Origin: a virus
DNA: 64,000 bases
Virus record (IMG/VR): IMGVR_UViG_3300042564_005700
Span: 22,797-86,796 of that record
Direction: 5' to 3' (one strand)
Every line of letters begins with the position of its first letter. The first letter of the stretch is position 1. Positions 1-64,000 of this stretch are shown here, one piece after another. Position numbers and translations under genes: made by a program. Under the pieces are notes generated by a model. It was not told the DNA's origin. It worked only from the letters and a program-made list of their open reading frames with translations, and searched no databases.

Positions 1-213
1 TAGTAAAGAACCAGCTAATGAAGATGGTTGAGCAGCTGTAACAGCTCCCATACCTGCAACGTTAGAAGCGTTAACATACGCATTCTCGTTGATTGAGTGA
101 TATTCAGCCATTTCTGACATCCATTCAACTCTTTCAGCAGATACACCCATGTTTTCCAATACTGGAGTCCACTTCTTAACTGCTTTTTGTTTGTCTATTC
201 TAATGTGTGACAT
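1..213 (-). CDS. gp23: Major capsid protein, N-terminal part (T4 gp23-like), runs off the left edge
   Basis: Only the first 71 codons lie in the window; the start is the ATG at 213 and the gene continues past base 1. The visible peptide begins MSHIRIDKQKAVKKW and contains NAYVNASNVAG, which resembles the T4 gp23 stretch just after its maturation cleavage (YNATNIAAG). A candidate prohead protease site, SINE followed by N44, sits immediately before it and fits the (L/I)xE rule. It lies directly downstream of the protease-scaffold gene, as gene 23 follows 21-22 in T4. The call rests on this order and a short N-terminal match; the capsid core is not visible. Confidence 0.72.
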   Translation of the reverse strand, partial: MSHIRIDKQKAVKKWTPVLENMGVSAERVEWMSEMAEYHSINENAYVNASNVAGMGAVTAAQPSSLAGSLL

Positions 214-240
214 AATTTAATTTTTATTTTTTTTTGTTAT

Positions 241-251
241 CTATATATAAC
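241..251 (-). promoter_or_regulatory. Putative late promoter of the major capsid gene
   Basis: On the minus strand the sequence reads GTTATATATAG, ending 27 bases before the capsid ATG. It is a variant of the TTAATATATA motif found upstream of other structural genes here. Role inferred from recurrence and position. Confidence 0.42.
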
Positions 252-293
252 CCTTGTTTTATCTACTTTTCGGAGATGTGGATTTTTTATAGA

Positions 294-2411
294 TTAGATG
301 TTTTTGAATCTTTCCATAATAGCAGTAACATCATTATCAGAAAGTTTATCTTCTTGTATAAGACTTTCGTGTGATACTAACTTTTTAGTTACAGATTCAT
401 TTGTTTTAAGCTTTCTAGTTGCCCAGAAGTGCTCAACTTGAGATTCGTTCATTAAAACTTCAGCTGGGTAAAGTCTAGCTTGTGATAAGATAGATTTTTT
501 AGCAGATTCATTCATTTGACTCCAGATAGCCTTAGTGTTTTCAGGCATTAATCTGATTACTCTTTCTTCAAGTGTTTCATTCTTTGTTGATAATGCTTCA
601 GCAATTAGACCTAATACATCTTTGGATGTGAAATAACTTCTCTCGTTTATGTGAAGTTTAACAGATTCCTGTTCTTCGTCTGATAGTGCATAAAAGCTAT
701 CTACTTGTGACTTGTTTAAGAATTTTAAGAAATTCAAGTCTGTAGATTCAGAAACTTTACGTTTTTTAGCTTCTTCTATTAATTTATTAATTGATTCAGA
801 TAATTCAGAATCTTCATGTCCACCAACTTCATAGTTATGTGAATGAACTTCTTCTTCATTTTCTTCATTTTCATTTTCTTCTTCATTTTCCATATTGTAA
901 GCCTCTTCTTCGTGAGCTGAAGGAACACCATTGTATTCTTCTTCATCTTCTTCAGTAGCGTTAGGTCCACAATTTTCATCTTCTTCAGCATCTTCGAAAC
1001 CAGCAGCTTGTAATGAAGGGAAAGCTTCTTCTTCATTTGATTCAAATAATTTACCACCTTTAGAATTTAATTTTTCAACGATTAATCCTTGGTAAGAAAT
1101 TGATTTGTCTAAGTTTTCAGCGATATATTCTGAATAAGCGATATTATCATCTAAATGTTCAGCGATGTACTCAGAGTAAGCGATGTTACCTTCAACGTGT
1201 TCAGCTAAATATTCTGAATAAGCGATTGAATTATCAACGTGTTCAGCGATGTACTCACCGTAAGCGATACTTTTATCTAAGTTTTCAGCGATGTACTCAG
1301 AGTAAGCGATGTTTTTGTCTAAGTTTTCAGCTAAATATTCTGAATACTCAATGTTTTTATCCAAATTCTCAGCTAAATACTCAGAATAAGAAATGTTTTT
1401 ATCCAAATTCTCAGCGATATACTCAGAATAAGAAATATTTTTATCAAGATTTTCAGCTAAATATTCTGAATACTCGATATTTTTATCTAAGTTTTCAGCC
1501 AAATACTCAGAGTAGTTAACAGCCTTTTCAAGATTTTCGGCTAAATAGTCATTATGTTTAATAAGTTTATTTGTAGTCTCTTTTAAAGACTTATTCTCAT
1601 TAACCATAATTTGAACTTTCTCAGCCAAATAATCCAAGTACTTAACAACTTGAGAATTTGTGTTATTTAACTCATCGTAATACTCTAAAAGTTGTTCAAG
1701 TTTTTTAGGACTTAAGTTACCTTTAGAAATTGCACCTTTAACTTCTTTCTTAGTAGAAGCTAATTCTTTAACTAAATATTGAGAATAGTCAGTTAACTGT
1801 TGTTTAGTAACAAATTCATTTTTGTTCATATCAAATAGTTGATTTATTTTGGACTCATCGGACATTTCATATATCCTAAAGTTGGAGTTTTGATTATAAC
1901 CCAAAGACTCGTTAAGAACCTTCACGCTCATCTTAGCCGATGCAAATCCTGGATCAGCTACTATATCATAAGTAAATAATTTCTTTAAGGAAACAGTACC
2001 ATCTGATTCAGTAATACCAGCCGCTCTTGAAGAAACAAAAACTGGACAACCATCATCAACTAATGCTTTAGCTTCTTTACCCCAATAGGTACTAAGAAGT
2101 CTAATTTCACCACTAACAAGGTTAGATTCTTTTACATAATTTGCTTTTGTAATTATGTGAGAAGCTCTAGAAAGAGATGTATCAAAAACATCTGGGTGAT
2201 CAAACTCACCATAAACAGCACCTAGACTGCTCATTCTATCATTCATCTCATTTAAAGCAGGAAGAAATTTGTCAGCAGTATAAATTCTTTCATTACGATT
2301 TTTAACACCGAATTCCGTGAATGTACCACCAAGTATATAATCTTTCTTACCATTGACACTTTCTCTTATAAGAGCATTTGTCGAATTTTCTACAATTAAA
2401 ACTGGTTTCAT
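294..2411 (-). CDS. gp21: Prohead protease fused to scaffold protein (gp21-gp22 fusion)
   Basis: A 705-residue protein. Residues 1-165 match the T4 gp21 serine protease family (S80): GEFDHP with His72, VFVSSR with Ser127/128, and DIVADPGFASA near residue 149. VLNE at 165-168 is a possible self-cleavage site. The rest looks like a scaffold. Residues 287-440 are eleven copies of a 14-residue unit of the type SEYLAENLDKNI-Y, followed by a very acidic stretch (about 455-545) and a helical C-terminus. In T4 the protease and the scaffold gp22 are separate genes; here they form one frame. Met183, preceded by AGGATAT, could allow separate translation of the scaffold. Role: core of the prohead and its maturation protease. 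Confidence 0.85.
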   Translation of the reverse strand: MKPVLIVENSTNALIRESVNGKKDYILGGTFTEFGVKNRNERIYTADKFLPALNEMNDRMSSLGAVYGEFDHPDVFDTSLSRASHIITKANYVKESNLVSGEIRLLSTYWGKEAKALVDDGCPVFVSSRAAGITESDGTVSLKKLFTYDIVADPGFASAKMSVKVLNESLGYNQNSNFRIYEMSDESKINQLFDMNKNEFVTKQQLTDYSQYLVKELASTKKEVKGAISKGNLSPKKLEQLLEYYDELNNTNSQVVKYLDYLAEKVQIMVNENKSLKETTNKLIKHNDYLAENLEKAVNYSEYLAENLDKNIEYSEYLAENLDKNISYSEYIAENLDKNISYSEYLAENLDKNIEYSEYLAENLDKNIAYSEYIAENLDKSIAYGEYIAEHVDNSIAYSEYLAEHVEGNIAYSEYIAEHLDDNIAYSEYIAENLDKSISYQGLIVEKLNSKGGKLFESNEEEAFPSLQAAGFEDAEEDENCGPNATEEDEEEYNGVPSAHEEEAYNMENEEENENEENEEEVHSHNYEVGGHEDSELSESINKLIEEAKKRKVSESTDLNFLKFLNKSQVDSFYALSDEEQESVKLHINERSYFTSKDVLGLIAEALSTKNETLEERVIRLMPENTKAIWSQMNESAKKSILSQARLYPAEVLMNESQVEHFWATRKLKTNESVTKKLVSHESLIQEDKLSDNDVTAIMERFKNI
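1092..1553 (-). repeat. Eleven 42-bp tandem repeats encoding protease-site units
   Basis: In-frame 42-bp units inside the protease-scaffold gene, residues 287-440. Each encodes Y(L/I)AE followed by N or H. The units differ at synonymous and a few non-synonymous positions, so they are diverged rather than freshly amplified. Confidence 0.88.
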
Positions 2412-2437
2412 TTAAATAGTTATTTTTTAAAATATAG

Positions 2438-2448
2438 AGTATATATTC
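2438..2448 (-). promoter_or_regulatory. Putative late promoter of the protease-scaffold gene
   Basis: Minus-strand GAATATATACT, ending 26 bases before the ATG at 2411. It resembles the TTAATATATA motif at a similar distance from other virion genes. Inference from recurrence. Confidence 0.42.
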
Positions 2449-2476
2449 ACTTCAAAAAACCGTTAAAAATAAAGAG

Positions 2477-2591
2477 TGGATTTTTTACAGAACTTCTACA
2501 ACAATTGACTTTGTTATACTAAGCAGGTTCAAAGTAATGTATTTATCGAAATAATGAATATGATTTCCTAAGTGAATGGATTTTTTACAGA
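2477..2591. repeat. Direct repeat TGGATTTTTTACAGA, two copies 100 bp apart
   Basis: Identical 15-base copies at 2477-2491 and 2577-2591 lie in the divergent gap between the protease-scaffold gene and the plus-strand block. A close variant, TGGATTTTTTATAGA, sits at 279-293 just after the protease-scaffold gene. Function unknown; a regulatory or recombination site is possible. Confidence 0.6.
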
Positions 2592-2644
2592 GGGGCAGTG
2601 ATTAACTTAATAAATAATAGAAATTTTTGCAAATTCGAGGATTT

Positions 2645-3031
2645 ATGATACTAACAAGAGTAATAGATATTAAAATAAATGAATCAAACTTTCAATACTA
2701 TGAAGATTTGGGATATGATGTAACTATTGGGGAAAATATACAAATACCCATAGAGTTAATGTCAAAAGGATCACATTATAAAATAACTTGTAAATGTGAT
2801 GGATGTGGTATAGAAAAGGATGTAATCTTTAAAAACTATATTAAATATGATAATAAGTGGGGTGAATATTATTGTAGAAAATGTTCCGAAGTAAAAAGAA
2901 AGAAAACACTAAGAGAAAACTTCGGAGTTGACTACCCAATACAAAATAAAAAGGTTCTTACTAAGATGAAAAAAACTCTAGTTGAGAAGTATGGTGTAGA
3001 TAATATCTCAAAGAGAGATAAACAAAATTAA
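2645..3031 (+). CDS. Zinc-ribbon protein related to phage homing-endonuclease accessory domains
   Basis: A 128-residue protein starting at the ATG at 2645, preceded by GAGG; an upstream TTG at 2627 is less likely. It has CKCDGCG and, about 30 residues later, CRKC, forming a probable zinc site. The C-terminus has two tandem motifs, ENFGVDYPIQ and EKYGVDNISK, of a kind often seen in phage proteins associated with homing endonucleases. No nuclease catalytic motif is visible, so this may be a remnant or a stand-alone DNA-binding piece. It is the first gene of a plus-strand block inserted between the head genes. Confidence 0.55.
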   Translation: MILTRVIDIKINESNFQYYEDLGYDVTIGENIQIPIELMSKGSHYKITCKCDGCGIEKDVIFKNYIKYDNKWGEYYCRKCSEVKRKKTLRENFGVDYPIQNKKVLTKMKKTLVEKYGVDNISKRDKQN

Positions 3032-3052
3032 ATTCACTAATAGAATAAACAT

Positions 3053-4933
3053 ATGATAGAATTAAAAGAGGGAGATGTATTTGTAGGACAAATAGAATTT
3101 TCGACAAACGGAAACGCATCTCTAAAAATAGAAGAGAAAGAAGTATTCATTTATAAAAAGAATACACTTAACTCATTACACTTAGATAAAGTGAAAATTG
3201 AAATATTCAAAGCTGAGAAAAAGCTAGAAGGAAAAGTTACTGAAGTAGTTTCAAGATATAAGACAGAATTTGTTGGAAAAGTACAAATAGGTAAAAAATC
3301 AACATTTGTAATACCAGATAGTAATAGAATTCCAGTTGATTTCTATATCAAAGGTGGATTAGTAGCTGAAGATAATCAAAAGGTTATTGTTGAGTTAGTA
3401 AAGTGGACTGATAGTAAATCACCACAAGGTAAAATAGTTAAAATATTAGGAGATTCTGGTGATAACAACGCTGAGATGAACTCAATTATGTATGAATATA
3501 ATCTACCTGTTGATTTCCCACAAGATGTTATAAATGAGGCTGAATTAGTACCAGAGATTATAACTGAAAAAGAAATTAAATCTCGAAGAGATATGAGAGG
3601 TATAACAACCTTAACTATTGACCCAGTTGATGCTAAAGACTTTGATGATGCTTTATCAGTTAATATAATAAGTGATAATAAAATTGAAGTAGGAGTACAC
3701 ATCGCAGATGTTGCTCATTATGTAAAACCTGAAACTAAATTAGATGAAGAAGCTTTCAAAAGAGCTACCTCTGTTTATTTAGTGGATAGATGTGTTCCAA
3801 TGTTACCAGAAAGATTAAGTAATGGGATATGTTCTCTAAAACCTCACGAAGATAGACTAGCATTCTCTGTTATATTCACATTAGACTATGATGGTAATAT
3901 ATTAGATACTTGGCAAGGAAAAACAATAATACACTCTGATAGAAGATACTCATACGAAGAAGCTCAAGAGATAATTGAAGGTGTTGATGGTGATTATAAT
4001 AAAGAGATAAGAATTTTAGATTCTATTGCTAGAAAAATCAGAAAGAAAAGAATTAAAGATGGTTCTATTGAAATGGGAGGCATTGAAGTTAAATTCAAAT
4101 TAGCACCAGATAACAAGAAACCAATTGGTGTTTATTTCAAAGAACAAAAAGAAGCTAATAAATTAATTGAAGAATTTATGTTATTAGCTAATAAATCTGT
4201 TGCTAAGACACTTTCAACAGCTGGATGGGCAAATGTATATAGAGTTCACGATACACCTAATATCGATAAGTTAAATGAATTGGTTGGAATTTGCAACACA
4301 TTTAAATACGAATTAGATGTAGATGTAGAGTCGAATGACTTGAAGAAGTCACTTAACAATTTACTAGTTCAGATTAAAGGAACACCTGAAGAGAATATGA
4401 TAGAAACATTAGTTACTAGATGTATGTCTAAGGCTACTTATACAATCAAGAACATAGGACACTATGGTTTAGGATTTACACACTATTCACACTTTACAAG
4501 TCCAATTAGAAGATATCCTGATTTAATCACACATAGAATTTTATTTGATTTCTTAAATAAAGGAAAACAGGGAAACCCTGGTAAAGTTGAAGACCAAGCT
4601 AAATGGTGTTCATCCCGTGAATTGATTGCTGCTAAAGCTCAAAGAGATTCTATTAAATATAAACAAGCTGAATATCTTTTAGATAAAATCGGAAAAGTAT
4701 TTGATGGAATCGTATCAGGAGTAAGTGATTGGGGTATGTATGTTGAATTAACCGAAAGTAAATGTGAAGGAATGGTTAGATATCAAACATTAGAAGGTAA
4801 ATGGTCAGTTGATACAAATAACTATACTATAACTAATGAATTAGGTGATAAAATCAGATTAGGAGATCCTGTTAAAGTTGTAGTTAAATCAGTAGACTTA
4901 GAAAGAAAACAAATAGATTTCACAATATTTTAA
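3053..4933 (+). CDS. rnr: RNase R / RNase II family 3'-5' exoribonuclease
   Basis: A 626-residue protein with cold-shock-like OB domains (about 1-135), an RNB catalytic domain and a C-terminal S1 domain (about 555-626). The RNB metal site TIDPVDAKDFDDA carries Asp190, 196, 198 and 199, matching the four catalytic aspartates of E. coli RNase II. The conserved HYSHFTSPIRRYPDL segment is near residue 480. It lacks the N-terminal helix-turn-helix of many bacterial RNase R proteins but looks catalytically complete. It would degrade RNA processively in the cytoplasm. The next gene starts at the base after its stop, so they are probably co-transcribed. Confidence 0.93.
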   Translation: MIELKEGDVFVGQIEFSTNGNASLKIEEKEVFIYKKNTLNSLHLDKVKIEIFKAEKKLEGKVTEVVSRYKTEFVGKVQIGKKSTFVIPDSNRIPVDFYIKGGLVAEDNQKVIVELVKWTDSKSPQGKIVKILGDSGDNNAEMNSIMYEYNLPVDFPQDVINEAELVPEIITEKEIKSRRDMRGITTLTIDPVDAKDFDDALSVNIISDNKIEVGVHIADVAHYVKPETKLDEEAFKRATSVYLVDRCVPMLPERLSNGICSLKPHEDRLAFSVIFTLDYDGNILDTWQGKTIIHSDRRYSYEEAQEIIEGVDGDYNKEIRILDSIARKIRKKRIKDGSIEMGGIEVKFKLAPDNKKPIGVYFKEQKEANKLIEEFMLLANKSVAKTLSTAGWANVYRVHDTPNIDKLNELVGICNTFKYELDVDVESNDLKKSLNNLLVQIKGTPEENMIETLVTRCMSKATYTIKNIGHYGLGFTHYSHFTSPIRRYPDLITHRILFDFLNKGKQGNPGKVEDQAKWCSSRELIAAKAQRDSIKYKQAEYLLDKIGKVFDGIVSGVSDWGMYVELTESKCEGMVRYQTLEGKWSVDTNNYTITNELGDKIRLGDPVKVVVKSVDLERKQIDFTIF

Positions 4934-5383
4934 ATGGATGGTTGGAGTGTAACAAAGTCTTTTAATATTAAATTAGATAATAATAATTTAGAACAATACG
5001 AGAAACTATTATCTAATTTTAGTAATTGGAAAGAATATAAAAGAGATATTAAACTAAATTCAATTTTAGAAGATAAAAAGATTGAATTTACTTTAGATAT
5101 ATCCGCACATTCTCTTGGTGTTATGTATGTAAATGTTGTAACAGATGATAATTATGACTATGATGTTCTTAAAAAATCATCATCTGCTATAAAGTTTATG
5201 AAATTTATACTCAAAGGTAATAATGTTTTAGAATTAGAAATAACAATTAAAACAATGACTACTGAATGGGGTAAGATTATCAGAAACTTAATTGAATCAG
5301 GAGTTGAACTAGAACTCAGACAAAACATAGTAGATAATCAAGTCAAATCTTTCTACTTTACATATCCAAAAATGACAGCATGA
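4934..5383 (+). CDS. Hypothetical protein, possible degenerate prohead-protease-like fold
   Basis: A 149-residue protein whose ATG follows the RNase R stop directly. I do not recognise the family with confidence. The segment TMTTEWGKIIRNLIESGVEL followed by a FYFTY strand resembles the gp21 segment STYWGKEAKALVDDG followed by LFTYD in this genome. The catalytic His and Ser motifs are absent. It could be a non-catalytic head-assembly relative or a chance likeness. Its stop overlaps the next start in ATGATGA. Confidence 0.6.
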   Translation: MDGWSVTKSFNIKLDNNNLEQYEKLLSNFSNWKEYKRDIKLNSILEDKKIEFTLDISAHSLGVMYVNVVTDDNYDYDVLKKSSSAIKFMKFILKGNNVLELEITIKTMTTEWGKIIRNLIESGVELELRQNIVDNQVKSFYFTYPKMTA

Positions 5384-5817
5384 TGAAATTTATCAACATA
5401 TTAACAGAAGCCAATCAGGACTATTTAAATGAAATCATAGATAAAATGTCTATTTCTGAGATTGAATATATCGAATCTTTATATTCCAAATTTAGTGCAA
5501 TTGAATACATAGATGATAATGATAATGAATGTATGTTTGCTATATTAGATGATAACCTATTAGTAGACATATCAAATCTATATAAAAAATATGGAATAAA
5601 ATTCAAAGTGGTGGATTTATCAACTGATATATTTTTCGACAACCACTTTGATGTTCTTTTTGAAAATAATATTGGACAAGATATGTCTAATATCATACTT
5701 AAATTAATATTAAGTTTCAAAGAAGATTTTACTACAAAGGATATTGTTCTTGATAAAATATTAAGTAAAGGAATATCCAGTCTTACAAAATTTGATAAAG
5801 AGATTCTAGATAACTAG
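5380..5817 (+). CDS. Hypothetical protein with capsid-targeting-like start
   Basis: A 145-residue acidic protein. It begins MMKFINILTE followed by A, which resembles the T4 internal-protein signal MKTYQEFIAE followed by A; cleavage would fall after Glu10. The C-terminal 25 residues, LDKILSKGISSLTKFDKEIL, resemble segments in the proteins at 24552 and 50608. It overlaps the upstream gene by 4 bases. It also shares the palindromic stop CTAG with the convergent portal gene. Function unknown. Confidence 0.7.
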   Translation: MMKFINILTEANQDYLNEIIDKMSISEIEYIESLYSKFSAIEYIDDNDNECMFAILDDNLLVDISNLYKKYGIKFKVVDLSTDIFFDNHFDVLFENNIGQDMSNIILKLILSFKEDFTTKDIVLDKILSKGISSLTKFDKEILDN

Positions 5818-7529
5818 AATTCGAATTCCCCACCACCTTCAGCAGGAGGAGTTTCTCCACCCTCAGCCGGAGCTTCTGGAGCGGCTTGAGCACCTTGAGC
5901 AGGAGCTTCACCTTCAGCAGGAGGCGTCTCACCACCTTCAGCAGGAGCTTCACCACCTTCAGCAGGAGCACCACCGGCAGCGGCGGCAGCGGCGGCGACA
6001 GACGCAGCATCTTTAGCCCAGTATCTTTGATTTTCAGCAATTTCCTCTTGAGTAAGTTTAAATACATTGTCTATTAAGTAATCAACGTGGAAGTAAGGTT
6101 TCTCACCATTCATAATTCCAACTAATGTTCCAAATATCTCAGCTTTCTTAGCTAAGTTTCCTAATTTCTTCCACTCTTCAAATACTTGATTTGAGTTAAA
6201 AGTAATATCCATTTGATTCATGATAACTTCATCATCTTTCAACTCAGGGAACTCAATTAACATTTGTAATTTAAGAGGTTTAACAATTAATTCTTTAAAG
6301 TTAGCTCTTAATCTATTAACAAAGTTATAAAACTTAATCTCATCTCTTGTCATCTCAGAAGCATCTGAGAAAAGGTTACCACCACCATTTTCTTTATCGA
6401 ATCTTTGGAAAGGAATTTTAGAAGCTCTTTTCAAAGCATTATAGAACCAAGTTAACATATCAGACTCATTCAAGTTATGTCCTTCTGGTGAAACTAATTC
6501 CATAGCTGGTGTACCAGCATCTCCTTCAGGAAACCAAATTTGTTTATTATAAGGTAAGTGTTTAGCCCCATTGATACTTAAAGTACCTAATGTATCATCC
6601 CATTCTACTTCTTCAGAATAGTCATTAATTAATTGACCAATTTGTTCTTCAGCTCTTTGTCTTGATAAACCTTTAATTGGAATAGTAAATTTTTGATAAA
6701 CGGTAGCATTAATAATGTTAAACATAACTCTTGTTTGTTCAAGAATCTTTAACTGATTATATGGTTTAATTAAACCTTCAACATAAGAAGTTTCTGAATA
6801 ATCATTTTGAGTAGAGTAAGAAATATAAACTATTTGAGAATCTAAGAATATTCTTCTTAATTGAGGATCCTCTGGAAACTGAATCCATAAGTGACCTATT
6901 GTTGGTTCATAAGCTGGAACTAAAGTTTCTGGTCTTAATCTATTAAATCCAATGATATTTTTCTTTTTATCATCATAAATAATTTCAAGTGCTAAATAAC
7001 CATCAACTAAAAAGTCTTTCATCATATTCCAAGCCGTGATACTATCACCGAATCCAAACTTATTATAAATTTTTTCAAAATACTCTTGATATTTATCTTT
7101 TACTTCTTGTGGATACTCATTAGATAATGTTTTTGGAGAACAAAAGTCTCTATCATCATTGTAAACGATACTCTCATCAGCTATCGAACTAACAAAGTCT
7201 CTAATCTCATCTTTAATAGAATACTCTCTTAGGATTCTTCTTTTATCACCATATGCTTTATCTAAGTAAGGAATAGATTTTCTATTTAATACCGAAGCAA
7301 CGGCTCTTTGAGAAAAGAAATCATACATTGAGTTACCTCTAGCAGCGTATGGATCTTCGTTGATACCAATACCTACTTGATTTCTAACAATCATATCATC
7401 ATAATTCATACCATATGATGATAAACTTCTTAAAATTCTATTAAAAAGTCCTTTGTTTTCAACTGCACTATTTGTGTAAGCGAAATTCGAATTTGATGTA
7501 TCTTGATTAGATTGATTATAAGAAGCCAT
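5814..7529 (-). CDS. gp20: Portal vertex protein (T4 gp20-like)
   Basis: A 571-residue protein matching gp20-type portals, including DSQIVYISYS, the GLIKPYNQLKILEQ helix and the SEMTRDEIKFYNFVNRLR segment that typifies the family clip and stem. T4 gp20 is 524 residues. The excess is a C-terminal tail (about 515-571) of Ala, Gly, Pro and Glu built from PAEGGE-like repeats, unusual in this AT-rich genome. The portal forms the dodecameric DNA gate at one capsid vertex and nucleates prohead assembly. It is upstream of the protease-scaffold gene on the same strand, as in T4, although a plus-strand block intervenes. Confidence 0.9.
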   Translation of the reverse strand: MASYNQSNQDTSNSNFAYTNSAVENKGLFNRILRSLSSYGMNYDDMIVRNQVGIGINEDPYAARGNSMYDFFSQRAVASVLNRKSIPYLDKAYGDKRRILREYSIKDEIRDFVSSIADESIVYNDDRDFCSPKTLSNEYPQEVKDKYQEYFEKIYNKFGFGDSITAWNMMKDFLVDGYLALEIIYDDKKKNIIGFNRLRPETLVPAYEPTIGHLWIQFPEDPQLRRIFLDSQIVYISYSTQNDYSETSYVEGLIKPYNQLKILEQTRVMFNIINATVYQKFTIPIKGLSRQRAEEQIGQLINDYSEEVEWDDTLGTLSINGAKHLPYNKQIWFPEGDAGTPAMELVSPEGHNLNESDMLTWFYNALKRASKIPFQRFDKENGGGNLFSDASEMTRDEIKFYNFVNRLRANFKELIVKPLKLQMLIEFPELKDDEVIMNQMDITFNSNQVFEEWKKLGNLAKKAEIFGTLVGIMNGEKPYFHVDYLIDNVFKLTQEEIAENQRYWAKDAASVAAAAAAAGGAPAEGGEAPAEGGETPPAEGEAPAQGAQAAPEAPAEGGETPPAEGGGEFEF

Positions 7530-7552
7530 TTATTGTTTTAATAAAATTTATA

Positions 7553-7563
7553 TTATATATTAA
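7553..7563 (-). promoter_or_regulatory. Putative late promoter of the portal gene
   Basis: Minus-strand TTAATATATAA, ending 23 bases before the portal ATG, followed by TATAAAT. The same motif and spacing occur before the genes at 8077 and 17709. Confidence 0.55.
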
Positions 7564-7600
7564 AATCAAAGAGTCCCTCCAAACAATTGATAATGTTGAA

Positions 7601-8077
7601 TTATACATAGAAAGTTCTAAAAACAACCTTCAAATCTGTTGAAGTTAGCTTACTTTCAACGAAAAATGATTGAAAATCGTCTTGATTTTTAGAAATTGCA
7701 TCTACTAATTTTTGAAATTTCATAGCTGATCTTTTCTCTAAAAATTTATTACCTTCACTCCAAGTAATATCACCTGTTTTAGGATCGATAACAGAGTCTA
7801 TTCTATGTGTATTATTACCAGAGTTGAATATGGATCTAAGTAAAAAAGACTCACCTGATCTAAATAAACTCATCTCTTGGAACTTAGCCTCAGGAAAAGG
7901 TCTAACACCACCAACTAAAATACCAAAAATCATCTCGTCAACTTCTCTTCTAGACATATTAACAGCGTGTGTTCTTAATTCTTTAGCTCTATCGATTTGC
8001 CCAAAATCTTCTAATTTATCAGCAGCACTGATATATGTTGAGTAATCCAATTCTTCAAATTTTCTGATGTGTTTCAT
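7601..8077 (-). CDS. Hypothetical protein with capsid-targeting-like start
   Basis: A 158-residue protein beginning MKHIRKFEELDYS. The basic-aromatic start ending in Glu is shared with many small proteins in this window and resembles the T4 internal-protein signal. The body has no motif I recognise. It is transcribed toward the portal gene and has its own promoter-like TTAATATATAA 23 bases upstream. A packaged internal protein is inferred. Confidence 0.68.
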   Translation of the reverse strand: MKHIRKFEELDYSTYISAADKLEDFGQIDRAKELRTHAVNMSRREVDEMIFGILVGGVRPFPEAKFQEMSLFRSGESFLLRSIFNSGNNTHRIDSVIDPKTGDITWSEGNKFLEKRSAMKFQKLVDAISKNQDDFQSFFVESKLTSTDLKVVFRTFYV

Positions 8078-8100
8078 AGTATTTTGTATATTTTATATGA

Positions 8101-8111
8101 TTATATATTAA
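8101..8111 (-). promoter_or_regulatory. Putative late promoter of the 7601-8077 gene
   Basis: Minus-strand TTAATATATAA ending 23 bases before the ATG, followed by TCATATAAA. It abuts the stop codon of the upstream gene. Confidence 0.55.
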
Positions 8112-8807
8112 TTATTTATTACCATATTTTTTTTGATTGCTTTGAATTCTTTGTATATGTTTTTTCAATACAACATATTTATCGGAAATTTCTCCTCGAA
8201 CATCATAGAAGTCATCCATAGATGAGTTCATTATTTCTTGATGTCTCTTATCCTTATCCTTTAACTTAACTTGCCATATATCAAATAACTTACCTGGATC
8301 ATATTTATTTTTAGGGTGTCCAGATATTAAAAATCTAGGAACTAAACTCATATCAATTCTATGAACTAATTTAACCAATCTAACATCATATTCAACGATA
8401 GAATATTCAAATCCAAACTTTATAAGTTCAGCATACATACCCTCATAATTAACTTTTAATGGTCTATTTTGGTCTAAATCCTCTTCTGTAATAAATTTAT
8501 CAAATAAAAAAGCTCTTACTTCAAGTGGTATAAAATTTAAATTAACACCAAATACTATTATCTGTTTTCCTATTTTTTTATAGTTTGTAACAAAAATAGG
8601 AGACCACTTCATCCAATTAGAACTATCAAGGTAATGTAAGTGAAAAAACATACCAGGCATTAAATCCTTAACATCAATAGCAAAAACATCTTTATCAGAT
8701 TTTTGATACTTATTATAAAAATATAAAGAGTTATTTTTAAAATTATCTGCTATACCATCTCCGTCAACTAACATTCTAAGACCTATTCTATCAACCAATT
8801 CCCCCAT
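8112..8807 (-). CDS. Conserved phage protein, possible virion or head-completion component
   Basis: A 231-residue protein. The middle (about 40-105) has the pattern MPGMFFHLHYLD, then IFVTNYKK, then VFGVNLNFIPLEVRAFL, which I associate with a family common in T4-like phages though I cannot name its function with certainty. It sits back to back with the gp4-like gene across a 42-base gap. Its place between the portal and gp4 suggests a structural or DNA-end role. This is inference. Confidence 0.65.
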   Translation of the reverse strand: MGELVDRIGLRMLVDGDGIADNFKNNSLYFYNKYQKSDKDVFAIDVKDLMPGMFFHLHYLDSSNWMKWSPIFVTNYKKIGKQIIVFGVNLNFIPLEVRAFLFDKFITEEDLDQNRPLKVNYEGMYAELIKFGFEYSIVEYDVRLVKLVHRIDMSLVPRFLISGHPKNKYDPGKLFDIWQVKLKDKDKRHQEIMNSSMDDFYDVRGEISDKYVVLKKHIQRIQSNQKKYGNK

Positions 8808-8820
8808 GAGTTTAATTTTC

Positions 8821-8833
8821 TTTTATATATAAA
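8821..8833. promoter_or_regulatory. Shared AT-rich divergent promoter-like site
   Basis: TTTTATATATAAA is nearly palindromic in the 42-base gap between two divergent genes. It could serve the minus-strand gene at 8807 (14-26 bases away) or the plus-strand gene at 8850. Weak evidence. Confidence 0.3.
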
Positions 8834-8849
8834 GAAAACTATTATAGAT

Positions 8850-9374
8850 ATGTTAAATTCAAAACCAAATAACTCTAATTATAATCAAGGAAATTATATA
8901 CCTAAGAATAAAGACAAGGTAATTAAGTTAAATACACAAGGTGGTGTTTATTTTAGAAGTTCTTGGGAAAAGAAAATTATGTATTGGTTAGACATGAAAT
9001 CAGAAATTATAAAATGGGGAGCAGAATGTTTACAAATACCATATCAAATGACACACTTTGATAATGGTGACACAAAAGTCAAAAGTCATATATATCACGT
9101 TGACTTTTATTATGAAATGAGAATCAATGGAGAACTAAAACAAATAGTAGCCGAAGTTAAACCAATGAAAGAGTATAAAATGGTTCAAGCTCTAAACGAA
9201 GGAAGATTAGAAGTACCTGATAAAGGAACTAAGAAACTAAAAAACTTTGAGTACGACTTAAAAATGGCTTATAAAAATAAACAAAAGTGGGAAACCGTGA
9301 TTGAATGGTGTAATAAAAAGGGATATACCTTCATTATAATAACTGAAGATCATCTTAAGAAGTTTAATGTATAA
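8850..9374 (+). CDS. gp4: Head completion nuclease-like protein (T4 gp4-like)
   Basis: A 174-residue protein. YFRSSWE (34-40), IKWGAE, IPY, HIYHVDFYYE (80-89) and AEVKP (101-105) form the pattern of the gp4 head-completion family. These motifs carry a PD-(D/E)xK nuclease arrangement of the TnsA type: Glu40, Asp85 and Glu102-x-Lys104. In T4, gp4 acts after packaging to make heads able to join tails. The last 11 bases overlap the convergent membrane-protein gene. Confidence 0.75.
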   Translation: MLNSKPNNSNYNQGNYIPKNKDKVIKLNTQGGVYFRSSWEKKIMYWLDMKSEIIKWGAECLQIPYQMTHFDNGDTKVKSHIYHVDFYYEMRINGELKQIVAEVKPMKEYKMVQALNEGRLEVPDKGTKKLKNFEYDLKMAYKNKQKWETVIEWCNKKGYTFIIITEDHLKKFNV

Positions 9375-9708
9375 GACTATAAATAAATATCATCAATATA
9401 AAGATGATAGAAATACTAGGTAGTATATTATCCCAAACTGCATATAACCTTTTACTTAAATGATAAAATGGAAATTTAAGAAGATATAGAGAAAGTAAAG
9501 TAATAAATAATACTTTTTGAGATGACCATAATCCTATAATCATCCAAACAAAAAATAGAAATTCTGTGAAGTAATAAACTAAGTCTATTTTTTTAATAGC
9601 CATTAAATCTTTATTTCTAAAGTTTAAGTCCAATCTTTGTTTGTTAAAAACAAGAAATATCTTAGTCCATATAAAAACTAAAATAAAATAATAAAAAAAA
9701 GTAATCAT
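9364..9708 (-). CDS. Small integral membrane protein
   Basis: A 114-residue protein with about four hydrophobic segments, roughly residues 3-20, 43-62, 64-82 and 93-113, separated by short basic loops. No family is recognised. The ATG overlaps the stop of the upstream gene by 4 bases, so the two are translationally coupled. A membrane role such as host-envelope modification or lysis control is possible but unsupported. Confidence 0.62.
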   Translation of the reverse strand: MITFFYYFILVFIWTKIFLVFNKQRLDLNFRNKDLMAIKKIDLVYYFTEFLFFVWMIIGLWSSQKVLFITLLSLYLLKFPFYHLSKRLYAVWDNILPSISIIFILMIFIYSLIH

Positions 9709-10010
9709 ATCATTTCTGTGTTATATATTATATCTTCAAATTTTATAAGATTTTGAAATTCAACCTCAGATATTTTAACAGAATTTGAAGTGGATAATAA
9801 ATTATAAATACTATCAGTTAGAAAAACTTCAATTCCTTCACCAACAATACTATCATATTCATTGGGTATATCACCAGATTCTCTATTAGAATAAATATTT
9901 GAAACAAATTTTATTCTTTCATCTTCATTAATATGAATTGAGCATCCATTACTAAACACACCATCATTTTGATTTGACTCTTCCCAAAGTTGTAAAATAA
10001 CCTTATTCAT
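9705..10010 (-). CDS. Hypothetical protein
   Basis: A 101-residue acidic protein starting MNKVILQLWEESNQ. No motif, signal peptide or membrane segment is seen. It is the first gene of a two-gene minus-strand unit with the membrane protein at 9364 and is divergent from glutamine synthetase. Function unknown. Confidence 0.6.
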   Translation of the reverse strand: MNKVILQLWEESNQNDGVFSNGCSIHINEDERIKFVSNIYSNRESGDIPNEYDSIVGEGIEVFLTDSIYNLLSTSNSVKISEVEFQNLIKFEDIIYNTEMI

Positions 10011-10081
10011 TTTTTTAATAATTTATAGTCATTTTATAAAACAATTGTGAGAAAGTTTCATAAAATAAAAAAAACTTTAAA

Positions 10082-11191
10082 ATGAGCGTAAAATTAGAAT
10101 ACATTTGGTTAGATGGTTCGGAACCACAACAATTAAGAAGTAAAACTAAAATTGTCGAAAAATCAGACACACTTTTGGCAAAAGATTACTCTATGTGGTC
10201 TTTCGATGGAAGTTCAACACTACAAGCAGAATCAGGAAGAGGTAAAAATACAGATTGTCTTTTAAAACCAGTGTTTATAACAAAAGATCCATTCAGAGGA
10301 TATCCACACAGATTAGTATTTTGTGAAGTATTAAATCCTGACGGAACTCCACATATAACTAATCACAGATATAAGTTAGAAGAAAAAATGAATCAGTTAG
10401 GATTACTTGAAACGATTGATAAAAACGAACAACCTTGGTTTGGTTGGGAACAAGAATACACACTAACACATAAGACAGGAAATCCTTTTGTTGAAGGTGA
10501 AGGTTTGCCATTAGGATTTACAAAAGATATTTTACACCCAGGAATAGGAACCTCATTAAATCCAAGACCACAAGGTGATTATTATTGTGGTATTGGAGCT
10601 GATACGGTTATTGGTCGTAATATAGTTGAAGAACATATGGATATGTGTATAGAAGTAGGTTTAGATATATCAGGAATAAACGCTGAAGTATTACTTGGTC
10701 AATGGGAATATCAAATTGGTCCAGTTACATCATTAAATGGATCGGACCAATTATGGGTTTCTAGATATTTACTACAAAGAGTTGCTGAAAAATATGATAC
10801 TAATGTTTCACTTCATCCAAAACCATTAAAAGGGGACTGGAACGGAACTGGATGTCATGTGAACTTTTCTACTAAGGAAATGAGAGAAGAAGGTGGATTG
10901 GATATAATCAAAGAAACAATGCCTAAATTAGAGAGATTTCAAAAAGAACACATTGAAATCTATGGTTTATTCAATGAAGAAAGATTAACAGGACAACACG
11001 AAACATCAAGTATTAATGATTTCAGCTATGGATTTTCTACAAGAGATACTTCTATCAGAATTCCAGCACAAGCTATAATTGAAAAGAAAGGTTACTTTGA
11101 AGATAGAAGACCAGCATCAAATTGTGACCCTTATTTAGTTTCAGAAAGAATGTTAGAAACGGTATATAGTGGTGTTGAAACAGAAGCTTAA
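10082..11191 (+). CDS. glnA: Glutamine synthetase, type II (eukaryote-like)
   Basis: A 369-residue protein, the length of GSII enzymes and shorter than bacterial GSI. It carries WSFDGSST (39-46), the metal and glutamate motif WFGWEQEY (119-126), INAEVLLGQWEYQIGP (199-214), the ATP motif GDWNGTGCHVNFST (251-264), a segment HETSSINDFSYG, and EDRRPASNCDPY near the end. All look intact, so ATP-dependent ligation of ammonia to glutamate is expected. It stands alone between virion genes, followed by a strong terminator. No glnB- or GOGAT-like gene is adjacent. Confidence 0.96.
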   Translation: MSVKLEYIWLDGSEPQQLRSKTKIVEKSDTLLAKDYSMWSFDGSSTLQAESGRGKNTDCLLKPVFITKDPFRGYPHRLVFCEVLNPDGTPHITNHRYKLEEKMNQLGLLETIDKNEQPWFGWEQEYTLTHKTGNPFVEGEGLPLGFTKDILHPGIGTSLNPRPQGDYYCGIGADTVIGRNIVEEHMDMCIEVGLDISGINAEVLLGQWEYQIGPVTSLNGSDQLWVSRYLLQRVAEKYDTNVSLHPKPLKGDWNGTGCHVNFSTKEMREEGGLDIIKETMPKLERFQKEHIEIYGLFNEERLTGQHETSSINDFSYGFSTRDTSIRIPAQAIIEKKGYFEDRRPASNCDPYLVSERMLETVYSGVETEA

Positions 11192-11205
11192 TATTAATAA
11201 AAATA

Positions 11206-11237
11206 AAAACCTCTCAATTGAGAGGTTTTTTTATTTT
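11206..11237. terminator. Bidirectional terminator after glutamine synthetase
   Basis: The palindrome CCTCTCAATTGAGAGG is flanked by A and T runs. It can end the plus-strand glnA transcript and the minus-strand gp55 transcript. The stop codon of the small minus-strand ORF lies in the stem. Confidence 0.85.
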
Positions 11238-11381
11238 AAATAAGTTTTGAATTTTTTCTTTTCGTCTTTTCTGTCTTGAAGGAAATATAGTTATTGGTAT
11301 ATTAGCGGCACCAAATGCTGGTGTCATAACTATATCAAATGTTTTTAGATTGATATTAGAGTGAGTGGAGTCCCATGCCAT
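11214..11381 (-). CDS. Small basic protein overlapping the end of gp55
   Basis: An open frame of 55 residues, MAWDSTHSNINLKTF to KKPLN, whose ATG at 11381 overlaps the gp55 gene by 26 bases in another frame. It fills the otherwise empty space up to the terminator. The C-terminal half is strongly basic (RQKRRKEK). I do not recognise it. Partnership with gp55, as T4 gp33 partners gp55, is conceivable but is only suggested by position. Confidence 0.5.
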   Translation of the reverse strand: MAWDSTHSNINLKTFDIVMTPAFGAANIPITIFPSRQKRRKEKIQNLFKIKKPLN

Positions 11382-11721
11382 CATTTGATCCCTCTATTGA
11401 TAATAATTTAATTAAATTATCATTATCGCCTTTTTTCTTATATAACTCATTAAACCCCTTAGCTATTCCTCTTTTAAAGACTTCGGTGAAGTAAGCAAAT
11501 GCGTTTACTGATTTATCCTCGTTGAAATTGTACCAGTTTTGGAACATATCAAGTAATCCGGATTGGTAACAATCTAATTTATCATCATTAGACCAGTATC
11601 TCATTTTTTTAATTGTTTTCTTTGCTAGTAGCTCTAACATTTTCTCAGCATTTCTTGTGAGTTTTCCTTGAGCTTTTGATATGATTACCTCAATATAAAG
11701 GTCTTTGTTGTTTAGATACAT
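11356..11721 (-). CDS. gp55: Late transcription sigma factor (T4 gp55-like)
   Basis: A 121-residue protein. YLNNKDLYIEVIISK resembles T4 gp55 YVNNKELLQAII. The segment LDCYQSGLLDMFQNWYNFNEDKSVNAFAYFTEVFKRGI matches the gp55 sigma-2-like region around [27 protein letters not shown]. T4 gp55 is 185 residues; this version is short and ends GMGLHSL, without an obvious hydrophobic-acidic clamp-binding tail like that of T4. It would direct host RNA polymerase to late promoters, probably the TTAATATATA sites described here. Confidence 0.78.
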   Translation of the reverse strand: MYLNNKDLYIEVIISKAQGKLTRNAEKMLELLAKKTIKKMRYWSNDDKLDCYQSGLLDMFQNWYNFNEDKSVNAFAYFTEVFKRGIAKGFNELYKKKGDNDNLIKLLSIEGSNDGMGLHSL

Positions 11722-11801
11722 TCATATTCATTATTTTTTTAAGGTTCTTAACCTTTCATGATTTCATGTTATATACTTTTTTTATATAAAAGTTTTAAAA
11801 T

Positions 11802-11835
11802 AAAAAAATCCTCAAATAAATTTGAGGATTTTTTA
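11802..11835 (-). terminator. Terminator of the 11849-13132 gene
   Basis: A hairpin with AATCCTCAAA and TTTGAGGATT arms around TAAA, ending in a T run on the minus strand, 14 bases after the stop codon of the upstream minus-strand gene. Confidence 0.8.
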
Positions 11836-11848
11836 ATATGTTTTGAAA

Positions 11849-13132
11849 TTACGCTCTAACTCTTTCGTTATATTGTAACTCTTTTGTTGCGTTTAATTCA
11901 GTGTTTAAAACATCTCTTCTTTTTTCTAAATTTTTAAGAGCTGTTACTAAAACTGCTGATTCACCAATCATTTGGATAGAACCTTTAACTTTCTCAATGT
12001 TAAATTGAACATCTTCTAATTTAAGAGTGATTTCTCTTTCTTTATCTTCAAGTTTTCTTTTAACGATTAATTCTTTATCTAATCTATTTTCGTAGAAATA
12101 TGTTAAATCATAGTTTAATTCATTTCTTACTTCATTTACCAACTCTAAAGCTGATTCATATTTGAAGAAAGAGTTACCATATCTCTCATCACATCTATAT
12201 AAATATGTACTATTTTTATAATTGAATGCGAAGATTTCTAAATAAGGGTTAATTAAGTTATTAACTCTCTTAACAACATCTAATTCTACAAATTTATCTA
12301 AGTTTTTAGAAACCTCAAGTAAAACAGGATAGAAGTTTTTATTAACAATTGGAATAATTGGAGAATCAAATACACTTTCCAATGTAGTCTCTTCGTTCAT
12401 CTCATCATCATTGATGAATAAACTACTTTTCTTACCAACCGAAAGACCGATAGTTAAATATTCCGAAATTCTGAAATTAACTCTATCTTCAGTAACTGAA
12501 GCATATTTCATAGCCGTTTCCAACATTCTTAGACTTTTTAATTCTTCTTCGTTTTTAACGTGATTTTCTAAAAGAGTTTTCTCAATTGTATTTTCACTTA
12601 AAAGGAACCAAGAATCATTAACAAGAGCAACGTGACCATCTTCAACTTGTTCAACAATTGTGAATGTAGATTCACCTTTACCACCACTTAAAAGATTATT
12701 TCTTTTTTCAGGTGATTTTGTCAAATTATGAACAAATAATTTAACTTCTGGTACCCAATCATAGATAGCTAATTCATTAAGAATTTTAGACATTCTATCT
12801 TGGTCAGTGTCTAAGTTAATTGTTTGAAGAAGAACGTTTAATGGTTGTCTATACAACTCTCCTTGATTTTTAGTATTAATCACATTATATAAATTTTTCA
12901 ACTCATATAATAACTCATAATTCTTCACATCATCATTAAGATTTTCTAACAAAGATTTAACACTTTTATCGTATGTGTATGGTTTAAGCCTCTCATTAAG
13001 AGAGATAATGATTTGTTTTTCAGATAACTCATTACAAGCATTCATATGTCCCTCAACTATCCCAGATACTTCCTCCTGTTCAAGAGTTAAGTTCTTTTTG
13101 AAGTTAAACAATTCAAGTTTAAGATTCTTCAT
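11849..13132 (-). CDS. Hypothetical protein, probable virion or host-interaction protein
   Basis: A 427-residue soluble protein starting MKNLKLELFNFKKNL. The last 75 residues are a charged, heptad-like coiled coil (about 345-425). No catalytic motif is recognised. It has its own promoter-like motif 27 bases upstream and its own terminator, so it is a single-gene unit. Size and position among tail genes suggest a structural protein, without direct support. Confidence 0.68.
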   Translation of the reverse strand: MKNLKLELFNFKKNLTLEQEEVSGIVEGHMNACNELSEKQIIISLNERLKPYTYDKSVKSLLENLNDDVKNYELLYELKNLYNVINTKNQGELYRQPLNVLLQTINLDTDQDRMSKILNELAIYDWVPEVKLFVHNLTKSPEKRNNLLSGGKGESTFTIVEQVEDGHVALVNDSWFLLSENTIEKTLLENHVKNEEELKSLRMLETAMKYASVTEDRVNFRISEYLTIGLSVGKKSSLFINDDEMNEETTLESVFDSPIIPIVNKNFYPVLLEVSKNLDKFVELDVVKRVNNLINPYLEIFAFNYKNSTYLYRCDERYGNSFFKYESALELVNEVRNELNYDLTYFYENRLDKELIVKRKLEDKEREITLKLEDVQFNIEKVKGSIQMIGESAVLVTALKNLEKRRDVLNTELNATKELQYNERVRA

Positions 13133-13159
13133 ATTTTAAAATATTTTTTTTTATATAAC

Positions 13160-13170
13160 ATATATATTAA
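13160..13170 (-). promoter_or_regulatory. Putative late promoter
   Basis: Minus-strand TTAATATATAT ending 27 bases before the ATG at 13132. Just upstream is GGTAAAAAATGACTTTT, nearly repeated upstream of the promoter at 17733. Confidence 0.5.
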
Positions 13171-13210
13171 GGCTTAAAAGTCATTTTTTACCATTTTTGA
13201 AAATTTATTT

Positions 13211-14368
13211 TTAATTTCCATTATTAGCATTATTAGGGTCCTGAGCATTAGGATTTATATTTCCACCTGATGCTCTTTCTCTTGCCTTCAGTATATTATT
13301 AAACCATCTAGTTCTTTTTGGTCGAATATCATAAAAGTCAGTATTTGCAAAAGAACCTAAAGGATCACCTGGACTTGTAGAACCTTGTGTATTATAGAAC
13401 GATCCAGTCACACCAATATTTCCATTTGGACCTTGATTACCACCAGCATTCTCACTACCACCAACGGTACCAAATGCGGGATTGATAGCTCCACCACCAG
13501 GACCACCAGATCCACCAGGACCGCCACCAACATATCCACTAGGATTTTGTTGATTTCCTGAACCAGGAGAACCAGGAAAAGCACCAGGAGCACCACCAAA
13601 AGAATTTGAACTACCATAACCCGGAGAACCAGGTTGTGCAAAACTATCAGAAATTCCACCAGCCAATGCAAATCCATTTGAATCAGCCATACCCGAACCT
13701 TGTGTTTGAGGATATCCAGTTGAATTAATTCTATCTCTTCTAAAAGCTGGATAATAAGTCTCAACAGTAAAAGAAACTTTTAATTTAATATTATTATCAG
13801 ATGTTAAATTCTTCTCTCTAGCCATTTCTATTGAATTACTATCAGGCATCAATATAACAGCATCTATATTCATAAAGTTATGTTCAAAATACATAAATTT
13901 ATATAACCAAAGTGTGTCTAATATTGCTTGACTACATTTAAAGGTATCTATCTCAGAACTAAGTAATATTTCTAAATCATAATTTACCGTAACCGGAACT
14001 GCTCTAACTTTAGCTAAAACTTTTCTAATCTCAACCTCGTTCTCAACAACCATTCTTAACCAAACATTAGGGTTGGCGAATTCATCAGATTTAATATTAA
14101 ATCCAGTCATAGTTAGGTGCCCTCTTGGTATTAAATCAGTGTTTAATTCAACAAATCTGTTTTCAGAAACAATATCATCTTGAAAAGAATCTAGTAAAAA
14201 TCTTTCATCTCCTGTAAGAGAGTAGTAAAAAGGAACCTGAACAAATTTATCACCTGAGGAAAATCTATTAATCCATTTTATCTGACCTTCAAGTGTATCT
14301 AAAACACAAACGGTAAGATCTCTAAAAAATATGTCTTCGAAATTAAATCTTTCTCCTATCATAGTCAT
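13211..14368 (-). CDS. Tail sheath stabiliser / tail completion protein (T4 gp15-like)
   Basis: A 385-residue protein. Residues 1-215 follow the pattern of the gp15 tail-completion family: an N-terminal NRF...VQVPFYYSLTGDERFL segment, IPRGHLTMTGF, then VRAVPVTVNYDLEILLSS and a later PDSNSIEM. Residues 220-385 are a low-complexity tail rich in Gly, Pro, Asn and Ser, including GGPGGSGGPGGG, which T4 gp15 (272 residues) lacks. In T4, gp15 caps the tail and joins it to the head. ATG choices at 14368 and 14362 are both possible; a TTAATATATAT motif overlaps them. Confidence 0.55.
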   Translation of the reverse strand: MTMIGERFNFEDIFFRDLTVCVLDTLEGQIKWINRFSSGDKFVQVPFYYSLTGDERFLLDSFQDDIVSENRFVELNTDLIPRGHLTMTGFNIKSDEFANPNVWLRMVVENEVEIRKVLAKVRAVPVTVNYDLEILLSSEIDTFKCSQAILDTLWLYKFMYFEHNFMNIDAVILMPDSNSIEMAREKNLTSDNNIKLKVSFTVETYYPAFRRDRINSTGYPQTQGSGMADSNGFALAGGISDSFAQPGSPGYGSSNSFGGAPGAFPGSPGSGNQQNPSGYVGGGPGGSGGPGGGAINPAFGTVGGSENAGGNQGPNGNIGVTGSFYNTQGSTSPGDPLGSFANTDFYDIRPKRTRWFNNILKARERASGGNINPNAQDPNNANNGN

Positions 14369-14429
14369 ATATATTAAATATAAACTTTCTCTTCATGAGA
14401 TTATATACCTATTAATTAAGCGAATAAAT

Positions 14430-15392
14430 ATGTCTGTTAAATCATTACTATTATGGGAAAAGTGGCGTCCAAAAACTATGGAGGATGTCATTCTTTTACC
14501 TAGAATCAGGAAACACTTTGAAAATGGTGTCAATCAAAACTTTATATTCTATGGTCACTTTGGAACTGGAAAAACAAGTTTGGCTAGAATTCTTATTGGA
14601 AAATATACAAAAGATAAACCATTTTTAGAACTTAACTCTTCTTTATACACATCTATTGATGTTTTAAGAAGTGAGATTGAAGATTTCTGTAAGTTCACTC
14701 CAATGATGGAGACTGATTCCGATATTAAATATATTTTCTTAGATGAGTTTGAAAGAGTGTCGGCTCAATTCCAAGACGCATTCAAAGCATTTATTGAAAA
14801 ATATAATAAGAATGTTAGATTTATCATTACAACGAATCACTTAAATAAGATTTCAGATGGTATTAAATCAAGAATACCCCAAATAAATTTTGATTGTCAA
14901 AATCTTGAAGAAGAGAAATATCTTAAACAAGAAGTTTACAGAAGAATCAACAATGTAATTCTACCTAAAGAAGGTAAAGAAATTCCTAAAGAAGATTTAG
15001 TTTCTATTATTACTAAAAAGTTTCCTGACTTCAGATCTATAATGGTCGAGGTTCAAAACTATTTAGAAACTGGTAGTTTAGGTGAAAATTCATCCAATGT
15101 GTCTAATAAGGTAAAATTAGATTTATACTCTTGTATATATGATAAGTCAATGGATTATGAAAAGATATATCACTTCTTAATGTCTAACTTTGGACCTGAA
15201 AAAATTGATGTAATGATTAAACTATTAGGTAAACCATTTATTGATTGGTCTATATCCGAAAGTAAGAATATAGATAAATTATTTGATTGTAATTTTATTA
15301 TAGCTGATTATTCATCTAAGTTAGAAACTAATACAGATCCAATAATATTGGGTCTGACTATAATTGGAAAGTTTAGAGACATTTTAAATTAA
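14430..15392 (+). CDS. gp44: Sliding clamp loader ATPase subunit (T4 gp44-like)
   Basis: A 320-residue AAA+ protein; T4 gp44 has 319. The frame is open from 14331 but the ATG at 14430 gives the family start WEKWRPKTMEDV. Walker A is GHFGTGKT (42-49), Walker B YIFLDEFE (101-108), sensor 1 TTNH (134-137), and the arginine-finger SR is at 147-148 followed by I rather than the usual C. It would load the sliding clamp at replication forks; in T4 the clamp also activates gp55-dependent late transcription. The gp62-like partner is not in this window. Confidence 0.9.
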   Translation: MSVKSLLLWEKWRPKTMEDVILLPRIRKHFENGVNQNFIFYGHFGTGKTSLARILIGKYTKDKPFLELNSSLYTSIDVLRSEIEDFCKFTPMMETDSDIKYIFLDEFERVSAQFQDAFKAFIEKYNKNVRFIITTNHLNKISDGIKSRIPQINFDCQNLEEEKYLKQEVYRRINNVILPKEGKEIPKEDLVSIITKKFPDFRSIMVEVQNYLETGSLGENSSNVSNKVKLDLYSCIYDKSMDYEKIYHFLMSNFGPEKIDVMIKLLGKPFIDWSISESKNIDKLFDCNFIIADYSSKLETNTDPIILGLTIIGKFRDILN

Positions 15393-15423
15393 ATAAGGGT
15401 ATAATATATTTAATATATATGTT

Positions 15424-15798
15424 ATGCCAGCTGATTTTACAGATTTCTACATATTATACCCAGGTCATCCAAGATTCACTGATTCAAAAATCATCGAAGA
15501 TGATATTATAAGTGTCATTATACAAAAATGGCAGATGATATTATTTACTAATAAAGGTGATGTTTTTGGATTACCAAATTTTGGAGGAAATTTAGTAGAA
15601 TTACTACATGAAACAAGACTATCAGCTGATGTAATACAAGGAGATCTTACACAACAAATATTATCCTATATACCAGAAATATCTGGATTACCATACACAT
15701 TAAAAGTAAACATATATGAGGATCCTGAAAGATATCAGGAATGGATGGAAATAGCCTTCACTATATCAGAATATGAAGTTTATGTAAGTGTTATCTAA
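15424..15798 (+). CDS. gp25: Baseplate wedge protein (gp25 / GPW family)
   Basis: A 124-residue protein; T4 gp25 has 132. The central DDIISVIIQKWQMILFTNKGD and GLPNFGGNLVELLHE match the GPW_gp25 fold seen in phage and contractile-injection baseplates. It anchors the wedge and the first sheath ring. A TTAATATATAT lies only 3 bases before the ATG, so transcription probably starts further upstream, perhaps with gp44. Confidence 0.8.
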   Translation: MPADFTDFYILYPGHPRFTDSKIIEDDIISVIIQKWQMILFTNKGDVFGLPNFGGNLVELLHETRLSADVIQGDLTQQILSYIPEISGLPYTLKVNIYEDPERYQEWMEIAFTISEYEVYVSVI

Positions 15799-15828
15799 AA
15801 TTGACTGGATTTTTTTATATATAGTATT

Positions 15829-16356
15829 ATGAAAAAACTAGTTTATCTAAAGAAATTTAATGAAGCATCTGAAGAAGAATGTGACTTTGAAACATTTAAG
15901 GAAATAATGATGGATTTATCTGATTATTTTCAATGTGAATTTCATGATTATACCAAAAATCTTGATAATGGCTTTCTAGAAAATGATTATTTTTATGATT
16001 GTGAATTAACTATACCTCAGATAACCAATGATGATGTAGATGAAGAAGGAACATATCTAACAGCTAGATACCTAAATGATATATTACCACCAACAGATGA
16101 CCCACAAGATGTCACTGAATTCTATACAGAATTACAAGACTCTGTTGACAATCAAATTGAAAATCTTCAAAAATTAAAGAATAACTTAGATGTTATTATG
16201 AGTAATAATAACAAAATTAAAAATATATTCAAAATTTTAGAAGAAGAAATAGTTCCAAGATTTGAACACTTTTCAAACTTTGAATTATGTTCAGTTGGAT
16301 TTGACGGAGATGTAATTAGAATTTCTTTTGATATGCCCGAACCCGAAGAGGATTAA
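15829..16356 (+). CDS. Hypothetical acidic protein with capsid-targeting-like start
   Basis: A 175-residue, strongly acidic protein. It begins MKKLVYLKKFNE followed by ASEEE, a good fit to the internal-protein signal with cleavage after Glu12. A coiled coil spans about 95-140. No known domain is recognised. It shares the palindromic stop TTAA with the convergent nicotinamidase-like gene. Confidence 0.68.
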   Translation: MKKLVYLKKFNEASEEECDFETFKEIMMDLSDYFQCEFHDYTKNLDNGFLENDYFYDCELTIPQITNDDVDEEGTYLTARYLNDILPPTDDPQDVTEFYTELQDSVDNQIENLQKLKNNLDVIMSNNNKIKNIFKILEEEIVPRFEHFSNFELCSVGFDGDVIRISFDMPEPEED

Positions 16357-16964
16357 ATAGGACAACTACTAGCAGTATAAATATACTTATAATCTCTTTT
16401 AATTTTAACCCCAAGACTTTCAGCGGTTGTAACTACATCTTCTAAACATTCAGAATCAGCACCACCAACAATTGTAACTTCTCTACCTTTTAACGATTTA
16501 AGTAGTTCATATAATTTCTTAGGAACGTGAAACCAGACATGATTATTATTTATAAAAGTAATAATAGTTCCTTCTTTAGTATTGAAGATATCACCTTTTT
16601 TCAAAGTTTTCTCTTCTTCCATTTTACTAACTTTGTTATAAACTTCTTTATCTAAAATCTTTTTATAAAAATCAGCATCTACATCATAGTTATATCTTTT
16701 TTCTATAAGGTCTTTCTGATTAGGGAAATGATAAAGGTCTTTATGAACTGGAATATCAGGTTTATCATCATATAAATAATCTTTATCCACATTTTTACCA
16801 TCGACATGATTATCCCACAATTGATAAACATTTTGAAAGTTTTTACAATACTTTTTCAATTCATTTAAGTACATCTCAGAAAAGAACTTTTTAAATGACT
16901 TCTGAACATCAACAATAATCAATGTATCATCGTTATAACTCTCAAATGTTTTAATGAATTTCAT
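16353..16964 (-). CDS. Isochorismatase/nicotinamidase-like hydrolase with capsid-targeting-like start
   Basis: A 203-residue protein. After MKFIKTFE, residues 14-25 read TLIIVDVQKSFK, the start of the cysteine-hydrolase fold with catalytic Asp19. WDNH places Asp51 and His53 where nicotinamidases bind metal through D-x-H. GGADSECLEDVVTTAESLG puts the likely nucleophile at Cys173. The third catalytic residue, a lysine, was not located. It may hydrolyse nicotinamide or a related amide. The N-terminus suggests packaging in the head. The middle (about 60-150) is divergent, so the substrate is open. Confidence 0.7.
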   Translation of the reverse strand: MKFIKTFESYNDDTLIIVDVQKSFKKFFSEMYLNELKKYCKNFQNVYQLWDNHVDGKNVDKDYLYDDKPDIPVHKDLYHFPNQKDLIEKRYNYDVDADFYKKILDKEVYNKVSKMEEEKTLKKGDIFNTKEGTIITFINNNHVWFHVPKKLYELLKSLKGREVTIVGGADSECLEDVVTTAESLGVKIKRDYKYIYTASSCPI

Positions 16965-16980
16965 ATACTATATATTAAAT

Positions 16981-17010
16981 AAAAAACCCATCAATTTCTT
17001 GATGGGTTTT
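16981..17010 (-). terminator. Terminator of the 17032-17709 gene
   Basis: A hairpin with arms ACCCATCAA and TTGATGGGT, flanked by A and T runs, lying 22 bases past the stop of the minus-strand gene. Confidence 0.82.
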
Positions 17011-17031
17011 AATTCTTTGAATATTTATAGA

Positions 17032-17709
17032 TTAAAGAGGTAATTCTTCTTCACCTTCTTCAGTTTCTTCTTCCTCTTCTTCCTCTTCTTCACCTTGAGC
17101 TGGTTGAGCTTGTGCTTGTCCTTGAACTGGTTGTGCTTGACCTTGTGCTTGTGCTTGACCTTGTGCTTGACCTTGTGCTTGACCTTGTGCTTGACCTTGA
17201 CCTTGACCTTGTGCTGGTTCTTCAAATTCACCTTGAGTTTGTCCTTGAGCTGGTTGAGCTTGTCCTTGAGCTGGTTGAGCTTGTGCTTGACCTTCTGGTT
17301 GAGCCTGTGGCTGAGCCTGTGGTTGAGCCTGTGGCTGAGCTTGTGGTTGAGCTTGTGGTTGAGTTTGAGCCTCACCTTCAGTTTGTACTTGTGGTTGTGC
17401 TTGACCTTGAGTTTGTCCTTGTGCTTGACCACCCATTAATGCTCCACCTGGAATTTTTTCAACATCTAAGTTGTTCATATTGATATACTTAACGATTTCT
17501 TCAGCGATGTCAACATCACCAAAAAATTGACGAAGGTTTTTACCAGTAGTATCTTTTACTTTCTTCACATAAGCATTAATTAATGACTGAGGAATATCAA
17601 TCATAGTCTTAACTTTATAAATATCGTTTACTTGAAAAACAGACTCTTTAATAATTTCTTCTCTGTTCTTTTTAATACGATAGGTTTCAAATGTTCTAAT
17701 ATGCTTCAT
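17032..17709 (-). CDS. Capsid-targeting-like protein with Gln/Ala-rich repeat tail
   Basis: A 225-residue protein. It begins MKHIRTFETYR, nearly the same start as the protein at 7601. Residues 20-90 are an ordinary helical domain. Residues 93-212 are almost entirely Q, A, P, G, T and E in repeats such as QAQPQAQPQ and QGQAQ, and the end is acidic. The tail is probably disordered. The repeated codons make several spurious open frames on the opposite strand. A promoter-like motif is 23 bases upstream and a terminator follows. Confidence 0.7.
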   Translation of the reverse strand: MKHIRTFETYRIKKNREEIIKESVFQVNDIYKVKTMIDIPQSLINAYVKKVKDTTGKNLRQFFGDVDIAEEIVKYINMNNLDVEKIPGGALMGGQAQGQTQGQAQPQVQTEGEAQTQPQAQPQAQPQAQPQAQPQAQPEGQAQAQPAQGQAQPAQGQTQGEFEEPAQGQGQGQAQGQAQGQAQGQAQAQGQAQPVQGQAQAQPAQGEEEEEEEEETEEGEEELPL

Positions 17710-17732
17710 TTTATTTGAATATTTTTTATAGA

Positions 17733-17743
17733 TTATATATTAA
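17733..17743 (-). promoter_or_regulatory. Putative late promoter of the 17032-17709 gene
   Basis: Minus-strand TTAATATATAA ending 23 bases before the ATG and followed by TCTATAAA. The preceding GATAAAAAATGAGTTTTT resembles the sequence before the promoter at 13160. Confidence 0.55.
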
Positions 17744-17767
17744 GTCTAAAAACTCATTTTTTATCAT

Positions 17768-18277
17768 TTAATGAATAAGTAAAGATAATACTAAGCCTAT
17801 TATAGCCACTCCACCGATACCACCACCAATAATCATTTTTACTTTTTGTTTGTGAATTTTATCTAAGTGTAATTTTATTTCTTTATCCTTATTCTCTATT
17901 TCTTTAATATATGTAAGTTCTTTATTCTTATAATCAATAATTTGACTTTGTAGGTTTGATATTTCCTTGTCTTTAACTACTATTAAAGACTTTTGATTAT
18001 TTAATTGAACCTCTTGACTAGCAATCACCATATCTTTTTCATTAATAACTTTAATACAAGCGGAATCAACTGATCCTATTTGAACATTAAGTTTTTCAAA
18101 AAGTGGAATTAAATCTGTTTTATTATCAAGTGCTTGTGCTTGTTCAATTGTCATCACAATAACTTTTTGACCCAATGAGTCAGTCTCAAATCTCGGATAT
18201 TCTATTACTTGAGCCGAAACACTCATTGTTAAAAATAAAAAAGATACACAAATAATATATTTAATTAAATTTTTCAT
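17768..18277 (-). CDS. Secreted coiled-coil protein with C-terminal membrane anchor, spanin-like
   Basis: A 169-residue protein. Residues 1-22 are a signal peptide ending SVSA before Gln23. Residues 80-145 are a coiled coil, and 147-168 a Gly/Ile-rich transmembrane segment. It overlaps by 4 bases a gene for an N-anchored coiled-coil protein. Two coupled periplasmic coiled-coil proteins are typical of phage spanins, which fuse inner and outer membranes at lysis. It has no lipobox cysteine, so a classic o-spanin is not shown. Confidence 0.6.
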   Translation of the reverse strand: MKNLIKYIICVSFLFLTMSVSAQVIEYPRFETDSLGQKVIVMTIEQAQALDNKTDLIPLFEKLNVQIGSVDSACIKVINEKDMVIASQEVQLNNQKSLIVVKDKEISNLQSQIIDYKNKELTYIKEIENKDKEIKLHLDKIHKQKVKMIIGGGIGGVAIIGLVLSLLIH

Positions 18278-18690
18278 TTTATTGTTTTAATTTTTAGAGA
18301 ATTAATTAAATCCTGATCAGTTCTATTAGGAGGATTATTTTTTAATTCTTGAATTTTCTTTCTTGTTTCTTCCATCTCCTTTAATAACTTATTAAGTTGT
18401 TCTTTAGAAGCATTAGCTTTAGTTTTAAATTTCTGTATTTCTAATTCTTGATCAGAAATTTTAATTTTTAATAGAGAATCTTGTTTTCTCAACTCATTAA
18501 AACTAATATTAAGAGAGTTTAAGTGTAATTGAATCGAATCTCTCTTTTCATGAAGTTCTTTGTTCTCTTGTTTTAATTTTTTTAAGTCATCTTTATAGTT
18601 ATCACTTCCTCTGAAATACCACATATAGAAAAATATAAGTGAGAATCCAAGTAATACCAAAATCAGTATAGATTTAATATCCAGTTTCAT
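18274..18690 (-). CDS. N-anchored coiled-coil membrane protein, i-spanin (Rz)-like
   Basis: A 138-residue protein with one transmembrane segment at about 6-25 and then a long charged coiled coil (32-115), ending NPPNRTDQDLINSLKIKTIK. This is the architecture of Rz-type inner-membrane spanins. The next gene overlaps its stop by 4 bases. No endolysin or holin gene is next to the pair, so the lysis role is inferred from architecture alone. Confidence 0.6.
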   Translation of the reverse strand: MKLDIKSILILVLLGFSLIFFYMWYFRGSDNYKDDLKKLKQENKELHEKRDSIQLHLNSLNISFNELRKQDSLLKIKISDQELEIQKFKTKANASKEQLNKLLKEMEETRKKIQELKNNPPNRTDQDLINSLKIKTIK

Positions 18691-18768
18691 AAAAACTTTT
18701 TAATTTTAATGATATATATAAAATAATAAATGTTTCGTGATAAATTATTATCTTTTTAATATTTTCAC

Positions 18769-18776
18769 TATATTTG
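18769..18776 (+). promoter_or_regulatory. Possible host-type -7 promoter element (TATATTTG)
   Basis: TATATTTG matches the Bacteroidota -7 consensus TAnnTTTG, 26 bases before the HAD gene ATG. A clear -33 TTG is not seen, so support is partial. It would allow transcription of the HAD-clpS pair before late genes. Confidence 0.4.
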
Positions 18777-18802
18777 CATTCGATAAAATTTATAAATAGT
18801 AA

Positions 18803-19330
18803 ATGAAGTATAAAAGATTAATATCATTCGATTTTGATGACACCTTATGTCACACGCCAAAACCCGAAGAAGGTGAAAAAATTTGGAAAGAAAAAACCGG
18901 AACAGATTGGCCATACAATGGTTGGTGGGGTAGACCAGAAAGTATTGATCCAGAAATATTTTATGTACCATTAAATCAATGGGTATATGCTAAGTATTTA
19001 GAAGCAGTGGCTGATCCAGATAACTATGTTATTTTAGCAACTGGTCGTCTTAAAAAGAAGGAAGGAATGCTTGCTAATGTTATGAGTATTCTAAATCAAC
19101 ACAATTTATCATTTGATGAAATCCACTTAAACTGGGGAGGTGACACATATAACTTTAAAACTAAACTATTTGAAGAAAAAATAGAAGAACTTGGTGTTAA
19201 AGAGTTTGTTATGTATGATGATAGACACGAACACTTAGTTAAATTTGAAGAATGGGCATCTGAACATCATGTTGATGTAACAATAGTAGACGTTATTAAA
19301 AAAGAAGAGACTAAATATAAAAATATATAA
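18803..19330 (+). CDS. HAD-superfamily phosphatase, RNA-repair HAD-like
   Basis: A 175-residue protein. Motif I is DFDDT (10-14), motif II ATGR (79-82), and the acidic motif is YDDRHEH (138-144). The arrangement with TPKPEEGEKIW and NGWWGRPES after motif I resembles the HAD domain of Swiss-army-knife RNA-repair-like proteins. A nucleic-acid-end or nucleotide phosphatase is likely; the substrate is unknown. It is followed 3 bases later by clpS, so they form an operon. Confidence 0.78.
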   Translation: MKYKRLISFDFDDTLCHTPKPEEGEKIWKEKTGTDWPYNGWWGRPESIDPEIFYVPLNQWVYAKYLEAVADPDNYVILATGRLKKKEGMLANVMSILNQHNLSFDEIHLNWGGDTYNFKTKLFEEKIEELGVKEFVMYDDRHEHLVKFEEWASEHHVDVTIVDVIKKEETKYKNI

Positions 19331-19333
19331 TTT

Positions 19334-19618
19334 ATGGCAACAATTACAAAGAAGAAAACAAAATCGAAAGTACAAGAAATTTTAGCAAAACCTTATAAGC
19401 TAATTCTTCACAATGATGATCACAATACATTTGATTGGGTTATTACTTGTTTAATGAAAGTTTGTAACCACGAGTTAGAACAAGCTAATCAATGTGCTCA
19501 TATAATTCACTATAGAGGAAAGTGTGATGTTAAATACGGAGATTTAGAAACAATCTCAACAATGAAAGATAAACTAAGAGGTGCTGGTCTTTCAGCAACT
19601 ATGGAGTCTAATGATTAA
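19334..19618 (+). CDS. clpS: ClpS adaptor, N-degron recognition
   Basis: A 94-residue protein. YKLILHNDDHNTFDWVI followed by LMKVCNHELEQANQCAHIIH is the ClpS fold, closest in style to Bacteroidota ClpS (NTFD, IIHY.GKC). The N-degron pocket residues are present: Asn27, Asp28, Asp29 and His59, equivalent to E. coli Asn34, Asp35, Asp36 and His66. It would deliver substrates with destabilising N-termini to host ClpA/ClpC-ClpP, or compete with the host adaptor. It was probably acquired from a host. It shares the stop TTAA with the convergent terminase gene. Confidence 0.93.
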   Translation: MATITKKKTKSKVQEILAKPYKLILHNDDHNTFDWVITCLMKVCNHELEQANQCAHIIHYRGKCDVKYGDLETISTMKDKLRGAGLSATMESND

Positions 19619-21744
19619 CTATTAAACCAGTTTTTCCCCTGACTACCTTTATATCTATTCATTTGTTGCTTTCTTATTTTCAGGACTTGTCCATAATCAA
19701 CTCCGTCAACATAGTCCATATTTTTAAGACTTTCTTGAACATAGTTTGTAAATTCTTTATCAACAAATTTACTAGACCAATCCTCTACCATTTCAGAAAA
19801 TTCATGTCTACTAAATATAGTAGTAGCATTAACTATAGTCATAACACTATCATCATTCCCAACATCAGCCGCATATCTAGTATTACCGGCTGTTGTTGTG
19901 TGCTTGACAAAAGTTGTTATTTCTCTGATATTATCTTCATTGTTTATAACAAATGATTTACTTTGCATTAGGTCTTGATAATCTTTAACCATAAGATTTT
20001 TATTCTCACCTACCTTTAAACCCATTTTTTCTTCAGTTGCGTCAGCTCTATGTTTATATCTAACAAAAACCGAAGAACCATAGTTATTATTACCATCAAA
20101 AACATGTGGTAACTCAGCAAATAAAGTATTACCATAGTTATTTAACTCAACTACTACTTTAATATTTTCTGGATTTAAGTATTCAAAGACGATCATATAA
20201 AGTAACTCAGCTAATTGTTTAACTGAAATAAAATTATTTCTGAAAATACCAATTTGTTCTAGTCTAAAGAAATCAACAATAGATTTATAAGACGCTTTTT
20301 GAGATTCTATGAGATCTTTCGGTTTCTCAGAAACTCTAAAAATGTTTATTATAGAGTAATCTTGACCTAAACCTTCAGATATATCAACTGAAATGACTAT
20401 TTTATAATCTTTTCTTTTAAGTGGTATGAATATATCATCATCATCAACCCACTTTAAGTCGTTATAACTAAATTTAAGTTTTCTATCAAACTCTTGTATT
20501 TCTTCAAATACATAGTTCTTTTTATTTCTCAACAAATCATCAATAATAGCCTCATTAAGTAATGATTTAGAAGCATTAATAAATCTTAGTCCATATTCTT
20601 GATTGAAGGCATCTTCACCACCGATATCCTTTATAGCCTCTTCTTTCCAAGTTGTCATTTCAGATATAGCTAAAATAGGAACTTCAAATCCATTCTTATC
20701 AATAAAAGTTGTTTTCTTAACTTCTTCATCTGTACATTTATCATTATTATAAACATAGATAACATCTTTCATATTATCAGTGATATACTTCATCTCAAGT
20801 TTTGTATGTTGAGACCATCTATCCTGCACTACTTGAAATATCTCTTCTTTAGTAACACCATACTCATACATTTTATGAGCGTTTAATCTAATATAAGTTA
20901 TAAATCGACCCGGAACTTGATACCAATAAACCCTCATCGCTTTATAGTTATTCTTTAGTGGATCTCCATCTGGTCGTTCAGCATCAATTAGTAATCTATG
21001 GAATAAATTCATACCATTTGGAGTTGATGTAATAATAATCTTTGAATTTTGAACGGCTGATACGGTTGGGAAAGCAGCAGTATAGTAAGGTTCAATAATA
21101 TTTGAAGGAATATGAGCAAACTCATCTAAGTAAAGTACGTCAATCGTAAAACCAATAGCCGGAGTCTTTGTTCTAGCAGATGTTTTAATTCTACATCCAT
21201 TTTCAAATGTTAATGACTTCTGATTCCAAGTTTTAATACCGGGTTTTAAGAAGAAAGGTAATAAAGAGTAGATAGATTTAATCTTATCAACAATTTCAAC
21301 AGCGGTATCACCTTTGTTGGCAACAATCATTATGTTCTTATCATTATTAAATAGAATAGTATGTAACATAAAAATAGAAGATGAGATAGTCTTACCTACC
21401 TGACGAGATGCCATTAAAATACTAAATCTATTATTAACAAAGTTGTCAAGCATTTCTTTCTGATAATCTCTTAGTAGAATATTATCAATAGATCCATCTT
21501 CTGTTTTAACCTTACAATATTTTTCGGTAAAGTAGTGAACATCTAAAGCACATCTAACATACTCCTGTTGTTCGTCAGGTGTCATCTTAAATGAGGCACC
21601 CGCTCTTCGAAGACCAACCTCACTTTTTAACCAAGGGTTTTGGTATCTTTTAACGACTACTCCATCGTTTATTTTATCTGTTGCTTCATCTACTAATTTA
21701 GTAGTGAAAATCATCTGTCTTTCTTGTTGTTTAGCTACTGCCAT
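19615..21744 (-). CDS. gp17: Terminase large subunit (T4 gp17-like)
   Basis: A 709-residue packaging motor; T4 gp17 has 610. The ATPase domain has SRQVGKT (Walker A, 113-119), VLYLDEFA (Walker B, 203-210) and TSTPNG (coupling motif, 239-244). The nuclease domain begins near residue 450 with IVISVDISEGLGQDYS and continues with VVVELNNYG, carrying RNase H-like acidic residues. It packages and cuts concatemeric DNA at the portal. It is divergent from a probable small subunit gene, 50 bases away. Confidence 0.95.
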   Translation of the reverse strand: MAVAKQQERQMIFTTKLVDEATDKINDGVVVKRYQNPWLKSEVGLRRAGASFKMTPDEQQEYVRCALDVHYFTEKYCKVKTEDGSIDNILLRDYQKEMLDNFVNNRFSILMASRQVGKTISSSIFMLHTILFNNDKNIMIVANKGDTAVEIVDKIKSIYSLLPFFLKPGIKTWNQKSLTFENGCRIKTSARTKTPAIGFTIDVLYLDEFAHIPSNIIEPYYTAAFPTVSAVQNSKIIITSTPNGMNLFHRLLIDAERPDGDPLKNNYKAMRVYWYQVPGRFITYIRLNAHKMYEYGVTKEEIFQVVQDRWSQHTKLEMKYITDNMKDVIYVYNNDKCTDEEVKKTTFIDKNGFEVPILAISEMTTWKEEAIKDIGGEDAFNQEYGLRFINASKSLLNEAIIDDLLRNKKNYVFEEIQEFDRKLKFSYNDLKWVDDDDIFIPLKRKDYKIVISVDISEGLGQDYSIINIFRVSEKPKDLIESQKASYKSIVDFFRLEQIGIFRNNFISVKQLAELLYMIVFEYLNPENIKVVVELNNYGNTLFAELPHVFDGNNNYGSSVFVRYKHRADATEEKMGLKVGENKNLMVKDYQDLMQSKSFVINNEDNIREITTFVKHTTTAGNTRYAADVGNDDSVMTIVNATTIFSRHEFSEMVEDWSSKFVDKEFTNYVQESLKNMDYVDGVDYGQVLKIRKQQMNRYKGSQGKNWFNS

Positions 21745-21765
21745 AATTTTAGGAACAATATCTTT

Positions 21766-21776
21766 TTAATATATAT
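21766..21776. promoter_or_regulatory. Putative shared late promoter between terminase genes
   Basis: TTAATATATAT on the plus strand ends 18 bases before the ATG at 21795. Because the core is self-complementary, the minus strand reads ATATATATTAA toward the large subunit gene. It is the only such motif in the 50-base divergent gap. Confidence 0.45.
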
Positions 21777-21794
21777 TGTAAAAAACCACCTTCT

Positions 21795-22430
21795 ATGTCA
21801 AAAGCAGAAAATGAAAGAAATAGAATAAAGGATGAATTTGATGAAATTCAGTCCGAAAGCGGAGAATTTGATATCAGCAAACACTTAGCAAGACCTGAAG
21901 ATTTACCAGATTTAGGAGCAATTGAGATGTATGATTATGACTCAGATATGACCGTTGCTTCACAACAATCAATGGAAGTATTAGAATCACTTGTAGATTT
22001 ATATCTAAGTGACGTACCACAATTAAAAGAACACCCATATATAAAAAATAAGCTGAGAGATGATGCTTTAGTTTATGCTGAAACAATCTTCTTATCAAAA
22101 ATGACTAGAAAGAACTTCTTATCACAATTGAGACAAGTAGATAATGGTGACAATTCAGCAAGAATGCACGAGGTTGTCAACCAAACAATTGGCCAAATTA
22201 GAGAAAACTCTAAATTCTCATCTACTCAAAGAACTGAATTGGAGAAATTTTATAAAGGACTAAGAAAAGATTTAGGTTTGAACGAAATCGAAAGTCCAGA
22301 TGTTCAAAAAGCAATTGATGACTTCTCAGGAGAAATGCCAGAGTCAGATACAGGTGCTATCATGGATAACAGAAAGTTGAATGATTTGATTAAAAATGCG
22401 ATGATAGGGAAAGATAAAGATTCTAAGTAA
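21795..22430 (+). CDS. Probable terminase small subunit (gp16-like by position)
   Basis: A 211-residue hydrophilic, mostly helical protein. The middle (about 55-160) is predicted to be long helices, consistent with the oligomeric core of small terminases, and both ends are acidic and low in structure. T4 gp16 is 164 residues. The assignment rests on its place next to gp17 and its helical character; there is no diagnostic motif. Confidence 0.5.
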   Translation: MSKAENERNRIKDEFDEIQSESGEFDISKHLARPEDLPDLGAIEMYDYDSDMTVASQQSMEVLESLVDLYLSDVPQLKEHPYIKNKLRDDALVYAETIFLSKMTRKNFLSQLRQVDNGDNSARMHEVVNQTIGQIRENSKFSSTQRTELEKFYKGLRKDLGLNEIESPDVQKAIDDFSGEMPESDTGAIMDNRKLNDLIKNAMIGKDKDSK

Positions 22431-22431
22431 A

Positions 22432-23277
22432 TTATCTATACTTAAAACTTTCAAAAGCCTTAATCAAGTTACTAAATTCAATTTTTACCTTTGTTGTAAC
22501 GAATCGGTTAACTCTATTACCAGTAACAAGGTTAACAAAAAGTAATCTTTCTTCTTGTTTTAATTCACTTTTAATTCTATCCTTTAAATTAGAATCGGTA
22601 TTAGAAAGTAAAACGGTTAAGAGTTTATTTGAATCGATTGCTAATTTTATAGCATTTTCTTCATCATCATAAAAATACAATTCAGTATATTTCTGTAACT
22701 CTTCTTCAGTGAATTTATCACCTTCTGTTTTCAATCCTATAATGTGTTGTAGTAATAGTCTAGCTTTTTTATAAGATATATCATCACTATTTCTATTATA
22801 GAATGTCTCAGAGATGAAATAATACTTTTTAATTTTTAATCCATTTTCTTTTAATTTCTCTTCTATTTTAGAAATCATTACTTCATAGTTTCTTTTATTA
22901 TTTCTAGAACATATAAAGTAAATATCATCATCTGTATTTTTAAGATGTAGTATATTATCTAAATTTAGTGTATATTCTAAATTCTCCATTAACTCTTTAT
23001 TCATAAATTCCTGCATAGAGAATATTAGATTAGAAAAATTAGCTTGATGATTTTTAGATTTAACTTTTATCTTATTCATAAAATCCGAAGAAACCCAATA
23101 GTCGGTTCCTCCAAACTTCATAGAGCTTTCTTGACCTTTATAAATACCTTTTTTTATTAAATTAAACTCGGATTGAGATATTTTTAATATAGGTATACTA
23201 GGCACAGCTTTATCCACAACCCAAACCATACTATTAGTATTTAATATAACATCGATGTCAAAAAAGTGAGCTTTCAT
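22432..23277 (-). CDS. HAD-like protein with incomplete catalytic motif
   Basis: A 281-residue protein. The N-terminus HFFDIDVIL resembles a HAD motif I but has Val in place of the Thr of DxDxT, and YFYDDEENAIK near residue 215 resembles motif IV. Residues 1-30, with VWVVDKAVPSIPILKIS, follow a pattern I associate with phage HAD-like proteins. Phosphatase activity is doubtful. It overlaps the next minus-strand gene by one base (start 23277). Confidence 0.55.
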   Translation of the reverse strand: MKAHFFDIDVILNTNSMVWVVDKAVPSIPILKISQSEFNLIKKGIYKGQESSMKFGGTDYWVSSDFMNKIKVKSKNHQANFSNLIFSMQEFMNKELMENLEYTLNLDNILHLKNTDDDIYFICSRNNKRNYEVMISKIEEKLKENGLKIKKYYFISETFYNRNSDDISYKKARLLLQHIIGLKTEGDKFTEEELQKYTELYFYDDEENAIKLAIDSNKLLTVLLSNTDSNLKDRIKSELKQEERLLFVNLVTGNRVNRFVTTKVKIEFSNLIKAFESFKYR

Positions 23278-23552
23278 TATTTAAAATTTGTTACTTTATA
23301 TCTTACCTGATGAGGCATACCATCAAATCTACTTCCTTCATATTCTTTATCTTTCCATTCAATTCCACCACTAAGTTCAGAATCAAAGCTTTTACATTTA
23401 TAACAATATAAAGGAGCCATCATTTCAATATCATCCATTGGTTCATTTTTTGTTATTTTAACATCTGGATTCACAGGTACCATATCTTCTTTTCTATAAA
23501 CAAAAGTCGCTTTACACCAGGCATTTCGACAAATAGATTTTAATTGTTCCAT
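23277..23552 (-). CDS. Small zinc-ribbon-like protein
   Basis: A 91-residue protein with Cys8 and Cys13 and, near residue 50, CYKC, a possible four-cysteine zinc site. No other motif is seen. A TTAATATATAA motif lies 4 bases before its ATG. It is co-directional and coupled with the HAD-like gene. Confidence 0.58.
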   Translation of the reverse strand: MEQLKSICRNAWCKATFVYRKEDMVPVNPDVKITKNEPMDDIEMMAPLYCYKCKSFDSELSGGIEWKDKEYEGSRFDGMPHQVRYKVTNFK

Positions 23553-23570
23553 GTAATTATATATTAAAAA

Positions 23571-23597
23571 AAAATCCCATCATTTAGATGGGATTTT
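23571..23597 (-). terminator. Terminator of the 23620-24075 gene
   Basis: A hairpin AATCCCATC / GATGGGATT with a five-base loop, flanked by A and T runs, 22 bases after the stop codon of the minus-strand gene. Confidence 0.78.
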
Positions 23598-23619
23598 AAT
23601 TAACATATATATTTTTTAT

Positions 23620-24075
23620 TTATTTTACCATATCTCTACTAATTGCAAAGTTGTATAAAATTGGTAGATTAAGATACTTTACAAATCCGTCTCTTACATC
23701 TGCTAGTTTTTTTGATTTTTTAATGATATTTATTATTAGAAATCCAAATTCTTCTTGAAATTCTAAATAACTATCACACCATGGTTTATTATAGTGGTTT
23801 AGTGTTCTCCACTCTGCATAACCACCTGTTAACCAAAATAAGGCCTTCTCAGGTGTTATATCTTCATAAATTATTTTATCTATCTCGGTATTCCAAATCG
23901 GGTCATTCCATTCTAATTTTCTCATAAGAATTGATACACCTTCTGCAATGTCAGAAGTTGACTCTTTTCCTATTTCAAAAAAATAATCACCTGATTCTTT
24001 TTTAACTCTGATTACATTTTGATTCAAAATTTCCTTAGCTCTTTCTTCTTCAAGAACAATTCTTTTTCTCTTCAT
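23620..24075 (-). CDS. Hypothetical protein
   Basis: A 151-residue protein starting MKRKRIVLEEERAKEIL. It has several Trp residues (ALFWLTGGYAEWRTL) and a helical, basic C-terminus. I recognise no family. Probably transcribed with the small gene 9 bases upstream and ended by the hairpin at 23571. Confidence 0.58.
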   Translation of the reverse strand: MKRKRIVLEEERAKEILNQNVIRVKKESGDYFFEIGKESTSDIAEGVSILMRKLEWNDPIWNTEIDKIIYEDITPEKALFWLTGGYAEWRTLNHYNKPWCDSYLEFQEEFGFLIINIIKKSKKLADVRDGFVKYLNLPILYNFAISRDMVK

Positions 24076-24084
24076 AATAATTTG

Positions 24085-24387
24085 TTATTTTTTTATATCT
24101 TGAGTTAAATTAACACCACTATGCCATTTTCCCCCAAAATTACCACTCTCCCATATCCCGTTTTCCCAATTTCCATAAAAGTCACCATTTTTAAAAATAC
24201 CATAGTGCCAGTCTCCAGTAAAGAAACTACCACCATTCCAAATAAGTGTACCTTTTTCTATCTCAATTTGAGCATTCTCGATTTCCGAGTCGATTAACCA
24301 ATAAAAATTCTCACTTAAAAGAATATCATCGATTTCTACCTCTGTGGTATAAGTCTTATTACGATATTTTAGCTCTATGTATCTCAT
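24085..24387 (-). CDS. Small repeat protein with W-x-x-G / G-x-F units
   Basis: A 100-residue protein. Residues 45-92 contain short repeats such as LIWNGGSFFTGDW, GIFKNGDFYGNW and GIWESGNFGGKW, which suggest a small beta-sheet or beta-helix stack like MORN or phage W-G repeat proteins. The first 40 residues are a separate acidic strand region. Function unknown. Confidence 0.62.
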   Translation of the reverse strand: MRYIELKYRNKTYTTEVEIDDILLSENFYWLIDSEIENAQIEIEKGTLIWNGGSFFTGDWHYGIFKNGDFYGNWENGIWESGNFGGKWHSGVNLTQDIKK

Positions 24388-24495
24388 ACAAAAAATTTAA
24401 TTGTATAATATATATATTCAATTTTTGAACAGTTAAATAATTGACCTTGATTTTTTATCAAAAAATGGTGGTGCTTAAAAAAAATATATTTTAAA

Positions 24496-24528
24496 ATAAA
24501 AAAACCGGAATTATTCCCGGTTTTTTAA
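24496..24528 (-). terminator. Terminator of the 24552-24899 gene
   Basis: A hairpin with AACCGG and CCGGTT arms around AATTATTC, flanked by A and T runs, about 24 bases past the minus-strand stop. Confidence 0.75.
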
Positions 24529-24551
24529 GATTTGTATAAAAATAGGTATTT

Positions 24552-24899
24552 TTATTGACCATCAAGAAAACTTTTTTCGTTTTCAGTTATGGATGTGATA
24601 CCATATTTAGCAATTTTATCAAGTATTGAATCTACATCCATTACAACTTCTTTTTTAGCCAATGTGATTGTTTCCATTTTTGACAAGAAATCCATGTATT
24701 CGTCAGAGTAAATCATTTTTGTGATCTTCTTAGTAGTAAAAGCCACTAATATACCAGAACTCAAGTCGATCCAGATTTTAACAGAGTCAGCTTTTTTATG
24801 TTTGTCTAAGAAATCATAATTAAGTTTGTATACAGAAGCAAGTTCTTGAAGTTTGCTTTGATTGTATTTTGTTAAGTCGATACAGATTATATTTTTCAT
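24552..24899 (-). CDS. Hypothetical protein with a shared LDKI...EK-type C-terminus
   Basis: A 115-residue protein. The C-terminal segment ILDKIAKYGITSITENEKSF resembles the C-terminus of the protein at 5380 and the N-terminal region of that at 50608, and recalls the short C-terminal motif of some Bacteroidota membrane proteins (DUF6576-like). The rest, MKNIICIDLTKYNQ onward, is not recognised. It has its own host-type promoter candidate and terminator, so it may be expressed apart from virion genes. Confidence 0.6.
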   Translation of the reverse strand: MKNIICIDLTKYNQSKLQELASVYKLNYDFLDKHKKADSVKIWIDLSSGILVAFTTKKITKMIYSDEYMDFLSKMETITLAKKEVVMDVDSILDKIAKYGITSITENEKSFLDGQ

Positions 24900-24918
24900 A
24901 GTGGATTTATTATTTATA

Positions 24919-24926
24919 CAAATATA
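24919..24926 (-). promoter_or_regulatory. Possible host-type promoter (TTTG - 20 - TATATTTG)
   Basis: On the minus strand TATATTTG matches TAnnTTTG, and TTTG lies 20 bases upstream, close to Bacteroidota -33/-7 spacing. The ATG at 24899 is 19 bases downstream. Confidence 0.45.
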
Positions 24927-25046
24927 ACAATAATTTCAATTCAAATCAAATATTATGATATATATTTTTTATTATTTTCAATAAATATTATCAATGTCTC
25001 AAATATACGGACTTATTATGAATAATGAAAAATAGAGTTAAATCTT

Positions 25047-25057
25047 TTAATATATAC
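25047..25057 (+). promoter_or_regulatory. Putative late promoter of the 25081 gene
   Basis: TTAATATATAC ending 23 bases before the ATG at 25081, the common spacing in this window. It helps to choose that ATG over the in-frame TTG at 25060. Confidence 0.5.
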
Positions 25058-25080
25058 TTTTGAAAAAAATACATATTTAT

Positions 25081-27828
25081 ATGAAGTATATTAGTGGAAG
25101 AGATGAATTTCTTAGAAAAAGTATCAATAAAGTAAATGAATTTAAATCTTTAGAAGAAAAATATCCATCTCTGAAAGAAGAATATAAATCATCTGATTTC
25201 GAGCTAATACTTGAAGATAGTGGTCCTTTTGCAAATGATATTCCTTGGGGTGACTCATTATTAGGTAGATTAATTAATAGTACAATCAGAAAAGCTAAAA
25301 TACAAGCTAATTTAGTTAGAATGAAAGGCGTTGTTTCTCGTTTAAAAAGTACATTTGATGACTTACTATTAGAATCAAAAGTAAATGACTTAGATGAAAG
25401 TGATTTAGCTGAATGGGCTAAAATTAGAAACTTCATATATCTTTATAACTTAGAAAAGGCTGTAAAGAATATGCATGTTGAAAAGACTCCTTTACAAGAA
25501 ATAAAAAACTTAACTAATATAGCTATTGAAAAAACAGAAGAAACTGCTGATATACCTAAGAAAAATGAGTTACTAAGACAATTAAATGAATGGAAGAAGT
25601 TTTTAGATTCAATTAAGGAAGAAGATAACGTAACCGAAGAGGATATGGATCCAGAGAAAAAAGCTGAAAGAATCTCAGGTGAAAAAGTTTATCTATCATA
25701 TATTGCTAATTTTCAAAGTGCTCTTAGAATCGTTAATAAATTTATAGTAGCTAACAAAAAAAGATCAGACGCTGTTCTTCCACACTTAGCTGGAAATAAA
25801 GGGTTTAAAGACGGAAAATTAACAGATGCTGAAAAAGCAGAATTAGCTAAGAAAAAGGTACCAACAACAGGAGCTACAACAACTACAGTTGGGGCAACAC
25901 AATCTGTTAATGCATCACATGAGTATGAATTTAATTGGGTTTACTCAATTAACGAGGCTACTCCACCAGTACCACCAGCTCCACCAAAGTCAGATAGTAA
26001 AGTTTATAACTTAATAAAATCACTACATGGTGTAGTTGCTCAAATAATGCCACCAAAAGAAAAGGGGTCTCAAATTGAAGGTATAAATGATTTTCTTAAA
26101 AAGGATATAAATGCACTTAAGAATGACCAATATAAAAACCCAATTAAAAAAGTATATCAAACAGTTGCCAAAATTACAAAAATTGGTGATATAGCTAGTT
26201 CTGAGAATGATATAAATGCTTTATTGGCTAGGCCTGAAGATTTGGGTAAAAGAATGGCTGAACTTTATATAGTATCAAAAACAAAAGAAGATGGTAAATT
26301 CGAAGGACTTGATAAAGAACTACAAGATGAGTTAGCTATCTTTAACACTACAATGAAAGGTGCTTTATATTATAATCTTCAGTTTGGAAAACAACAATCA
26401 ACTGAAAAATCAAATAAACCCGAAGATAAAAAAGAAAGTATTATTAAAAAATACGATCTATTTATGAAAGTATTTGAAGCCGATGAAGCTCAAATAACAG
26501 AAGATAAACCTGAGGATAAAAAAGAGGATAAAAAAGAAGATAAATCAGGTGAGGTCGGAGATAGACCTAAATCAGGTTTTATAACAAAGATACAAGACTG
26601 GTGGGGCCAAAATATGGACTTAAAAGAGTGGATGATGGACAAAGCCGAGGTTGAAAAAATAAGAATAAACTTAGATAAAAAACTTGCTGAGAAAAAAGAT
26701 TCTGTTACAATAAGTAGTATTGATCCTGTATTAGAAATATGTAAAATATTTAATAGATCTTATAGAATACACACAACACAAGTCATACCAACTGGAAGAA
26801 GTGGTGGTAAAGTATCTAACAAAACATACATGGAATATACTTGTTTTGGTTCAGGATCACCAGCAAATGCAGGTGAAGGAGGAGGACCATATAGAAATAA
26901 TAAGTTATTTGATCAATGGTATGATGCTGTGATGGATATACTTAAAGAGAAAAAATATCAACCTATATTTAATGTTGGAACAAGAATGAAAGTTGGTGAT
27001 GAATATATCGACAGAGCTGGATCTAACTTAGGTAAATTTATGAGAGATATGTTAGAAGGTGATGAGTTCTTTACTAAGAGTAAAGATGGTGGTGGTCCAC
27101 AATCAAAATTCTTAGATAAATATTTTGGATATAAAGATCCAGCAAATATAGAAAAAGACATAGCATATGAAGGAACAGCTGAGATGGATGAAATTAGCAC
27201 AGTTGCTGGAAGTATGCCAAAACCAATTGATATTAGGTTTGTAAAAACTCTGATACCATACACCGAAGCTAAGGAATTGGTAGGAACATTTTTTGCTATA
27301 AAAGACAAAACATCATCCGAATATACTTTCTTTTTCATACAAAGTATAGATGGTGACTTTGCTTATGTTTTATTTAGTAATGGATTTGGAAAATTCAAAA
27401 ATTCAATATCTAGAGGAGCACCAAAAGGTAACTATAATTCAAAAGATGGTGACGTTAAACTTGGAAATAATGTAACAACAGAAACAAATTCAAATGGATT
27501 ACCATGGTCAATATATGGTGCAAAGATAGCTATAAAAACATTGATAAATGTATCAGGTGGAATTGCAAATACCAATAAGAAAACATTAACTGGAATAGGA
27601 TTATCAAAAGATGATGAATCTAAAATTGTAGTTGGTGGTGGAGAAGAAAAAGGAGGAGTTAGAGATGAGATAACACCAAGTGAGATAATAACTCTAATAA
27701 AATTAGAAGGTGAAGTACCATCAAATAATAGATATAAACTATCAAAAGCGGAAACTGATAAACTTAAAACACCTTTCTCTAAGTTACTAAGAGAAATACC
27801 AGAAATAAACTCAACAAGCTTTAAATAA
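25081..27828 (+). CDS. Large putative virion-internal protein
   Basis: A 915-residue protein starting MKYISGRDEFLRK. It is hydrophilic, helical in the first 250 residues, with low-complexity linkers (TTGATTTTVGA near 268, PPVPPAPP near 302, PEDKKEDKKEDK near 480) joining three or four folded blocks. YSINE followed by A just before the proline linker fits the (L/I)xE protease rule. The C-terminal third has Gly-rich loops. No enzyme motif is recognised. It sits directly before a protein with a capsid-targeting-like start (overlap TAATG) and the sheath gene, so a virion role is likely. Confidence 0.65.
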   Translation: MKYISGRDEFLRKSINKVNEFKSLEEKYPSLKEEYKSSDFELILEDSGPFANDIPWGDSLLGRLINSTIRKAKIQANLVRMKGVVSRLKSTFDDLLLESKVNDLDESDLAEWAKIRNFIYLYNLEKAVKNMHVEKTPLQEIKNLTNIAIEKTEETADIPKKNELLRQLNEWKKFLDSIKEEDNVTEEDMDPEKKAERISGEKVYLSYIANFQSALRIVNKFIVANKKRSDAVLPHLAGNKGFKDGKLTDAEKAELAKKKVPTTGATTTTVGATQSVNASHEYEFNWVYSINEATPPVPPAPPKSDSKVYNLIKSLHGVVAQIMPPKEKGSQIEGINDFLKKDINALKNDQYKNPIKKVYQTVAKITKIGDIASSENDINALLARPEDLGKRMAELYIVSKTKEDGKFEGLDKELQDELAIFNTTMKGALYYNLQFGKQQSTEKSNKPEDKKESIIKKYDLFMKVFEADEAQITEDKPEDKKEDKKEDKSGEVGDRPKSGFITKIQDWWGQNMDLKEWMMDKAEVEKIRINLDKKLAEKKDSVTISSIDPVLEICKIFNRSYRIHTTQVIPTGRSGGKVSNKTYMEYTCFGSGSPANAGEGGGPYRNNKLFDQWYDAVMDILKEKKYQPIFNVGTRMKVGDEYIDRAGSNLGKFMRDMLEGDEFFTKSKDGGGPQSKFLDKYFGYKDPANIEKDIAYEGTAEMDEISTVAGSMPKPIDIRFVKTLIPYTEAKELVGTFFAIKDKTSSEYTFFFIQSIDGDFAYVLFSNGFGKFKNSISRGAPKGNYNSKDGDVKLGNNVTTETNSNGLPWSIYGAKIAIKTLINVSGGIANTNKKTLTGIGLSKDDESKIVVGGGEEKGGVRDEITPSEIITLIKLEGEVPSNNRYKLSKAETDKLKTPFSKLLREIPEINSTSFK

Positions 27829-28394
27829 TGAGACACTTAAAAAAATTCAAACTATTTAATGAGGAAGTTGATTTTGAAACAAATATCACTGATGAGCCTG
27901 ATTTAAAAATGTCTAAGGAAAAATTATCAACATTAAAGAAAAATCTTACTGATTATAAGACGAAGAAACCTTTACTAGATAAAGCTTACCTAACAGCTCT
28001 AACAGACATTGATTTAAAATCGGCTGTAGATGGAATTGTTGGTAAGACTGACACTTTACCAGAAAAAGATAGGAATCCTTTTTTAGTAGAATATTTACAT
28101 GTAGCTAATCTTAAAAGAAAAGTAGATAAGTTTCAAAAAGATATAACTAAGGATAAAATATCAAAAGATGATTTTCAAGAAGAATTAAGTTTAGCAACTG
28201 AAACTAGTACAAAAGCTGCTGTTAGTAAAAAGTTAACCGATATAAATACAAGAATATCGACTAAAACTACTACTATATCATCATTAGTTAAAGATATTTC
28301 AGATGCTCAAAAGGCTCTTGATACAAAAATGTCTAATGTAGAAAAAGAAATGATGGATTATATTAAAAAAATATCCTCAGAAACTCAAAAATAG
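27828..28394 (+). CDS. Hypothetical coiled-coil protein with capsid-targeting-like start
   Basis: A 188-residue protein beginning MRHLKKFKLFNE followed by EVDFE, a close fit to the internal-protein signal. The rest is Lys-, Asp- and Thr-rich helix, with coiled coil at about 30-60 and 135-185. The start overlaps the stop of the upstream large protein by one base, so they are co-translated. Inferred internal head protein. Confidence 0.7.
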   Translation: MRHLKKFKLFNEEVDFETNITDEPDLKMSKEKLSTLKKNLTDYKTKKPLLDKAYLTALTDIDLKSAVDGIVGKTDTLPEKDRNPFLVEYLHVANLKRKVDKFQKDITKDKISKDDFQEELSLATETSTKAAVSKKLTDINTRISTKTTTISSLVKDISDAQKALDTKMSNVEKEMMDYIKKISSETQK

Positions 28395-28455
28395 AAAAAA
28401 TATCGTTTTTTAAGTTTTATATATACTACATAACATAAAAAAAATTATAAATAAT

Positions 28456-31400
28456 ATGGCAATTCAAATTGGAAAATACAAAAGACCAGGAATCTTCATA
28501 GAAGAATTTGACAATTCAATTATCAGTAGCCCAATAGTAGAGGGAATTACTAACATGGTAATTGGTGTGTCTAAAAAAGGACCAGTTAATACTCCTATTA
28601 GATTAACTACTACAGGTGATCTTGAATCTATCTTTGGTCAATTGGACAGAGGTTTAGAAAGAAAAGGTTCTTTTTTCCACAGAACAATAGCTAAGATGTT
28701 AGAGTCATCTCCTGTTTTCGCTATCAATCTTTTAACTACAGATGATACATTAGATTTAATTGAATATAAATCTTTATCAGCATCTTCAGGATATGTAAAT
28801 GATATAGAAAGAGAAGGACCTTATAGAAGATTCTTTGATACTACTGGATTCTGGAAAAGAGACGCTGAGTCTTTCATGAATCTTACAAAAAGTAATGTTG
28901 GATATTCTGAAAGAGCATTCAGCTTAACAAACTTATCTGATAAGTATGTTACTGCATTTGTAGTAAAAAGTGCTAGAACTGGATTTGATAGAACATTAAT
29001 CGAATGGTATGGTTCTATTGAAAAACTTCCAGCATATGTTAATGCTAATGACTTCGCATCTGACTATTTAGTTGATGTTATCGTTGTTAGTGGTGACTGG
29101 TCAAATTATCAAGAATTGGCAATTGATACAAGATGGAGTGCTTACTTTAACGCATCTGGTTTAGTTAAAACTCAATTAAGATCTTTCGCTAATGATAGAA
29201 ATGTTACATTGTTAGCATACTACGAAGGATTGTCATTGATTCCATATTTTAGAGATTCAAACGGAACAAACATATTTATTGAAACTACAATTAACAGAGA
29301 TACTGATAGAACTGGATTATTCTGTTCATTCAATGCTGATTTAGTTGAAACAGACTATTACAATGGTTTATTAGACTTAGTTGGTAATACAATAGCTGGT
29401 GAGAATGAGACTGATATTGAATTCTTATCTTATAAAGAAACTATAGCTGAATCAATTGAGATTACAGCAGTTCCTCTTGATTTACCAGGTAACGTAACAG
29501 CTGTCTTAGGTGGTAGTTTTAGTTATGTTCAATTTCCACACGCATTTGACTCAAGTTTACCAGGAGATAGTCCTGTATCAAGTGGTGTTATAGATGCTAG
29601 TAACTTCGATAATAGAACTTCTTGGTTTGGTGAGAATTATGTTCATAATGTTGTTCAAGACTCAACAGTTTCAGCAGCATCTGCATCAATATCTATATCA
29701 TATAATGTTGCATCTGGAGCATTTGCTGTAATTGGTGATAAAGAAGTTCCTGTTTCTGGAACAACATCATTAGTAATAACAGCTAGTGATTATGCTTTTT
29801 CAGGATCACAATTAACATTTGCATCTGTATTCACACTTGATTCAACAGGTGAGATTTCAGTAACAAGTAATTTGGTTGGTAGTCCAGCAGGAACACCAGC
29901 GAATCCAACGGTTGCTTTAAGTGACATCGTTCTTGGATACGCTACATTTAGTATGATAAATCAACAAATTATCCCAACATCTGTAAAAATAAATCCAGTA
30001 AATATTGGAACAAGTAGTACAACATCAGGTTTTGTTGATTACAAATTTGGAACATCAATTACAGATGATTATTTTATCGCAACACAAAGTACAGCAGGTT
30101 CAATTAAAGTTGAGTTCCAAAACACGAACACATCTGCATCACCAGCTAACTACAAACAATATAGAAGATTTAAGATGTTCTATAAATTAGTTGACCTAAT
30201 TAGTTCATCTAATAAAGATAAAATGTCTATATGTTTAGGTCCAAATCTTGGATATAGAAAAGTAAGTCTTTCATCAATGACTATAACTGATATTGTTGCA
30301 ACAACAACAACATCAAACAAATCATTTGTATTAAACACTGGTTTAACTAATGTTGAATTAGCTGATGTATTGAAAGGTTACTTATCATTCTACACAGTAG
30401 ATAACGAGTTTATCCTTGGTACTGATTCTGTATCTACAAAAGAAGCACAACCAACAGGTACTAATGGTGTTGTTGGTAGATACTCTAAATTCTACTCAAG
30501 ATACTTTGATGGAATAATTAATACAGGAGATTACTTCTACTCAAATAAAATTACAATCGCTCCACCATTTGCGGTTGGAGATACAGTAAATGTAATATTC
30601 ATTGATGGTGAAGATAATACAAATGGTGGAACAAATATGGGACCTACTTCTTCATTCGCTGGAAATAATTATGTAGTGATTGAAAGTTCAGTTGACCCAG
30701 CATGGGGTACTTATGACCAATTTATAGTTCCTAATTCAGAAAAGAATACGGGTACATTTACTATCATAGATACCGATTCGTCATTAGCTTCAGACCTTGG
30801 ATATGGTGCTGGATACTACGCATATGGAGTAACTGAAGAAGTAGTATATGAAGAATTATTTAATGTAAATACTATATTTGATTACAATATCAAACATTAC
30901 TTAAAAATGTATTTAGATAATGATGGAGTTTTAGAAGTTGAGTTCAAAGATGAAACGTTCACAGCAACTGAGCCGGTAGATGTAACATCAAATAATACAT
31001 TCTTTATTCAATCAGCTAAATCAAACTTCAAACAAACAATCGAAGTTGAATTACCAGCTGGATATATTCAAGTACCTAATAAGATACTTGTAACAGGAAC
31101 AAGATACACTGAAGTAAGAGTTGGTGACTTCTTATCAGCATACTATGACTCAAGTTTATTAGCAATTGGTGAAGTCCCAAGAAAACTTACAAGAATTCTT
31201 TCTAAAAGACAATATAGTGGAGATCCTACTTTAGTTGAAATCACTTGTGACTCTAGAATCGCAACAAGTTATAGTGGTTCAGCATTACAAGCTACAAGAT
31301 ATACTTCTGTTGACAATTACGCAACAACTTACAAGGCAATATCTCTTAAAGGATTTAGAATTAGACAAGCATCTTTACCTGATGGAACTGAAGCTAGACA

Positions 31401-32376
31401 AAACTCTATTCTTAACTTAGTTGCTAAAGGAACACCATTGTTCAAAGCAGTAACTAATAAAGAAGCAATTGACTTTAGATATTTAATAGATTCATTTGGA
31501 CTTGGTCTGACTGAAAGATCTAAACAACAATTGGTTGATATATGTGGTGATAGATTAGACGCATTTGGTGTCTTAAACATGCCTTCGATGAAGTCATTCA
31601 AAAACTCATCTTCTCCATCTTTTGTTAACTCTGAAGGAGTTTTACAATTAGAGTATGTAGCGAGTGGAGGAGACCCTGAAAGTTCACCAGCATTCCTTTA
31701 CTCATTCGGTGACGGAGCAGGTTCAACTTGTGTTGGTTACTTTATGCCGTATGTAGTTACAAATGATAATGGTAGACCAGTTGATGTTCCACCAGCAGCA
31801 TGGGTAGCAACTACATATATGAGAAAACAAAACTCAAATGCAAGTGGTATAACTCCTTGGACAATTGCAGCGGGTGTTACTAATGGTAGAATCACTAACA
31901 TCGTGGAAACTGAAATGGATTTTACTTTAACTGATATCGAATATATTAACCAAGCTCAAATGAACCCTATCGTGTTCAAGAGAAATAGAGGAAATGTAAT
32001 TGAGACTGAAAACACAGCTCAAACACTTTACAAATCAGCTCTTTCTTACATTCACGTTAGAGAGGTCCTTATCGAACTTGAAAGAGAATTATCAAGTATG
32101 TTATTAGACTTCCAATGGAAATTTAATACACCTGATATTAGAGCTGAGATTAAACTTAGAGCTGACGTAATTTGTGAGACTTACGTTTCTAGAAATGGTT
32201 TATTTAACTACTTCAATAAAATGGATGAGGAAAATAACACTAATGAGATTATCGATAACCAAATTGGTGTCCTTGATACATATGTTGAACCAATCAAAGG
32301 TATGGGAATAATTGTGAATAACATTACAATTCTTAGAACTGGAGCAATCAACGCAGGTGGTTTCATGAATGGATAA
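28456..32376 (+). CDS. gp18: Tail sheath protein (T4 gp18-like), greatly enlarged
   Basis: A 1,306-residue protein, twice the 659 of T4 gp18. The N-terminus YKRPGIFIEEFDNS and VIGVSKKGPVNTPI and the C-terminus (about 960-1306), including ENTAQTLYKSALSYIHVREV and GMGIIVNNITILRTG, are sheath hallmarks. The middle, about 330-950, is beta-rich with many Ser, Thr and Gly and looks like inserted surface domains. It contracts around the tube to drive it through the host envelope. A terminator follows. Confidence 0.9.
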   Translation: MAIQIGKYKRPGIFIEEFDNSIISSPIVEGITNMVIGVSKKGPVNTPIRLTTTGDLESIFGQLDRGLERKGSFFHRTIAKMLESSPVFAINLLTTDDTLDLIEYKSLSASSGYVNDIEREGPYRRFFDTTGFWKRDAESFMNLTKSNVGYSERAFSLTNLSDKYVTAFVVKSARTGFDRTLIEWYGSIEKLPAYVNANDFASDYLVDVIVVSGDWSNYQELAIDTRWSAYFNASGLVKTQLRSFANDRNVTLLAYYEGLSLIPYFRDSNGTNIFIETTINRDTDRTGLFCSFNADLVETDYYNGLLDLVGNTIAGENETDIEFLSYKETIAESIEITAVPLDLPGNVTAVLGGSFSYVQFPHAFDSSLPGDSPVSSGVIDASNFDNRTSWFGENYVHNVVQDSTVSAASASISISYNVASGAFAVIGDKEVPVSGTTSLVITASDYAFSGSQLTFASVFTLDSTGEISVTSNLVGSPAGTPANPTVALSDIVLGYATFSMINQQIIPTSVKINPVNIGTSSTTSGFVDYKFGTSITDDYFIATQSTAGSIKVEFQNTNTSASPANYKQYRRFKMFYKLVDLISSSNKDKMSICLGPNLGYRKVSLSSMTITDIVATTTTSNKSFVLNTGLTNVELADVLKGYLSFYTVDNEFILGTDSVSTKEAQPTGTNGVVGRYSKFYSRYFDGIINTGDYFYSNKITIAPPFAVGDTVNVIFIDGEDNTNGGTNMGPTSSFAGNNYVVIESSVDPAWGTYDQFIVPNSEKNTGTFTIIDTDSSLASDLGYGAGYYAYGVTEEVVYEELFNVNTIFDYNIKHYLKMYLDNDGVLEVEFKDETFTATEPVDVTSNNTFFIQSAKSNFKQTIEVELPAGYIQVPNKILVTGTRYTEVRVGDFLSAYYDSSLLAIGEVPRKLTRILSKRQYSGDPTLVEITCDSRIATSYSGSALQATRYTSVDNYATTYKAISLKGFRIRQASLPDGTEARQNSILNLVAKGTPLFKAVTNKEAIDFRYLIDSFGLGLTERSKQQLVDICGDRLDAFGVLNMPSMKSFKNSSSPSFVNSEGVLQLEYVASGGDPESSPAFLYSFGDGAGSTCVGYFMPYVVTNDNGRPVDVPPAAWVATTYMRKQNSNASGITPWTIAAGVTNGRITNIVETEMDFTLTDIEYINQAQMNPIVFKRNRGNVIETENTAQTLYKSALSYIHVREVLIELERELSSMLLDFQWKFNTPDIRAEIKLRADVICETYVSRNGLFNYFNKMDEENNTNEIIDNQIGVLDTYVEPIKGMGIIVNNITILRTGAINAGGFMNG

Positions 32377-32391
32377 TAAATAATAAAAAAT

Positions 32392-32421
32392 AAAAAAACC
32401 AGATAGAAATATCTGGTTTTT
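32392..32421 (+). terminator. Terminator after the sheath gene
   Basis: A hairpin AACCAGATA / TATCTGGTT with a GAAA loop and flanking A and T runs, 15 bases after the stop. Confidence 0.85.
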
Positions 32422-32514
32422 TTATTTTAAAATAGTTAAACTTTCTACTCTTTTTTAGTTATAAAACTAACGATAAAAATATATTTGTTCAAAAAACAGA
32501 AGAGAGAACGAATA

Positions 32515-32525
32515 CTAATATATAA
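32515..32525 (+). promoter_or_regulatory. Putative late promoter of the gp26-like gene
   Basis: CTAATATATAA ending 24 bases before the ATG at 32550, followed by TAAAATAAA. Confidence 0.5.
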
Positions 32526-32549
32526 TAAAATAAAAAATAATTACACAAT

Positions 32550-33494
32550 ATGTCTAATGAAAACGAAATGAGTGAAGAAGAATACCTTAAGAAACATCTT
32601 AGTGGTATAGATAGCTCAAGTAATAACTCACAAAACTCTGATATCCCGTTTGTAGCTCAACCAAAAGTTGATAATACAAGAACAACTGACCTTCAGTATT
32701 TTAACTTCAATATTGAAGAGTTACCTTGTGGTGATTTCTACCCAACTGGCACACTATTTATGGTAAGACCAGCAAAAGTAAGAGAAATTCAAGCATATTC
32801 AATGGTTGATGATAATAACTTTTATGATATAGTAGAAAAAATGAATGATATGTTACAATCTTGTGTAAGAATTAAATACTCAGATGGTAAAATAGGTTCT
32901 TATCTAGAAGTGAAAGACCAAGATAGATTATATTTACTATTCTTAATAAGAGAACTTACTTTCCAACAAGGAAATACATTAACAATTCCAGCGAAATGTG
33001 GAGTTTGTTCTACTGAATTATCAATTGATCTTAAAAGAGAAAACTTTACTTTCCATGATGTTGATGAAAAATTGGATAGATATTTCAGTTTATCTGATAG
33101 AACATATCACTTTTCTACAGTAAACGGAAGAAACTTTGAATTAACACCACCAAATATTGGTCTTCAAAAAGCTTTCACAGATTATATCTTAAGAGAGAAT
33201 AATGAGAAAAGAACTCCAAATCTTTCTTTCTTAAAGATTATTCCTTTTATGTTAGGTGGAAGAACTACAATTACATATGAAGGAATCAAAGCTAAACTTA
33301 AAGAGTTTGAAGAAATAGATGATATTTCATTCCAATTCCTAAACGCAGCTGTAAGTAAAATGACTTTTGGTATCAAGGAATTGAAGAAAACCTGTACGTG
33401 TGGTGAGGAGGTCCACACAGATATGCAATTTCCCAACGGAGCCTCAGGTATTTTCATTATTCACGATGCCTTTGAAGCATATATTAAAGAATAA
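32550..33494 (+). CDS. Baseplate assembly protein (T4 gp26-like) with cysteine pairs
   Basis: A 314-residue protein. After a disordered N-terminus, ELPCGDFYPTG and LFMVRPAKVREIQAYS follow the start pattern of the T4 gp26-type baseplate family. CGVCS (about 151-155) and CTCGEE (about 281-286) could bind zinc. In T4 this class takes part in baseplate hub assembly. It lies between sheath and tube genes, and a small gene in another frame follows directly. Confidence 0.6.
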   Translation: MSNENEMSEEEYLKKHLSGIDSSSNNSQNSDIPFVAQPKVDNTRTTDLQYFNFNIEELPCGDFYPTGTLFMVRPAKVREIQAYSMVDDNNFYDIVEKMNDMLQSCVRIKYSDGKIGSYLEVKDQDRLYLLFLIRELTFQQGNTLTIPAKCGVCSTELSIDLKRENFTFHDVDEKLDRYFSLSDRTYHFSTVNGRNFELTPPNIGLQKAFTDYILRENNEKRTPNLSFLKIIPFMLGGRTTITYEGIKAKLKEFEEIDDISFQFLNAAVSKMTFGIKELKKTCTCGEEVHTDMQFPNGASGIFIIHDAFEAYIKE

Positions 33495-33534
33495 GTTATT
33501 GCTACAAAAACATTTCAAAACTCAAGAAATATCA

Positions 33535-33717
33535 ATGGATGAGTGGCCATTTTGGATGTTTGAAGAAAACATAAAACTGGTAAACGAAATCATAGAAGAG
33601 GAAGATTCAGAGAAAAAGAAACAAGAAGGAGAACAATCAAAAGGAATGCCGAACTTCGACGCAAACTCAATGATGAAAAACGCATCTAGTTTCTCAAGTA
33701 ACATACCCAAATTTTAA
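33535..33717 (+). CDS. Small acidic protein after gp26-like gene
   Basis: A 60-residue protein from the ATG at 33535: MDEWPFWMFEENIKLVNEI, then an acidic Lys/Glu stretch and a Met/Asn/Ser-rich end. The WPFWMFEENI start reads as a conserved short motif. The frame stays open about 135 bases upstream, overlapping the gp26-like gene in the +1 frame, so extension by frameshift is possible. Likely a baseplate or tail-assembly partner, by position. Confidence 0.6.
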   Translation: MDEWPFWMFEENIKLVNEIIEEEDSEKKKQEGEQSKGMPNFDANSMMKNASSFSSNIPKF

Positions 33718-33724
33718 TTAAAAT

Positions 33725-33750
33725 AAAAACCCACTTCGGTGGGTTTTTTT
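33725..33750 (+). terminator. Terminator with UUCG loop
   Basis: CCCAC-TTCG-GTGGG, a stable UUCG tetraloop hairpin, preceded by A and followed by T7, 8 bases after the plus-strand stop. Confidence 0.88.
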
Positions 33751-33767
33751 ATGCAACAAAAAGGCAT

Positions 33768-33799
33768 AAAAAAACCATCAATTTTTATTGATGGTTTTT
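33768..33799 (-). terminator. Terminator after the tube gene
   Basis: A hairpin AACCATCAAT / ATTGATGGTT, flanked by A and T runs, 17 bases past the minus-strand tube stop. Together with the hairpin at 33725 it separates two convergent genes. Confidence 0.82.
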
Positions 33800-33815
33800 A
33801 ATTAATATTTAAATG

Positions 33816-34442
33816 TTATTGACCATATCCAGAAACTAGTGGATTAGTAATTGTAAAGTCATTATCAATATATTCATCAATAAAGTAGTCATAGATAAAG
33901 TCAGCTTGAAGATTCTCCATAATGTTATTAGAAGACCAGTCAAGTGCGTAACCAGCTAATTGTTTGATTTGTACGTTTTGATAAGTAACACGTCTTAATA
34001 CAACACCTTTTTTATCATGTTGATTAACGATAACTGTACCAATGATATCACTCTTATAGTGTAATGAACCATTTTGAGAATTGAATACTAAATCGTACCA
34101 AGCTTTCAAAGCATTCCATACCTCCATCGAACCTGCTTGATTTACGTTAACATTGAATTTAATGTTAAATTCACCAGCGGTTTTAGTTGGAGTTGTCAAA
34201 AATTGACGAGTTGAATACTTGAATCTTTGTTCTTTGATACCAACGTCAAATTGAGTTAAGTTCATATCAATATTAAGTGCGTTTTGTAATAACAAAACTG
34301 GGTTTCTCCCTTGAGCAACCAAAATTGTAGGTAAAACGAATGTCACCTCAAATAAGTTAAGGTAAACTACTTCATCCGGAAATGTTCCAGGTCCACCTGG
34401 AGATCCTACATTTATCAACTGTGTATAATGTGGTAATGGCAT
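33816..34442 (-). CDS. gp19: Tail tube protein (T4 gp19-like)
   Basis: A 208-residue protein; T4 gp19 has 163. The order of a FEVTFVLP strand, ALKAWYDLVFN, a DIIGTVIVNQHDKKG region and IKQLAGYALDWSSNN with a beta-rich end follows gp19-type tubes. It stacks as hexamers inside the sheath and conducts DNA. Unlike T4, it is on the strand opposite to the sheath gene and separate from it, with its own promoter and terminator, suggesting independent dosage control. Confidence 0.82.
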   Translation of the reverse strand: MPLPHYTQLINVGSPGGPGTFPDEVVYLNLFEVTFVLPTILVAQGRNPVLLLQNALNIDMNLTQFDVGIKEQRFKYSTRQFLTTPTKTAGEFNIKFNVNVNQAGSMEVWNALKAWYDLVFNSQNGSLHYKSDIIGTVIVNQHDKKGVVLRRVTYQNVQIKQLAGYALDWSSNNIMENLQADFIYDYFIDEYIDNDFTITNPLVSGYGQ

Positions 34443-34467
34443 ATTTTTTTTAATTATTTTTTATAAG

Positions 34468-34478
34468 TTATATATTTT
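34468..34478 (-). promoter_or_regulatory. Putative late promoter of the tube gene
   Basis: Minus-strand AAAATATATAA ending 25 bases before the ATG at 34442, followed by CTTATAAA as at other sites. Confidence 0.45.
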
Positions 34479-34556
34479 AATTTTTACTTCCTTTATCTCT
34501 ATTTTGAAAATTATGTTGTAAAAAATGCCATTTCCACTATTTAATAAATAGTATAT

Positions 34557-34904
34557 ATGAATTGTAATTATAGATACTGTAATAAAGAAATTGTTTGGGG
34601 TAGACCAGATAGAAAGTTTTGTAACAAAAATTGCAAGTCAAAAGAAAATGCCATAATAAAAGAACTAAAGTCACTTAATAGAAGAAACAAGGGAAATAAA
34701 GACTTTGTAGAAAAATCAAATATTAAACATAACTATAAGTACAACTATGACTTAACAGTATATGAAAATTGTAGAAGTTTAGTTAAAATAATATGCCCAA
34801 TACACGGAGAATTTGAACAAACACCAAATGCTCATCTATATGCTGGAAGTGGATGTGAGAAATGCGCTAGAGAAGCTAGAAGAAAAGAAACAATTTCAGA
34901 ATAA
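34557..34904 (+). CDS. Zinc-binding protein of the phage CPIHGEF type
   Basis: A 115-residue protein. A treble-clef-like N-terminus (CNYRYCNKE, then FCNKNCKSKEN) is followed by ICPIHGEFEQTPNAHLYAG and CEKC, a motif frequent in phage proteins linked to homing endonucleases (DUF723-like). No catalytic motif is visible. It lies just upstream of gp47 and may be a mobile remnant or a small DNA-binding protein. Confidence 0.6.
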   Translation: MNCNYRYCNKEIVWGRPDRKFCNKNCKSKENAIIKELKSLNRRNKGNKDFVEKSNIKHNYKYNYDLTVYENCRSLVKIICPIHGEFEQTPNAHLYAGSGCEKCAREARRKETISE

Positions 34905-34930
34905 TTTCATATAAAAAGAAAACGTTTTTA

Positions 34931-36055
34931 ATGAAAGTTTTTATTACAACCGATTGGCATTTTGGAGTATATCTAAATAACCTAGATAAATGGTTAGATA
35001 TGATGGAAGATTACTTCTACAACTCTTTTATCCCATACATCAAAGAAAATTCAAAACCAGGAGACATTCTTATTCATTGTGGTGACTTATACGACAATAG
35101 AACATCTATTCCTATCATTGCATCATATAAGGCAGAGAAAATACTTATAGAGCTATCTAAAATACTACCACTACATATTATAGTAGGTAATCACGACCTT
35201 TGGAATAAAGGATCTAATGATATAAACTCAGTTAGGTTATTCAATCACGTTCCAAATGTGTCAGTTTACACACAAACAACATCTATTGACTTAGATGGTC
35301 AAAAATTGATTCTTATGCCTTGGGTAGAAAAGAGATTAGATATGATTAAAGAAATTGATAGTAATCCAGGTGATTATCTTTTCTGTCACTCTGATTTAAA
35401 TGGATGTTTAATGCACTTAAATTCAGTTGCTCACAGAAATGCTGATAAAATCGATGTTGATAACTTTGGAAAATACAAACACGTTTTTTCAGGACATATT
35501 CACATTCGACAAACTAACAAAAACTTCTCTTTTATCGGATCTCCTTACCAAATGGATAGGAATGATATGGGTGATCAAAAAGGTATAACTATACTTGATT
35601 TATCAAGTGATAAAGTTACTTTTGAACCAAATACATATTCACCAGTATTTAAAAAATTCAGAGTTGTTAACGAAGAAGATATTGATAAGTTAGATGAGTT
35701 AAAAGATACTAAAGATTATATAGATTTAGCTATATCAAACAATCTTTTAATTAGTAATAGAAAGCTTCGTAGAAAGTTAGAAGTGATGTTAGAAAAAGGT
35801 AATTTTGCTTCTGTAGAGTATATTGATGATATTACTAAAGAATTAGTAGATGGTGAAGAAGTAAATGAATCCAATGACATTGAATTTGATGAAAATGGAA
35901 TGGAAATATCTGTTCAATTAGAATACGAGGATTATATCAAAGAGTATATCTTGAAACAAAAATATGATAGTGATAATTTCAAATCAGGAATTGTAAATGA
36001 ATTTGATGAAGTCATTAAGATATACAATGAAAATTATAAAGTCAAATCTGACTAA
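34931..36055 (+). CDS. gp47: Recombination nuclease subunit (T4 gp47 / SbcD-like)
   Basis: A 374-residue calcineurin-like phosphoesterase. Metal motifs are TDWH (7-10), HCGDLYD (49-55), GNHD (86-89), FCHSD near 150 and FSGHIHIRQ near 188. T4 gp47 has 339 residues. With gp46, absent from this window, it would resect DNA ends for recombination-dependent replication. Residues 300-374 extend beyond T4. Confidence 0.9.
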   Translation: MKVFITTDWHFGVYLNNLDKWLDMMEDYFYNSFIPYIKENSKPGDILIHCGDLYDNRTSIPIIASYKAEKILIELSKILPLHIIVGNHDLWNKGSNDINSVRLFNHVPNVSVYTQTTSIDLDGQKLILMPWVEKRLDMIKEIDSNPGDYLFCHSDLNGCLMHLNSVAHRNADKIDVDNFGKYKHVFSGHIHIRQTNKNFSFIGSPYQMDRNDMGDQKGITILDLSSDKVTFEPNTYSPVFKKFRVVNEEDIDKLDELKDTKDYIDLAISNNLLISNRKLRRKLEVMLEKGNFASVEYIDDITKELVDGEEVNESNDIEFDENGMEISVQLEYEDYIKEYILKQKYDSDNFKSGIVNEFDEVIKIYNENYKVKSD

Positions 36056-36083
36056 AAAAACCCATCTTTAGGATGGGTTTTTT
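36054..36083. terminator. Bidirectional terminator between gp47 and the cupin gene
   Basis: AAACCCATC / GATGGGTTT with a five-base loop and flanking A and T runs. It overlaps the stop codons of both convergent genes. Confidence 0.82.
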
Positions 36084-36334
36084 GTTAACTTTATTTTTAA
36101 ATCATTTGTTCCTTTTATTAATCGATGATAAGTACCCATTGGTATAAATACTTCTCCTTTTATTTCTTTAGGTAGTTCATTGTCAATTTGAATTAACCAA
36201 TCTGTTTCACCAATAGACTCAATTATTCTATCTTCTCTATCACGATGCCACATAAACTCACCAGAATCGACCATCTGACTGAATTCTCTGATAAAAGTGT
36301 TATCACTTAATTTATTTTCTTGAAATGGTAACAT
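36068..36334 (-). CDS. Small cupin-like protein
   Basis: An 88-residue protein. EFMWHRDREDRIIE, DWLIQIDNELP, IKGEVFIPMGTYHRLIKG and the final strand form a single small cupin barrel, with His30, Asp32, Glu34 and His76 as candidate metal ligands. Similar WHRD-ED proteins occur in many T4-like phages; function unknown. The start abuts the upstream ART-like gene (shared base 36334). Confidence 0.7.
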   Translation of the reverse strand: MLPFQENKLSDNTFIREFSQMVDSGEFMWHRDREDRIIESIGETDWLIQIDNELPKEIKGEVFIPMGTYHRLIKGTNDLKIKLTKNPS

Positions 36335-36918
36335 TATATAATCTTATTAAAATTTTCAATTAAAGACTCATCAAATATTGCTACATTTTTAGAACCTCTT
36401 TCTACTACATAAAATCCATCATATCCTTTAGACTTTATTTGATTGATAATTGGATCAGACTCAACAACTCTCCAAGCTCCATTTTTTACTCTCCATAGAT
36501 AATGATAAACACTTTGTTCTTTTTCTGTTATATCAAATTCCTCATCTGTGTCCGGATTATATCCTTTCATACCATTACTAACTTTGATAAACTTAGTACC
36601 ATTTACCTCATCGATATAATTATTATCTATCATTTTTTGAATCACTGTAACTAAATCTAATTCTTTCATTGTTTCAATATCCATTAGATTACATAACTTA
36701 ATATTAGATTTAAGTTTAACTTCAAAAACAGAGGCATCAGGAAATTCATCTTTCTCATCAAGTGAGGCAAAGTTTTTAGCAAAGTCTAAATTATTCGTTA
36801 AAAATATAGCACCTGCGAATCTTTTCTTTTCAGGTGGAAAATCACCTTTTCTGTTACCATGATATAATTTTTCACTTGTAGTAGATTCAAATAATTGATA
36901 TGTTTTTAAGTATTTCAT
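36334..36918 (-). CDS. ADP-ribosyltransferase-like protein with capsid-targeting-like start
   Basis: A 194-residue protein. It begins MKYLKTYQLFE followed by STTSE, resembling the T4 internal-protein signal. Then LYHGNRKGDFPPEKK (18-32), GAIFLTNNLDFAKNFAS (36-52), VFEVKLK, and a C-terminal KGYDGFYV with KNVAIFDESLIENF follow the layout of RolB/ART-like folds that use an H-Y-x type active site; His20 would be the first residue. T4 packages its own ADP-ribosyltransferase, Alt. The sequence match is a pattern impression, not proof of activity. Confidence 0.5.
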   Translation of the reverse strand: MKYLKTYQLFESTTSEKLYHGNRKGDFPPEKKRFAGAIFLTNNLDFAKNFASLDEKDEFPDASVFEVKLKSNIKLCNLMDIETMKELDLVTVIQKMIDNNYIDEVNGTKFIKVSNGMKGYNPDTDEEFDITEKEQSVYHYLWRVKNGAWRVVESDPIINQIKSKGYDGFYVVERGSKNVAIFDESLIENFNKII

Positions 36919-36921
36919 ATA

Positions 36922-37494
36922 TTACCAAAAACCGGGATAAGTGCGTCCTCCAAAAAGATGACCATATTTATTGAGTCTGCAGCTCCAATATCCAGCTTTA
37001 GTCTTATCTTTCTTTAAATGACATTGGTGTCTAGCAGCAAATGACTTTCTTGCCTTAGGATTACTAACTTTAGCAGTTAACCCACCATGAACATCACCAA
37101 AAGAAATCTTTTTAACATTTCCTTTTGCACTCTTGACATATACATAGTATTTTTTAACACCACCACGCATTGGATAATTTAATTTAACATCTTTACCTTT
37201 ATATTCGGCTTCCTCTCTTATCTCTTCTATATTTTCCATAGGTAAATCTAAAGGAACTAGTTCACCATTGAACATTCCAAACTTACCAATATCAGTTGAT
37301 TCATATAATTCTTTATCAACATCACATAGATTAACTTTACCTAAATCAAATAATTGTCTAGCTTCTTTGATAACTTCATAGAAAGCTTCTGAACCTGGTC
37401 TGAATATATTTTCAGTAATAGGTTTATTATTCTCTAGGTGGTATTTAAGAGACTCTGATACATTAACAGATTCTGTGAATTTTATAATCTTCAT
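36922..37494 (-). CDS. DUF5872-like basic protein with capsid-targeting-like start
   Basis: A 190-residue protein. The start MKIIKFTE followed by S and a second site ITE followed by N suit protease processing. Residues 105-190, with KKYYVYVKSAKGNVKKISFG, NPKARKSFAARHQCH and KAGYWSCRLNKYG, match a small domain found in many phages and large viruses (DUF5872-like), rich in basic residues and with two Cys and two His that may bind metal. A DNA- or capsid-associated role is likely; the exact job is unknown. Confidence 0.65.
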   Translation of the reverse strand: MKIIKFTESVNVSESLKYHLENNKPITENIFRPGSEAFYEVIKEARQLFDLGKVNLCDVDKELYESTDIGKFGMFNGELVPLDLPMENIEEIREEAEYKGKDVKLNYPMRGGVKKYYVYVKSAKGNVKKISFGDVHGGLTAKVSNPKARKSFAARHQCHLKKDKTKAGYWSCRLNKYGHLFGGRTYPGFW

Positions 37495-37508
37495 AAATTA
37501 TATATTTT

Positions 37509-37937
37509 TTATTGATTAGCAATTGAATTTATAAAGTCTGAAATATTCATAACTTTAACATCATTTTCTGGGTTTGATTGTTCAACCTCTTCAACTTCAC
37601 CACTACAAGTACAATCCTGACAACATCCACAATCTTCTTGACCATTACATTGATCACAACATCCACATCCAACTTCTTGAGTAGGTACTTGAGGTTCTTG
37701 TGAGAATTCTTCTCCTTCAGGTTTAACCCCAACTTCGATTTCGATTGTAAAGTTTTCGAAATTTTTAATCTTTCTTAGTTTATCAAATTCTTTTTTAACC
37801 TTTTCTTGATCTTCAACTTCTGTTTTAAATGATGGCTTCTCATCTTTATCAGCTAAAACCTCTACATTAAAAAGAACTTCTTGGTCTTTGACTTTCTCAT
37901 CCTTTTTTGTTTCGTTAAATTTTTTAATTTGTATCAT
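37509..37937 (-). CDS. Cysteine-cluster protein, metallothionein-like, with capsid-targeting-like start
   Basis: A 142-residue acidic protein. It begins MIQIKKFNE followed by TKKDE. Between residues 90 and 111 there are nine cysteines in CxCC, C(x)2C, CxCC, C(x)2C and CxC order, with Gly, Asp and Gln between. Such density is typical of metal-cluster peptides. The flanks are Glu-rich and probably disordered. If packaged, it would bring bound metal or a redox buffer into the head. No homolog is claimed. Confidence 0.65.
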   Translation of the reverse strand: MIQIKKFNETKKDEKVKDQEVLFNVEVLADKDEKPSFKTEVEDQEKVKKEFDKLRKIKNFENFTIEIEVGVKPEGEEFSQEPQVPTQEVGCGCCDQCNGQEDCGCCQDCTCSGEVEEVEQSNPENDVKVMNISDFINSIANQ

Positions 37938-37947
37938 AGTTTATTAT

Positions 37948-38322
37948 TTATTTTTGGCTTAATTTTTTTACAATTAAAGCACATTTTTCATATTCCTCTT
38001 CGGATTCCAACTCATCTTTATATTCCATAAGTTGTTTTCTATCACCTAATTCTAATTTAAGTCTGAATCTAACTTCTCTTAATTCATCCATATTATTAAC
38101 TTCAGAGTCTATTAATTTATCAATAACATCTCTATCAAATTGCGACATTTTTAGAAATTGATTCCAGTTATAAACATCATTCTCAGATAGAAAGTCTAAA
38201 ATATTAACAACACAAGAATCAACTCTACTAAGTTTAGTAGTCTTGTTCTTTTTCTTAGAGTTATTAAATATCTTCTTAAAAAACTCTTCGTTGATAAATT
38301 GATTATATCTGTTAATTTTCAT
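37948..38322 (-). CDS. Small helical protein with capsid-targeting-like start
   Basis: A 124-residue protein from the ATG at 38322, giving MKINRYNQFINE followed by EFFKK, the closest parallel here to T4 MKTYQEFIAE. A longer frame to 38343 uses a non-ATG start and is less likely. The C-terminus, EYKDELESEEEYEKCALIVKKL, looks like a UVR-type helical hairpin. A TTAATATATAA motif is 4 bases before the ATG. Confidence 0.68.
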   Translation of the reverse strand: MKINRYNQFINEEFFKKIFNNSKKKNKTTKLSRVDSCVVNILDFLSENDVYNWNQFLKMSQFDRDVIDKLIDSEVNNMDELREVRFRLKLELGDRKQLMEYKDELESEEEYEKCALIVKKLSQK

Positions 38323-38361
38323 ACTCTTATATATTAAATTCACTTACTAAGAAAAGATAAA

Positions 38362-38372
38362 TTAATATATAT
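38362..38372 (+). promoter_or_regulatory. Putative late promoter of the 2,052-residue protein gene
   Basis: TTAATATATAT ending 20 bases before the ATG at 38393, followed by GTAAAAG. Confidence 0.5.
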
Positions 38373-38392
38373 GTAAAAGTTTACATTATTAA

Positions 38393-41300
38393 ATGTCAAA
38401 TCATAAAAACCTATTATTCTTCAACAAAGAAGGAGATTATTTAAATTTCAACTACAACTATACGACAGATAGATTTGAAGGAGATTTACTTTTTCACGAA
38501 AACTCTTCAGATACTTTCAAAACATTAGGAATTTATATGTTGGAGAATATACCATCATTTGAGTTCGAACTACCTGGAACGCTAACCTTAAATAAATTCC
38601 AGTTATTCAATGAATATGGATTGTTTTTCTATAATAGCAAATATGAGAATCAAAGTATTAATAGAATTGAACCCATTAACAATGATCCAACATTTTATTC
38701 GAAATGGATATTTGGTGATAACTTTGAAAAGAAATTTCCAATAGGTAGTATAATTAGATTTGATTCAGTATTTTTAGAGTTCAACAATCCTACACAAACT
38801 TATACCGTTGTATCAACGAAAAAAGGAGCTGTAATGATTATAAGTTCTGTTGATAATGCAACATTTGAGTCAATGTATATTTCACAATATTCCGATCAGT
38901 CAATATATGTAGGAAGAACAATATCAGCAATAAATGGAATTGGAGTTTATAATTATATAAATAGTTTATATAGTGATAATCTTTCTTATTGGAATGAACC
39001 ACAATTTTATGATAAATTATATAAAAAGAAAAAATTAAATATAATAAACTCACAATTAAATGATGGGATTTACACAGTAAAAGAAGAAGAACTAACAGAT
39101 AACAAACACTTTGAATACTACACATCAGGAATGAATGGTGAAGATATAATAATTGAGGTTGTTAGTAAAACAGATTTACCAAGAATATATGATGGTGGTT
39201 TAAATATAAACCAAGTATCAAATCAAATAACATCAGGTGGTGAGATTTTAACATTCTCATACACATCAAATGTAGGAGCTAACGGACCATATACATCATT
39301 AACTTCAAATGGCGCATCATCTTCCGTAACGGGAACTGGTGGATTATTTGATGTTGTAGTTTCCGGTGGTGTTGTATCATCAGTTACAATAAATAAAATA
39401 GGTAAACAATATACTGTTGGTGATTTATTTGTTATAGATGGTGTATCTATAGGTGGTAGCACAATAATAGATGATATTTATATAACTATAAATAGTGTAG
39501 CGGATCCGATAGTAAGTGTAGAAAATAAAATATACTTCTCTAGTAGTGTTCCGGATATATTAAAACCTGGTAGAGAATTTAAAATAATAGGCTCAACAAC
39601 AAATCAAAACTTCTTTACTATAGCTAATATTCCTACATTTACGGGAAACACACAAGAAACATTCTACGGAACTCAATCACAAGTTCTTTGGAATAATAAA
39701 ATATATCAATGTATATTAGCTTATACTCAAAGTTTTACTGGAGCGACTCAGTTTGTAGATCCATATACAACAGAATATTGGTCACCGTCCATAAGTTATA
39801 TAAAAGTAGACCAAGTAGTAACACCTGAAATATTACTAGGTGCTCAAATATACCTAACAACTGATAGAATATATTTTGGATATGGATTCACATATAGCAC
39901 GGCAGCAACTTTAGCATCTGCTGCTGAAAAATATAAAGATGATTTAAAGTCATTTAATATTGATTTATTTTATGAAAATAATAAATTAAAGGCAGATTTA
40001 ATATATCCGAGTAAATATGCAGAAGTAAATTTCTATCAAAATCAAATTGGACCAACATATTCAATAGGAAATGTTACACAAACATATGAGAGAGTGACTC
40101 AAGTAGAAGAGTCTGTAAACTCTGAACTAAATTATGATATATCTCAAAATATTTTGGTCAATATTGTATTTACAGATATAGATGAATATGGATTTAAAGT
40201 TATTATAAACGGACAAGTTTATCAAGAAGAATTAGCAGCGATATACAGCGGTGGTCTTTTAGATATGCAAAGAACAATTGACAGAACTCTTAGAAATTGG
40301 CTAGCTAGACATTATACAGAACTAATAGGATTAGGTATAATAGCTGATATACAATACACGGGTCCTATATTTTCACCATTTGTAAACTCAATAAAACTAC
40401 AAACACAATATCCGAATGTTCCTTTAATAATAGATGATATTTTTGTAGGGATAACTGCTGATTATTATATTGAACACTCTAGAGTTCTTTTTAGTAACAA
40501 TGATTATACTAATACTAGACCAACTATTGGACCAGTTTTAACTTTAACTATAAATGACGATGAATTTAGTCAAAATACAATATATCAAACCGGATCATAT
40601 TCACAATATCCTGATATTCCGGCTACTTTATCAGCATGGGTTGATGAACACGGAGACTATTTAAGAACATTTGGAATTTTAGTAACACCTATAAATAATT
40701 TACTAAAATTTGATGTTAAAAGATTAGATAGGAGACTTGATTACACTATAAACACAGGCAAATTATCAATACCAGGTATTATAGACTACACAATAACTAA
40801 AAAAATAAAGGGTAATGATGGTTTACTTATAACCTCAAATGAGGTATCTTTACCTACTGATTTAGTATCATTTGAAGATGCTGGATTTGCAACAGGAATG
40901 GTTTTCTCTATTAATAATACCATACATCCTTATAACAATCAAGAGTTTGTTATTCAATTTTTGGATCCACAAGTCTTAAATTTAAGTTATCAGGGACCAT
41001 TCTGGGGATTAACATCTGGAATTTGTAATTCATCAGCATTTATCACATTAGCATTTGACACTGGATATGGACAAACAGCATGTGATGGACCTATTGTTGG
41101 ACCAACTCCTAGTGGAGCAGGACCATATCAAATAGGAGCATTTGATCCATCAGCATTTACTTTAACATATAATCCAAATACTTATACACTAAACACATAT
41201 AATCTTCAAGGTTATCCAGGAACATCAGGCTTAGTAGACTTAATCTATGTTCAGTTATCTAATTCAATTTATGCTTTTGGAGATGACTTAACGGTAATGG

Positions 41301-44300
41301 ATTCATATATAACTAGCTATTTAACAACAGTCTATTTACCTGGAAATACTCAAAGTATTGAGATAGAGTATAACTCATATAATAACTATCTTTATTGTTT
41401 ATCAAAGAATAATATATTCGTAGTTGATCCTCTACTAAATACATTAGTAGCAACAATGTCACTTGCTAATAACGCACATGATATGGAAATCAATCCAAAC
41501 AATGGTGATATTTATGTAACATATGATAATAGTCCAAATATTGATATTTGGGACTATACAAATACATTAGCTGTGACTTTAGGAACATCATCACTTAATT
41601 TTCCACCATCTGCAACATCTTGTGGAAAGATGGTATTTAATGAATTTGAAGGTGATATGTATGTAATAACAGATGCTAATCAAACTCTTAGAATAAATGG
41701 AGGTCCTAGTTTACCAGGATACTTACCACCAAATTCATCAAATCCTAATAGAACAATACAAACAACTTATGGTATACCAGGATTAACAAATTCAATATTC
41801 TATGAACCTATTAATGAAGCTATTTATGTTTATGGTTCTTCTAGTTTATGGAAAATTGACAATGGTGTGTCTCAGTCAATTTCTGGAATAACAACACAAC
41901 CATTTAATGATATTATATTTAATAATCTAACAGGTGAGATGAACATTTCAGATTCATCAACATCATTTAAATCTCTTAATCTATCTACTGATGCCATTAC
42001 AATAAATACTGGAGTATCAAACTATGGTTATTTAGCATTAAATCAATTTGACGGAGATGTTTATTTATCATCACTTTCATCAAATAGTGTTAGTGTAATT
42101 AGACCAACAACAGGAGCAGTGGTTCAAACAGTTCCTTTACCTTCTGGTAGTACAAGAATTATATACAATCCAGACAGAAGATCAGTTTGGGTAATAGAAC
42201 CATCTACCAATACGATAACAGAAGTAGAAGTTACATTAAATAGTAGTATTAATATTAACCCAAGTGTTTATAATCCAATTAATGACAATTCATATGGAAC
42301 CTTAGATCCTAATTATGAACCACATGTTGACCTATGGTTAAAAACTAAAGAGTATGTAAGAAGACCAAGAGAAAATTTTGAAGGAGAAGTTCAAGTTAAA
42401 TATTATTGGAAATGGTTTGCTGATGATGTTCCTGAATTTTTCATGTATGACTTTAGTGGAGATCAGTTACCAGTAAATGGATCATATTCATATACAGGAA
42501 TAAAACCACTTAGCCCAGTAGTGTTGAATAAAAACGCTAATAAGGATTTAACTAAACTTAACGCACCTGAATATCAACAAACTATATTTAATAAAGTTGA
42601 GTATAAACTAAGTTATATAGATGATGAATCTAATATATCAATAGAACCTGAGCCTATTCAATTATTTATTGGATATAAATCAGAAGAAGAAGGAGCATTA
42701 AGATCTGTTTTACAACTTTGGAAGAAAGAAGAGGTTACTATTGAATTTGAATCAACTCAAATAAATGGAACAATATTAAGATTTGAAACCTTAGATGAAT
42801 TTGGACCAGATAAAAGAGGTATGATAAGTATAAATACACTATCATCAGAATTCTTCATAGGAAAGGGTTTAAAAGAAGGTCAATTAATAACTATTTATGT
42901 AAGAGATTTAACAAATAAATCATCTCAATATATATCAAACAACAATGGACTTATAATGAAAATAAGAACCGTCTATGCTAAGAATATGGTATTGGACTTT
43001 TTATCTGGTAATGACTTATTATATCCAGAATCAACAGTAATAGTAGACTACCCTAAAGTAAATAATACTACTTATTTAAAAACAACTATAAAGGTTATAG
43101 ACAGAGAGATATCTAGATTTATTGTATATGGTCAAACTGAAGTAGAGGATGAGAGATTTAAAATTGAATTAGGTAATGTTGGAAAACTAATAGCACCAAA
43201 TGAAGTATTTATTTTCAAAGAATATGATATTTTAGAAGGTGGTACAGATTGGACAATTTTAAATAAGAAAAGAAAAGAGATGTTGATGATGAAACATCTT
43301 ATATACCCGTATATAGGAGCTTACAAATCAATAATAAATGCAATAAACTTCTTTGGATATAATGACTTACAATTAAATGAATATTATAGAGATATAAATC
43401 CTAATTCAGAAAAGTTTTTAAAACTATTCAAAGTAGAAATACCGGATATGTTTGATAACACAGTAGAAGGATTTACTGAAAGTGAATTTGTAAAAAATAA
43501 CTTTCCAAACGAAAACTACGAAGAAACAAATATGTTTAACCTAACATATCAAATAACAGATAAGGAAGGAACAAATGTACTAAACTATTCAATAGATGAA
43601 GTTGTAATTAAACTACAAGGTCTTAAATATTGGCTTAAGAGAAATATAATTCCATTAACTCACAAAATAATGGATATAACAGGGAAAGCATATCTAAAAA
43701 GCACAAATGAGATTGTACATACGACATATGATGTTAGATTTATAAACTCAAAAGAGAATATGACCCCTATAACATTTAGGTTAAATGAGGCTTATTTAAT
43801 GCCAATTAATAGTGGTTCTACCGTTTACAATTGTGTATTAGATTTTTATACAATAATTGAAGGAATAGGATCTGATAAAAATCCAACTGGTTTAGTTCCA
43901 CCTCCGAAACCATTTAATGGAGTAGATTTAGAAATACCTGATTACTTTAATATTTCTATAAGAACTTATAAAACATATAAAGAATGGGCACCATTTAAAA
44001 CTTACAACGCTGGTGATAAAATAACATACTATGATAAAATATATGAATCAGCCAAAGAAAATAATAAAATTAATAATCCTCGAAAATATGAAAATACTAA
44101 ATCTTGGATACCTAATACCTCATATGAAGTAACAAATGTAGTTGAGTATAACAGAGATATTTATGTGTGTACTGGATTAGGCACATTCGCGACATCATCA
44201 GGAACAGCATCTATAACAACAAGTGTTCCACCAGTTTTAGATAATGGATCTGATAAAAATTGGCTTAATATAACTCAGTGGAGAGAAATAGATTTAGAAC

Positions 44301-44551
44301 CTGTTCAAACACTATCTGAATTTAGAAAAGTTCCAAAAAACTCTGAAATGAATCCTATATTACCCTATAATTTCACAATAGATTCAAATATTGATCCATT
44401 TGTTGTAATTGAAGTAACATCTGATAATGGATATGGATTAATCTATAGAGATAGAAAAAACTATGAAATAAGAGGAAATAAAGATTTAACAGAGCCTACA
44501 AAATATATAGATCCAATAGGTCCATTTATTCCTATATCTCAAATATACTAA
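38393..44551 (+). CDS. Giant baseplate or tail-fibre protein with beta-propeller and carbohydrate-binding-like modules
   Basis: A 2,052-residue protein. Parts seen: an N-terminal beta region; a Gly/Ser/Thr module at about 280-370 that recurs in the fibre protein at 55806; short W-x-x...Y modules at about 430, 1863 and 1904 (EWAPFKTYNAGDKITYYDKI, SWIPNTSYEVTNVVEYNRDI) like ChiC/CBM5 carbohydrate binders; a propeller of YVTN-like blades at about 970-1280 (NPNNGDIYVTYDNS, NEFEGDMYVITD); and a helical segment near 1642 (YKSIINAINFFGYNDLQ). Likely a virion surface or wedge protein that contacts host glycans. A bidirectional terminator follows. Confidence 0.75.
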   Translation: MSNHKNLLFFNKEGDYLNFNYNYTTDRFEGDLLFHENSSDTFKTLGIYMLENIPSFEFELPGTLTLNKFQLFNEYGLFFYNSKYENQSINRIEPINNDPTFYSKWIFGDNFEKKFPIGSIIRFDSVFLEFNNPTQTYTVVSTKKGAVMIISSVDNATFESMYISQYSDQSIYVGRTISAINGIGVYNYINSLYSDNLSYWNEPQFYDKLYKKKKLNIINSQLNDGIYTVKEEELTDNKHFEYYTSGMNGEDIIIEVVSKTDLPRIYDGGLNINQVSNQITSGGEILTFSYTSNVGANGPYTSLTSNGASSSVTGTGGLFDVVVSGGVVSSVTINKIGKQYTVGDLFVIDGVSIGGSTIIDDIYITINSVADPIVSVENKIYFSSSVPDILKPGREFKIIGSTTNQNFFTIANIPTFTGNTQETFYGTQSQVLWNNKIYQCILAYTQSFTGATQFVDPYTTEYWSPSISYIKVDQVVTPEILLGAQIYLTTDRIYFGYGFTYSTAATLASAAEKYKDDLKSFNIDLFYENNKLKADLIYPSKYAEVNFYQNQIGPTYSIGNVTQTYERVTQVEESVNSELNYDISQNILVNIVFTDIDEYGFKVIINGQVYQEELAAIYSGGLLDMQRTIDRTLRNWLARHYTELIGLGIIADIQYTGPIFSPFVNSIKLQTQYPNVPLIIDDIFVGITADYYIEHSRVLFSNNDYTNTRPTIGPVLTLTINDDEFSQNTIYQTGSYSQYPDIPATLSAWVDEHGDYLRTFGILVTPINNLLKFDVKRLDRRLDYTINTGKLSIPGIIDYTITKKIKGNDGLLITSNEVSLPTDLVSFEDAGFATGMVFSINNTIHPYNNQEFVIQFLDPQVLNLSYQGPFWGLTSGICNSSAFITLAFDTGYGQTACDGPIVGPTPSGAGPYQIGAFDPSAFTLTYNPNTYTLNTYNLQGYPGTSGLVDLIYVQLSNSIYAFGDDLTVMDSYITSYLTTVYLPGNTQSIEIEYNSYNNYLYCLSKNNIFVVDPLLNTLVATMSLANNAHDMEINPNNGDIYVTYDNSPNIDIWDYTNTLAVTLGTSSLNFPPSATSCGKMVFNEFEGDMYVITDANQTLRINGGPSLPGYLPPNSSNPNRTIQTTYGIPGLTNSIFYEPINEAIYVYGSSSLWKIDNGVSQSISGITTQPFNDIIFNNLTGEMNISDSSTSFKSLNLSTDAITINTGVSNYGYLALNQFDGDVYLSSLSSNSVSVIRPTTGAVVQTVPLPSGSTRIIYNPDRRSVWVIEPSTNTITEVEVTLNSSININPSVYNPINDNSYGTLDPNYEPHVDLWLKTKEYVRRPRENFEGEVQVKYYWKWFADDVPEFFMYDFSGDQLPVNGSYSYTGIKPLSPVVLNKNANKDLTKLNAPEYQQTIFNKVEYKLSYIDDESNISIEPEPIQLFIGYKSEEEGALRSVLQLWKKEEVTIEFESTQINGTILRFETLDEFGPDKRGMISINTLSSEFFIGKGLKEGQLITIYVRDLTNKSSQYISNNNGLIMKIRTVYAKNMVLDFLSGNDLLYPESTVIVDYPKVNNTTYLKTTIKVIDREISRFIVYGQTEVEDERFKIELGNVGKLIAPNEVFIFKEYDILEGGTDWTILNKKRKEMLMMKHLIYPYIGAYKSIINAINFFGYNDLQLNEYYRDINPNSEKFLKLFKVEIPDMFDNTVEGFTESEFVKNNFPNENYEETNMFNLTYQITDKEGTNVLNYSIDEVVIKLQGLKYWLKRNIIPLTHKIMDITGKAYLKSTNEIVHTTYDVRFINSKENMTPITFRLNEAYLMPINSGSTVYNCVLDFYTIIEGIGSDKNPTGLVPPPKPFNGVDLEIPDYFNISIRTYKTYKEWAPFKTYNAGDKITYYDKIYESAKENNKINNPRKYENTKSWIPNTSYEVTNVVEYNRDIYVCTGLGTFATSSGTASITTSVPPVLDNGSDKNWLNITQWREIDLEPVQTLSEFRKVPKNSEMNPILPYNFTIDSNIDPFVVIEVTSDNGYGLIYRDRKNYEIRGNKDLTEPTKYIDPIGPFIPISQIY
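39231..39505 (+). repeat. Module shared with the fibre protein at 55806
   Basis: It encodes GGEILTFSYTS, then GPYTSLTSNGASS, TGTGGLFDVVVSGG, KQYTVGDLFVIDG and TIIDDIYITIN. The same order with similar residues is at 55925-56195 on the other strand. Confidence 0.8.
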
Positions 44552-44563
44552 TTACCTTAAAAT

Positions 44564-44596
44564 AAAAAACCTCCAATTATATTGGAGGTTTTTTTA
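44564..44596. terminator. Bidirectional terminator
   Basis: AACCTCCAAT / ATTGGAGGTT with a 3-base loop and A and T runs, 12 bases past the plus-strand stop and 15 bases past the minus-strand stop. Confidence 0.85.
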
Positions 44597-44610
44597 TTCA
44601 GTGAGATTAA

Positions 44611-45261
44611 TTATGCTTCTGGTTGTAAAACAGAACCACTAGCAGTTTCAAAGTCAACACCAGAATCAAAAGTAACAATCCAATCTTGGATTTCTTTTGA
44701 TAGATTTTTACTTGTAGCTTCGTAATAATTAAAGATTTTAGAGATATCTCCAATTTTTAATAAAAGTTTAGAGAAAGTATAAGCATCTTTTGTAAGACCT
44801 TTAATTTTATGTTTAGAAATTAAATGATAGATGTAAGTAATCTCAGTAGCATCAACTGGGAAAGCAACTACATCTTTATCATTAACATACTTAGCATCTT
44901 TCATACCACCCATCGTATTTGTCAATTCAATAGCGAAGAAGATAGTATTTACGTCATACTCTAATTTAGTTAGAATTAAGTCTGTTAAGAACTTATGTTC
45001 AGATCTATTAAGGAAGAAGTTATACTTTGCTTCTTTTAATGAATTAACAAAGTTATACCAAAGAACTTGAGCCTCTTTATATAACTCATCTTTCTCCTCA
45101 TCAGTTTTATCTTTACCAACATTAGAACTCATATAGTTCTCAACATCAGAAATTTTACTATCAAGAATAGATTCTTGTTGAAGACTTAGAATTAAATGCT
45201 CAACACCTTCATTTGTGATAGATAATTGTGGTTTTACTGTATTTGTTTCGATTTTGTCCAT
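44611..45261 (-). CDS. Hypothetical helical protein near the tape measure gene
   Basis: A 216-residue protein, mostly helical, starting MDKIETNTVKPQLSITNEG. No domain is recognised. It is the last of a run of minus-strand genes that begins with the tape-measure gene; in contractile tails such neighbours are often tail chaperones, which is a positional guess. Confidence 0.62.
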   Translation of the reverse strand: MDKIETNTVKPQLSITNEGVEHLILSLQQESILDSKISDVENYMSSNVGKDKTDEEKDELYKEAQVLWYNFVNSLKEAKYNFFLNRSEHKFLTDLILTKLEYDVNTIFFAIELTNTMGGMKDAKYVNDKDVVAFPVDATEITYIYHLISKHKIKGLTKDAYTFSKLLLKIGDISKIFNYYEATSKNLSKEIQDWIVTFDSGVDFETASGSVLQPEA

Positions 45262-45277
45262 ATTTTTATTTTTATTT

Positions 45278-45490
45278 TTATCCTTTAATTAAGGTTTCTA
45301 AACTCTCTAGTTTATCTTTAGCATCTGTATATTTACCAATCCATTTATCTTGTTCTTCAAGTAAATCAGAATGTTCACCGATAGCCGCTAGGTTATCATT
45401 TGATAAATAAAGTTCTAATGCTGCCTCTGCTTCAGCCATATCTGATTGATATCTAAGTCTAAGAGCTTTTATATATTTTTCGTTTTTCAT
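45278..45490 (-). CDS. Small helical protein
   Basis: A 70-residue protein, MKNEKYIKALRLRYQSD, almost wholly charged helix with an Ala/Glu-rich centre. It lies 16 bases from the next gene of the same strand. Unknown function; possibly an assembly partner. Confidence 0.6.
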   Translation of the reverse strand: MKNEKYIKALRLRYQSDMAEAEAALELYLSNDNLAAIGEHSDLLEEQDKWIGKYTDAKDKLESLETLIKG

Positions 45491-45502
45491 ATTTTTTAAA
45501 TT

Positions 45503-45934
45503 TTATGCTATAAATTCTTCATCAATTTTAGCATCTTTCTTTTGCTCTTGGTATAACTCTTCCACTTTATTAGCTCTTGCTACTTTCTCAACACCATATT
45601 TATTAACGATTGATGAAAAGGTATTTAGGTCTGTTTTTCCTAATTTGATTTTACCAGTCTCTACATTGATATTAATTTTATCAATTTCTTGTTCAATTAA
45701 AATTGTAATTGACTCTTCATCAAATACCATCATTAAATCTTCATTGATAGATACCATTATTTCTTTTTGTAAAAGAAATGCAAATTTTGGTGGAATTACT
45801 GATACTTTAATCAGTTCTTTTTGTTTCTCATCTCCCTCAAATTGAAATTTGACAGAAACTGGAAATGCTTTTTTGTTAAATACTTCAAAGAATGTTGATA
45901 TTGTATCCTCTGACAACTCGTAGAAATTATCCAT
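45503..45934 (-). CDS. Hypothetical protein, conserved-looking
   Basis: A 143-residue acidic protein. A beta-rich first half (FPVSVKFQFEGDEKQ, IKVSVIPPKFAFLLQKEI) is followed by a helical end, VNKYGVEKVARANKVEELY. I cannot name the family. It is co-directional with the 45278 gene, 12 bases apart. Confidence 0.62.
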   Translation of the reverse strand: MDNFYELSEDTISTFFEVFNKKAFPVSVKFQFEGDEKQKELIKVSVIPPKFAFLLQKEIMVSINEDLMMVFDEESITILIEQEIDKININVETGKIKLGKTDLNTFSSIVNKYGVEKVARANKVEELYQEQKKDAKIDEEFIA

Positions 45935-45987
45935 ATATTATTTTTTATTTGTTTTTTATTATAAAAAATATTCGAGGAAAAGTTTAG

Positions 45988-46419
45988 TTAGAGAAATAAA
46001 ATAAGTAATAAAATAAGAGAAATAACTGAAATTGTTGGTAATATTCTATATCTAATAATATCATAATACTCATTACTCTTGAACAGAGAAAATCCAATAA
46101 CTACAAGGTATGAATATTTATCAACTTTTTTAACTTCATAAAAATCATATAACTCTTGTAAACCTTTAGTGTTCAAGAATTTAGACAATTCTGTAGTATA
46201 TTCTTTTACAGAGCTCTCAGCTATCTTATCAATATCTGCCTTTCTTAAGTTATAAGGCTCTCCTATAACCTCATTAGGAATATTTATAACATTATAAATT
46301 CTCCAAGCATTATCAATTCTTGCACCAAATGTTTGTTCTAATTCAGTCTTAATGGATTTAAGAGACTTTTTATATTCTCTAAAAACACTTATTTTTTTAA
46401 ATAGAGATATTCTTTTCAT
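45988..46419 (-). CDS. Hypothetical protein with C-terminal membrane segment
   Basis: A 143-residue protein. It begins MKRISLFKKISVFREYKKS and ends in a hydrophobic segment, LPTISVISLILLLILFL (127-143), fitting a tail-anchored protein. The middle is helical. A TATATAAATTATATAA stretch lies 10-25 bases upstream of the ATG. Role unknown. Confidence 0.6.
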   Translation of the reverse strand: MKRISLFKKISVFREYKKSLKSIKTELEQTFGARIDNAWRIYNVINIPNEVIGEPYNLRKADIDKIAESSVKEYTTELSKFLNTKGLQELYDFYEVKKVDKYSYLVVIGFSLFKSNEYYDIIRYRILPTISVISLILLLILFL

Positions 46420-46456
46420 TTGTATTATATAATTTATATATCAATTAGTTTAGTCA

Positions 46457-49400
46457 CTATGGTTTTTCAGTTCCTAATTTCTCTTCTTTTTTAGCAGTCA
46501 TTATGTGCATTACTAAATCATCAACTGTATCAACATTCTTGTTAATTGAGTCTAATAAATGAGCAATTCTATCCAATTTATGTAAAGCACTTTCACCTTT
46601 ACCATCAACAGGACCTTGATTACCTTTCTTAGCCCAAACTTCTCTTTGACCACCACCTGGTTTCTCACCAACATTTGGACCACCTCCTCTTTTTGGTGAA
46701 TCAAGTAACTTAGAAAATACACTACTTCTTTTTTCTAGAACGGTCAACATATTATTGAACATTTTAGAATCCATTGACGAAAGTATTGCAATATTACCAG
46801 TCAACTTTCTTATCATATTAACTTTTTGACCATCAACTGATTTAATAGCCGAACTAAACTTATTAAGTGATGAGGCCAATTTATCAAATGCACTAGCCAT
46901 TTTATTCATACCTAAAGCTGCTCTTGAAACAGGATCCAATCCAAATACGCTTAAAAGACCACCACCAGATAAAGTATCATCTTTACTAAGATATCTAACT
47001 AAACTAGCAAAGTCTCTAATATTAGTAGCCATATTTTTTACATAACTAGGATCTATTTTATTTTCAAAGAATTTTTTATTCTTCCATAATATACCAGCAG
47101 TCATCACTAACTGATTTACAATCCTATTAACGGTTCCAACATCAGCGGCTCTAGTAGTTTCTACAGAGTAACTACCAAATCTACCAAGACTCATAGTTTT
47201 AACCTCTTTAATAGTAAGAATCTTATCAAGTATTCTAGTTAATTTAGCATAATTTTCTAAGTTCCAATGTAGATCATAAACCCAATTTCTATCTAATTTA
47301 AATTTGAAAAACTTTTGATTAATATGTAAAATTCTAGCTGTTTCAACAATTTGACTAACAACTCTATTAACAATAGAAACATCTTTCATCTTTCTTGTTG
47401 TAGTACTAGTAGTTGACGCACCAACTCCCATAAATCCACCAGATTTGATAGATGTTTTTTCATCAAATCCTAACATCTTATCTAATTGTTGAGTTATAGA
47501 TGCAAACCCTATAACATTTTTACCCAAATTAGTAACCCAAGACTTATCTAACTTAAATTTAAAGTATTTCTGAGCACTCCACAAATGTTTAGCTGACATA
47601 GATATAGACTTAATACCTCCTTCAAGAATCTTAGAATACATCGAAAATATGGCAACATTAAATCCTCTTTCTTCAATTTCACCAAAAATATCCATAAATC
47701 CTACTATAGATAATTTAACACCGTTGGCCCAAGCCTGACTAGGATATGCTTTCCAAGCATCAGCACCAATAGTATTAAAAGCAAATGCGGCGTCTGTCAA
47801 TGAGTAAGCTAAAGTTCTAACACCATATGACATATTATCAACTACCTCAGTACCAGATGTAAACCAACCAGTATCCTCACTTAATGATTTGAAAACAGGA
47901 GCAAAAGCGTTAAGAGCAGCACCAACTCCTTCTCCCCACTTCTTAGAAGGATAACCCTCATCAAATGTGGCTTTATTAGCGGCGAATATTTTAGCAGCAT
48001 CTATAATACCTTTAGATATAGTTATTATAGCAGCGCTCATTTTTTTACCTCCACTAAACGGGAAGTCAACTAACATCTTATAAACAGGAGCAAAAGCACC
48101 AATAGCTAAACCGACTCCTTCGGCCCATGCTTTTGGAGGACCATTCTTAAATACTGCTTTATTCTTAGCAAAGAATCCAGCAGCATCAACAATACCACGA
48201 GAAACAACTTTGATAGCTCTAGCAAAGTCATCAGGACCCACACCACCTCCACCAAATGCCTCCATTACAGAACTCATCACCAACATCTGATAAACTTGAC
48301 CAAATGCACCAATCGCGATAGCAACTCCTTCAGCCCATGCTTTAGTTGGTCCGCCCGTATATTTACCAAAAGCTAAGATACTAGATACTTCAACTATTGA
48401 CCAAGCAATAGAAGCTAACATACTCCTTCCTTGTTCAAACGGGTCTGAACCGGTGAAAAAACTTATAACAGCTGCCGCCATACCAATTGCACCTAATACA
48501 AGAATAAGTGGAGCAAAAGTTGAAAATAATAATACAGTAGCGACCGTCCATCCAAGCATTCCTTTATTATCATATTTACCTTTTGATAGTATTTTAGAGG
48601 TCTCAACAATAGTTTCTGCAACAGCAAGTACCAAAGGAACACCCAATGCAAATGCTATTAATCCGATACCAGTCATTGCTATCCCACCCAAGACCACCGC
48701 CATAAGAGCAAAAGGAACCATAGCAGCCACAGTACCAAGTGTCCATTTAATAGGTGGATACTTGTTATATTTACCCATCGCTAGAATATGTGAAGTTGCA
48801 ACAATTGCTAAGGCAACAACCAGAACCATAGCCCCACCCGCCAAGATGGCCAACGCGCCAAACCCAGACATAGCGATACTACCTAAAACAAGCATTGCTG
48901 GAATAAATGCCAATAGTGATAAACCAACTCCTAATGCCCATTTCCAATCTGGATATTTTTTATAATTACCCATTGCTAGTATATGAGATGAAACCATTAT
49001 AGCAACTGATATAATAACAATTAACAATGCTCCCATAATAGCATCTTTAACACTAACTTTCAACTTACTAAGAGCGAACATAGCTACCCCTATCGCAATA
49101 ACAGCAATCGCCAATACCACCGAGTATATTGCAATCTTCAACATTGTCATAAATGGTATTGTCTTAGTCTTACTAAGAATATGAGAAGATAACATTATAG
49201 CTATAGAAATCGCAACAAAGAAAAGAGGTAATTTAAAAACATCTTGCATCTTCATTTTAGAAACTGCTTTTATTATAAATTTAGCCGCAAAAGAAATAAC
49301 AATAAATACAATAGCAATACCAAGAGCTGTTAAAAACTGAGAGAATCCTATTGGCTTAATCATAGAAAAAGCATGTGATGAAAGAGCAATAGCATATGAG

Positions 49401-50524
49401 ATAGCAACAAGTATAATAGGTATTCCAATAGCAGCAACTAACATTTCAACCGGAGTCAACCCCTTGAAAGCTGTCATTAATTTTCTAATTCCAAAGGCAA
49501 TTATAGTAAATGCCAATGCAATAAATATAGTTGTAAAGAACTGACCAAGACTAATTGGTCTAACTAATTGTAAGGCGTAAGATGATAAAGCAATACCCAA
49601 AGCGATAGCAGGTAATATCAAAGGCAAGAATATAACAGACTTTGATAAAGCTGCCATTCCAATCCCTTTAAATGCTTGTAATAATTTTCTTATACCAAAT
49701 GATATAACGGTGAAAGCCAAAGCTATAAATATAGTTGTAAACATCTGACTAAATCCAACAGGTTTAACTAACTGAAAAGCCCAAGATGCAAAGGCGATAC
49801 CTAAAGCAATCGCGGGTAATATCATAGGTAAGAATAAAACACTTTTAACAACTTCCAGGAATGACATACCCTTAAATGCTCGTATCAATTTATATATAGC
49901 CGGTGATAAAGCAGAGAATCCAACACTTATTAATATTATAGTAAACATTTTAGTAAATGTAACTGGAGTAACCATTGACAATATCCAAGAAGAGATTGTT
50001 ATACCAAGTGAAATAGCTGTAATAGCTATAATAAAATTCTTAGAATCTTTCTTAGCATCAAACCCAACTTGTTTTAATACGGTATGAACTTTAGCAAAAC
50101 CTATAGCTAATAAAGGAAGAGCTATAGATAAGGCAATAACGGATAAGAAATTAACTTTACCAACAAGATTGAAGGCGATACCTAAAGCTAAAACAGCAAC
50201 AGCTAACAATAAAATAACTCCAATTCCTTCTTTGAAGTTTTTTTGTTTTTGCTTGTCTTTACCAAGTCCTTCAGCAGCATCAGCACCTTTACTCTTGCTT
50301 TTACCCATCTTCATTATAGTTTGTTGATTAGCAAGTATTTGTTTACTATCTTTTTGTAATTGCTTTACACCAGCGTTAATCTCTTTTATTTCTTTTATAA
50401 AATTACCACCTTTCATCGCTTTAGCAGTAGCAGATGAAGCCTCACTCTTACTCTTAAGAGAGTCTGAAATATCTTGCAGGGCAATTGATAAATTATTTAA
50501 AGAATCCAGTAACTTCTTATCCAT
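46457..50524 (-). CDS. Probable tail tape measure protein, hydrophobic repeats
   Basis: A 1,355-residue protein. Residues 1-98 are a charged helix; about 100-720 are dense hydrophobic segments in repeating blocks of roughly 80 residues (LPAIALGIA, then QLVxPxx, then FTTIFIALAF, FGIRKL, AFKG). About 480-930 contain another repeat, SHILAMGKYNKYPPIKW with variants up to KAWAEGVGLAIGAF. The C-terminus is charged and Gly-rich. Such length, repeats and alternating hydrophobic helices suit a tape measure that sets tail length and passes into the host membrane. At about 1.5 angstrom per residue the tail would be near 200 nm. A membrane protein is the alternative. Confidence 0.62.
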   Translation of the reverse strand: MDKKLLDSLNNLSIALQDISDSLKSKSEASSATAKAMKGGNFIKEIKEINAGVKQLQKDSKQILANQQTIMKMGKSKSKGADAAEGLGKDKQKQKNFKEGIGVILLLAVAVLALGIAFNLVGKVNFLSVIALSIALPLLAIGFAKVHTVLKQVGFDAKKDSKNFIIAITAISLGITISSWILSMVTPVTFTKMFTIILISVGFSALSPAIYKLIRAFKGMSFLEVVKSVLFLPMILPAIALGIAFASWAFQLVKPVGFSQMFTTIFIALAFTVISFGIRKLLQAFKGIGMAALSKSVIFLPLILPAIALGIALSSYALQLVRPISLGQFFTTIFIALAFTIIAFGIRKLMTAFKGLTPVEMLVAAIGIPIILVAISYAIALSSHAFSMIKPIGFSQFLTALGIAIVFIVISFAAKFIIKAVSKMKMQDVFKLPLFFVAISIAIMLSSHILSKTKTIPFMTMLKIAIYSVVLAIAVIAIGVAMFALSKLKVSVKDAIMGALLIVIISVAIMVSSHILAMGNYKKYPDWKWALGVGLSLLAFIPAMLVLGSIAMSGFGALAILAGGAMVLVVALAIVATSHILAMGKYNKYPPIKWTLGTVAAMVPFALMAVVLGGIAMTGIGLIAFALGVPLVLAVAETIVETSKILSKGKYDNKGMLGWTVATVLLFSTFAPLILVLGAIGMAAAVISFFTGSDPFEQGRSMLASIAWSIVEVSSILAFGKYTGGPTKAWAEGVAIAIGAFGQVYQMLVMSSVMEAFGGGGVGPDDFARAIKVVSRGIVDAAGFFAKNKAVFKNGPPKAWAEGVGLAIGAFAPVYKMLVDFPFSGGKKMSAAIITISKGIIDAAKIFAANKATFDEGYPSKKWGEGVGAALNAFAPVFKSLSEDTGWFTSGTEVVDNMSYGVRTLAYSLTDAAFAFNTIGADAWKAYPSQAWANGVKLSIVGFMDIFGEIEERGFNVAIFSMYSKILEGGIKSISMSAKHLWSAQKYFKFKLDKSWVTNLGKNVIGFASITQQLDKMLGFDEKTSIKSGGFMGVGASTTSTTTRKMKDVSIVNRVVSQIVETARILHINQKFFKFKLDRNWVYDLHWNLENYAKLTRILDKILTIKEVKTMSLGRFGSYSVETTRAADVGTVNRIVNQLVMTAGILWKNKKFFENKIDPSYVKNMATNIRDFASLVRYLSKDDTLSGGGLLSVFGLDPVSRAALGMNKMASAFDKLASSLNKFSSAIKSVDGQKVNMIRKLTGNIAILSSMDSKMFNNMLTVLEKRSSVFSKLLDSPKRGGGPNVGEKPGGGQREVWAKKGNQGPVDGKGESALHKLDRIAHLLDSINKNVDTVDDLVMHIMTAKKEEKLGTEKP

Positions 50525-50572
50525 TTAGAAATATAAATTTTACAATGTATATATAAAATATGATTATTCTTC

Positions 50573-50583
50573 TTAATATATAA
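50573..50583 (+). promoter_or_regulatory. Putative late promoter of the 50608 gene
   Basis: TTAATATATAA ending 24 bases before the ATG, followed by CTATAAG. Confidence 0.55.
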
Positions 50584-50607
50584 CTATAAGAAATCATCGG
50601 TGATATT

Positions 50608-51066
50608 ATGAAAATTAAAAGATTAATAGAACATTATTTATTTAACAAATCAGTTAAAGAGATGGAATTAGACAAAATTTTAGAGAAAGTCTTAAAAAAG
50701 AAAACTCTAACACCAAGGGAAAAGGGATTTATTGAGTTATACAACTCAACCCAAGAAGTCTTAATGAAAGACTATTTATATCTTTCAAAAAACTCAGCTT
50801 TTAAAAAGATAACTGAGATATTAGAAGTTGGTAAAAAGATAATATGTGACCTACACGACAGAAATGGTAAGATAGGTCTTGAAATTATAGGAATTGTGAA
50901 CAATTTTGAACAAGAAACTTGCTCATTAACTTTAAAAGGTGGTGAAAAACACAATCTTCATGATAAGTTCCTTTATAATTTAATATATAACATAAAGAAG
51001 GACCAATATTCAATTGAAGAACAAGATGAATACTTCGAAAAAATACCTACTGAGAATGAAGATTAA
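50608..51066 (+). CDS. Hypothetical protein with LDKI...EK-type motif
   Basis: A 152-residue protein. The start MKIKRLIEHYLFNKS is basic-aromatic but lacks the usual Glu, so a capsid signal is doubtful. ELDKILEKVLKKKTLTPREK at about 20-39 resembles the C-terminal segments of the proteins at 5380 and 24552. The centre has an Sm-like beta region (KKIICDLHDRNGKIGLEIIG). The gene end overlaps the next start by 11 bases. Confidence 0.6.
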   Translation: MKIKRLIEHYLFNKSVKEMELDKILEKVLKKKTLTPREKGFIELYNSTQEVLMKDYLYLSKNSAFKKITEILEVGKKIICDLHDRNGKIGLEIIGIVNNFEQETCSLTLKGGEKHNLHDKFLYNLIYNIKKDQYSIEEQDEYFEKIPTENED

Positions 51067-51337
51067 AAGTTTTAGAAAATTTATAAACGAAGAAGTATCA
51101 GGTACTGAGTTAGTAGGACCAATTGGTCCGGCTTATGGAGAAACAGGTCTTCAAAATAAGACTGTTACTTTCCATGACACCAATGTTATTCAATCAGATA
51201 TAGATAATAAAATATACACCATAGACGAATATAATAATGTATATGGTGACTATCTAAAATCAGGTGGTAAGCCACTACCAGAAGGATTTAATCGTGAAAA
51301 TTTAAACAAAATACTCGATTTTTTATCAGGTAAGTAA
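51056..51337 (+). CDS. Small protein with strong capsid-targeting-like start
   Basis: A 93-residue protein from the ATG at 51056, beginning MKIKSFRKFINE followed by EVSG, almost the T4 MKTYQEFIAE signal. The longer frame from 51014 lies within the upstream gene and is rejected. The body is unrecognised, with GPIGPAYGETG near the start. Expected: packaging and cleavage after Glu12. Confidence 0.68.
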   Translation: MKIKSFRKFINEEVSGTELVGPIGPAYGETGLQNKTVTFHDTNVIQSDIDNKIYTIDEYNNVYGDYLKSGGKPLPEGFNRENLNKILDFLSGK

Positions 51338-51358
51338 TTATATTCAATATATAATTAT

Positions 51359-52258
51359 ATGGATACAATATATTGGTTTACCGGACAACCCGGACACGGA
51401 AAGACAGTACTTTCAAACTTACTTATCAAATACCTAGAAGAAAAATACAACAAAAAAGTATTTCACGTAGATGGTGATGATTTAAGAAGCTTAACTAACA
51501 ATCAAAACTACTCAAAGGAAGGTAGATATGAGAATATCAAAAGAGCTCAAAGTATCGCACAATACATACAAAACAAAGGAAATGATGTTGTTGTGTCTTT
51601 AGTAGCTCCATATAGAGAACTAAGAGAAGAATTAAAATCGAGAACAAAAGTTGTAGAAATATATGTACACACGACTGATATAAGAGGTCGTGAGAAATTT
51701 CACTCAGATGAATATGAATCTCCTGTAGAAGACTACATAGACATTAACACTACAGATGAAGAACCAGAGGTTACAATCAAAAGACTTATAGATAAGTTAG
51801 ATTTACCTTGGTCTAAGTCAAATCATGGTGGACTACCAACCAATAATAAAGATAAAAAAAGAGCTATTTTCATTGGAAGATATCAACCATATCATAATGG
51901 ACATATTCAACTGATTGAGCAAAAATTAAAATCTGGAGTAGGAGCTTTAATAATGATTAGAGATATTGAACCAGATGATAAAAATCCATTCACAACTCAA
52001 CAAACGGTTGATATGATAAGAAAGTATCACTCATCAAAAGGTGATGATGTTGAAGTTATAATAATACCAGATATAGAGTCAGTTAATTATGGAAGAGGTG
52101 TTGGATATGAAATAAATGAGTTTACACCACCAGATAACATAGGCAACATATCAGCAACAAAGGTAAGAGATTGTATAAAAGAAGGAGATGATAGTTGGAA
52201 ATTAATGGTTGATGAGTCAATCCAAGAAGATATAAAAAAATATCTACTAAATGAGTAA
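51359..52258 (+). CDS. APS kinase fused to HxGH nucleotidyltransferase
   Basis: A 299-residue protein. Residues 1-150 are APS-kinase-like (CysC): Walker A GQPGHGKT (9-16), DGDDLR (38-43) and the lid-like EYESPVEDYIDI. Residues 165-299 are a nucleotidyltransferase of NadM/cytidylyltransferase type: GRYQPYHNGH (173-182), IPDIESVNYGRGVGYE and ISATKVR (264-270). The first domain would phosphorylate APS to PAPS. The second could join AMP to NMN, or, since ATP sulfurylases share the fold, make APS. It overlaps the next gene by 8 bases and starts an operon with a sulfotransferase. Confidence 0.85.
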   Translation: MDTIYWFTGQPGHGKTVLSNLLIKYLEEKYNKKVFHVDGDDLRSLTNNQNYSKEGRYENIKRAQSIAQYIQNKGNDVVVSLVAPYRELREELKSRTKVVEIYVHTTDIRGREKFHSDEYESPVEDYIDINTTDEEPEVTIKRLIDKLDLPWSKSNHGGLPTNNKDKKRAIFIGRYQPYHNGHIQLIEQKLKSGVGALIMIRDIEPDDKNPFTTQQTVDMIRKYHSSKGDDVEVIIIPDIESVNYGRGVGYEINEFTPPDNIGNISATKVRDCIKEGDDSWKLMVDESIQEDIKKYLLNE

Positions 52259-52676
52259 AGAAAAAACTTATCAGATAAGATACAACACAAAATCAACTTC
52301 AGATAAAGATACTTGGAGATTAATATGTGGAGATGAAGAAATATTAGTATCTAATATATTTATAAAATCAAAAGTAATAACAACAAAAGATTTTATTGAG
52401 AAACTTGGATGGAAATATCATGTTACATGTGTAGGAGTTCTAAAAATTGAAAATGGAGTAGCTTATATAAATGAAGTAGACAACTCAACAAAAAGACACA
52501 TACTTAAAACCTTATCATATAGAATACTTGGAACATCAGTTACTGTAATTGGTGCTTATTGCTTTGGTTTGTCAATAGAGATGTCATCTTTATTAGGAAT
52601 GAGTGAATTATTAATAAAACCATTAATTTACTTTTTACATGAAAGATTTTGGTTCAGGTTTATAAAAATAAAATAA
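52251..52676 (+). CDS. DUF2061 membrane protein with phage N-terminal domain
   Basis: A 141-residue protein. Residues 1-80 (YQIRYNTKSTSDKDTWRLI, WKYHVTCVGVLKIENGVAYI) form a small beta domain. Residues 82-141, RHILKTLSYRILGTSVTVIG then ISSLLG-like MSSLLGMSELLIKPLIYFLH and ERFWFRF, match DUF2061, a two-helix membrane domain often found with APS kinase genes in bacteria. It sits between the APS kinase and sulfotransferase genes, so a role in sulfate handling or membrane anchoring is inferred. Confidence 0.82.
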   Translation: MSKEKTYQIRYNTKSTSDKDTWRLICGDEEILVSNIFIKSKVITTKDFIEKLGWKYHVTCVGVLKIENGVAYINEVDNSTKRHILKTLSYRILGTSVTVIGAYCFGLSIEMSSLLGMSELLIKPLIYFLHERFWFRFIKIK

Positions 52677-52679
52677 AAA

Positions 52680-53354
52680 ATGTTAGTATCACATCTATAT
52701 AAATTTATTTTTATAAAATCATTAAAAACAGCTGGTACAAGTACTGAGGTATTTTTAGAACAATATTGTATATCCAATATAACGGAAGATCATAAGAGAG
52801 AAGCAATTGCAACCGAAGAAGGTATAATAGGTAAAAGAGGTAAAAAGGGAACATCAACAACAGCTTATGGTGAATATTGGAACCACATGAAAGCTGGTGT
52901 ACTAAGAGAATCATTAGGTAGTGAGATATTTGACAACTATACTAAAGTGATAAATGTCAGAAACCCATTTGATATGTTAGTAAGTAACTACTTTTTCAAA
53001 CCATTTTATGATGTTTATAGTAAAGGAGCAATCCTAACTTTCAAAGAATTTATAATGACAACTAACATACTAGTTGAACTAACAGATAAACACAATAGAT
53101 TTATGTTTATTGATGGAAATTTTATAATTGATGAGGCAATTAGATATGAAAATTTAGAAAATGATATAAATGGTTTAATCTCTAAGTTAGAAATGCCACC
53201 ATCTCAAAGATCTCTTGGTTATTATAAAAAGTCAAAAAGAAGAGATGATTCAGTTCACTATTCAACAATGTATGACTCAGAAACTAGAGAGTTTGTTGAA
53301 GAAGTAATGAAAGACTATTTAGAAAGATTTGACTATAAATTTGAAAATAATTAA
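52680..53354 (+). CDS. PAPS-dependent sulfotransferase
   Basis: A 224-residue protein. FIKSLKTAGTS (11-21) is the 5'-phosphosulfate-binding loop. VINVRNPFDMLVSNYF (90-105), with Arg94 and Ser102, is the 3'-phosphate-binding motif of membrane-type and carbohydrate sulfotransferases. It begins 3 bases after the DUF2061 gene. It would move sulfate from PAPS to an acceptor, probably a glycan or another host or virion surface molecule; the acceptor is unknown. Confidence 0.85.
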   Translation: MLVSHLYKFIFIKSLKTAGTSTEVFLEQYCISNITEDHKREAIATEEGIIGKRGKKGTSTTAYGEYWNHMKAGVLRESLGSEIFDNYTKVINVRNPFDMLVSNYFFKPFYDVYSKGAILTFKEFIMTTNILVELTDKHNRFMFIDGNFIIDEAIRYENLENDINGLISKLEMPPSQRSLGYYKKSKRRDDSVHYSTMYDSETREFVEEVMKDYLERFDYKFENN

Positions 53355-53363
53355 TTTTAAAAA

Positions 53364-53374
53364 TTAATATATAA
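53364..53374 (+). promoter_or_regulatory. Putative late promoter of the 53390 gene
   Basis: TTAATATATAA ending 15 bases before the ATG. It separates the small gene from the sulfation operon. Confidence 0.48.
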
Positions 53375-53389
53375 AAGAAAAATAAAAAG

Positions 53390-53608
53390 ATGGTAGTTAA
53401 TTTTAATAATCCTAAAAACCCAGCAATTACTAAAGTAACCGTAAAAAGAGTAGTTGATAACAATGAAAAGAAGAAAGTTACAGCTCACGTAAAAGAATTT
53501 AGTGGTAAAATTACTTTATGGGAAGGCGATGTTGCTTATACAGCTATTGGTCAATGGACTGATACAGATGTACAAAATAGACTTTTGGAAATTTATAATA
53601 ATAACTAA
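53390..53608 (+). CDS. Small hypothetical protein
   Basis: A 72-residue protein, MVVNFNNPKNPAITKVTVK. It is probably a small beta barrel or sheet with an ending WTDTDVQNRLLEIYNNN. No family is named. The next gene, convergent, starts its stop codon at the adjacent base. A late promoter motif just upstream suggests virion or late expression. Confidence 0.6.
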   Translation: MVVNFNNPKNPAITKVTVKRVVDNNEKKKVTAHVKEFSGKITLWEGDVAYTAIGQWTDTDVQNRLLEIYNNN

Positions 53609-54595
53609 TTAAATTAGTCTTTCTATAATTTTCATCTCTAATAAGTATTCATTCATAACATTTTCAATTGAAAATTTGGAATAATCTTGATTTTTATCAA
53701 ATTTATAATCTCCATTATAGGTAGCTTTTAAAGCTGCCCTATAATCTTTATAATCTATATCCTCCCATTCTGATTCCTTTGAATAGATTAAAACACTATC
53801 AAAACTTTGTTCTATTTGTATTGGAAAGGTTTCAATAAGACAAGCATTACTAGGATTAATAAAATCCATATATCCACTTATTTTAGAGTTGAAGCAAATA
53901 ATATCTTTTTTAAGAACGGCTGCGTATAAAAGTGGTATACAAAATCCTTCCATATATGATAAACAAATATAACAATCAATTCCTTTTCTAATTGACATTA
54001 ATTCTTCAATTGATAAAAAATCTCTTATTATTACAATCTCTGGTGAGTTTTCATTTTTTTCTATTAAACTCTCAACATCATTACGATACTTACCTTCAGA
54101 AATTTTAATAACTAATCTAACATTATCATTATTGGTGAATGTTTTATTAAAATGTTTTATAATATTTATAACATTCTTTCTAGGTATTCCGGTTGTCTCT
54201 GAATAAAATGTATATTTTTTATCTGTAAACTTATCACTAAAATAAGTATTATCAGAATCTAATAAATCTGTGTAGTAATAGTTTGGTATTATAGAAATTG
54301 GAGATATAACTCCATTTTCAATTAATATTCTCTCACAATTGGTAGAAGGAGTTATAATTAAATCATAGGTATTAAACGCGTCTATGGTATTTCTATAAAA
54401 CTTAGTACCATCCACAGGTTGTATCAGAATACACTTTTTGTATCTATCTCTATGAGGAACTTTCTTTAAGTAATGTTGTAGTAAAACATCACATCTAACT
54501 GAATTTATAGTGTAGTATTTACTTAAAAAGTCAAATATATCTTTATTTATTTCTTTAAGAGAGTGACCAAATACATCTTTAATATTAATTCTCAA
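53609..54595 (-). CDS. Glycosyltransferase, GT4-like
   Basis: A 328-residue protein. The C-terminal half has the GT-B nucleotide-sugar site: TTGIPRKNVINIIKHF (134-149), a VRLVIKI strand and YMEGFCIPLLYA (214-225), the E-G-F-x-x-P-x-x-E/A signature with Ala at the second Glu position. ITPSTNCERIL near 81 matches the family acceptor-side loop. It would glycosylate a surface glycan, DNA base or virion protein. Placement beside the sulfation operon and fibre genes favours a glycan or virion target. Confidence 0.75.
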   Translation of the reverse strand: MRINIKDVFGHSLKEINKDIFDFLSKYYTINSVRCDVLLQHYLKKVPHRDRYKKCILIQPVDGTKFYRNTIDAFNTYDLIITPSTNCERILIENGVISPISIIPNYYYTDLLDSDNTYFSDKFTDKKYTFYSETTGIPRKNVINIIKHFNKTFTNNDNVRLVIKISEGKYRNDVESLIEKNENSPEIVIIRDFLSIEELMSIRKGIDCYICLSYMEGFCIPLLYAAVLKKDIICFNSKISGYMDFINPSNACLIETFPIQIEQSFDSVLIYSKESEWEDIDYKDYRAALKATYNGDYKFDKNQDYSKFSIENVMNEYLLEMKIIERLI

Positions 54596-54627
54596 AATTA
54601 AAATTCTTTTTTATTAATATAAAGAAA

Positions 54628-55326
54628 TTAACTATTTGTTTTACCTGAATTTGAAATATATAATTCAAAGGCCTTTGTCAATTTAACTTTGTGTAAATTT
54701 TGTCTCTCTGTAAATTTTTTAACAAACAATACAATCTCATCAACTTGATATGAGTTTTTAGGAACTGGAATTTTAGACTTATTTGGAATAGCCGGCATTT
54801 CTTCAATTTCTTCACGACTAGGTAAATCAGGAACCTTATTAAAAGTCTCTTTTTGTTTTTCTGCTTTAGTTTTTGAGTTTTTAATTATACCATCCGTATA
54901 TCTTTTAAGACTAAGCATCTTATTTTTAGAATTTTTCTTAATATTAACCACATCATTACCTATTAGCTTATCAGATATGAAAAGAGATAGTTCTGTTTCA
55001 CTAAGAGAGTTATAATCATTTAATATTTTATTTCTTTTTCTTAAATTAGAATTAAGATCATCTATTTTTTTCTGAGTTCTTTTAATTAAAGCTTGATCAG
55101 TCAATCCTTCAATTGATTTTTCAAATTCACCAATACTATTTTGAATCTTATGACATTCCATAGATAATGTATTCCCAGCAGATCTAATACCATCAATCTC
55201 ACCTAATATAGAATTTATGATGTCAGAAGTATATTGTTGATTATCTTCAAAATATGAAGTAGAATTTCTTTTAACCGGAGTTATATCAGGTCTTGGTCTT
55301 GTTGATTTTTTTACTAGTCCTTCCAT
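54628..55326 (-). CDS. Hypothetical helical protein
   Basis: A 232-residue basic protein with a long coiled coil (about 40-110) and Pro-rich linkers (near 170-195). No known domain. It lies in a minus-strand series between the fibre protein and the glycosyltransferase gene; a fibre chaperone or connector is possible. Confidence 0.62.
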   Translation of the reverse strand: MEGLVKKSTRPRPDITPVKRNSTSYFEDNQQYTSDIINSILGEIDGIRSAGNTLSMECHKIQNSIGEFEKSIEGLTDQALIKRTQKKIDDLNSNLRKRNKILNDYNSLSETELSLFISDKLIGNDVVNIKKNSKNKMLSLKRYTDGIIKNSKTKAEKQKETFNKVPDLPSREEIEEMPAIPNKSKIPVPKNSYQVDEIVLFVKKFTERQNLHKVKLTKAFELYISNSGKTNS

Positions 55327-55331
55327 ATCTT

Positions 55332-55802
55332 TTATTCATTAAATCTTTTTTTTATTGGTAAATCAATACCTGGAAAACGTCCACTACTACTATCACCAGC
55401 AACAATTGACATAGCTTTTCCAATATTTGTAAAAAATTTAGCATTGTCTCGAACCAAATTTTTATATTCTTTAACTTTAAAAAAGAAACTAAAAATTTTG
55501 GTTGTTAGTATAACTTCTGTCAATTCAACTACATTACCTATTTCTTCTTGTTGTTTAACGTATTTTTCATTAGACGCAGAGACTCTGATTGATCCACCAA
55601 CTTTAGAATTAACTATCAAAGAACTTCCATCTATTTGAACACCACCAAGGTCTTCAACTAGACTCCATGTATCAACTACAAAACCTTCAATATCAGTCAC
55701 GGTATTTAAATTATATGATGTTTGTCTATCATCATCTGAAGTGATTCTTGATATAAACATACCACTCACTACTGTATCCGCATTATTTGGTTGTTCCTCC
55801 AT
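55332..55802 (-). CDS. Hypothetical protein of the fibre cluster
   Basis: A 156-residue protein. The first 80 residues are beta-like (TSYNLNTVTDIEGFVVDTW); the rest is helical. It starts 3 bases after the fibre gene stop and ends 5 bases before the next, so the genes are co-transcribed. Possibly a neck, baseplate or fibre-attachment protein. Confidence 0.62.
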   Translation of the reverse strand: MEEQPNNADTVVSGMFISRITSDDDRQTSYNLNTVTDIEGFVVDTWSLVEDLGGVQIDGSSLIVNSKVGGSIRVSASNEKYVKQQEEIGNVVELTEVILTTKIFSFFFKVKEYKNLVRDNAKFFTNIGKAMSIVAGDSSSGRFPGIDLPIKKRFNE

Positions 55803-55805
55803 AGT

Positions 55806-58800
55806 TTATATATTAATATTTTTTACTGTTAACGCATCAAAAGCATTATGATAAGTTAATCTCTTAACACCATCATATCTTTCAATTATGTGACAACTAT
55901 AAGTCGCATAAACTGATGGAATTCTAACATTATTTATGGTTATTATTATATCATCTGTTACTGAAACACCACCAACATTTACACCATCTATTCCAAATGT
56001 ATTACCAGTTACATAATTTTTACCACTTGTGTTGATAGAAACAGATGATACAGTACCACCAGATGATATAACAACATCAAAAGTGGCTCCGGTTCCATTA
56101 AGACTTGAAGGACCGCTCGGTGTTAATCCACTGTAAGTACCAGTAATCCCCGAATTAGAAGTTGTTAAAGTATAAGTTAATATCTCACCATTATATGTTG
56201 TAAAATCAACTGAACTTATTTCAGTTTCAATTATATTTTGTTTAAAATTTGAATCAATAGTATTTAGGAAAAACTTATTTGTTACTATCTTATTATAAGA
56301 GAAGTAATCAAGTATATTATTATCACGGAACCAACCATTAATCTCATTGTTATAAAATTGACTTTTAATTATATTATCATGAAAGTAATATCCTACTCTA
56401 TTTTCAGTAAAAAAGTTTTCTATTTGATTACCTTCAAACGAATCACTAATATGATTTTTGGAAAAAACAATTCCTATATTATTATCAATAAAGTAGTTAG
56501 CAATATGATTACTTTGATATGATGACTGAATAGTATTATACAAAAATAAATTACCAATGTGATTATCCATAAAGTCCTCCGCTATATAATTACCACCTGC
56601 GTTATTTCCAGCTTTTGGATCAGATCCAAAATGATCACCTATAACATTTCTCTGAAATCCAGCACGAATGTCATTTGAAGGACCTGATAATGTAGAATTA
56701 CCAAATCTATTTCCGATTTTATTATGTTGAAATTCTCTTCTTATCTGATTAAATCCAGTAATATCACCTATAGAGTTTAAAACAAATCTCGGACCCATCA
56801 TATTAGGCCAACCACCATTACCACTATTACCAACAAATAGGTTTCCAATTTTATTACTTCTAGAAGATCTACCAAAAGAGTTGAACCAAATTTCATTTCC
56901 TAATTGATTCCATTGAAAGTTTTTATCAAAAATATTAAAAATAACATTATCACCAAATGTGTTATTTTTAAATGAACTGGCCATTAAATTACCACCATCT
57001 TCACCACCAGAACCAGCTGGATAATTAAAATCATTACCAAAATAATTTCCAATTTTATTACCTATAAAGTCTTCTTGTGTATTATTTCCAGTAGGAGTAT
57101 AAGTAGAGAAGAATAGATTTTGTTTAGCTCCAAAATAGCTTCCGATTTCATTATGTTGAAACCTAACACCAATATTATTACCTTCAAAGAATGTTCCGAT
57201 TTTATTGTATTGGAATTCATTAGCAATAGTATTTAATCTAAAGTTATTACCAATATTATTATCTGTAAAATCTTTACCTATTGTATTACCAAGTGTAGTA
57301 GATCCCATTAAATCACCTATAACATTTCTAGCACAACCAATGTTGATAAAGTTACCAATAAATGAGTCACCAATATGATTTGACTCAAATCCATCTTTAA
57401 TAGTATTAAACATACTAGTATATGATAATACATTTGATGTAAAATATTTACCTATTGTATTTGAATAAAAGAAATAAGGAATAGTATTTCCAGTAAAATC
57501 ACTAGCTATATCATTATTTGAGAATAAATTTCCAATTGTATTAAAATTAAAATGTGGTTTTATTACATTAAATGTGAAATCATCACCAATATTATTAGTA
57601 GACATATTATCACCACCAAATTGGTCAGTATATGTAATATTAAATACAAATCCATGTCCAATTGTATTGAAGTTGAATTTAGTACCGATTAAGTTACCAC
57701 CGTTTCCACCACCACCATTTATATCATACCCGAAATAGTCACCAATTCTATTATTATTAAAAAAGTCTTTGATTCTATTTGAGAACGGAGTTGGAAAATA
57801 GAAATTAGGAGTAGTTTCCTCATTCCCGAAATAACTACCAATTACATTATACTTGAAAGCATATCCTATTTCATTTTTGATGAAATAATCTTTAATTTGA
57901 TTACTTTTGAATCCTTGACCAATTCTATTAGATTTAAATGAATGTCCAATAAAATTCTTTTCAAAGTTTGCACTATTACCATAAACACTTGATGTTCCAA
58001 TTACATTTAACTTGAAGTCATTATCAATATCATTTTCTAAGAAGTTATCTAGAATATAATTAGATTCAAAATTACTACCAACATTATTATATTCAAAGTT
58101 ATCTTGTATTTGATTTAATTTGAAGTTCAATTTAGTATTATTACCAACAAAATCATCTCCAATTATATTATCAGTATTTAAATCTCCTAAGTTATTATTT
58201 GTAAAGTTATTTGATATCGTATTTTGTGCAAAAATGTTTCCAATGTTATTAGAATCGAAACGATTTCCTATAACATTCAACAAACAAAGATTACCAATAA
58301 CATTATCGACACAATTTCTACCAAAAAAATTAACTATAAATTCGTCTCCAATGTTATTATTAGTAAAGTTTGAATCCAGTAAATTAAATTTGAAGTCTTC
58401 TCCAATAATATTACTATAGAAACCATCATTAATCAAGTTTTGAAAGAATCCATTTCCAATTTTATTAGCTTCGAAGTTTTCAAATAAAATATTATCATTA
58501 AAGAAGTTACCTATCCTATTTCCAAAGAATAATGTTCTTATATTGTTACCAAGATTATTATTATTTATATCAGTACCAAAATAATTACCAATAACATTAT
58601 CATAGAAACTAGCTGGTCTTACTCCACCATAATTACCTATAATATTATTTTGGAAGTGATCACCTATCTTATTCCCATGAAAGTCATATCCTATTAAATT
58701 GGTTGAAAAATAATTTTGTATTTCATTGGAATAAAAATCATAGTCTATGAAATTTTTTTCAAAGTTATTTTGTATCTCATTTAATCTAAAATTATTTTTT

Positions 58801-61800
58801 ATATTATTATTAACAAAAGTATTACCTATTGAATTTCCGAAAAAATAATTTTTTATTACATTTTCAGTAAAGGAATTTCCGATAATATTATCATAAAAGT
58901 TCAATCTAATATTATTATTAGAGAAACCTCCACCAATAGTATTACCATTTTTACCCCCAAAAAAAGATTTAATAGTATTATTTGAAAAAGCATTTGCAAT
59001 TCTATTATTAACGAATTCATTTCCACTAACATAATTATATATTCCACTAATACTATCATATGTGGTATATCTTGAATTCCATAATGTACCAGCTGGTGAA
59101 GAACCTGATGTATAAGAACCCTCTGATGCTTGGTTGTAAATACCTTCAGAAGAAGAACTAGTTATTTCTAAAACACCAGCTGATATAATATCAACTTCAG
59201 AACCACCATCAGTTTTAGTAAAGTAAACAGTAGATCCAATATCTGATCCGGTTATTGGATCTATCTCTGTTCTCTCATAAGAGAATCCTCCACCTGCACT
59301 TAATGGAGTCCATCTAGTAAACATAACTCTATAATATTGGTTATTAGCACCATCCAACATAACAACTTCTTCAAAAATAATTTTATCTCTAAAATTACCT
59401 CCAAAATGTTGAAATGAAGTAGAAAATAAATTAAAATTTCTACCTGAAATGTTACTTAAATCATTCCATCCCCATTTAGTATTATCACCTAGGTTATTTG
59501 CATAGAAACCATTTCCTATTTGATTATTAGAATAATTACAGAATGTATCATTTGATTCAAAATCGTTTCCTATTTGATTGGATCCAAAGTTGTTATTTGT
59601 TTTATTATCATAGAAGTAGGTTCCTATTTGATTACCATAGAAATCTCCTCTGATTAGATTACCACCAAATGAATCACCAATGTTATTGTTATTAAAATTT
59701 GAATTATAGAATATATTTCCCATGAAACCATCTCTGATTATATTACTACTGAATATAAAACTATCGATTTCACCTCCACCACCACCTAAGAAATCAATAG
59801 TTCCTATCTCATTCTCCTCAAATTCAGATCCTATTTGGTTATCACTAAAAAAGTTATATATTTTATTTCTCCAAAAAGATGTATCAATAGTATTATCTCT
59901 AAATGTTCCTATTATTTTATTTTCATTAAAACATTTAGGCATGGAAATGGTCGAAATTATATCAGATACACCAATTGTGTTAAATGAGAATCCTCTATTA
60001 GTATCTTGAGGAAATGATTGTTCCAAACTATTAATATAATTATTAACAAATCCATTTCCTATTTGATTACTTTTGAATACTCCAAAAATAGTATTTCCTT
60101 CAAAGTTATTATCTATTCTATTGTCATTAAATTTAGAACCATTGGTAACATCATCACCACTATTTCCATAAATAGTGTTATTAGTAAATAAATCACCAAT
60201 AGTATTAAAGGAAGAACCTATAGGAAATGTATTATTAAAAGAATAATTTCCAATGGTATTAGAAATAGAACTCCAACCGAAAACTATATTAGAAAGAACA
60301 AACCCAGACCCATACTGAAGTCCTTCATGATTATTAATAAAGTTATTTTTAGATTCAACTACACCAATAGATACTAACTCATAAGAAAAATCAAATGTAT
60401 ATCTATTACTAAATTCACCATTATCAGATTGACCAACATAAACTTCTTTCCAATCACAATATTGAGAATAGTCACCACTACTACCTGACCCGATTAATTG
60501 ATCAGAAGCGTAATATTCAAAAGATTCACCTGAGAAAACAATACCACTAAAACTAGAGTCTACCTGAACATCAATAAGAATATTACTAGAAATATTAGTA
60601 ACTTTAACACCAACCTGTGTAAAATTATTAATCTCTATAAGAATGATATCACCTACGGAAAGTTGTGTAAGGAATGCCGTACCATTACCATTAATAACAC
60701 CCGTTGCACAATCATAAGCTGTTATAACACCTGCTAATCTTTTATCAGCATGTGATGAGATTGTAGCTCTATTATATGATTGATATCTTTTATATAAAAC
60801 ATTTCTATGGTCATAATCTGTTCTATTTCCATATTGATCAACTCTTTCAATTATTGTACCTAAAGAGACATCATCAGATCCAATTGCTTGTGATGTGACA
60901 TCATATTTAATTGTATCAAGTGGCCAAGCTGGCTGATAGGCATCAACTACTAATGAGTTACAAGACAAAGCAGTAACCAATATTGGTTCAACTGGACCAT
61001 AAGATGCCGTTGAGGATCTTATACTACCATCTACATAATAATCAGGAGCTAAATAAATGGTTTGATAGTCTGTTATTAAATAGTTAGATGCTGTTCCCAA
61101 TGAATTTGAAGCAATTAATCCTAATAAAACAGAATGTGTGACTTCAGTATAAAAACTACCACCAGTAAGAGCGAATAATGAATCAACATATAGTCTATCA
61201 ATCAATGAATGTGTAACAAATGTAGCGTTATAATCAGCTGTATAAACTAAACCTTCTAAATTACTAATAGTTACTAAACCAGATTCACCTGAAATAGTTA
61301 TTGAAGAACTAGATGATACTATATCCACACCGGAATCTCCGAATATCTGAACATTACCAGTACCAGCATCTAAACTTATAAGATCCGACTCAACATCAAA
61401 AATAGAAGATGTAAAGTAAAGACTATTAAAGTTTTCAATAGTTAAATCATAACCTTCACCTTGTAGGAGTGTATTTTGTGAAATAGTACCACCTAAAGCA
61501 ATAACACCGGATGAAACTTCACTTAAACCATTCGTAGCGCCAACAGCATTGATTAATGAATCAACATATTGTTTATCAACCAATGAATGTGTGACAAAAG
61601 TAGCGTTATAATCGGCTGTATAAACTAAACCTTCTAGGTTAAAAGTTGTAATATTTCCTGATGTTGCTGATATTGTTAATACATCATTAGCAACTAATAC
61701 AATATCCTGTCCAGAAATAATTTGAATAGATCCTAGACCCGAATCTAAACTTATAAAGTCAGATTCAACATCAAAAACTGAAGAAGTGAAATAAAGATTA

Positions 61801-62255
61801 TCAAAATTAGACATTATCAAATCATATTCTTCACCATGTAAAATTGTATTTTGTGAAATAGTACCACCTAAAATAGCTGTCGCTCCTATTAATGATAAAC
61901 CATTATCAACAGATAAAGAAAAAATTGAACCTGAGTCACCAACAATTACCCAGTTAGCTCCATTACTTTCCAATATAACACTATCATATTGATTAAGTGT
62001 TTTTGTAAGAACTCCATCAATTGTTTCAGATGAAGTAGTATCAATCGTTACTATTCCAGTTCCACTATTTTTAACTACATAAATTTTACCAGCTGAACCT
62101 ACAGCTGTTGGTAAAGTTACATTAAAAGTACCTGAAGTACATTCTATAAAATAATCGTCTGAAGATATTGAATATGTCGTTGATATACCAACATATGGAA
62201 ATGTTATACCACCTTGTGATATTAAACCGCGTCTTGTTACGAATTCTTGATTCAT
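55806..62255 (-). CDS. Giant tail fibre with nonapeptide beta-helix
   Basis: A 2,149-residue protein. Residues 1-130 are a beta-rich cap (RRGLISQGGITFPYVG); 131-360 hold two tandem copies of a module (LGGTISQNT...YTADYNATFVTHSL); 360-635 are further beta domains. From about 640 to 2005 there is an array of about 9-residue units N-x-I-G-x-x-F-x-x, ideal for a parallel beta-helix with Asn and Ile ladders, with Gly-rich inserts. Residues 2010-2110 are the module also present at 39231. The end is a short beta strand region. Probably a very long, thin receptor fibre. Confidence 0.82.
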   Translation of the reverse strand: MNQEFVTRRGLISQGGITFPYVGISTTYSISSDDYFIECTSGTFNVTLPTAVGSAGKIYVVKNSGTGIVTIDTTSSETIDGVLTKTLNQYDSVILESNGANWVIVGDSGSIFSLSVDNGLSLIGATAILGGTISQNTILHGEEYDLIMSNFDNLYFTSSVFDVESDFISLDSGLGSIQIISGQDIVLVANDVLTISATSGNITTFNLEGLVYTADYNATFVTHSLVDKQYVDSLINAVGATNGLSEVSSGVIALGGTISQNTLLQGEGYDLTIENFNSLYFTSSIFDVESDLISLDAGTGNVQIFGDSGVDIVSSSSSITISGESGLVTISNLEGLVYTADYNATFVTHSLIDRLYVDSLFALTGGSFYTEVTHSVLLGLIASNSLGTASNYLITDYQTIYLAPDYYVDGSIRSSTASYGPVEPILVTALSCNSLVVDAYQPAWPLDTIKYDVTSQAIGSDDVSLGTIIERVDQYGNRTDYDHRNVLYKRYQSYNRATISSHADKRLAGVITAYDCATGVINGNGTAFLTQLSVGDIILIEINNFTQVGVKVTNISSNILIDVQVDSSFSGIVFSGESFEYYASDQLIGSGSSGDYSQYCDWKEVYVGQSDNGEFSNRYTFDFSYELVSIGVVESKNNFINNHEGLQYGSGFVLSNIVFGWSSISNTIGNYSFNNTFPIGSSFNTIGDLFTNNTIYGNSGDDVTNGSKFNDNRIDNNFEGNTIFGVFKSNQIGNGFVNNYINSLEQSFPQDTNRGFSFNTIGVSDIISTISMPKCFNENKIIGTFRDNTIDTSFWRNKIYNFFSDNQIGSEFEENEIGTIDFLGGGGGEIDSFIFSSNIIRDGFMGNIFYNSNFNNNNIGDSFGGNLIRGDFYGNQIGTYFYDNKTNNNFGSNQIGNDFESNDTFCNYSNNQIGNGFYANNLGDNTKWGWNDLSNISGRNFNLFSTSFQHFGGNFRDKIIFEEVVMLDGANNQYYRVMFTRWTPLSAGGGFSYERTEIDPITGSDIGSTVYFTKTDGGSEVDIISAGVLEITSSSSEGIYNQASEGSYTSGSSPAGTLWNSRYTTYDSISGIYNYVSGNEFVNNRIANAFSNNTIKSFFGGKNGNTIGGGFSNNNIRLNFYDNIIGNSFTENVIKNYFFGNSIGNTFVNNNIKNNFRLNEIQNNFEKNFIDYDFYSNEIQNYFSTNLIGYDFHGNKIGDHFQNNIIGNYGGVRPASFYDNVIGNYFGTDINNNNLGNNIRTLFFGNRIGNFFNDNILFENFEANKIGNGFFQNLINDGFYSNIIGEDFKFNLLDSNFTNNNIGDEFIVNFFGRNCVDNVIGNLCLLNVIGNRFDSNNIGNIFAQNTISNNFTNNNLGDLNTDNIIGDDFVGNNTKLNFKLNQIQDNFEYNNVGSNFESNYILDNFLENDIDNDFKLNVIGTSSVYGNSANFEKNFIGHSFKSNRIGQGFKSNQIKDYFIKNEIGYAFKYNVIGSYFGNEETTPNFYFPTPFSNRIKDFFNNNRIGDYFGYDINGGGGNGGNLIGTKFNFNTIGHGFVFNITYTDQFGGDNMSTNNIGDDFTFNVIKPHFNFNTIGNLFSNNDIASDFTGNTIPYFFYSNTIGKYFTSNVLSYTSMFNTIKDGFESNHIGDSFIGNFINIGCARNVIGDLMGSTTLGNTIGKDFTDNNIGNNFRLNTIANEFQYNKIGTFFEGNNIGVRFQHNEIGSYFGAKQNLFFSTYTPTGNNTQEDFIGNKIGNYFGNDFNYPAGSGGEDGGNLMASSFKNNTFGDNVIFNIFDKNFQWNQLGNEIWFNSFGRSSRSNKIGNLFVGNSGNGGWPNMMGPRFVLNSIGDITGFNQIRREFQHNKIGNRFGNSTLSGPSNDIRAGFQRNVIGDHFGSDPKAGNNAGGNYIAEDFMDNHIGNLFLYNTIQSSYQSNHIANYFIDNNIGIVFSKNHISDSFEGNQIENFFTENRVGYYFHDNIIKSQFYNNEINGWFRDNNILDYFSYNKIVTNKFFLNTIDSNFKQNIIETEISSVDFTTYNGEILTYTLTTSNSGITGTYSGLTPSGPSSLNGTGATFDVVISSGGTVSSVSINTSGKNYVTGNTFGIDGVNVGGVSVTDDIIITINNVRIPSVYATYSCHIIERYDGVKRLTYHNAFDALTVKNINI
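55925..56195 (-). repeat. Fibre C-terminal module shared with the 38393 protein
   Basis: It encodes NGEILTYTLTT, GTYSGLTPSGPSS, GTGATFDVVISSGG, KNYVTGNTFGIDG and SVTDDIIITIN, in the same order as at 39231-39505. Confidence 0.8.
56230..60340 (-). repeat. Nonapeptide-repeat array N-x-I-G-x-x-F-x-x
   Basis: About 1,370 codons of diverged 27-base units, for example NKIGTFFEG, NNIGVRFQH, NEIGSYFGA. Inserts break the register in places (for example near 59100-59450). Confidence 0.85.
61170..61880 (-). repeat. Tandem duplicated module in fibre N-terminus
   Basis: Two copies of about 110 residues, each starting LGGTISQNT and ending EGLVYTADYNATFVTHSL, about 375 bases apart and diverged at many positions. 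Confidence 0.8.
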
Positions 62256-62375
62256 TTATTATTTTTTCTTTTTTCACTCTCCAAAAGAAAAGCCATGAAT
62301 AGATAAAATCTAATCTATGTATATATAAATTTCATGAATTCATATTTAATAAATTATAACCTATAATAAAAAATA

Positions 62376-64000
62376 TTATATAATTCTTATACCTGTTTTA
62401 ATATCCCAAGTATATGCAGTTACTATAGCATTTAAACTAATAACACTACCTGAATTGGTAACAGAAAAGTCTATATCATTCGTATCAAGTCCTAAATCTG
62501 TAGTAGATGTGTCAGTATATTGAACTAAAGTACTATCAAATATAGCCATAACTGTACCCATTCTACTTCTAGTTCCAGCATCTCCGAAAACATAATAGTC
62601 AAAATAAACTCCTCGTCCTAAAGTGTTACTAAATGTAGCCACAACTGATGTACTTGAAACACCTAAAGATAGTGTTGTATTTAATAAAATACTACCATCG
62701 ATTGTTAATAAATAACCATCGAAAGTAAGATTTGTTTGAGCAATTGCTTGGTCTGTTGATGAACCAGTTGCTGCTAAGATTCTATAATCAGCTGGGTTTA
62801 TTATGGCATTAAATCCTGTTCCAGATGTACCATCTGTACCATTTACTCCAGAAATACCACTTGTACCATCAGTACCACTTGTTCCATCAGTACCAGAAGT
62901 TCCGTCAGTTCCAGACACACCAGAAGTTCCGTCAGTTCCACTTGTACCATCAGTACCACTTGTTCCATCAGTACCGGAAGTACCATCAGTCCCAGAAGTA
63001 CCATCGGTTCCAGAAATACCAGAAGTTCCATCAGTACCACTTGTTCCATCAGTACCGGAAGTACCATCAGTCCCAGAAGTACCATCGGTTCCAGAAATAC
63101 CAGAAGTTCCGTCAGTACCACTTGTACCATCGGTTCCACTTGTACCATCAGTTCCAGAAGTGCCAGAAGTGCCATCGGTTCCACTTGTTCCGTCAGTTCC
63201 ACTTGTTCCAGAAGTGCCATCGGTTCCACTTGTACCATCGGTTCCACTTGTACCATCGGTTCCACTTGTACCATCGGTTCCACTTGTACCAGAAGTTCCG
63301 TCAGTACCACTTGTACCATCGGTTCCACTTGTACCATCAGTTCCAGAAGTGCCAGAAGTGCCATCGGTTCCACTTGTACCATCAGTTCCAGAAGTGCCAG
63401 AAGTGCCATCGGTTCCACTTGTTCCGTCAGTTCCACTTGTACCAGAAGTGCCATCAGTTCCACTTGTTCCGTCAGTTCCACTTGTTCCATCAGTTCCACT
63501 TGTTCCATCAGTACCAGAAGTGCCAGAAGTGCCATCAGTTCCACTTGTTCCGTCAGTTCCACTTGTTCCGTCAGTTCCACTTGTTCCGTCGGTTCCACTT
63601 GTACCATCGGTTCCACTTGTACCAGAAGTTCCGTCAGTACCACTTGTACCATCGGTTCCACTTGTACCATCAGTACCACTTGTTCCACTTGTTCCGTCAG
63701 TACCACTTGTACCATCAGTTCCAGAAGTGCCATCAGTTCCACTTGTTCCGTCAGTACCACTTGTACCATCAGTTCCAGAAGTGCCATCAGTTCCACTTGT
63801 TCCGTCAGTTCCACTTGTTCCATCAGTTCCACTTGTACCATCGGTTCCACTTGTACCAGAAGTTCCGTCAGTACCACTTGTACCATCGGTTCCACTTGTA
63901 CCAGAAGTTCCGTCAGTACCACTTGTACCATCGGTTCCACTTGTACCATCAGTACCACTTGTTCCACTTGTTCCGTCAGTACCACTTGTACCATCAGTTC
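62376..64000 (-). CDS. Collagen-like tail fibre protein, runs off the right edge
   Basis: The open frame is continuous from the edge (about 540 codons visible); the true start is beyond 64000. A GTG at 62918 is only internal. The first 385 visible residues are Gly-Thr-Asp-Gly-Thr-Ser repeats with occasional GTS-GTS or GIS-GVN units, then a beta-rich C-terminal domain from GFNAIINPADYRIL to the end WDIKTGIRII. Such Gly-x-y stalks occur in phage fibres, usually as trimers. The fixed six-residue period and absence of proline are notable. Likely a fibre that partners the large fibre downstream. Confidence 0.8.
   Translation of the reverse strand, partial: TDGTSGTDGTSGTSGTDGTSGTDGTSGTDGTSGTSGTDGTSGTDGTSGTSGTDGTSGTDGTSGTDGTSGTDGTSGTDGTSGTDGTSGTDGTSGTDGTSGTDGTSGTSGTDGTSGTDGTSGTDGTSGTSGTDGTSGTDGTSGTDGTSGTDGTSGTDGTSGTSGTDGTSGTDGTSGTDGTSGTDGTSGTSGTDGTSGTDGTSGTSGTDGTSGTDGTSGTSGTDGTSGTDGTSGTDGTSGTSGTDGTSGTDGTSGTDGTSGTDGTSGTSGTDGTSGTDGTSGTSGTDGTSGTDGTSGTDGTSGISGTDGTSGTDGTSGTDGTSGTDGTSGISGTDGTSGTDGTSGTDGTSGTDGTSGTDGTSGVSGTDGTSGTDGTSGTDGTSGISGVNGTDGTSGTGFNAIINPADYRILAATGSSTDQAIAQTNLTFDGYLLTIDGSILLNTTLSLGVSSTSVVATFSNTLGRGVYFDYYVFGDAGTRSRMGTVMAIFDSTLVQYTDTSTTDLGLDTNDIDFSVTNSGSVISLNAIVTAYTWDIKTGIRII
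62843..64000 (-). repeat. 18-bp GTDGTS tandem repeats
   Basis: Repeats of 18 bases with synonymous variation (CCATCAGTTCCACTTGTA-type units on the plus strand) fill this span to the window edge, giving spurious open frames in other phases. Confidence 0.9.

Follow-up and report, generated by a model that had tools for sequence, protein, structure and literature searches.

A nonapeptide-repeat protein of a huge phage, most likely a host-recognition tail fibre with a predicted beta-solenoid shaft

The DNA analysed here (the window) covers 64,000 bases out of a virus record 86,796 bases in length and carries genes for a portal protein, a terminase, a head protease, and a tail sheath protein of 1306 amino acid residues. 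A large ORF on the minus strand encodes a protein with nonapeptide repeats, referred to below as the fibre. The parts of this gene and the gene adjoining it were as follows.

55806-62255, minus strand: fibre gene encoding 2149 amino acid residues, a single intact ORF
61926-62255, minus strand: N-terminal attachment-like domain (residues 1-110), 66% identical to the N-terminus of the L004 fibre
61119-61925, minus strand: beta-rich shaft of two similar copies (residues 111-379), with matches in phages LR745206 and LR756502
60621-61118, minus strand: "ITDY" domain, a name coined here (residues 380-545), present in many repeat ORFs
60276-60620, minus strand: linker leading to the repeats (residues 546-660), from the alignment of relatives
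59469-60275, minus strand: first predicted solenoid block (residues 661-929), from scored units and the strands of model A
59007-59468, minus strand: inserted non-repeat domain and its leading edge (residues 930-1083), at a conserved place in its carriers
56220-59006, minus strand: second predicted solenoid block with short inserts (residues 1084-2012), from scored units and models A and B
57306-58595, minus strand: strongly conserved central stretch (residues 1221-1650), dN/dS 0.14
56325-56432, minus strand: four units absent from L002 (residues 1942-1977), from the pairwise alignment
55809-56219, minus strand: C-terminal domain and cap (residues 2013-2149), an ending shared with relatives
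62376-64000, minus strand: collagen-like (GTDGTSG) gene adjoining the fibre, at least 540 codons, its ORF open at the contig end

An earlier note had placed the fibre at 56230-60340, corresponding to residues 639-2009. This stretch does lie within one ORF, but the gene is longer than described, with 638 N-terminal and approximately 140 C-terminal residues outside the repeats, and the run is not continuous, being broken by a 133-residue non-repeat domain (residues 951-1083) and approximately 19 short inserts. The ORF was intact in the independent contig L001, with the same length and 99.86% identity, and in L002, an 84% relative of 2108 residues; L003 was 100% identical over residues 1388-2149, the remainder being cut by the end of its contig. 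An assembly artefact is thus excluded for the fibre. Like that of the window, the contigs of L001 and L002 begin shortly upstream of the fibre. The GTDGTSG gene matched the Pfam Collagen profile below the cut-off (E 6e-4).

Outside the repeats, residues 27-105 matched phrog_37034, a family of unknown function (E 2e-6), and the L004 protein with the matching N-terminus is a 2654-residue collagen-like fibre. Residues 99-303 and 118-358, covering parts of the shaft, matched a 1098-residue protein of the 634-kb phage LR745206 and an 893-residue protein of the 642-kb phage LR756502 (28% identity), respectively. At the other end, residues 2000-2149 were matched by 28 ORFs with E 1e-8 or better, including the window's own copies, and a (V/I)Y..Y motif terminates 56 of the 78 complete ORFs of a first set. 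A 2052-residue ORF of the window (38393-44551, plus strand) has no family match; approximately 95 of its residues are 56% identical to fibre residues 2019-2116. In the local alignment of relatives, only L002 aligned through most of the central stretch, which other repeat proteins matched at 32-36%.

The N-x-I-G-x-x-F-x-x repeat described earlier is real: the repeat region contained 44 strict NxIGxxF motifs, compared with a mean of 0.56 and a maximum of 3 in 500 shuffles of the region. Self-identity of the protein peaked at lags of 9, 18, 27, and 36 residues (0.231, 0.234, 0.185, and 0.175, respectively), and a three-unit DNA pattern matched the window seven times and none of 100 dinucleotide shuffles. 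The unit consensus was N (98%) at position 1, I (83%) at position 3, G (60%) at position 4, and F (88%) at position 7. A nine-column unit profile, trained on relatives without L001, L002, L003, L005, L052, and L066 (background, 163 matches in 89,151 shuffled residues), scored 92 units, well below the approximately 150 claimed previously; taking all gaps of 7-40 residues to be degenerate units added at most 42, and counting strict multiples of nine added 11. Recent internal duplication was rejected, the best 81-residue self-match being only 46% identical in protein and 58% in DNA.

The fibre matched no Pfam family at E ≤ 1 over the whole protein, the pentapeptide and RTX profiles included, no NCBIfam entry, and no protein in a PDB sequence search. 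In PHROGs, phrog_37034 and, weakly, phrog_15797, both of unknown function, were the only matches; they fall outside the repeat, and no recognised tail-fibre profile was among them. No published account of the nonapeptide repeat was found in the titles and opening parts of abstracts. The repeat family is absent from the libraries searched, and the class of narrow beta-solenoid folds is already known.

The closest database phages were LR756502 and LR745206, with identities of 78.8% and 78.0% in the terminase and 63.3% and 67.1% in the sheath, respectively; a two-unit DNA pattern did not find the nonapeptide repeat in either. Both show synteny with the block next to the fibre (ORFs 46457-50524 and 50608-51066, together with small genes). 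Beside it, LR756502 carries several fibre-like ORFs and LR745206 carries other genes. For huge phages of the Mahaphage clade, Bacteroidetes hosts are predicted in the consulted passages of PMC7162821, and the giant phage encoding the fibre probably infects Bacteroidota. The region 51359-54595, which separates the fibre from the syntenic tail gene, encodes an APS kinase carrying a cytidylyltransferase-like domain, a DUF2061 protein, a sulfotransferase-like protein, and a glycosyltransferase of group 1, possibly a glycan-sulfation cassette. Elsewhere in the window, the head maturation protease ORF (294-2411, minus strand) contains internal repeats of approximately 14 residues of the NIAYSEYLAENLDK type, and 10082-11191 (plus strand) is a glutamine synthetase-like phage gene (Pfam Gln-synt_C, E 3e-18).

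Relatives with the repeat abound in viral contigs but are seldom encountered in bacterial genomes. The three-unit DNA pattern matched viral contigs in at least 119 stretches, and a collection of 84,980 genomes of bacteria and archaea in two, each on a MAG contig; the relatives' loci were picked by the repeat itself, so that counts drawn from them come from a biased sample. A form of the repeat with Phe3 and Cys7 was found in 57 stretches, and most proteins from eight such loci contain an ITDY-like region. Among the matches listed, there were 168 non-redundant repeat ORFs (contained copies removed), 114 of them complete; 93 of the 168 carry the ITDY domain and 29 the inserted domain at its conserved place, and in the 27 with both, the distance between the two is 334-454 residues (334-346 in 17). 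ITDY-like domains also occur in Sphingomonas phage PAU gp99 and the huge phage LR756504, both without the repeats. The two-unit DNA pattern was absent from all eight related huge or jumbo phage records, and a profile of residues 380-1200 matched two of them, in the ITDY part only. L047 and L053 each carry three consecutive nonapeptide-repeat fibre genes, which suggests tandem fibre paralogues. Matches of one relative to Pseudomonas phage YA3 (L188:3788-5137) and Edwardsiella phage GF-2 (L189:2777-3823) were rejected, since these two proteins have different short repeats (SNTGxxSAA and GSSGxxARI, respectively) and lie near repressor genes.

Segment identities were compared for 23 of the 27 proteins carrying both domains, using 121 of the 253 possible pairs (50-97% identical). 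Median identity was 0.70 in the ITDY domain, 0.67 in the first repeats, 0.63 in the inserted domain, 0.50 in the second repeats, 0.43 in the last 150 residues, 0.51 in the cap, and 0.35 in the leading N-terminal "pre" segment. Since divergence is strong in the "pre" segments as well, it is not by itself the mark of a tip. Clear mosaics were seen in five of the 121 pairs, four of which involve L212. This chimera is 96-98% identical to L221 in the N-terminus, ITDY domain, and inserted domain and 38-42% identical distally, and its cap is 98% identical to those of L077 and L229, to which its inserted domain is 59% identical. The drop in identity towards the last 150 residues, together with this chimera, points to an exchangeable tip.

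The most likely role of the repeat rod is that of a tail fibre for host recognition. The gene lies among tail genes and has a modular N-terminus and a tip exchanged among relatives. The assignment to the tail is further supported by the N-terminus held in common with a collagen-like fibre, the collagen-like neighbouring gene, the sheath, portal, and terminase genes of the window, the L172 protein, which joins the phrog_6782 "tail fiber protein" (E 2e-24) to the ITDY domain and the Cys form of the repeat, and the fibre-like genes of LR756502 at the syntenic place. A different exposed protein of the virion or cell surface, such as a head fibre, a decoration protein, or a secreted adhesin, would fit the N-terminal PHROGs match of unknown function, but the tail-gene neighbourhood, the collagen-like partner, the phrog_6782 fusion, and the syntenic fibre genes make it unlikely.

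Conservation and selection were assessed on one pair, the fibre and its L002 relative, with dN/dS calculated by the Nei-Gojobori method. Asn1 differed in 0 and Ile3 in 3 of 88 units, which supports the Asn and Ile ladders proposed from the window alone; Phe7 differed in 2 of 88, and the remaining positions in 11-35%. For the whole gene, dN/dS was 0.31. The lowest values were found in residues 1-380 (0.12) and 1221-1650 (0.14), whereas the inserted domain (0.56) and the distal repeats at 1651-2010 (0.48) gave the highest. The variable parts of the fibre are the distal repeats, the initial blocks of repeats, and the 133-residue folded domain; within residues 1881-2010, 30 of 48 exposed positions differed, and L002 lacks four whole units in the distal repeats. 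These data also bear on the suggestion in the earlier note that inserts at register breaks are receptor-binding loops. Such inserts are numerous (19 of the short kind), and on a solenoid they would stand out from the surface, but they differed between the fibre and L002 at only 33 of 275 positions (12%), compared with 119 of 528 exposed repeat positions (22.5%) and 5 of 264 core positions; on this variability, the strict form of the suggestion was rejected, and we regard the loops as improbable receptor-binding sites.

Structures were predicted with AlphaFold2 as monomers: model A for residues 380-1200 from 15 of 17 candidate sequences (L116, which equals the aligned sequence of L112, and the partial L104 were left out; mean pLDDT 61.8), and model B for residues 1190-2149 from 9 of 11 (L090 and L007 were left out; mean pLDDT 50.5). 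Overall, both models were of middling quality. The best solenoid blocks of model A had pLDDT values of 80-89 and recurred at 18 residues, and over 30 units strands covered positions 2-3 (0.90) and 7-8 (0.83-0.87) and never 1 or 9. The predicted coil consists of 18 residues, or two units, with four short strands centred on Ile3 and Phe7 and Asn1 at a turn. In model B, many blocks of residues ~1659-1949 reached pLDDT 70-83, and residues ~1356-1576, where only L002 aligns, were mostly below 40. The beta-helix expected by the earlier note was thus predicted, with stacked 18-residue coils, in the confidently modelled regions, and ~1356-1576 gave no confident model. The inserted domain was modelled as helices followed by long strands. 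In the relatives, Gly4 was followed by Gly4 two units on in 706 of 1009 cases and one unit on in 608 of 1211, which supports the two-unit coil independently of the model.

This periodicity and the confident single-chain coil in the best blocks fit a monomeric solenoid. Phage fibres are usually trimers, and the T4 gp5 spike is built of short octapeptide repeats, so that three chains might intertwine as a triple-stranded beta-helix needle, each unit being one third of a turn; the unit here, however, has nine residues rather than eight, and we judge such a needle very unlikely. With two units per coil, a rise of approximately 0.48 nm per coil, and 92-134 units, the solenoid would be approximately 22-32 nm long. 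The helix had been called exceptionally long; the window lineage, with 90-93 units, is the longest of the 114 complete relatives listed (next 57, median 26), but this length is not long among tail fibres.

The VIA structural matches of both models were right-handed beta-helices, whose Z values, like those of repeat folds in general, are inflated: 3p4g (15.7), phage tailspikes (up to 15.8), and HetL (14.5) for one model, and 3p4g (16.4) and pentapeptide-repeat proteins (12-15) for the other. Foldseek gave no match in the PDB at E ≤ 0.001 for either model and two in BFVD, with TM values of 0.11 or less. A depolymerase tailspike, that is, a beta-helix with a glycan-cleaving active site, would agree with the tailspikes and polysaccharide lyases among the best fold matches, but the protein had no lyase, hydrolase, or other enzyme match in Pfam, NCBIfam, or PHROGs and lyase coils are wider than its 18-residue coils; we regard this reading as improbable.

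We therefore regard the gene as likely to encode a modular fibre from the tail of a huge phage of the contractile-tailed type, with a solenoid spacer and a distal receptor contact. Its place in the virion, its oligomeric state, and its receptor contact we infer from the features above. The N-terminus would dock on the tail or on a further component of the fibre, and the beta-rich shaft and ITDY domain would lead to a right-handed beta-solenoid with two nonapeptide units per four-stranded 18-residue coil, in which Ile3 and Phe7 would fill the core and Asn1 would stack at the turn. The folded 133-residue domain may project from the solenoid, and the C-terminal domain may cap it. The solenoid could serve as a stiff spacer, its length set by gain and loss of whole units, with the receptor contacted by the distal repeats together with the cap, and perhaps by the projecting domain, these being the parts that evolve fastest or are exchanged between phages.

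The fibre family to which this protein belongs is widespread among phages and has no name in the standard protein-family libraries. Host recognition is almost unexplored in the largest known phages, and a common fibre family missed by Pfam and NCBIfam would make it possible to recognise host-range genes in huge phages and gut phages that have not been cultured. The regular coil is also a candidate scaffold, with a length that the sequence gives directly. We tentatively suggest that the NxIGxxF repeats, together with the gut-phage-like NxFGxxC form, may constitute an undescribed class of beta-solenoid, four-faced with 18-residue coils of alternating 4- and 5-residue faces, with which many phages would build a host-recognition shaft of tunable length that has an ITDY base and, distally, an exchangeable tip.

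Among known systems, the Sf6, CBA120 TSP3, and P22 tailspikes share with the fibre a beta-helix in an adsorption protein (Z 13-16 to the fibre model), but they have wider, irregular coils and enzymatic sites and no sequence match to the fibre in the PDB search. The RTX-type antifreeze beta-helix MpAFP (3p4g) ranked first or second among the structural matches of both models and has a similar coil length; its repeat is a calcium-binding Gly-Asn-Asp, whereas the fibre has no RTX match in Pfam. The L004 fibre has the N-terminal 110 residues in common with the fibre and differs in its shaft, which is GTSG collagen-like instead of a nonapeptide solenoid, and PAU gp99 shares the ITDY-like domain but not the repeats. 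Pentapeptide-repeat proteins (HetL, Qnr, MfpA, and AlbG), whose Pfam profile the fibre does not match at E ≤ 1, resemble the fibre model in their narrow right-handed helix, each coil of which has four short faces, every face bearing one large hydrophobic residue, a likeness seen in the predicted models. Their coil consists of four pentapeptides, or 20 residues, whereas that of the fibre has 18, arranged as 4+5+4+5 from the nonapeptide.
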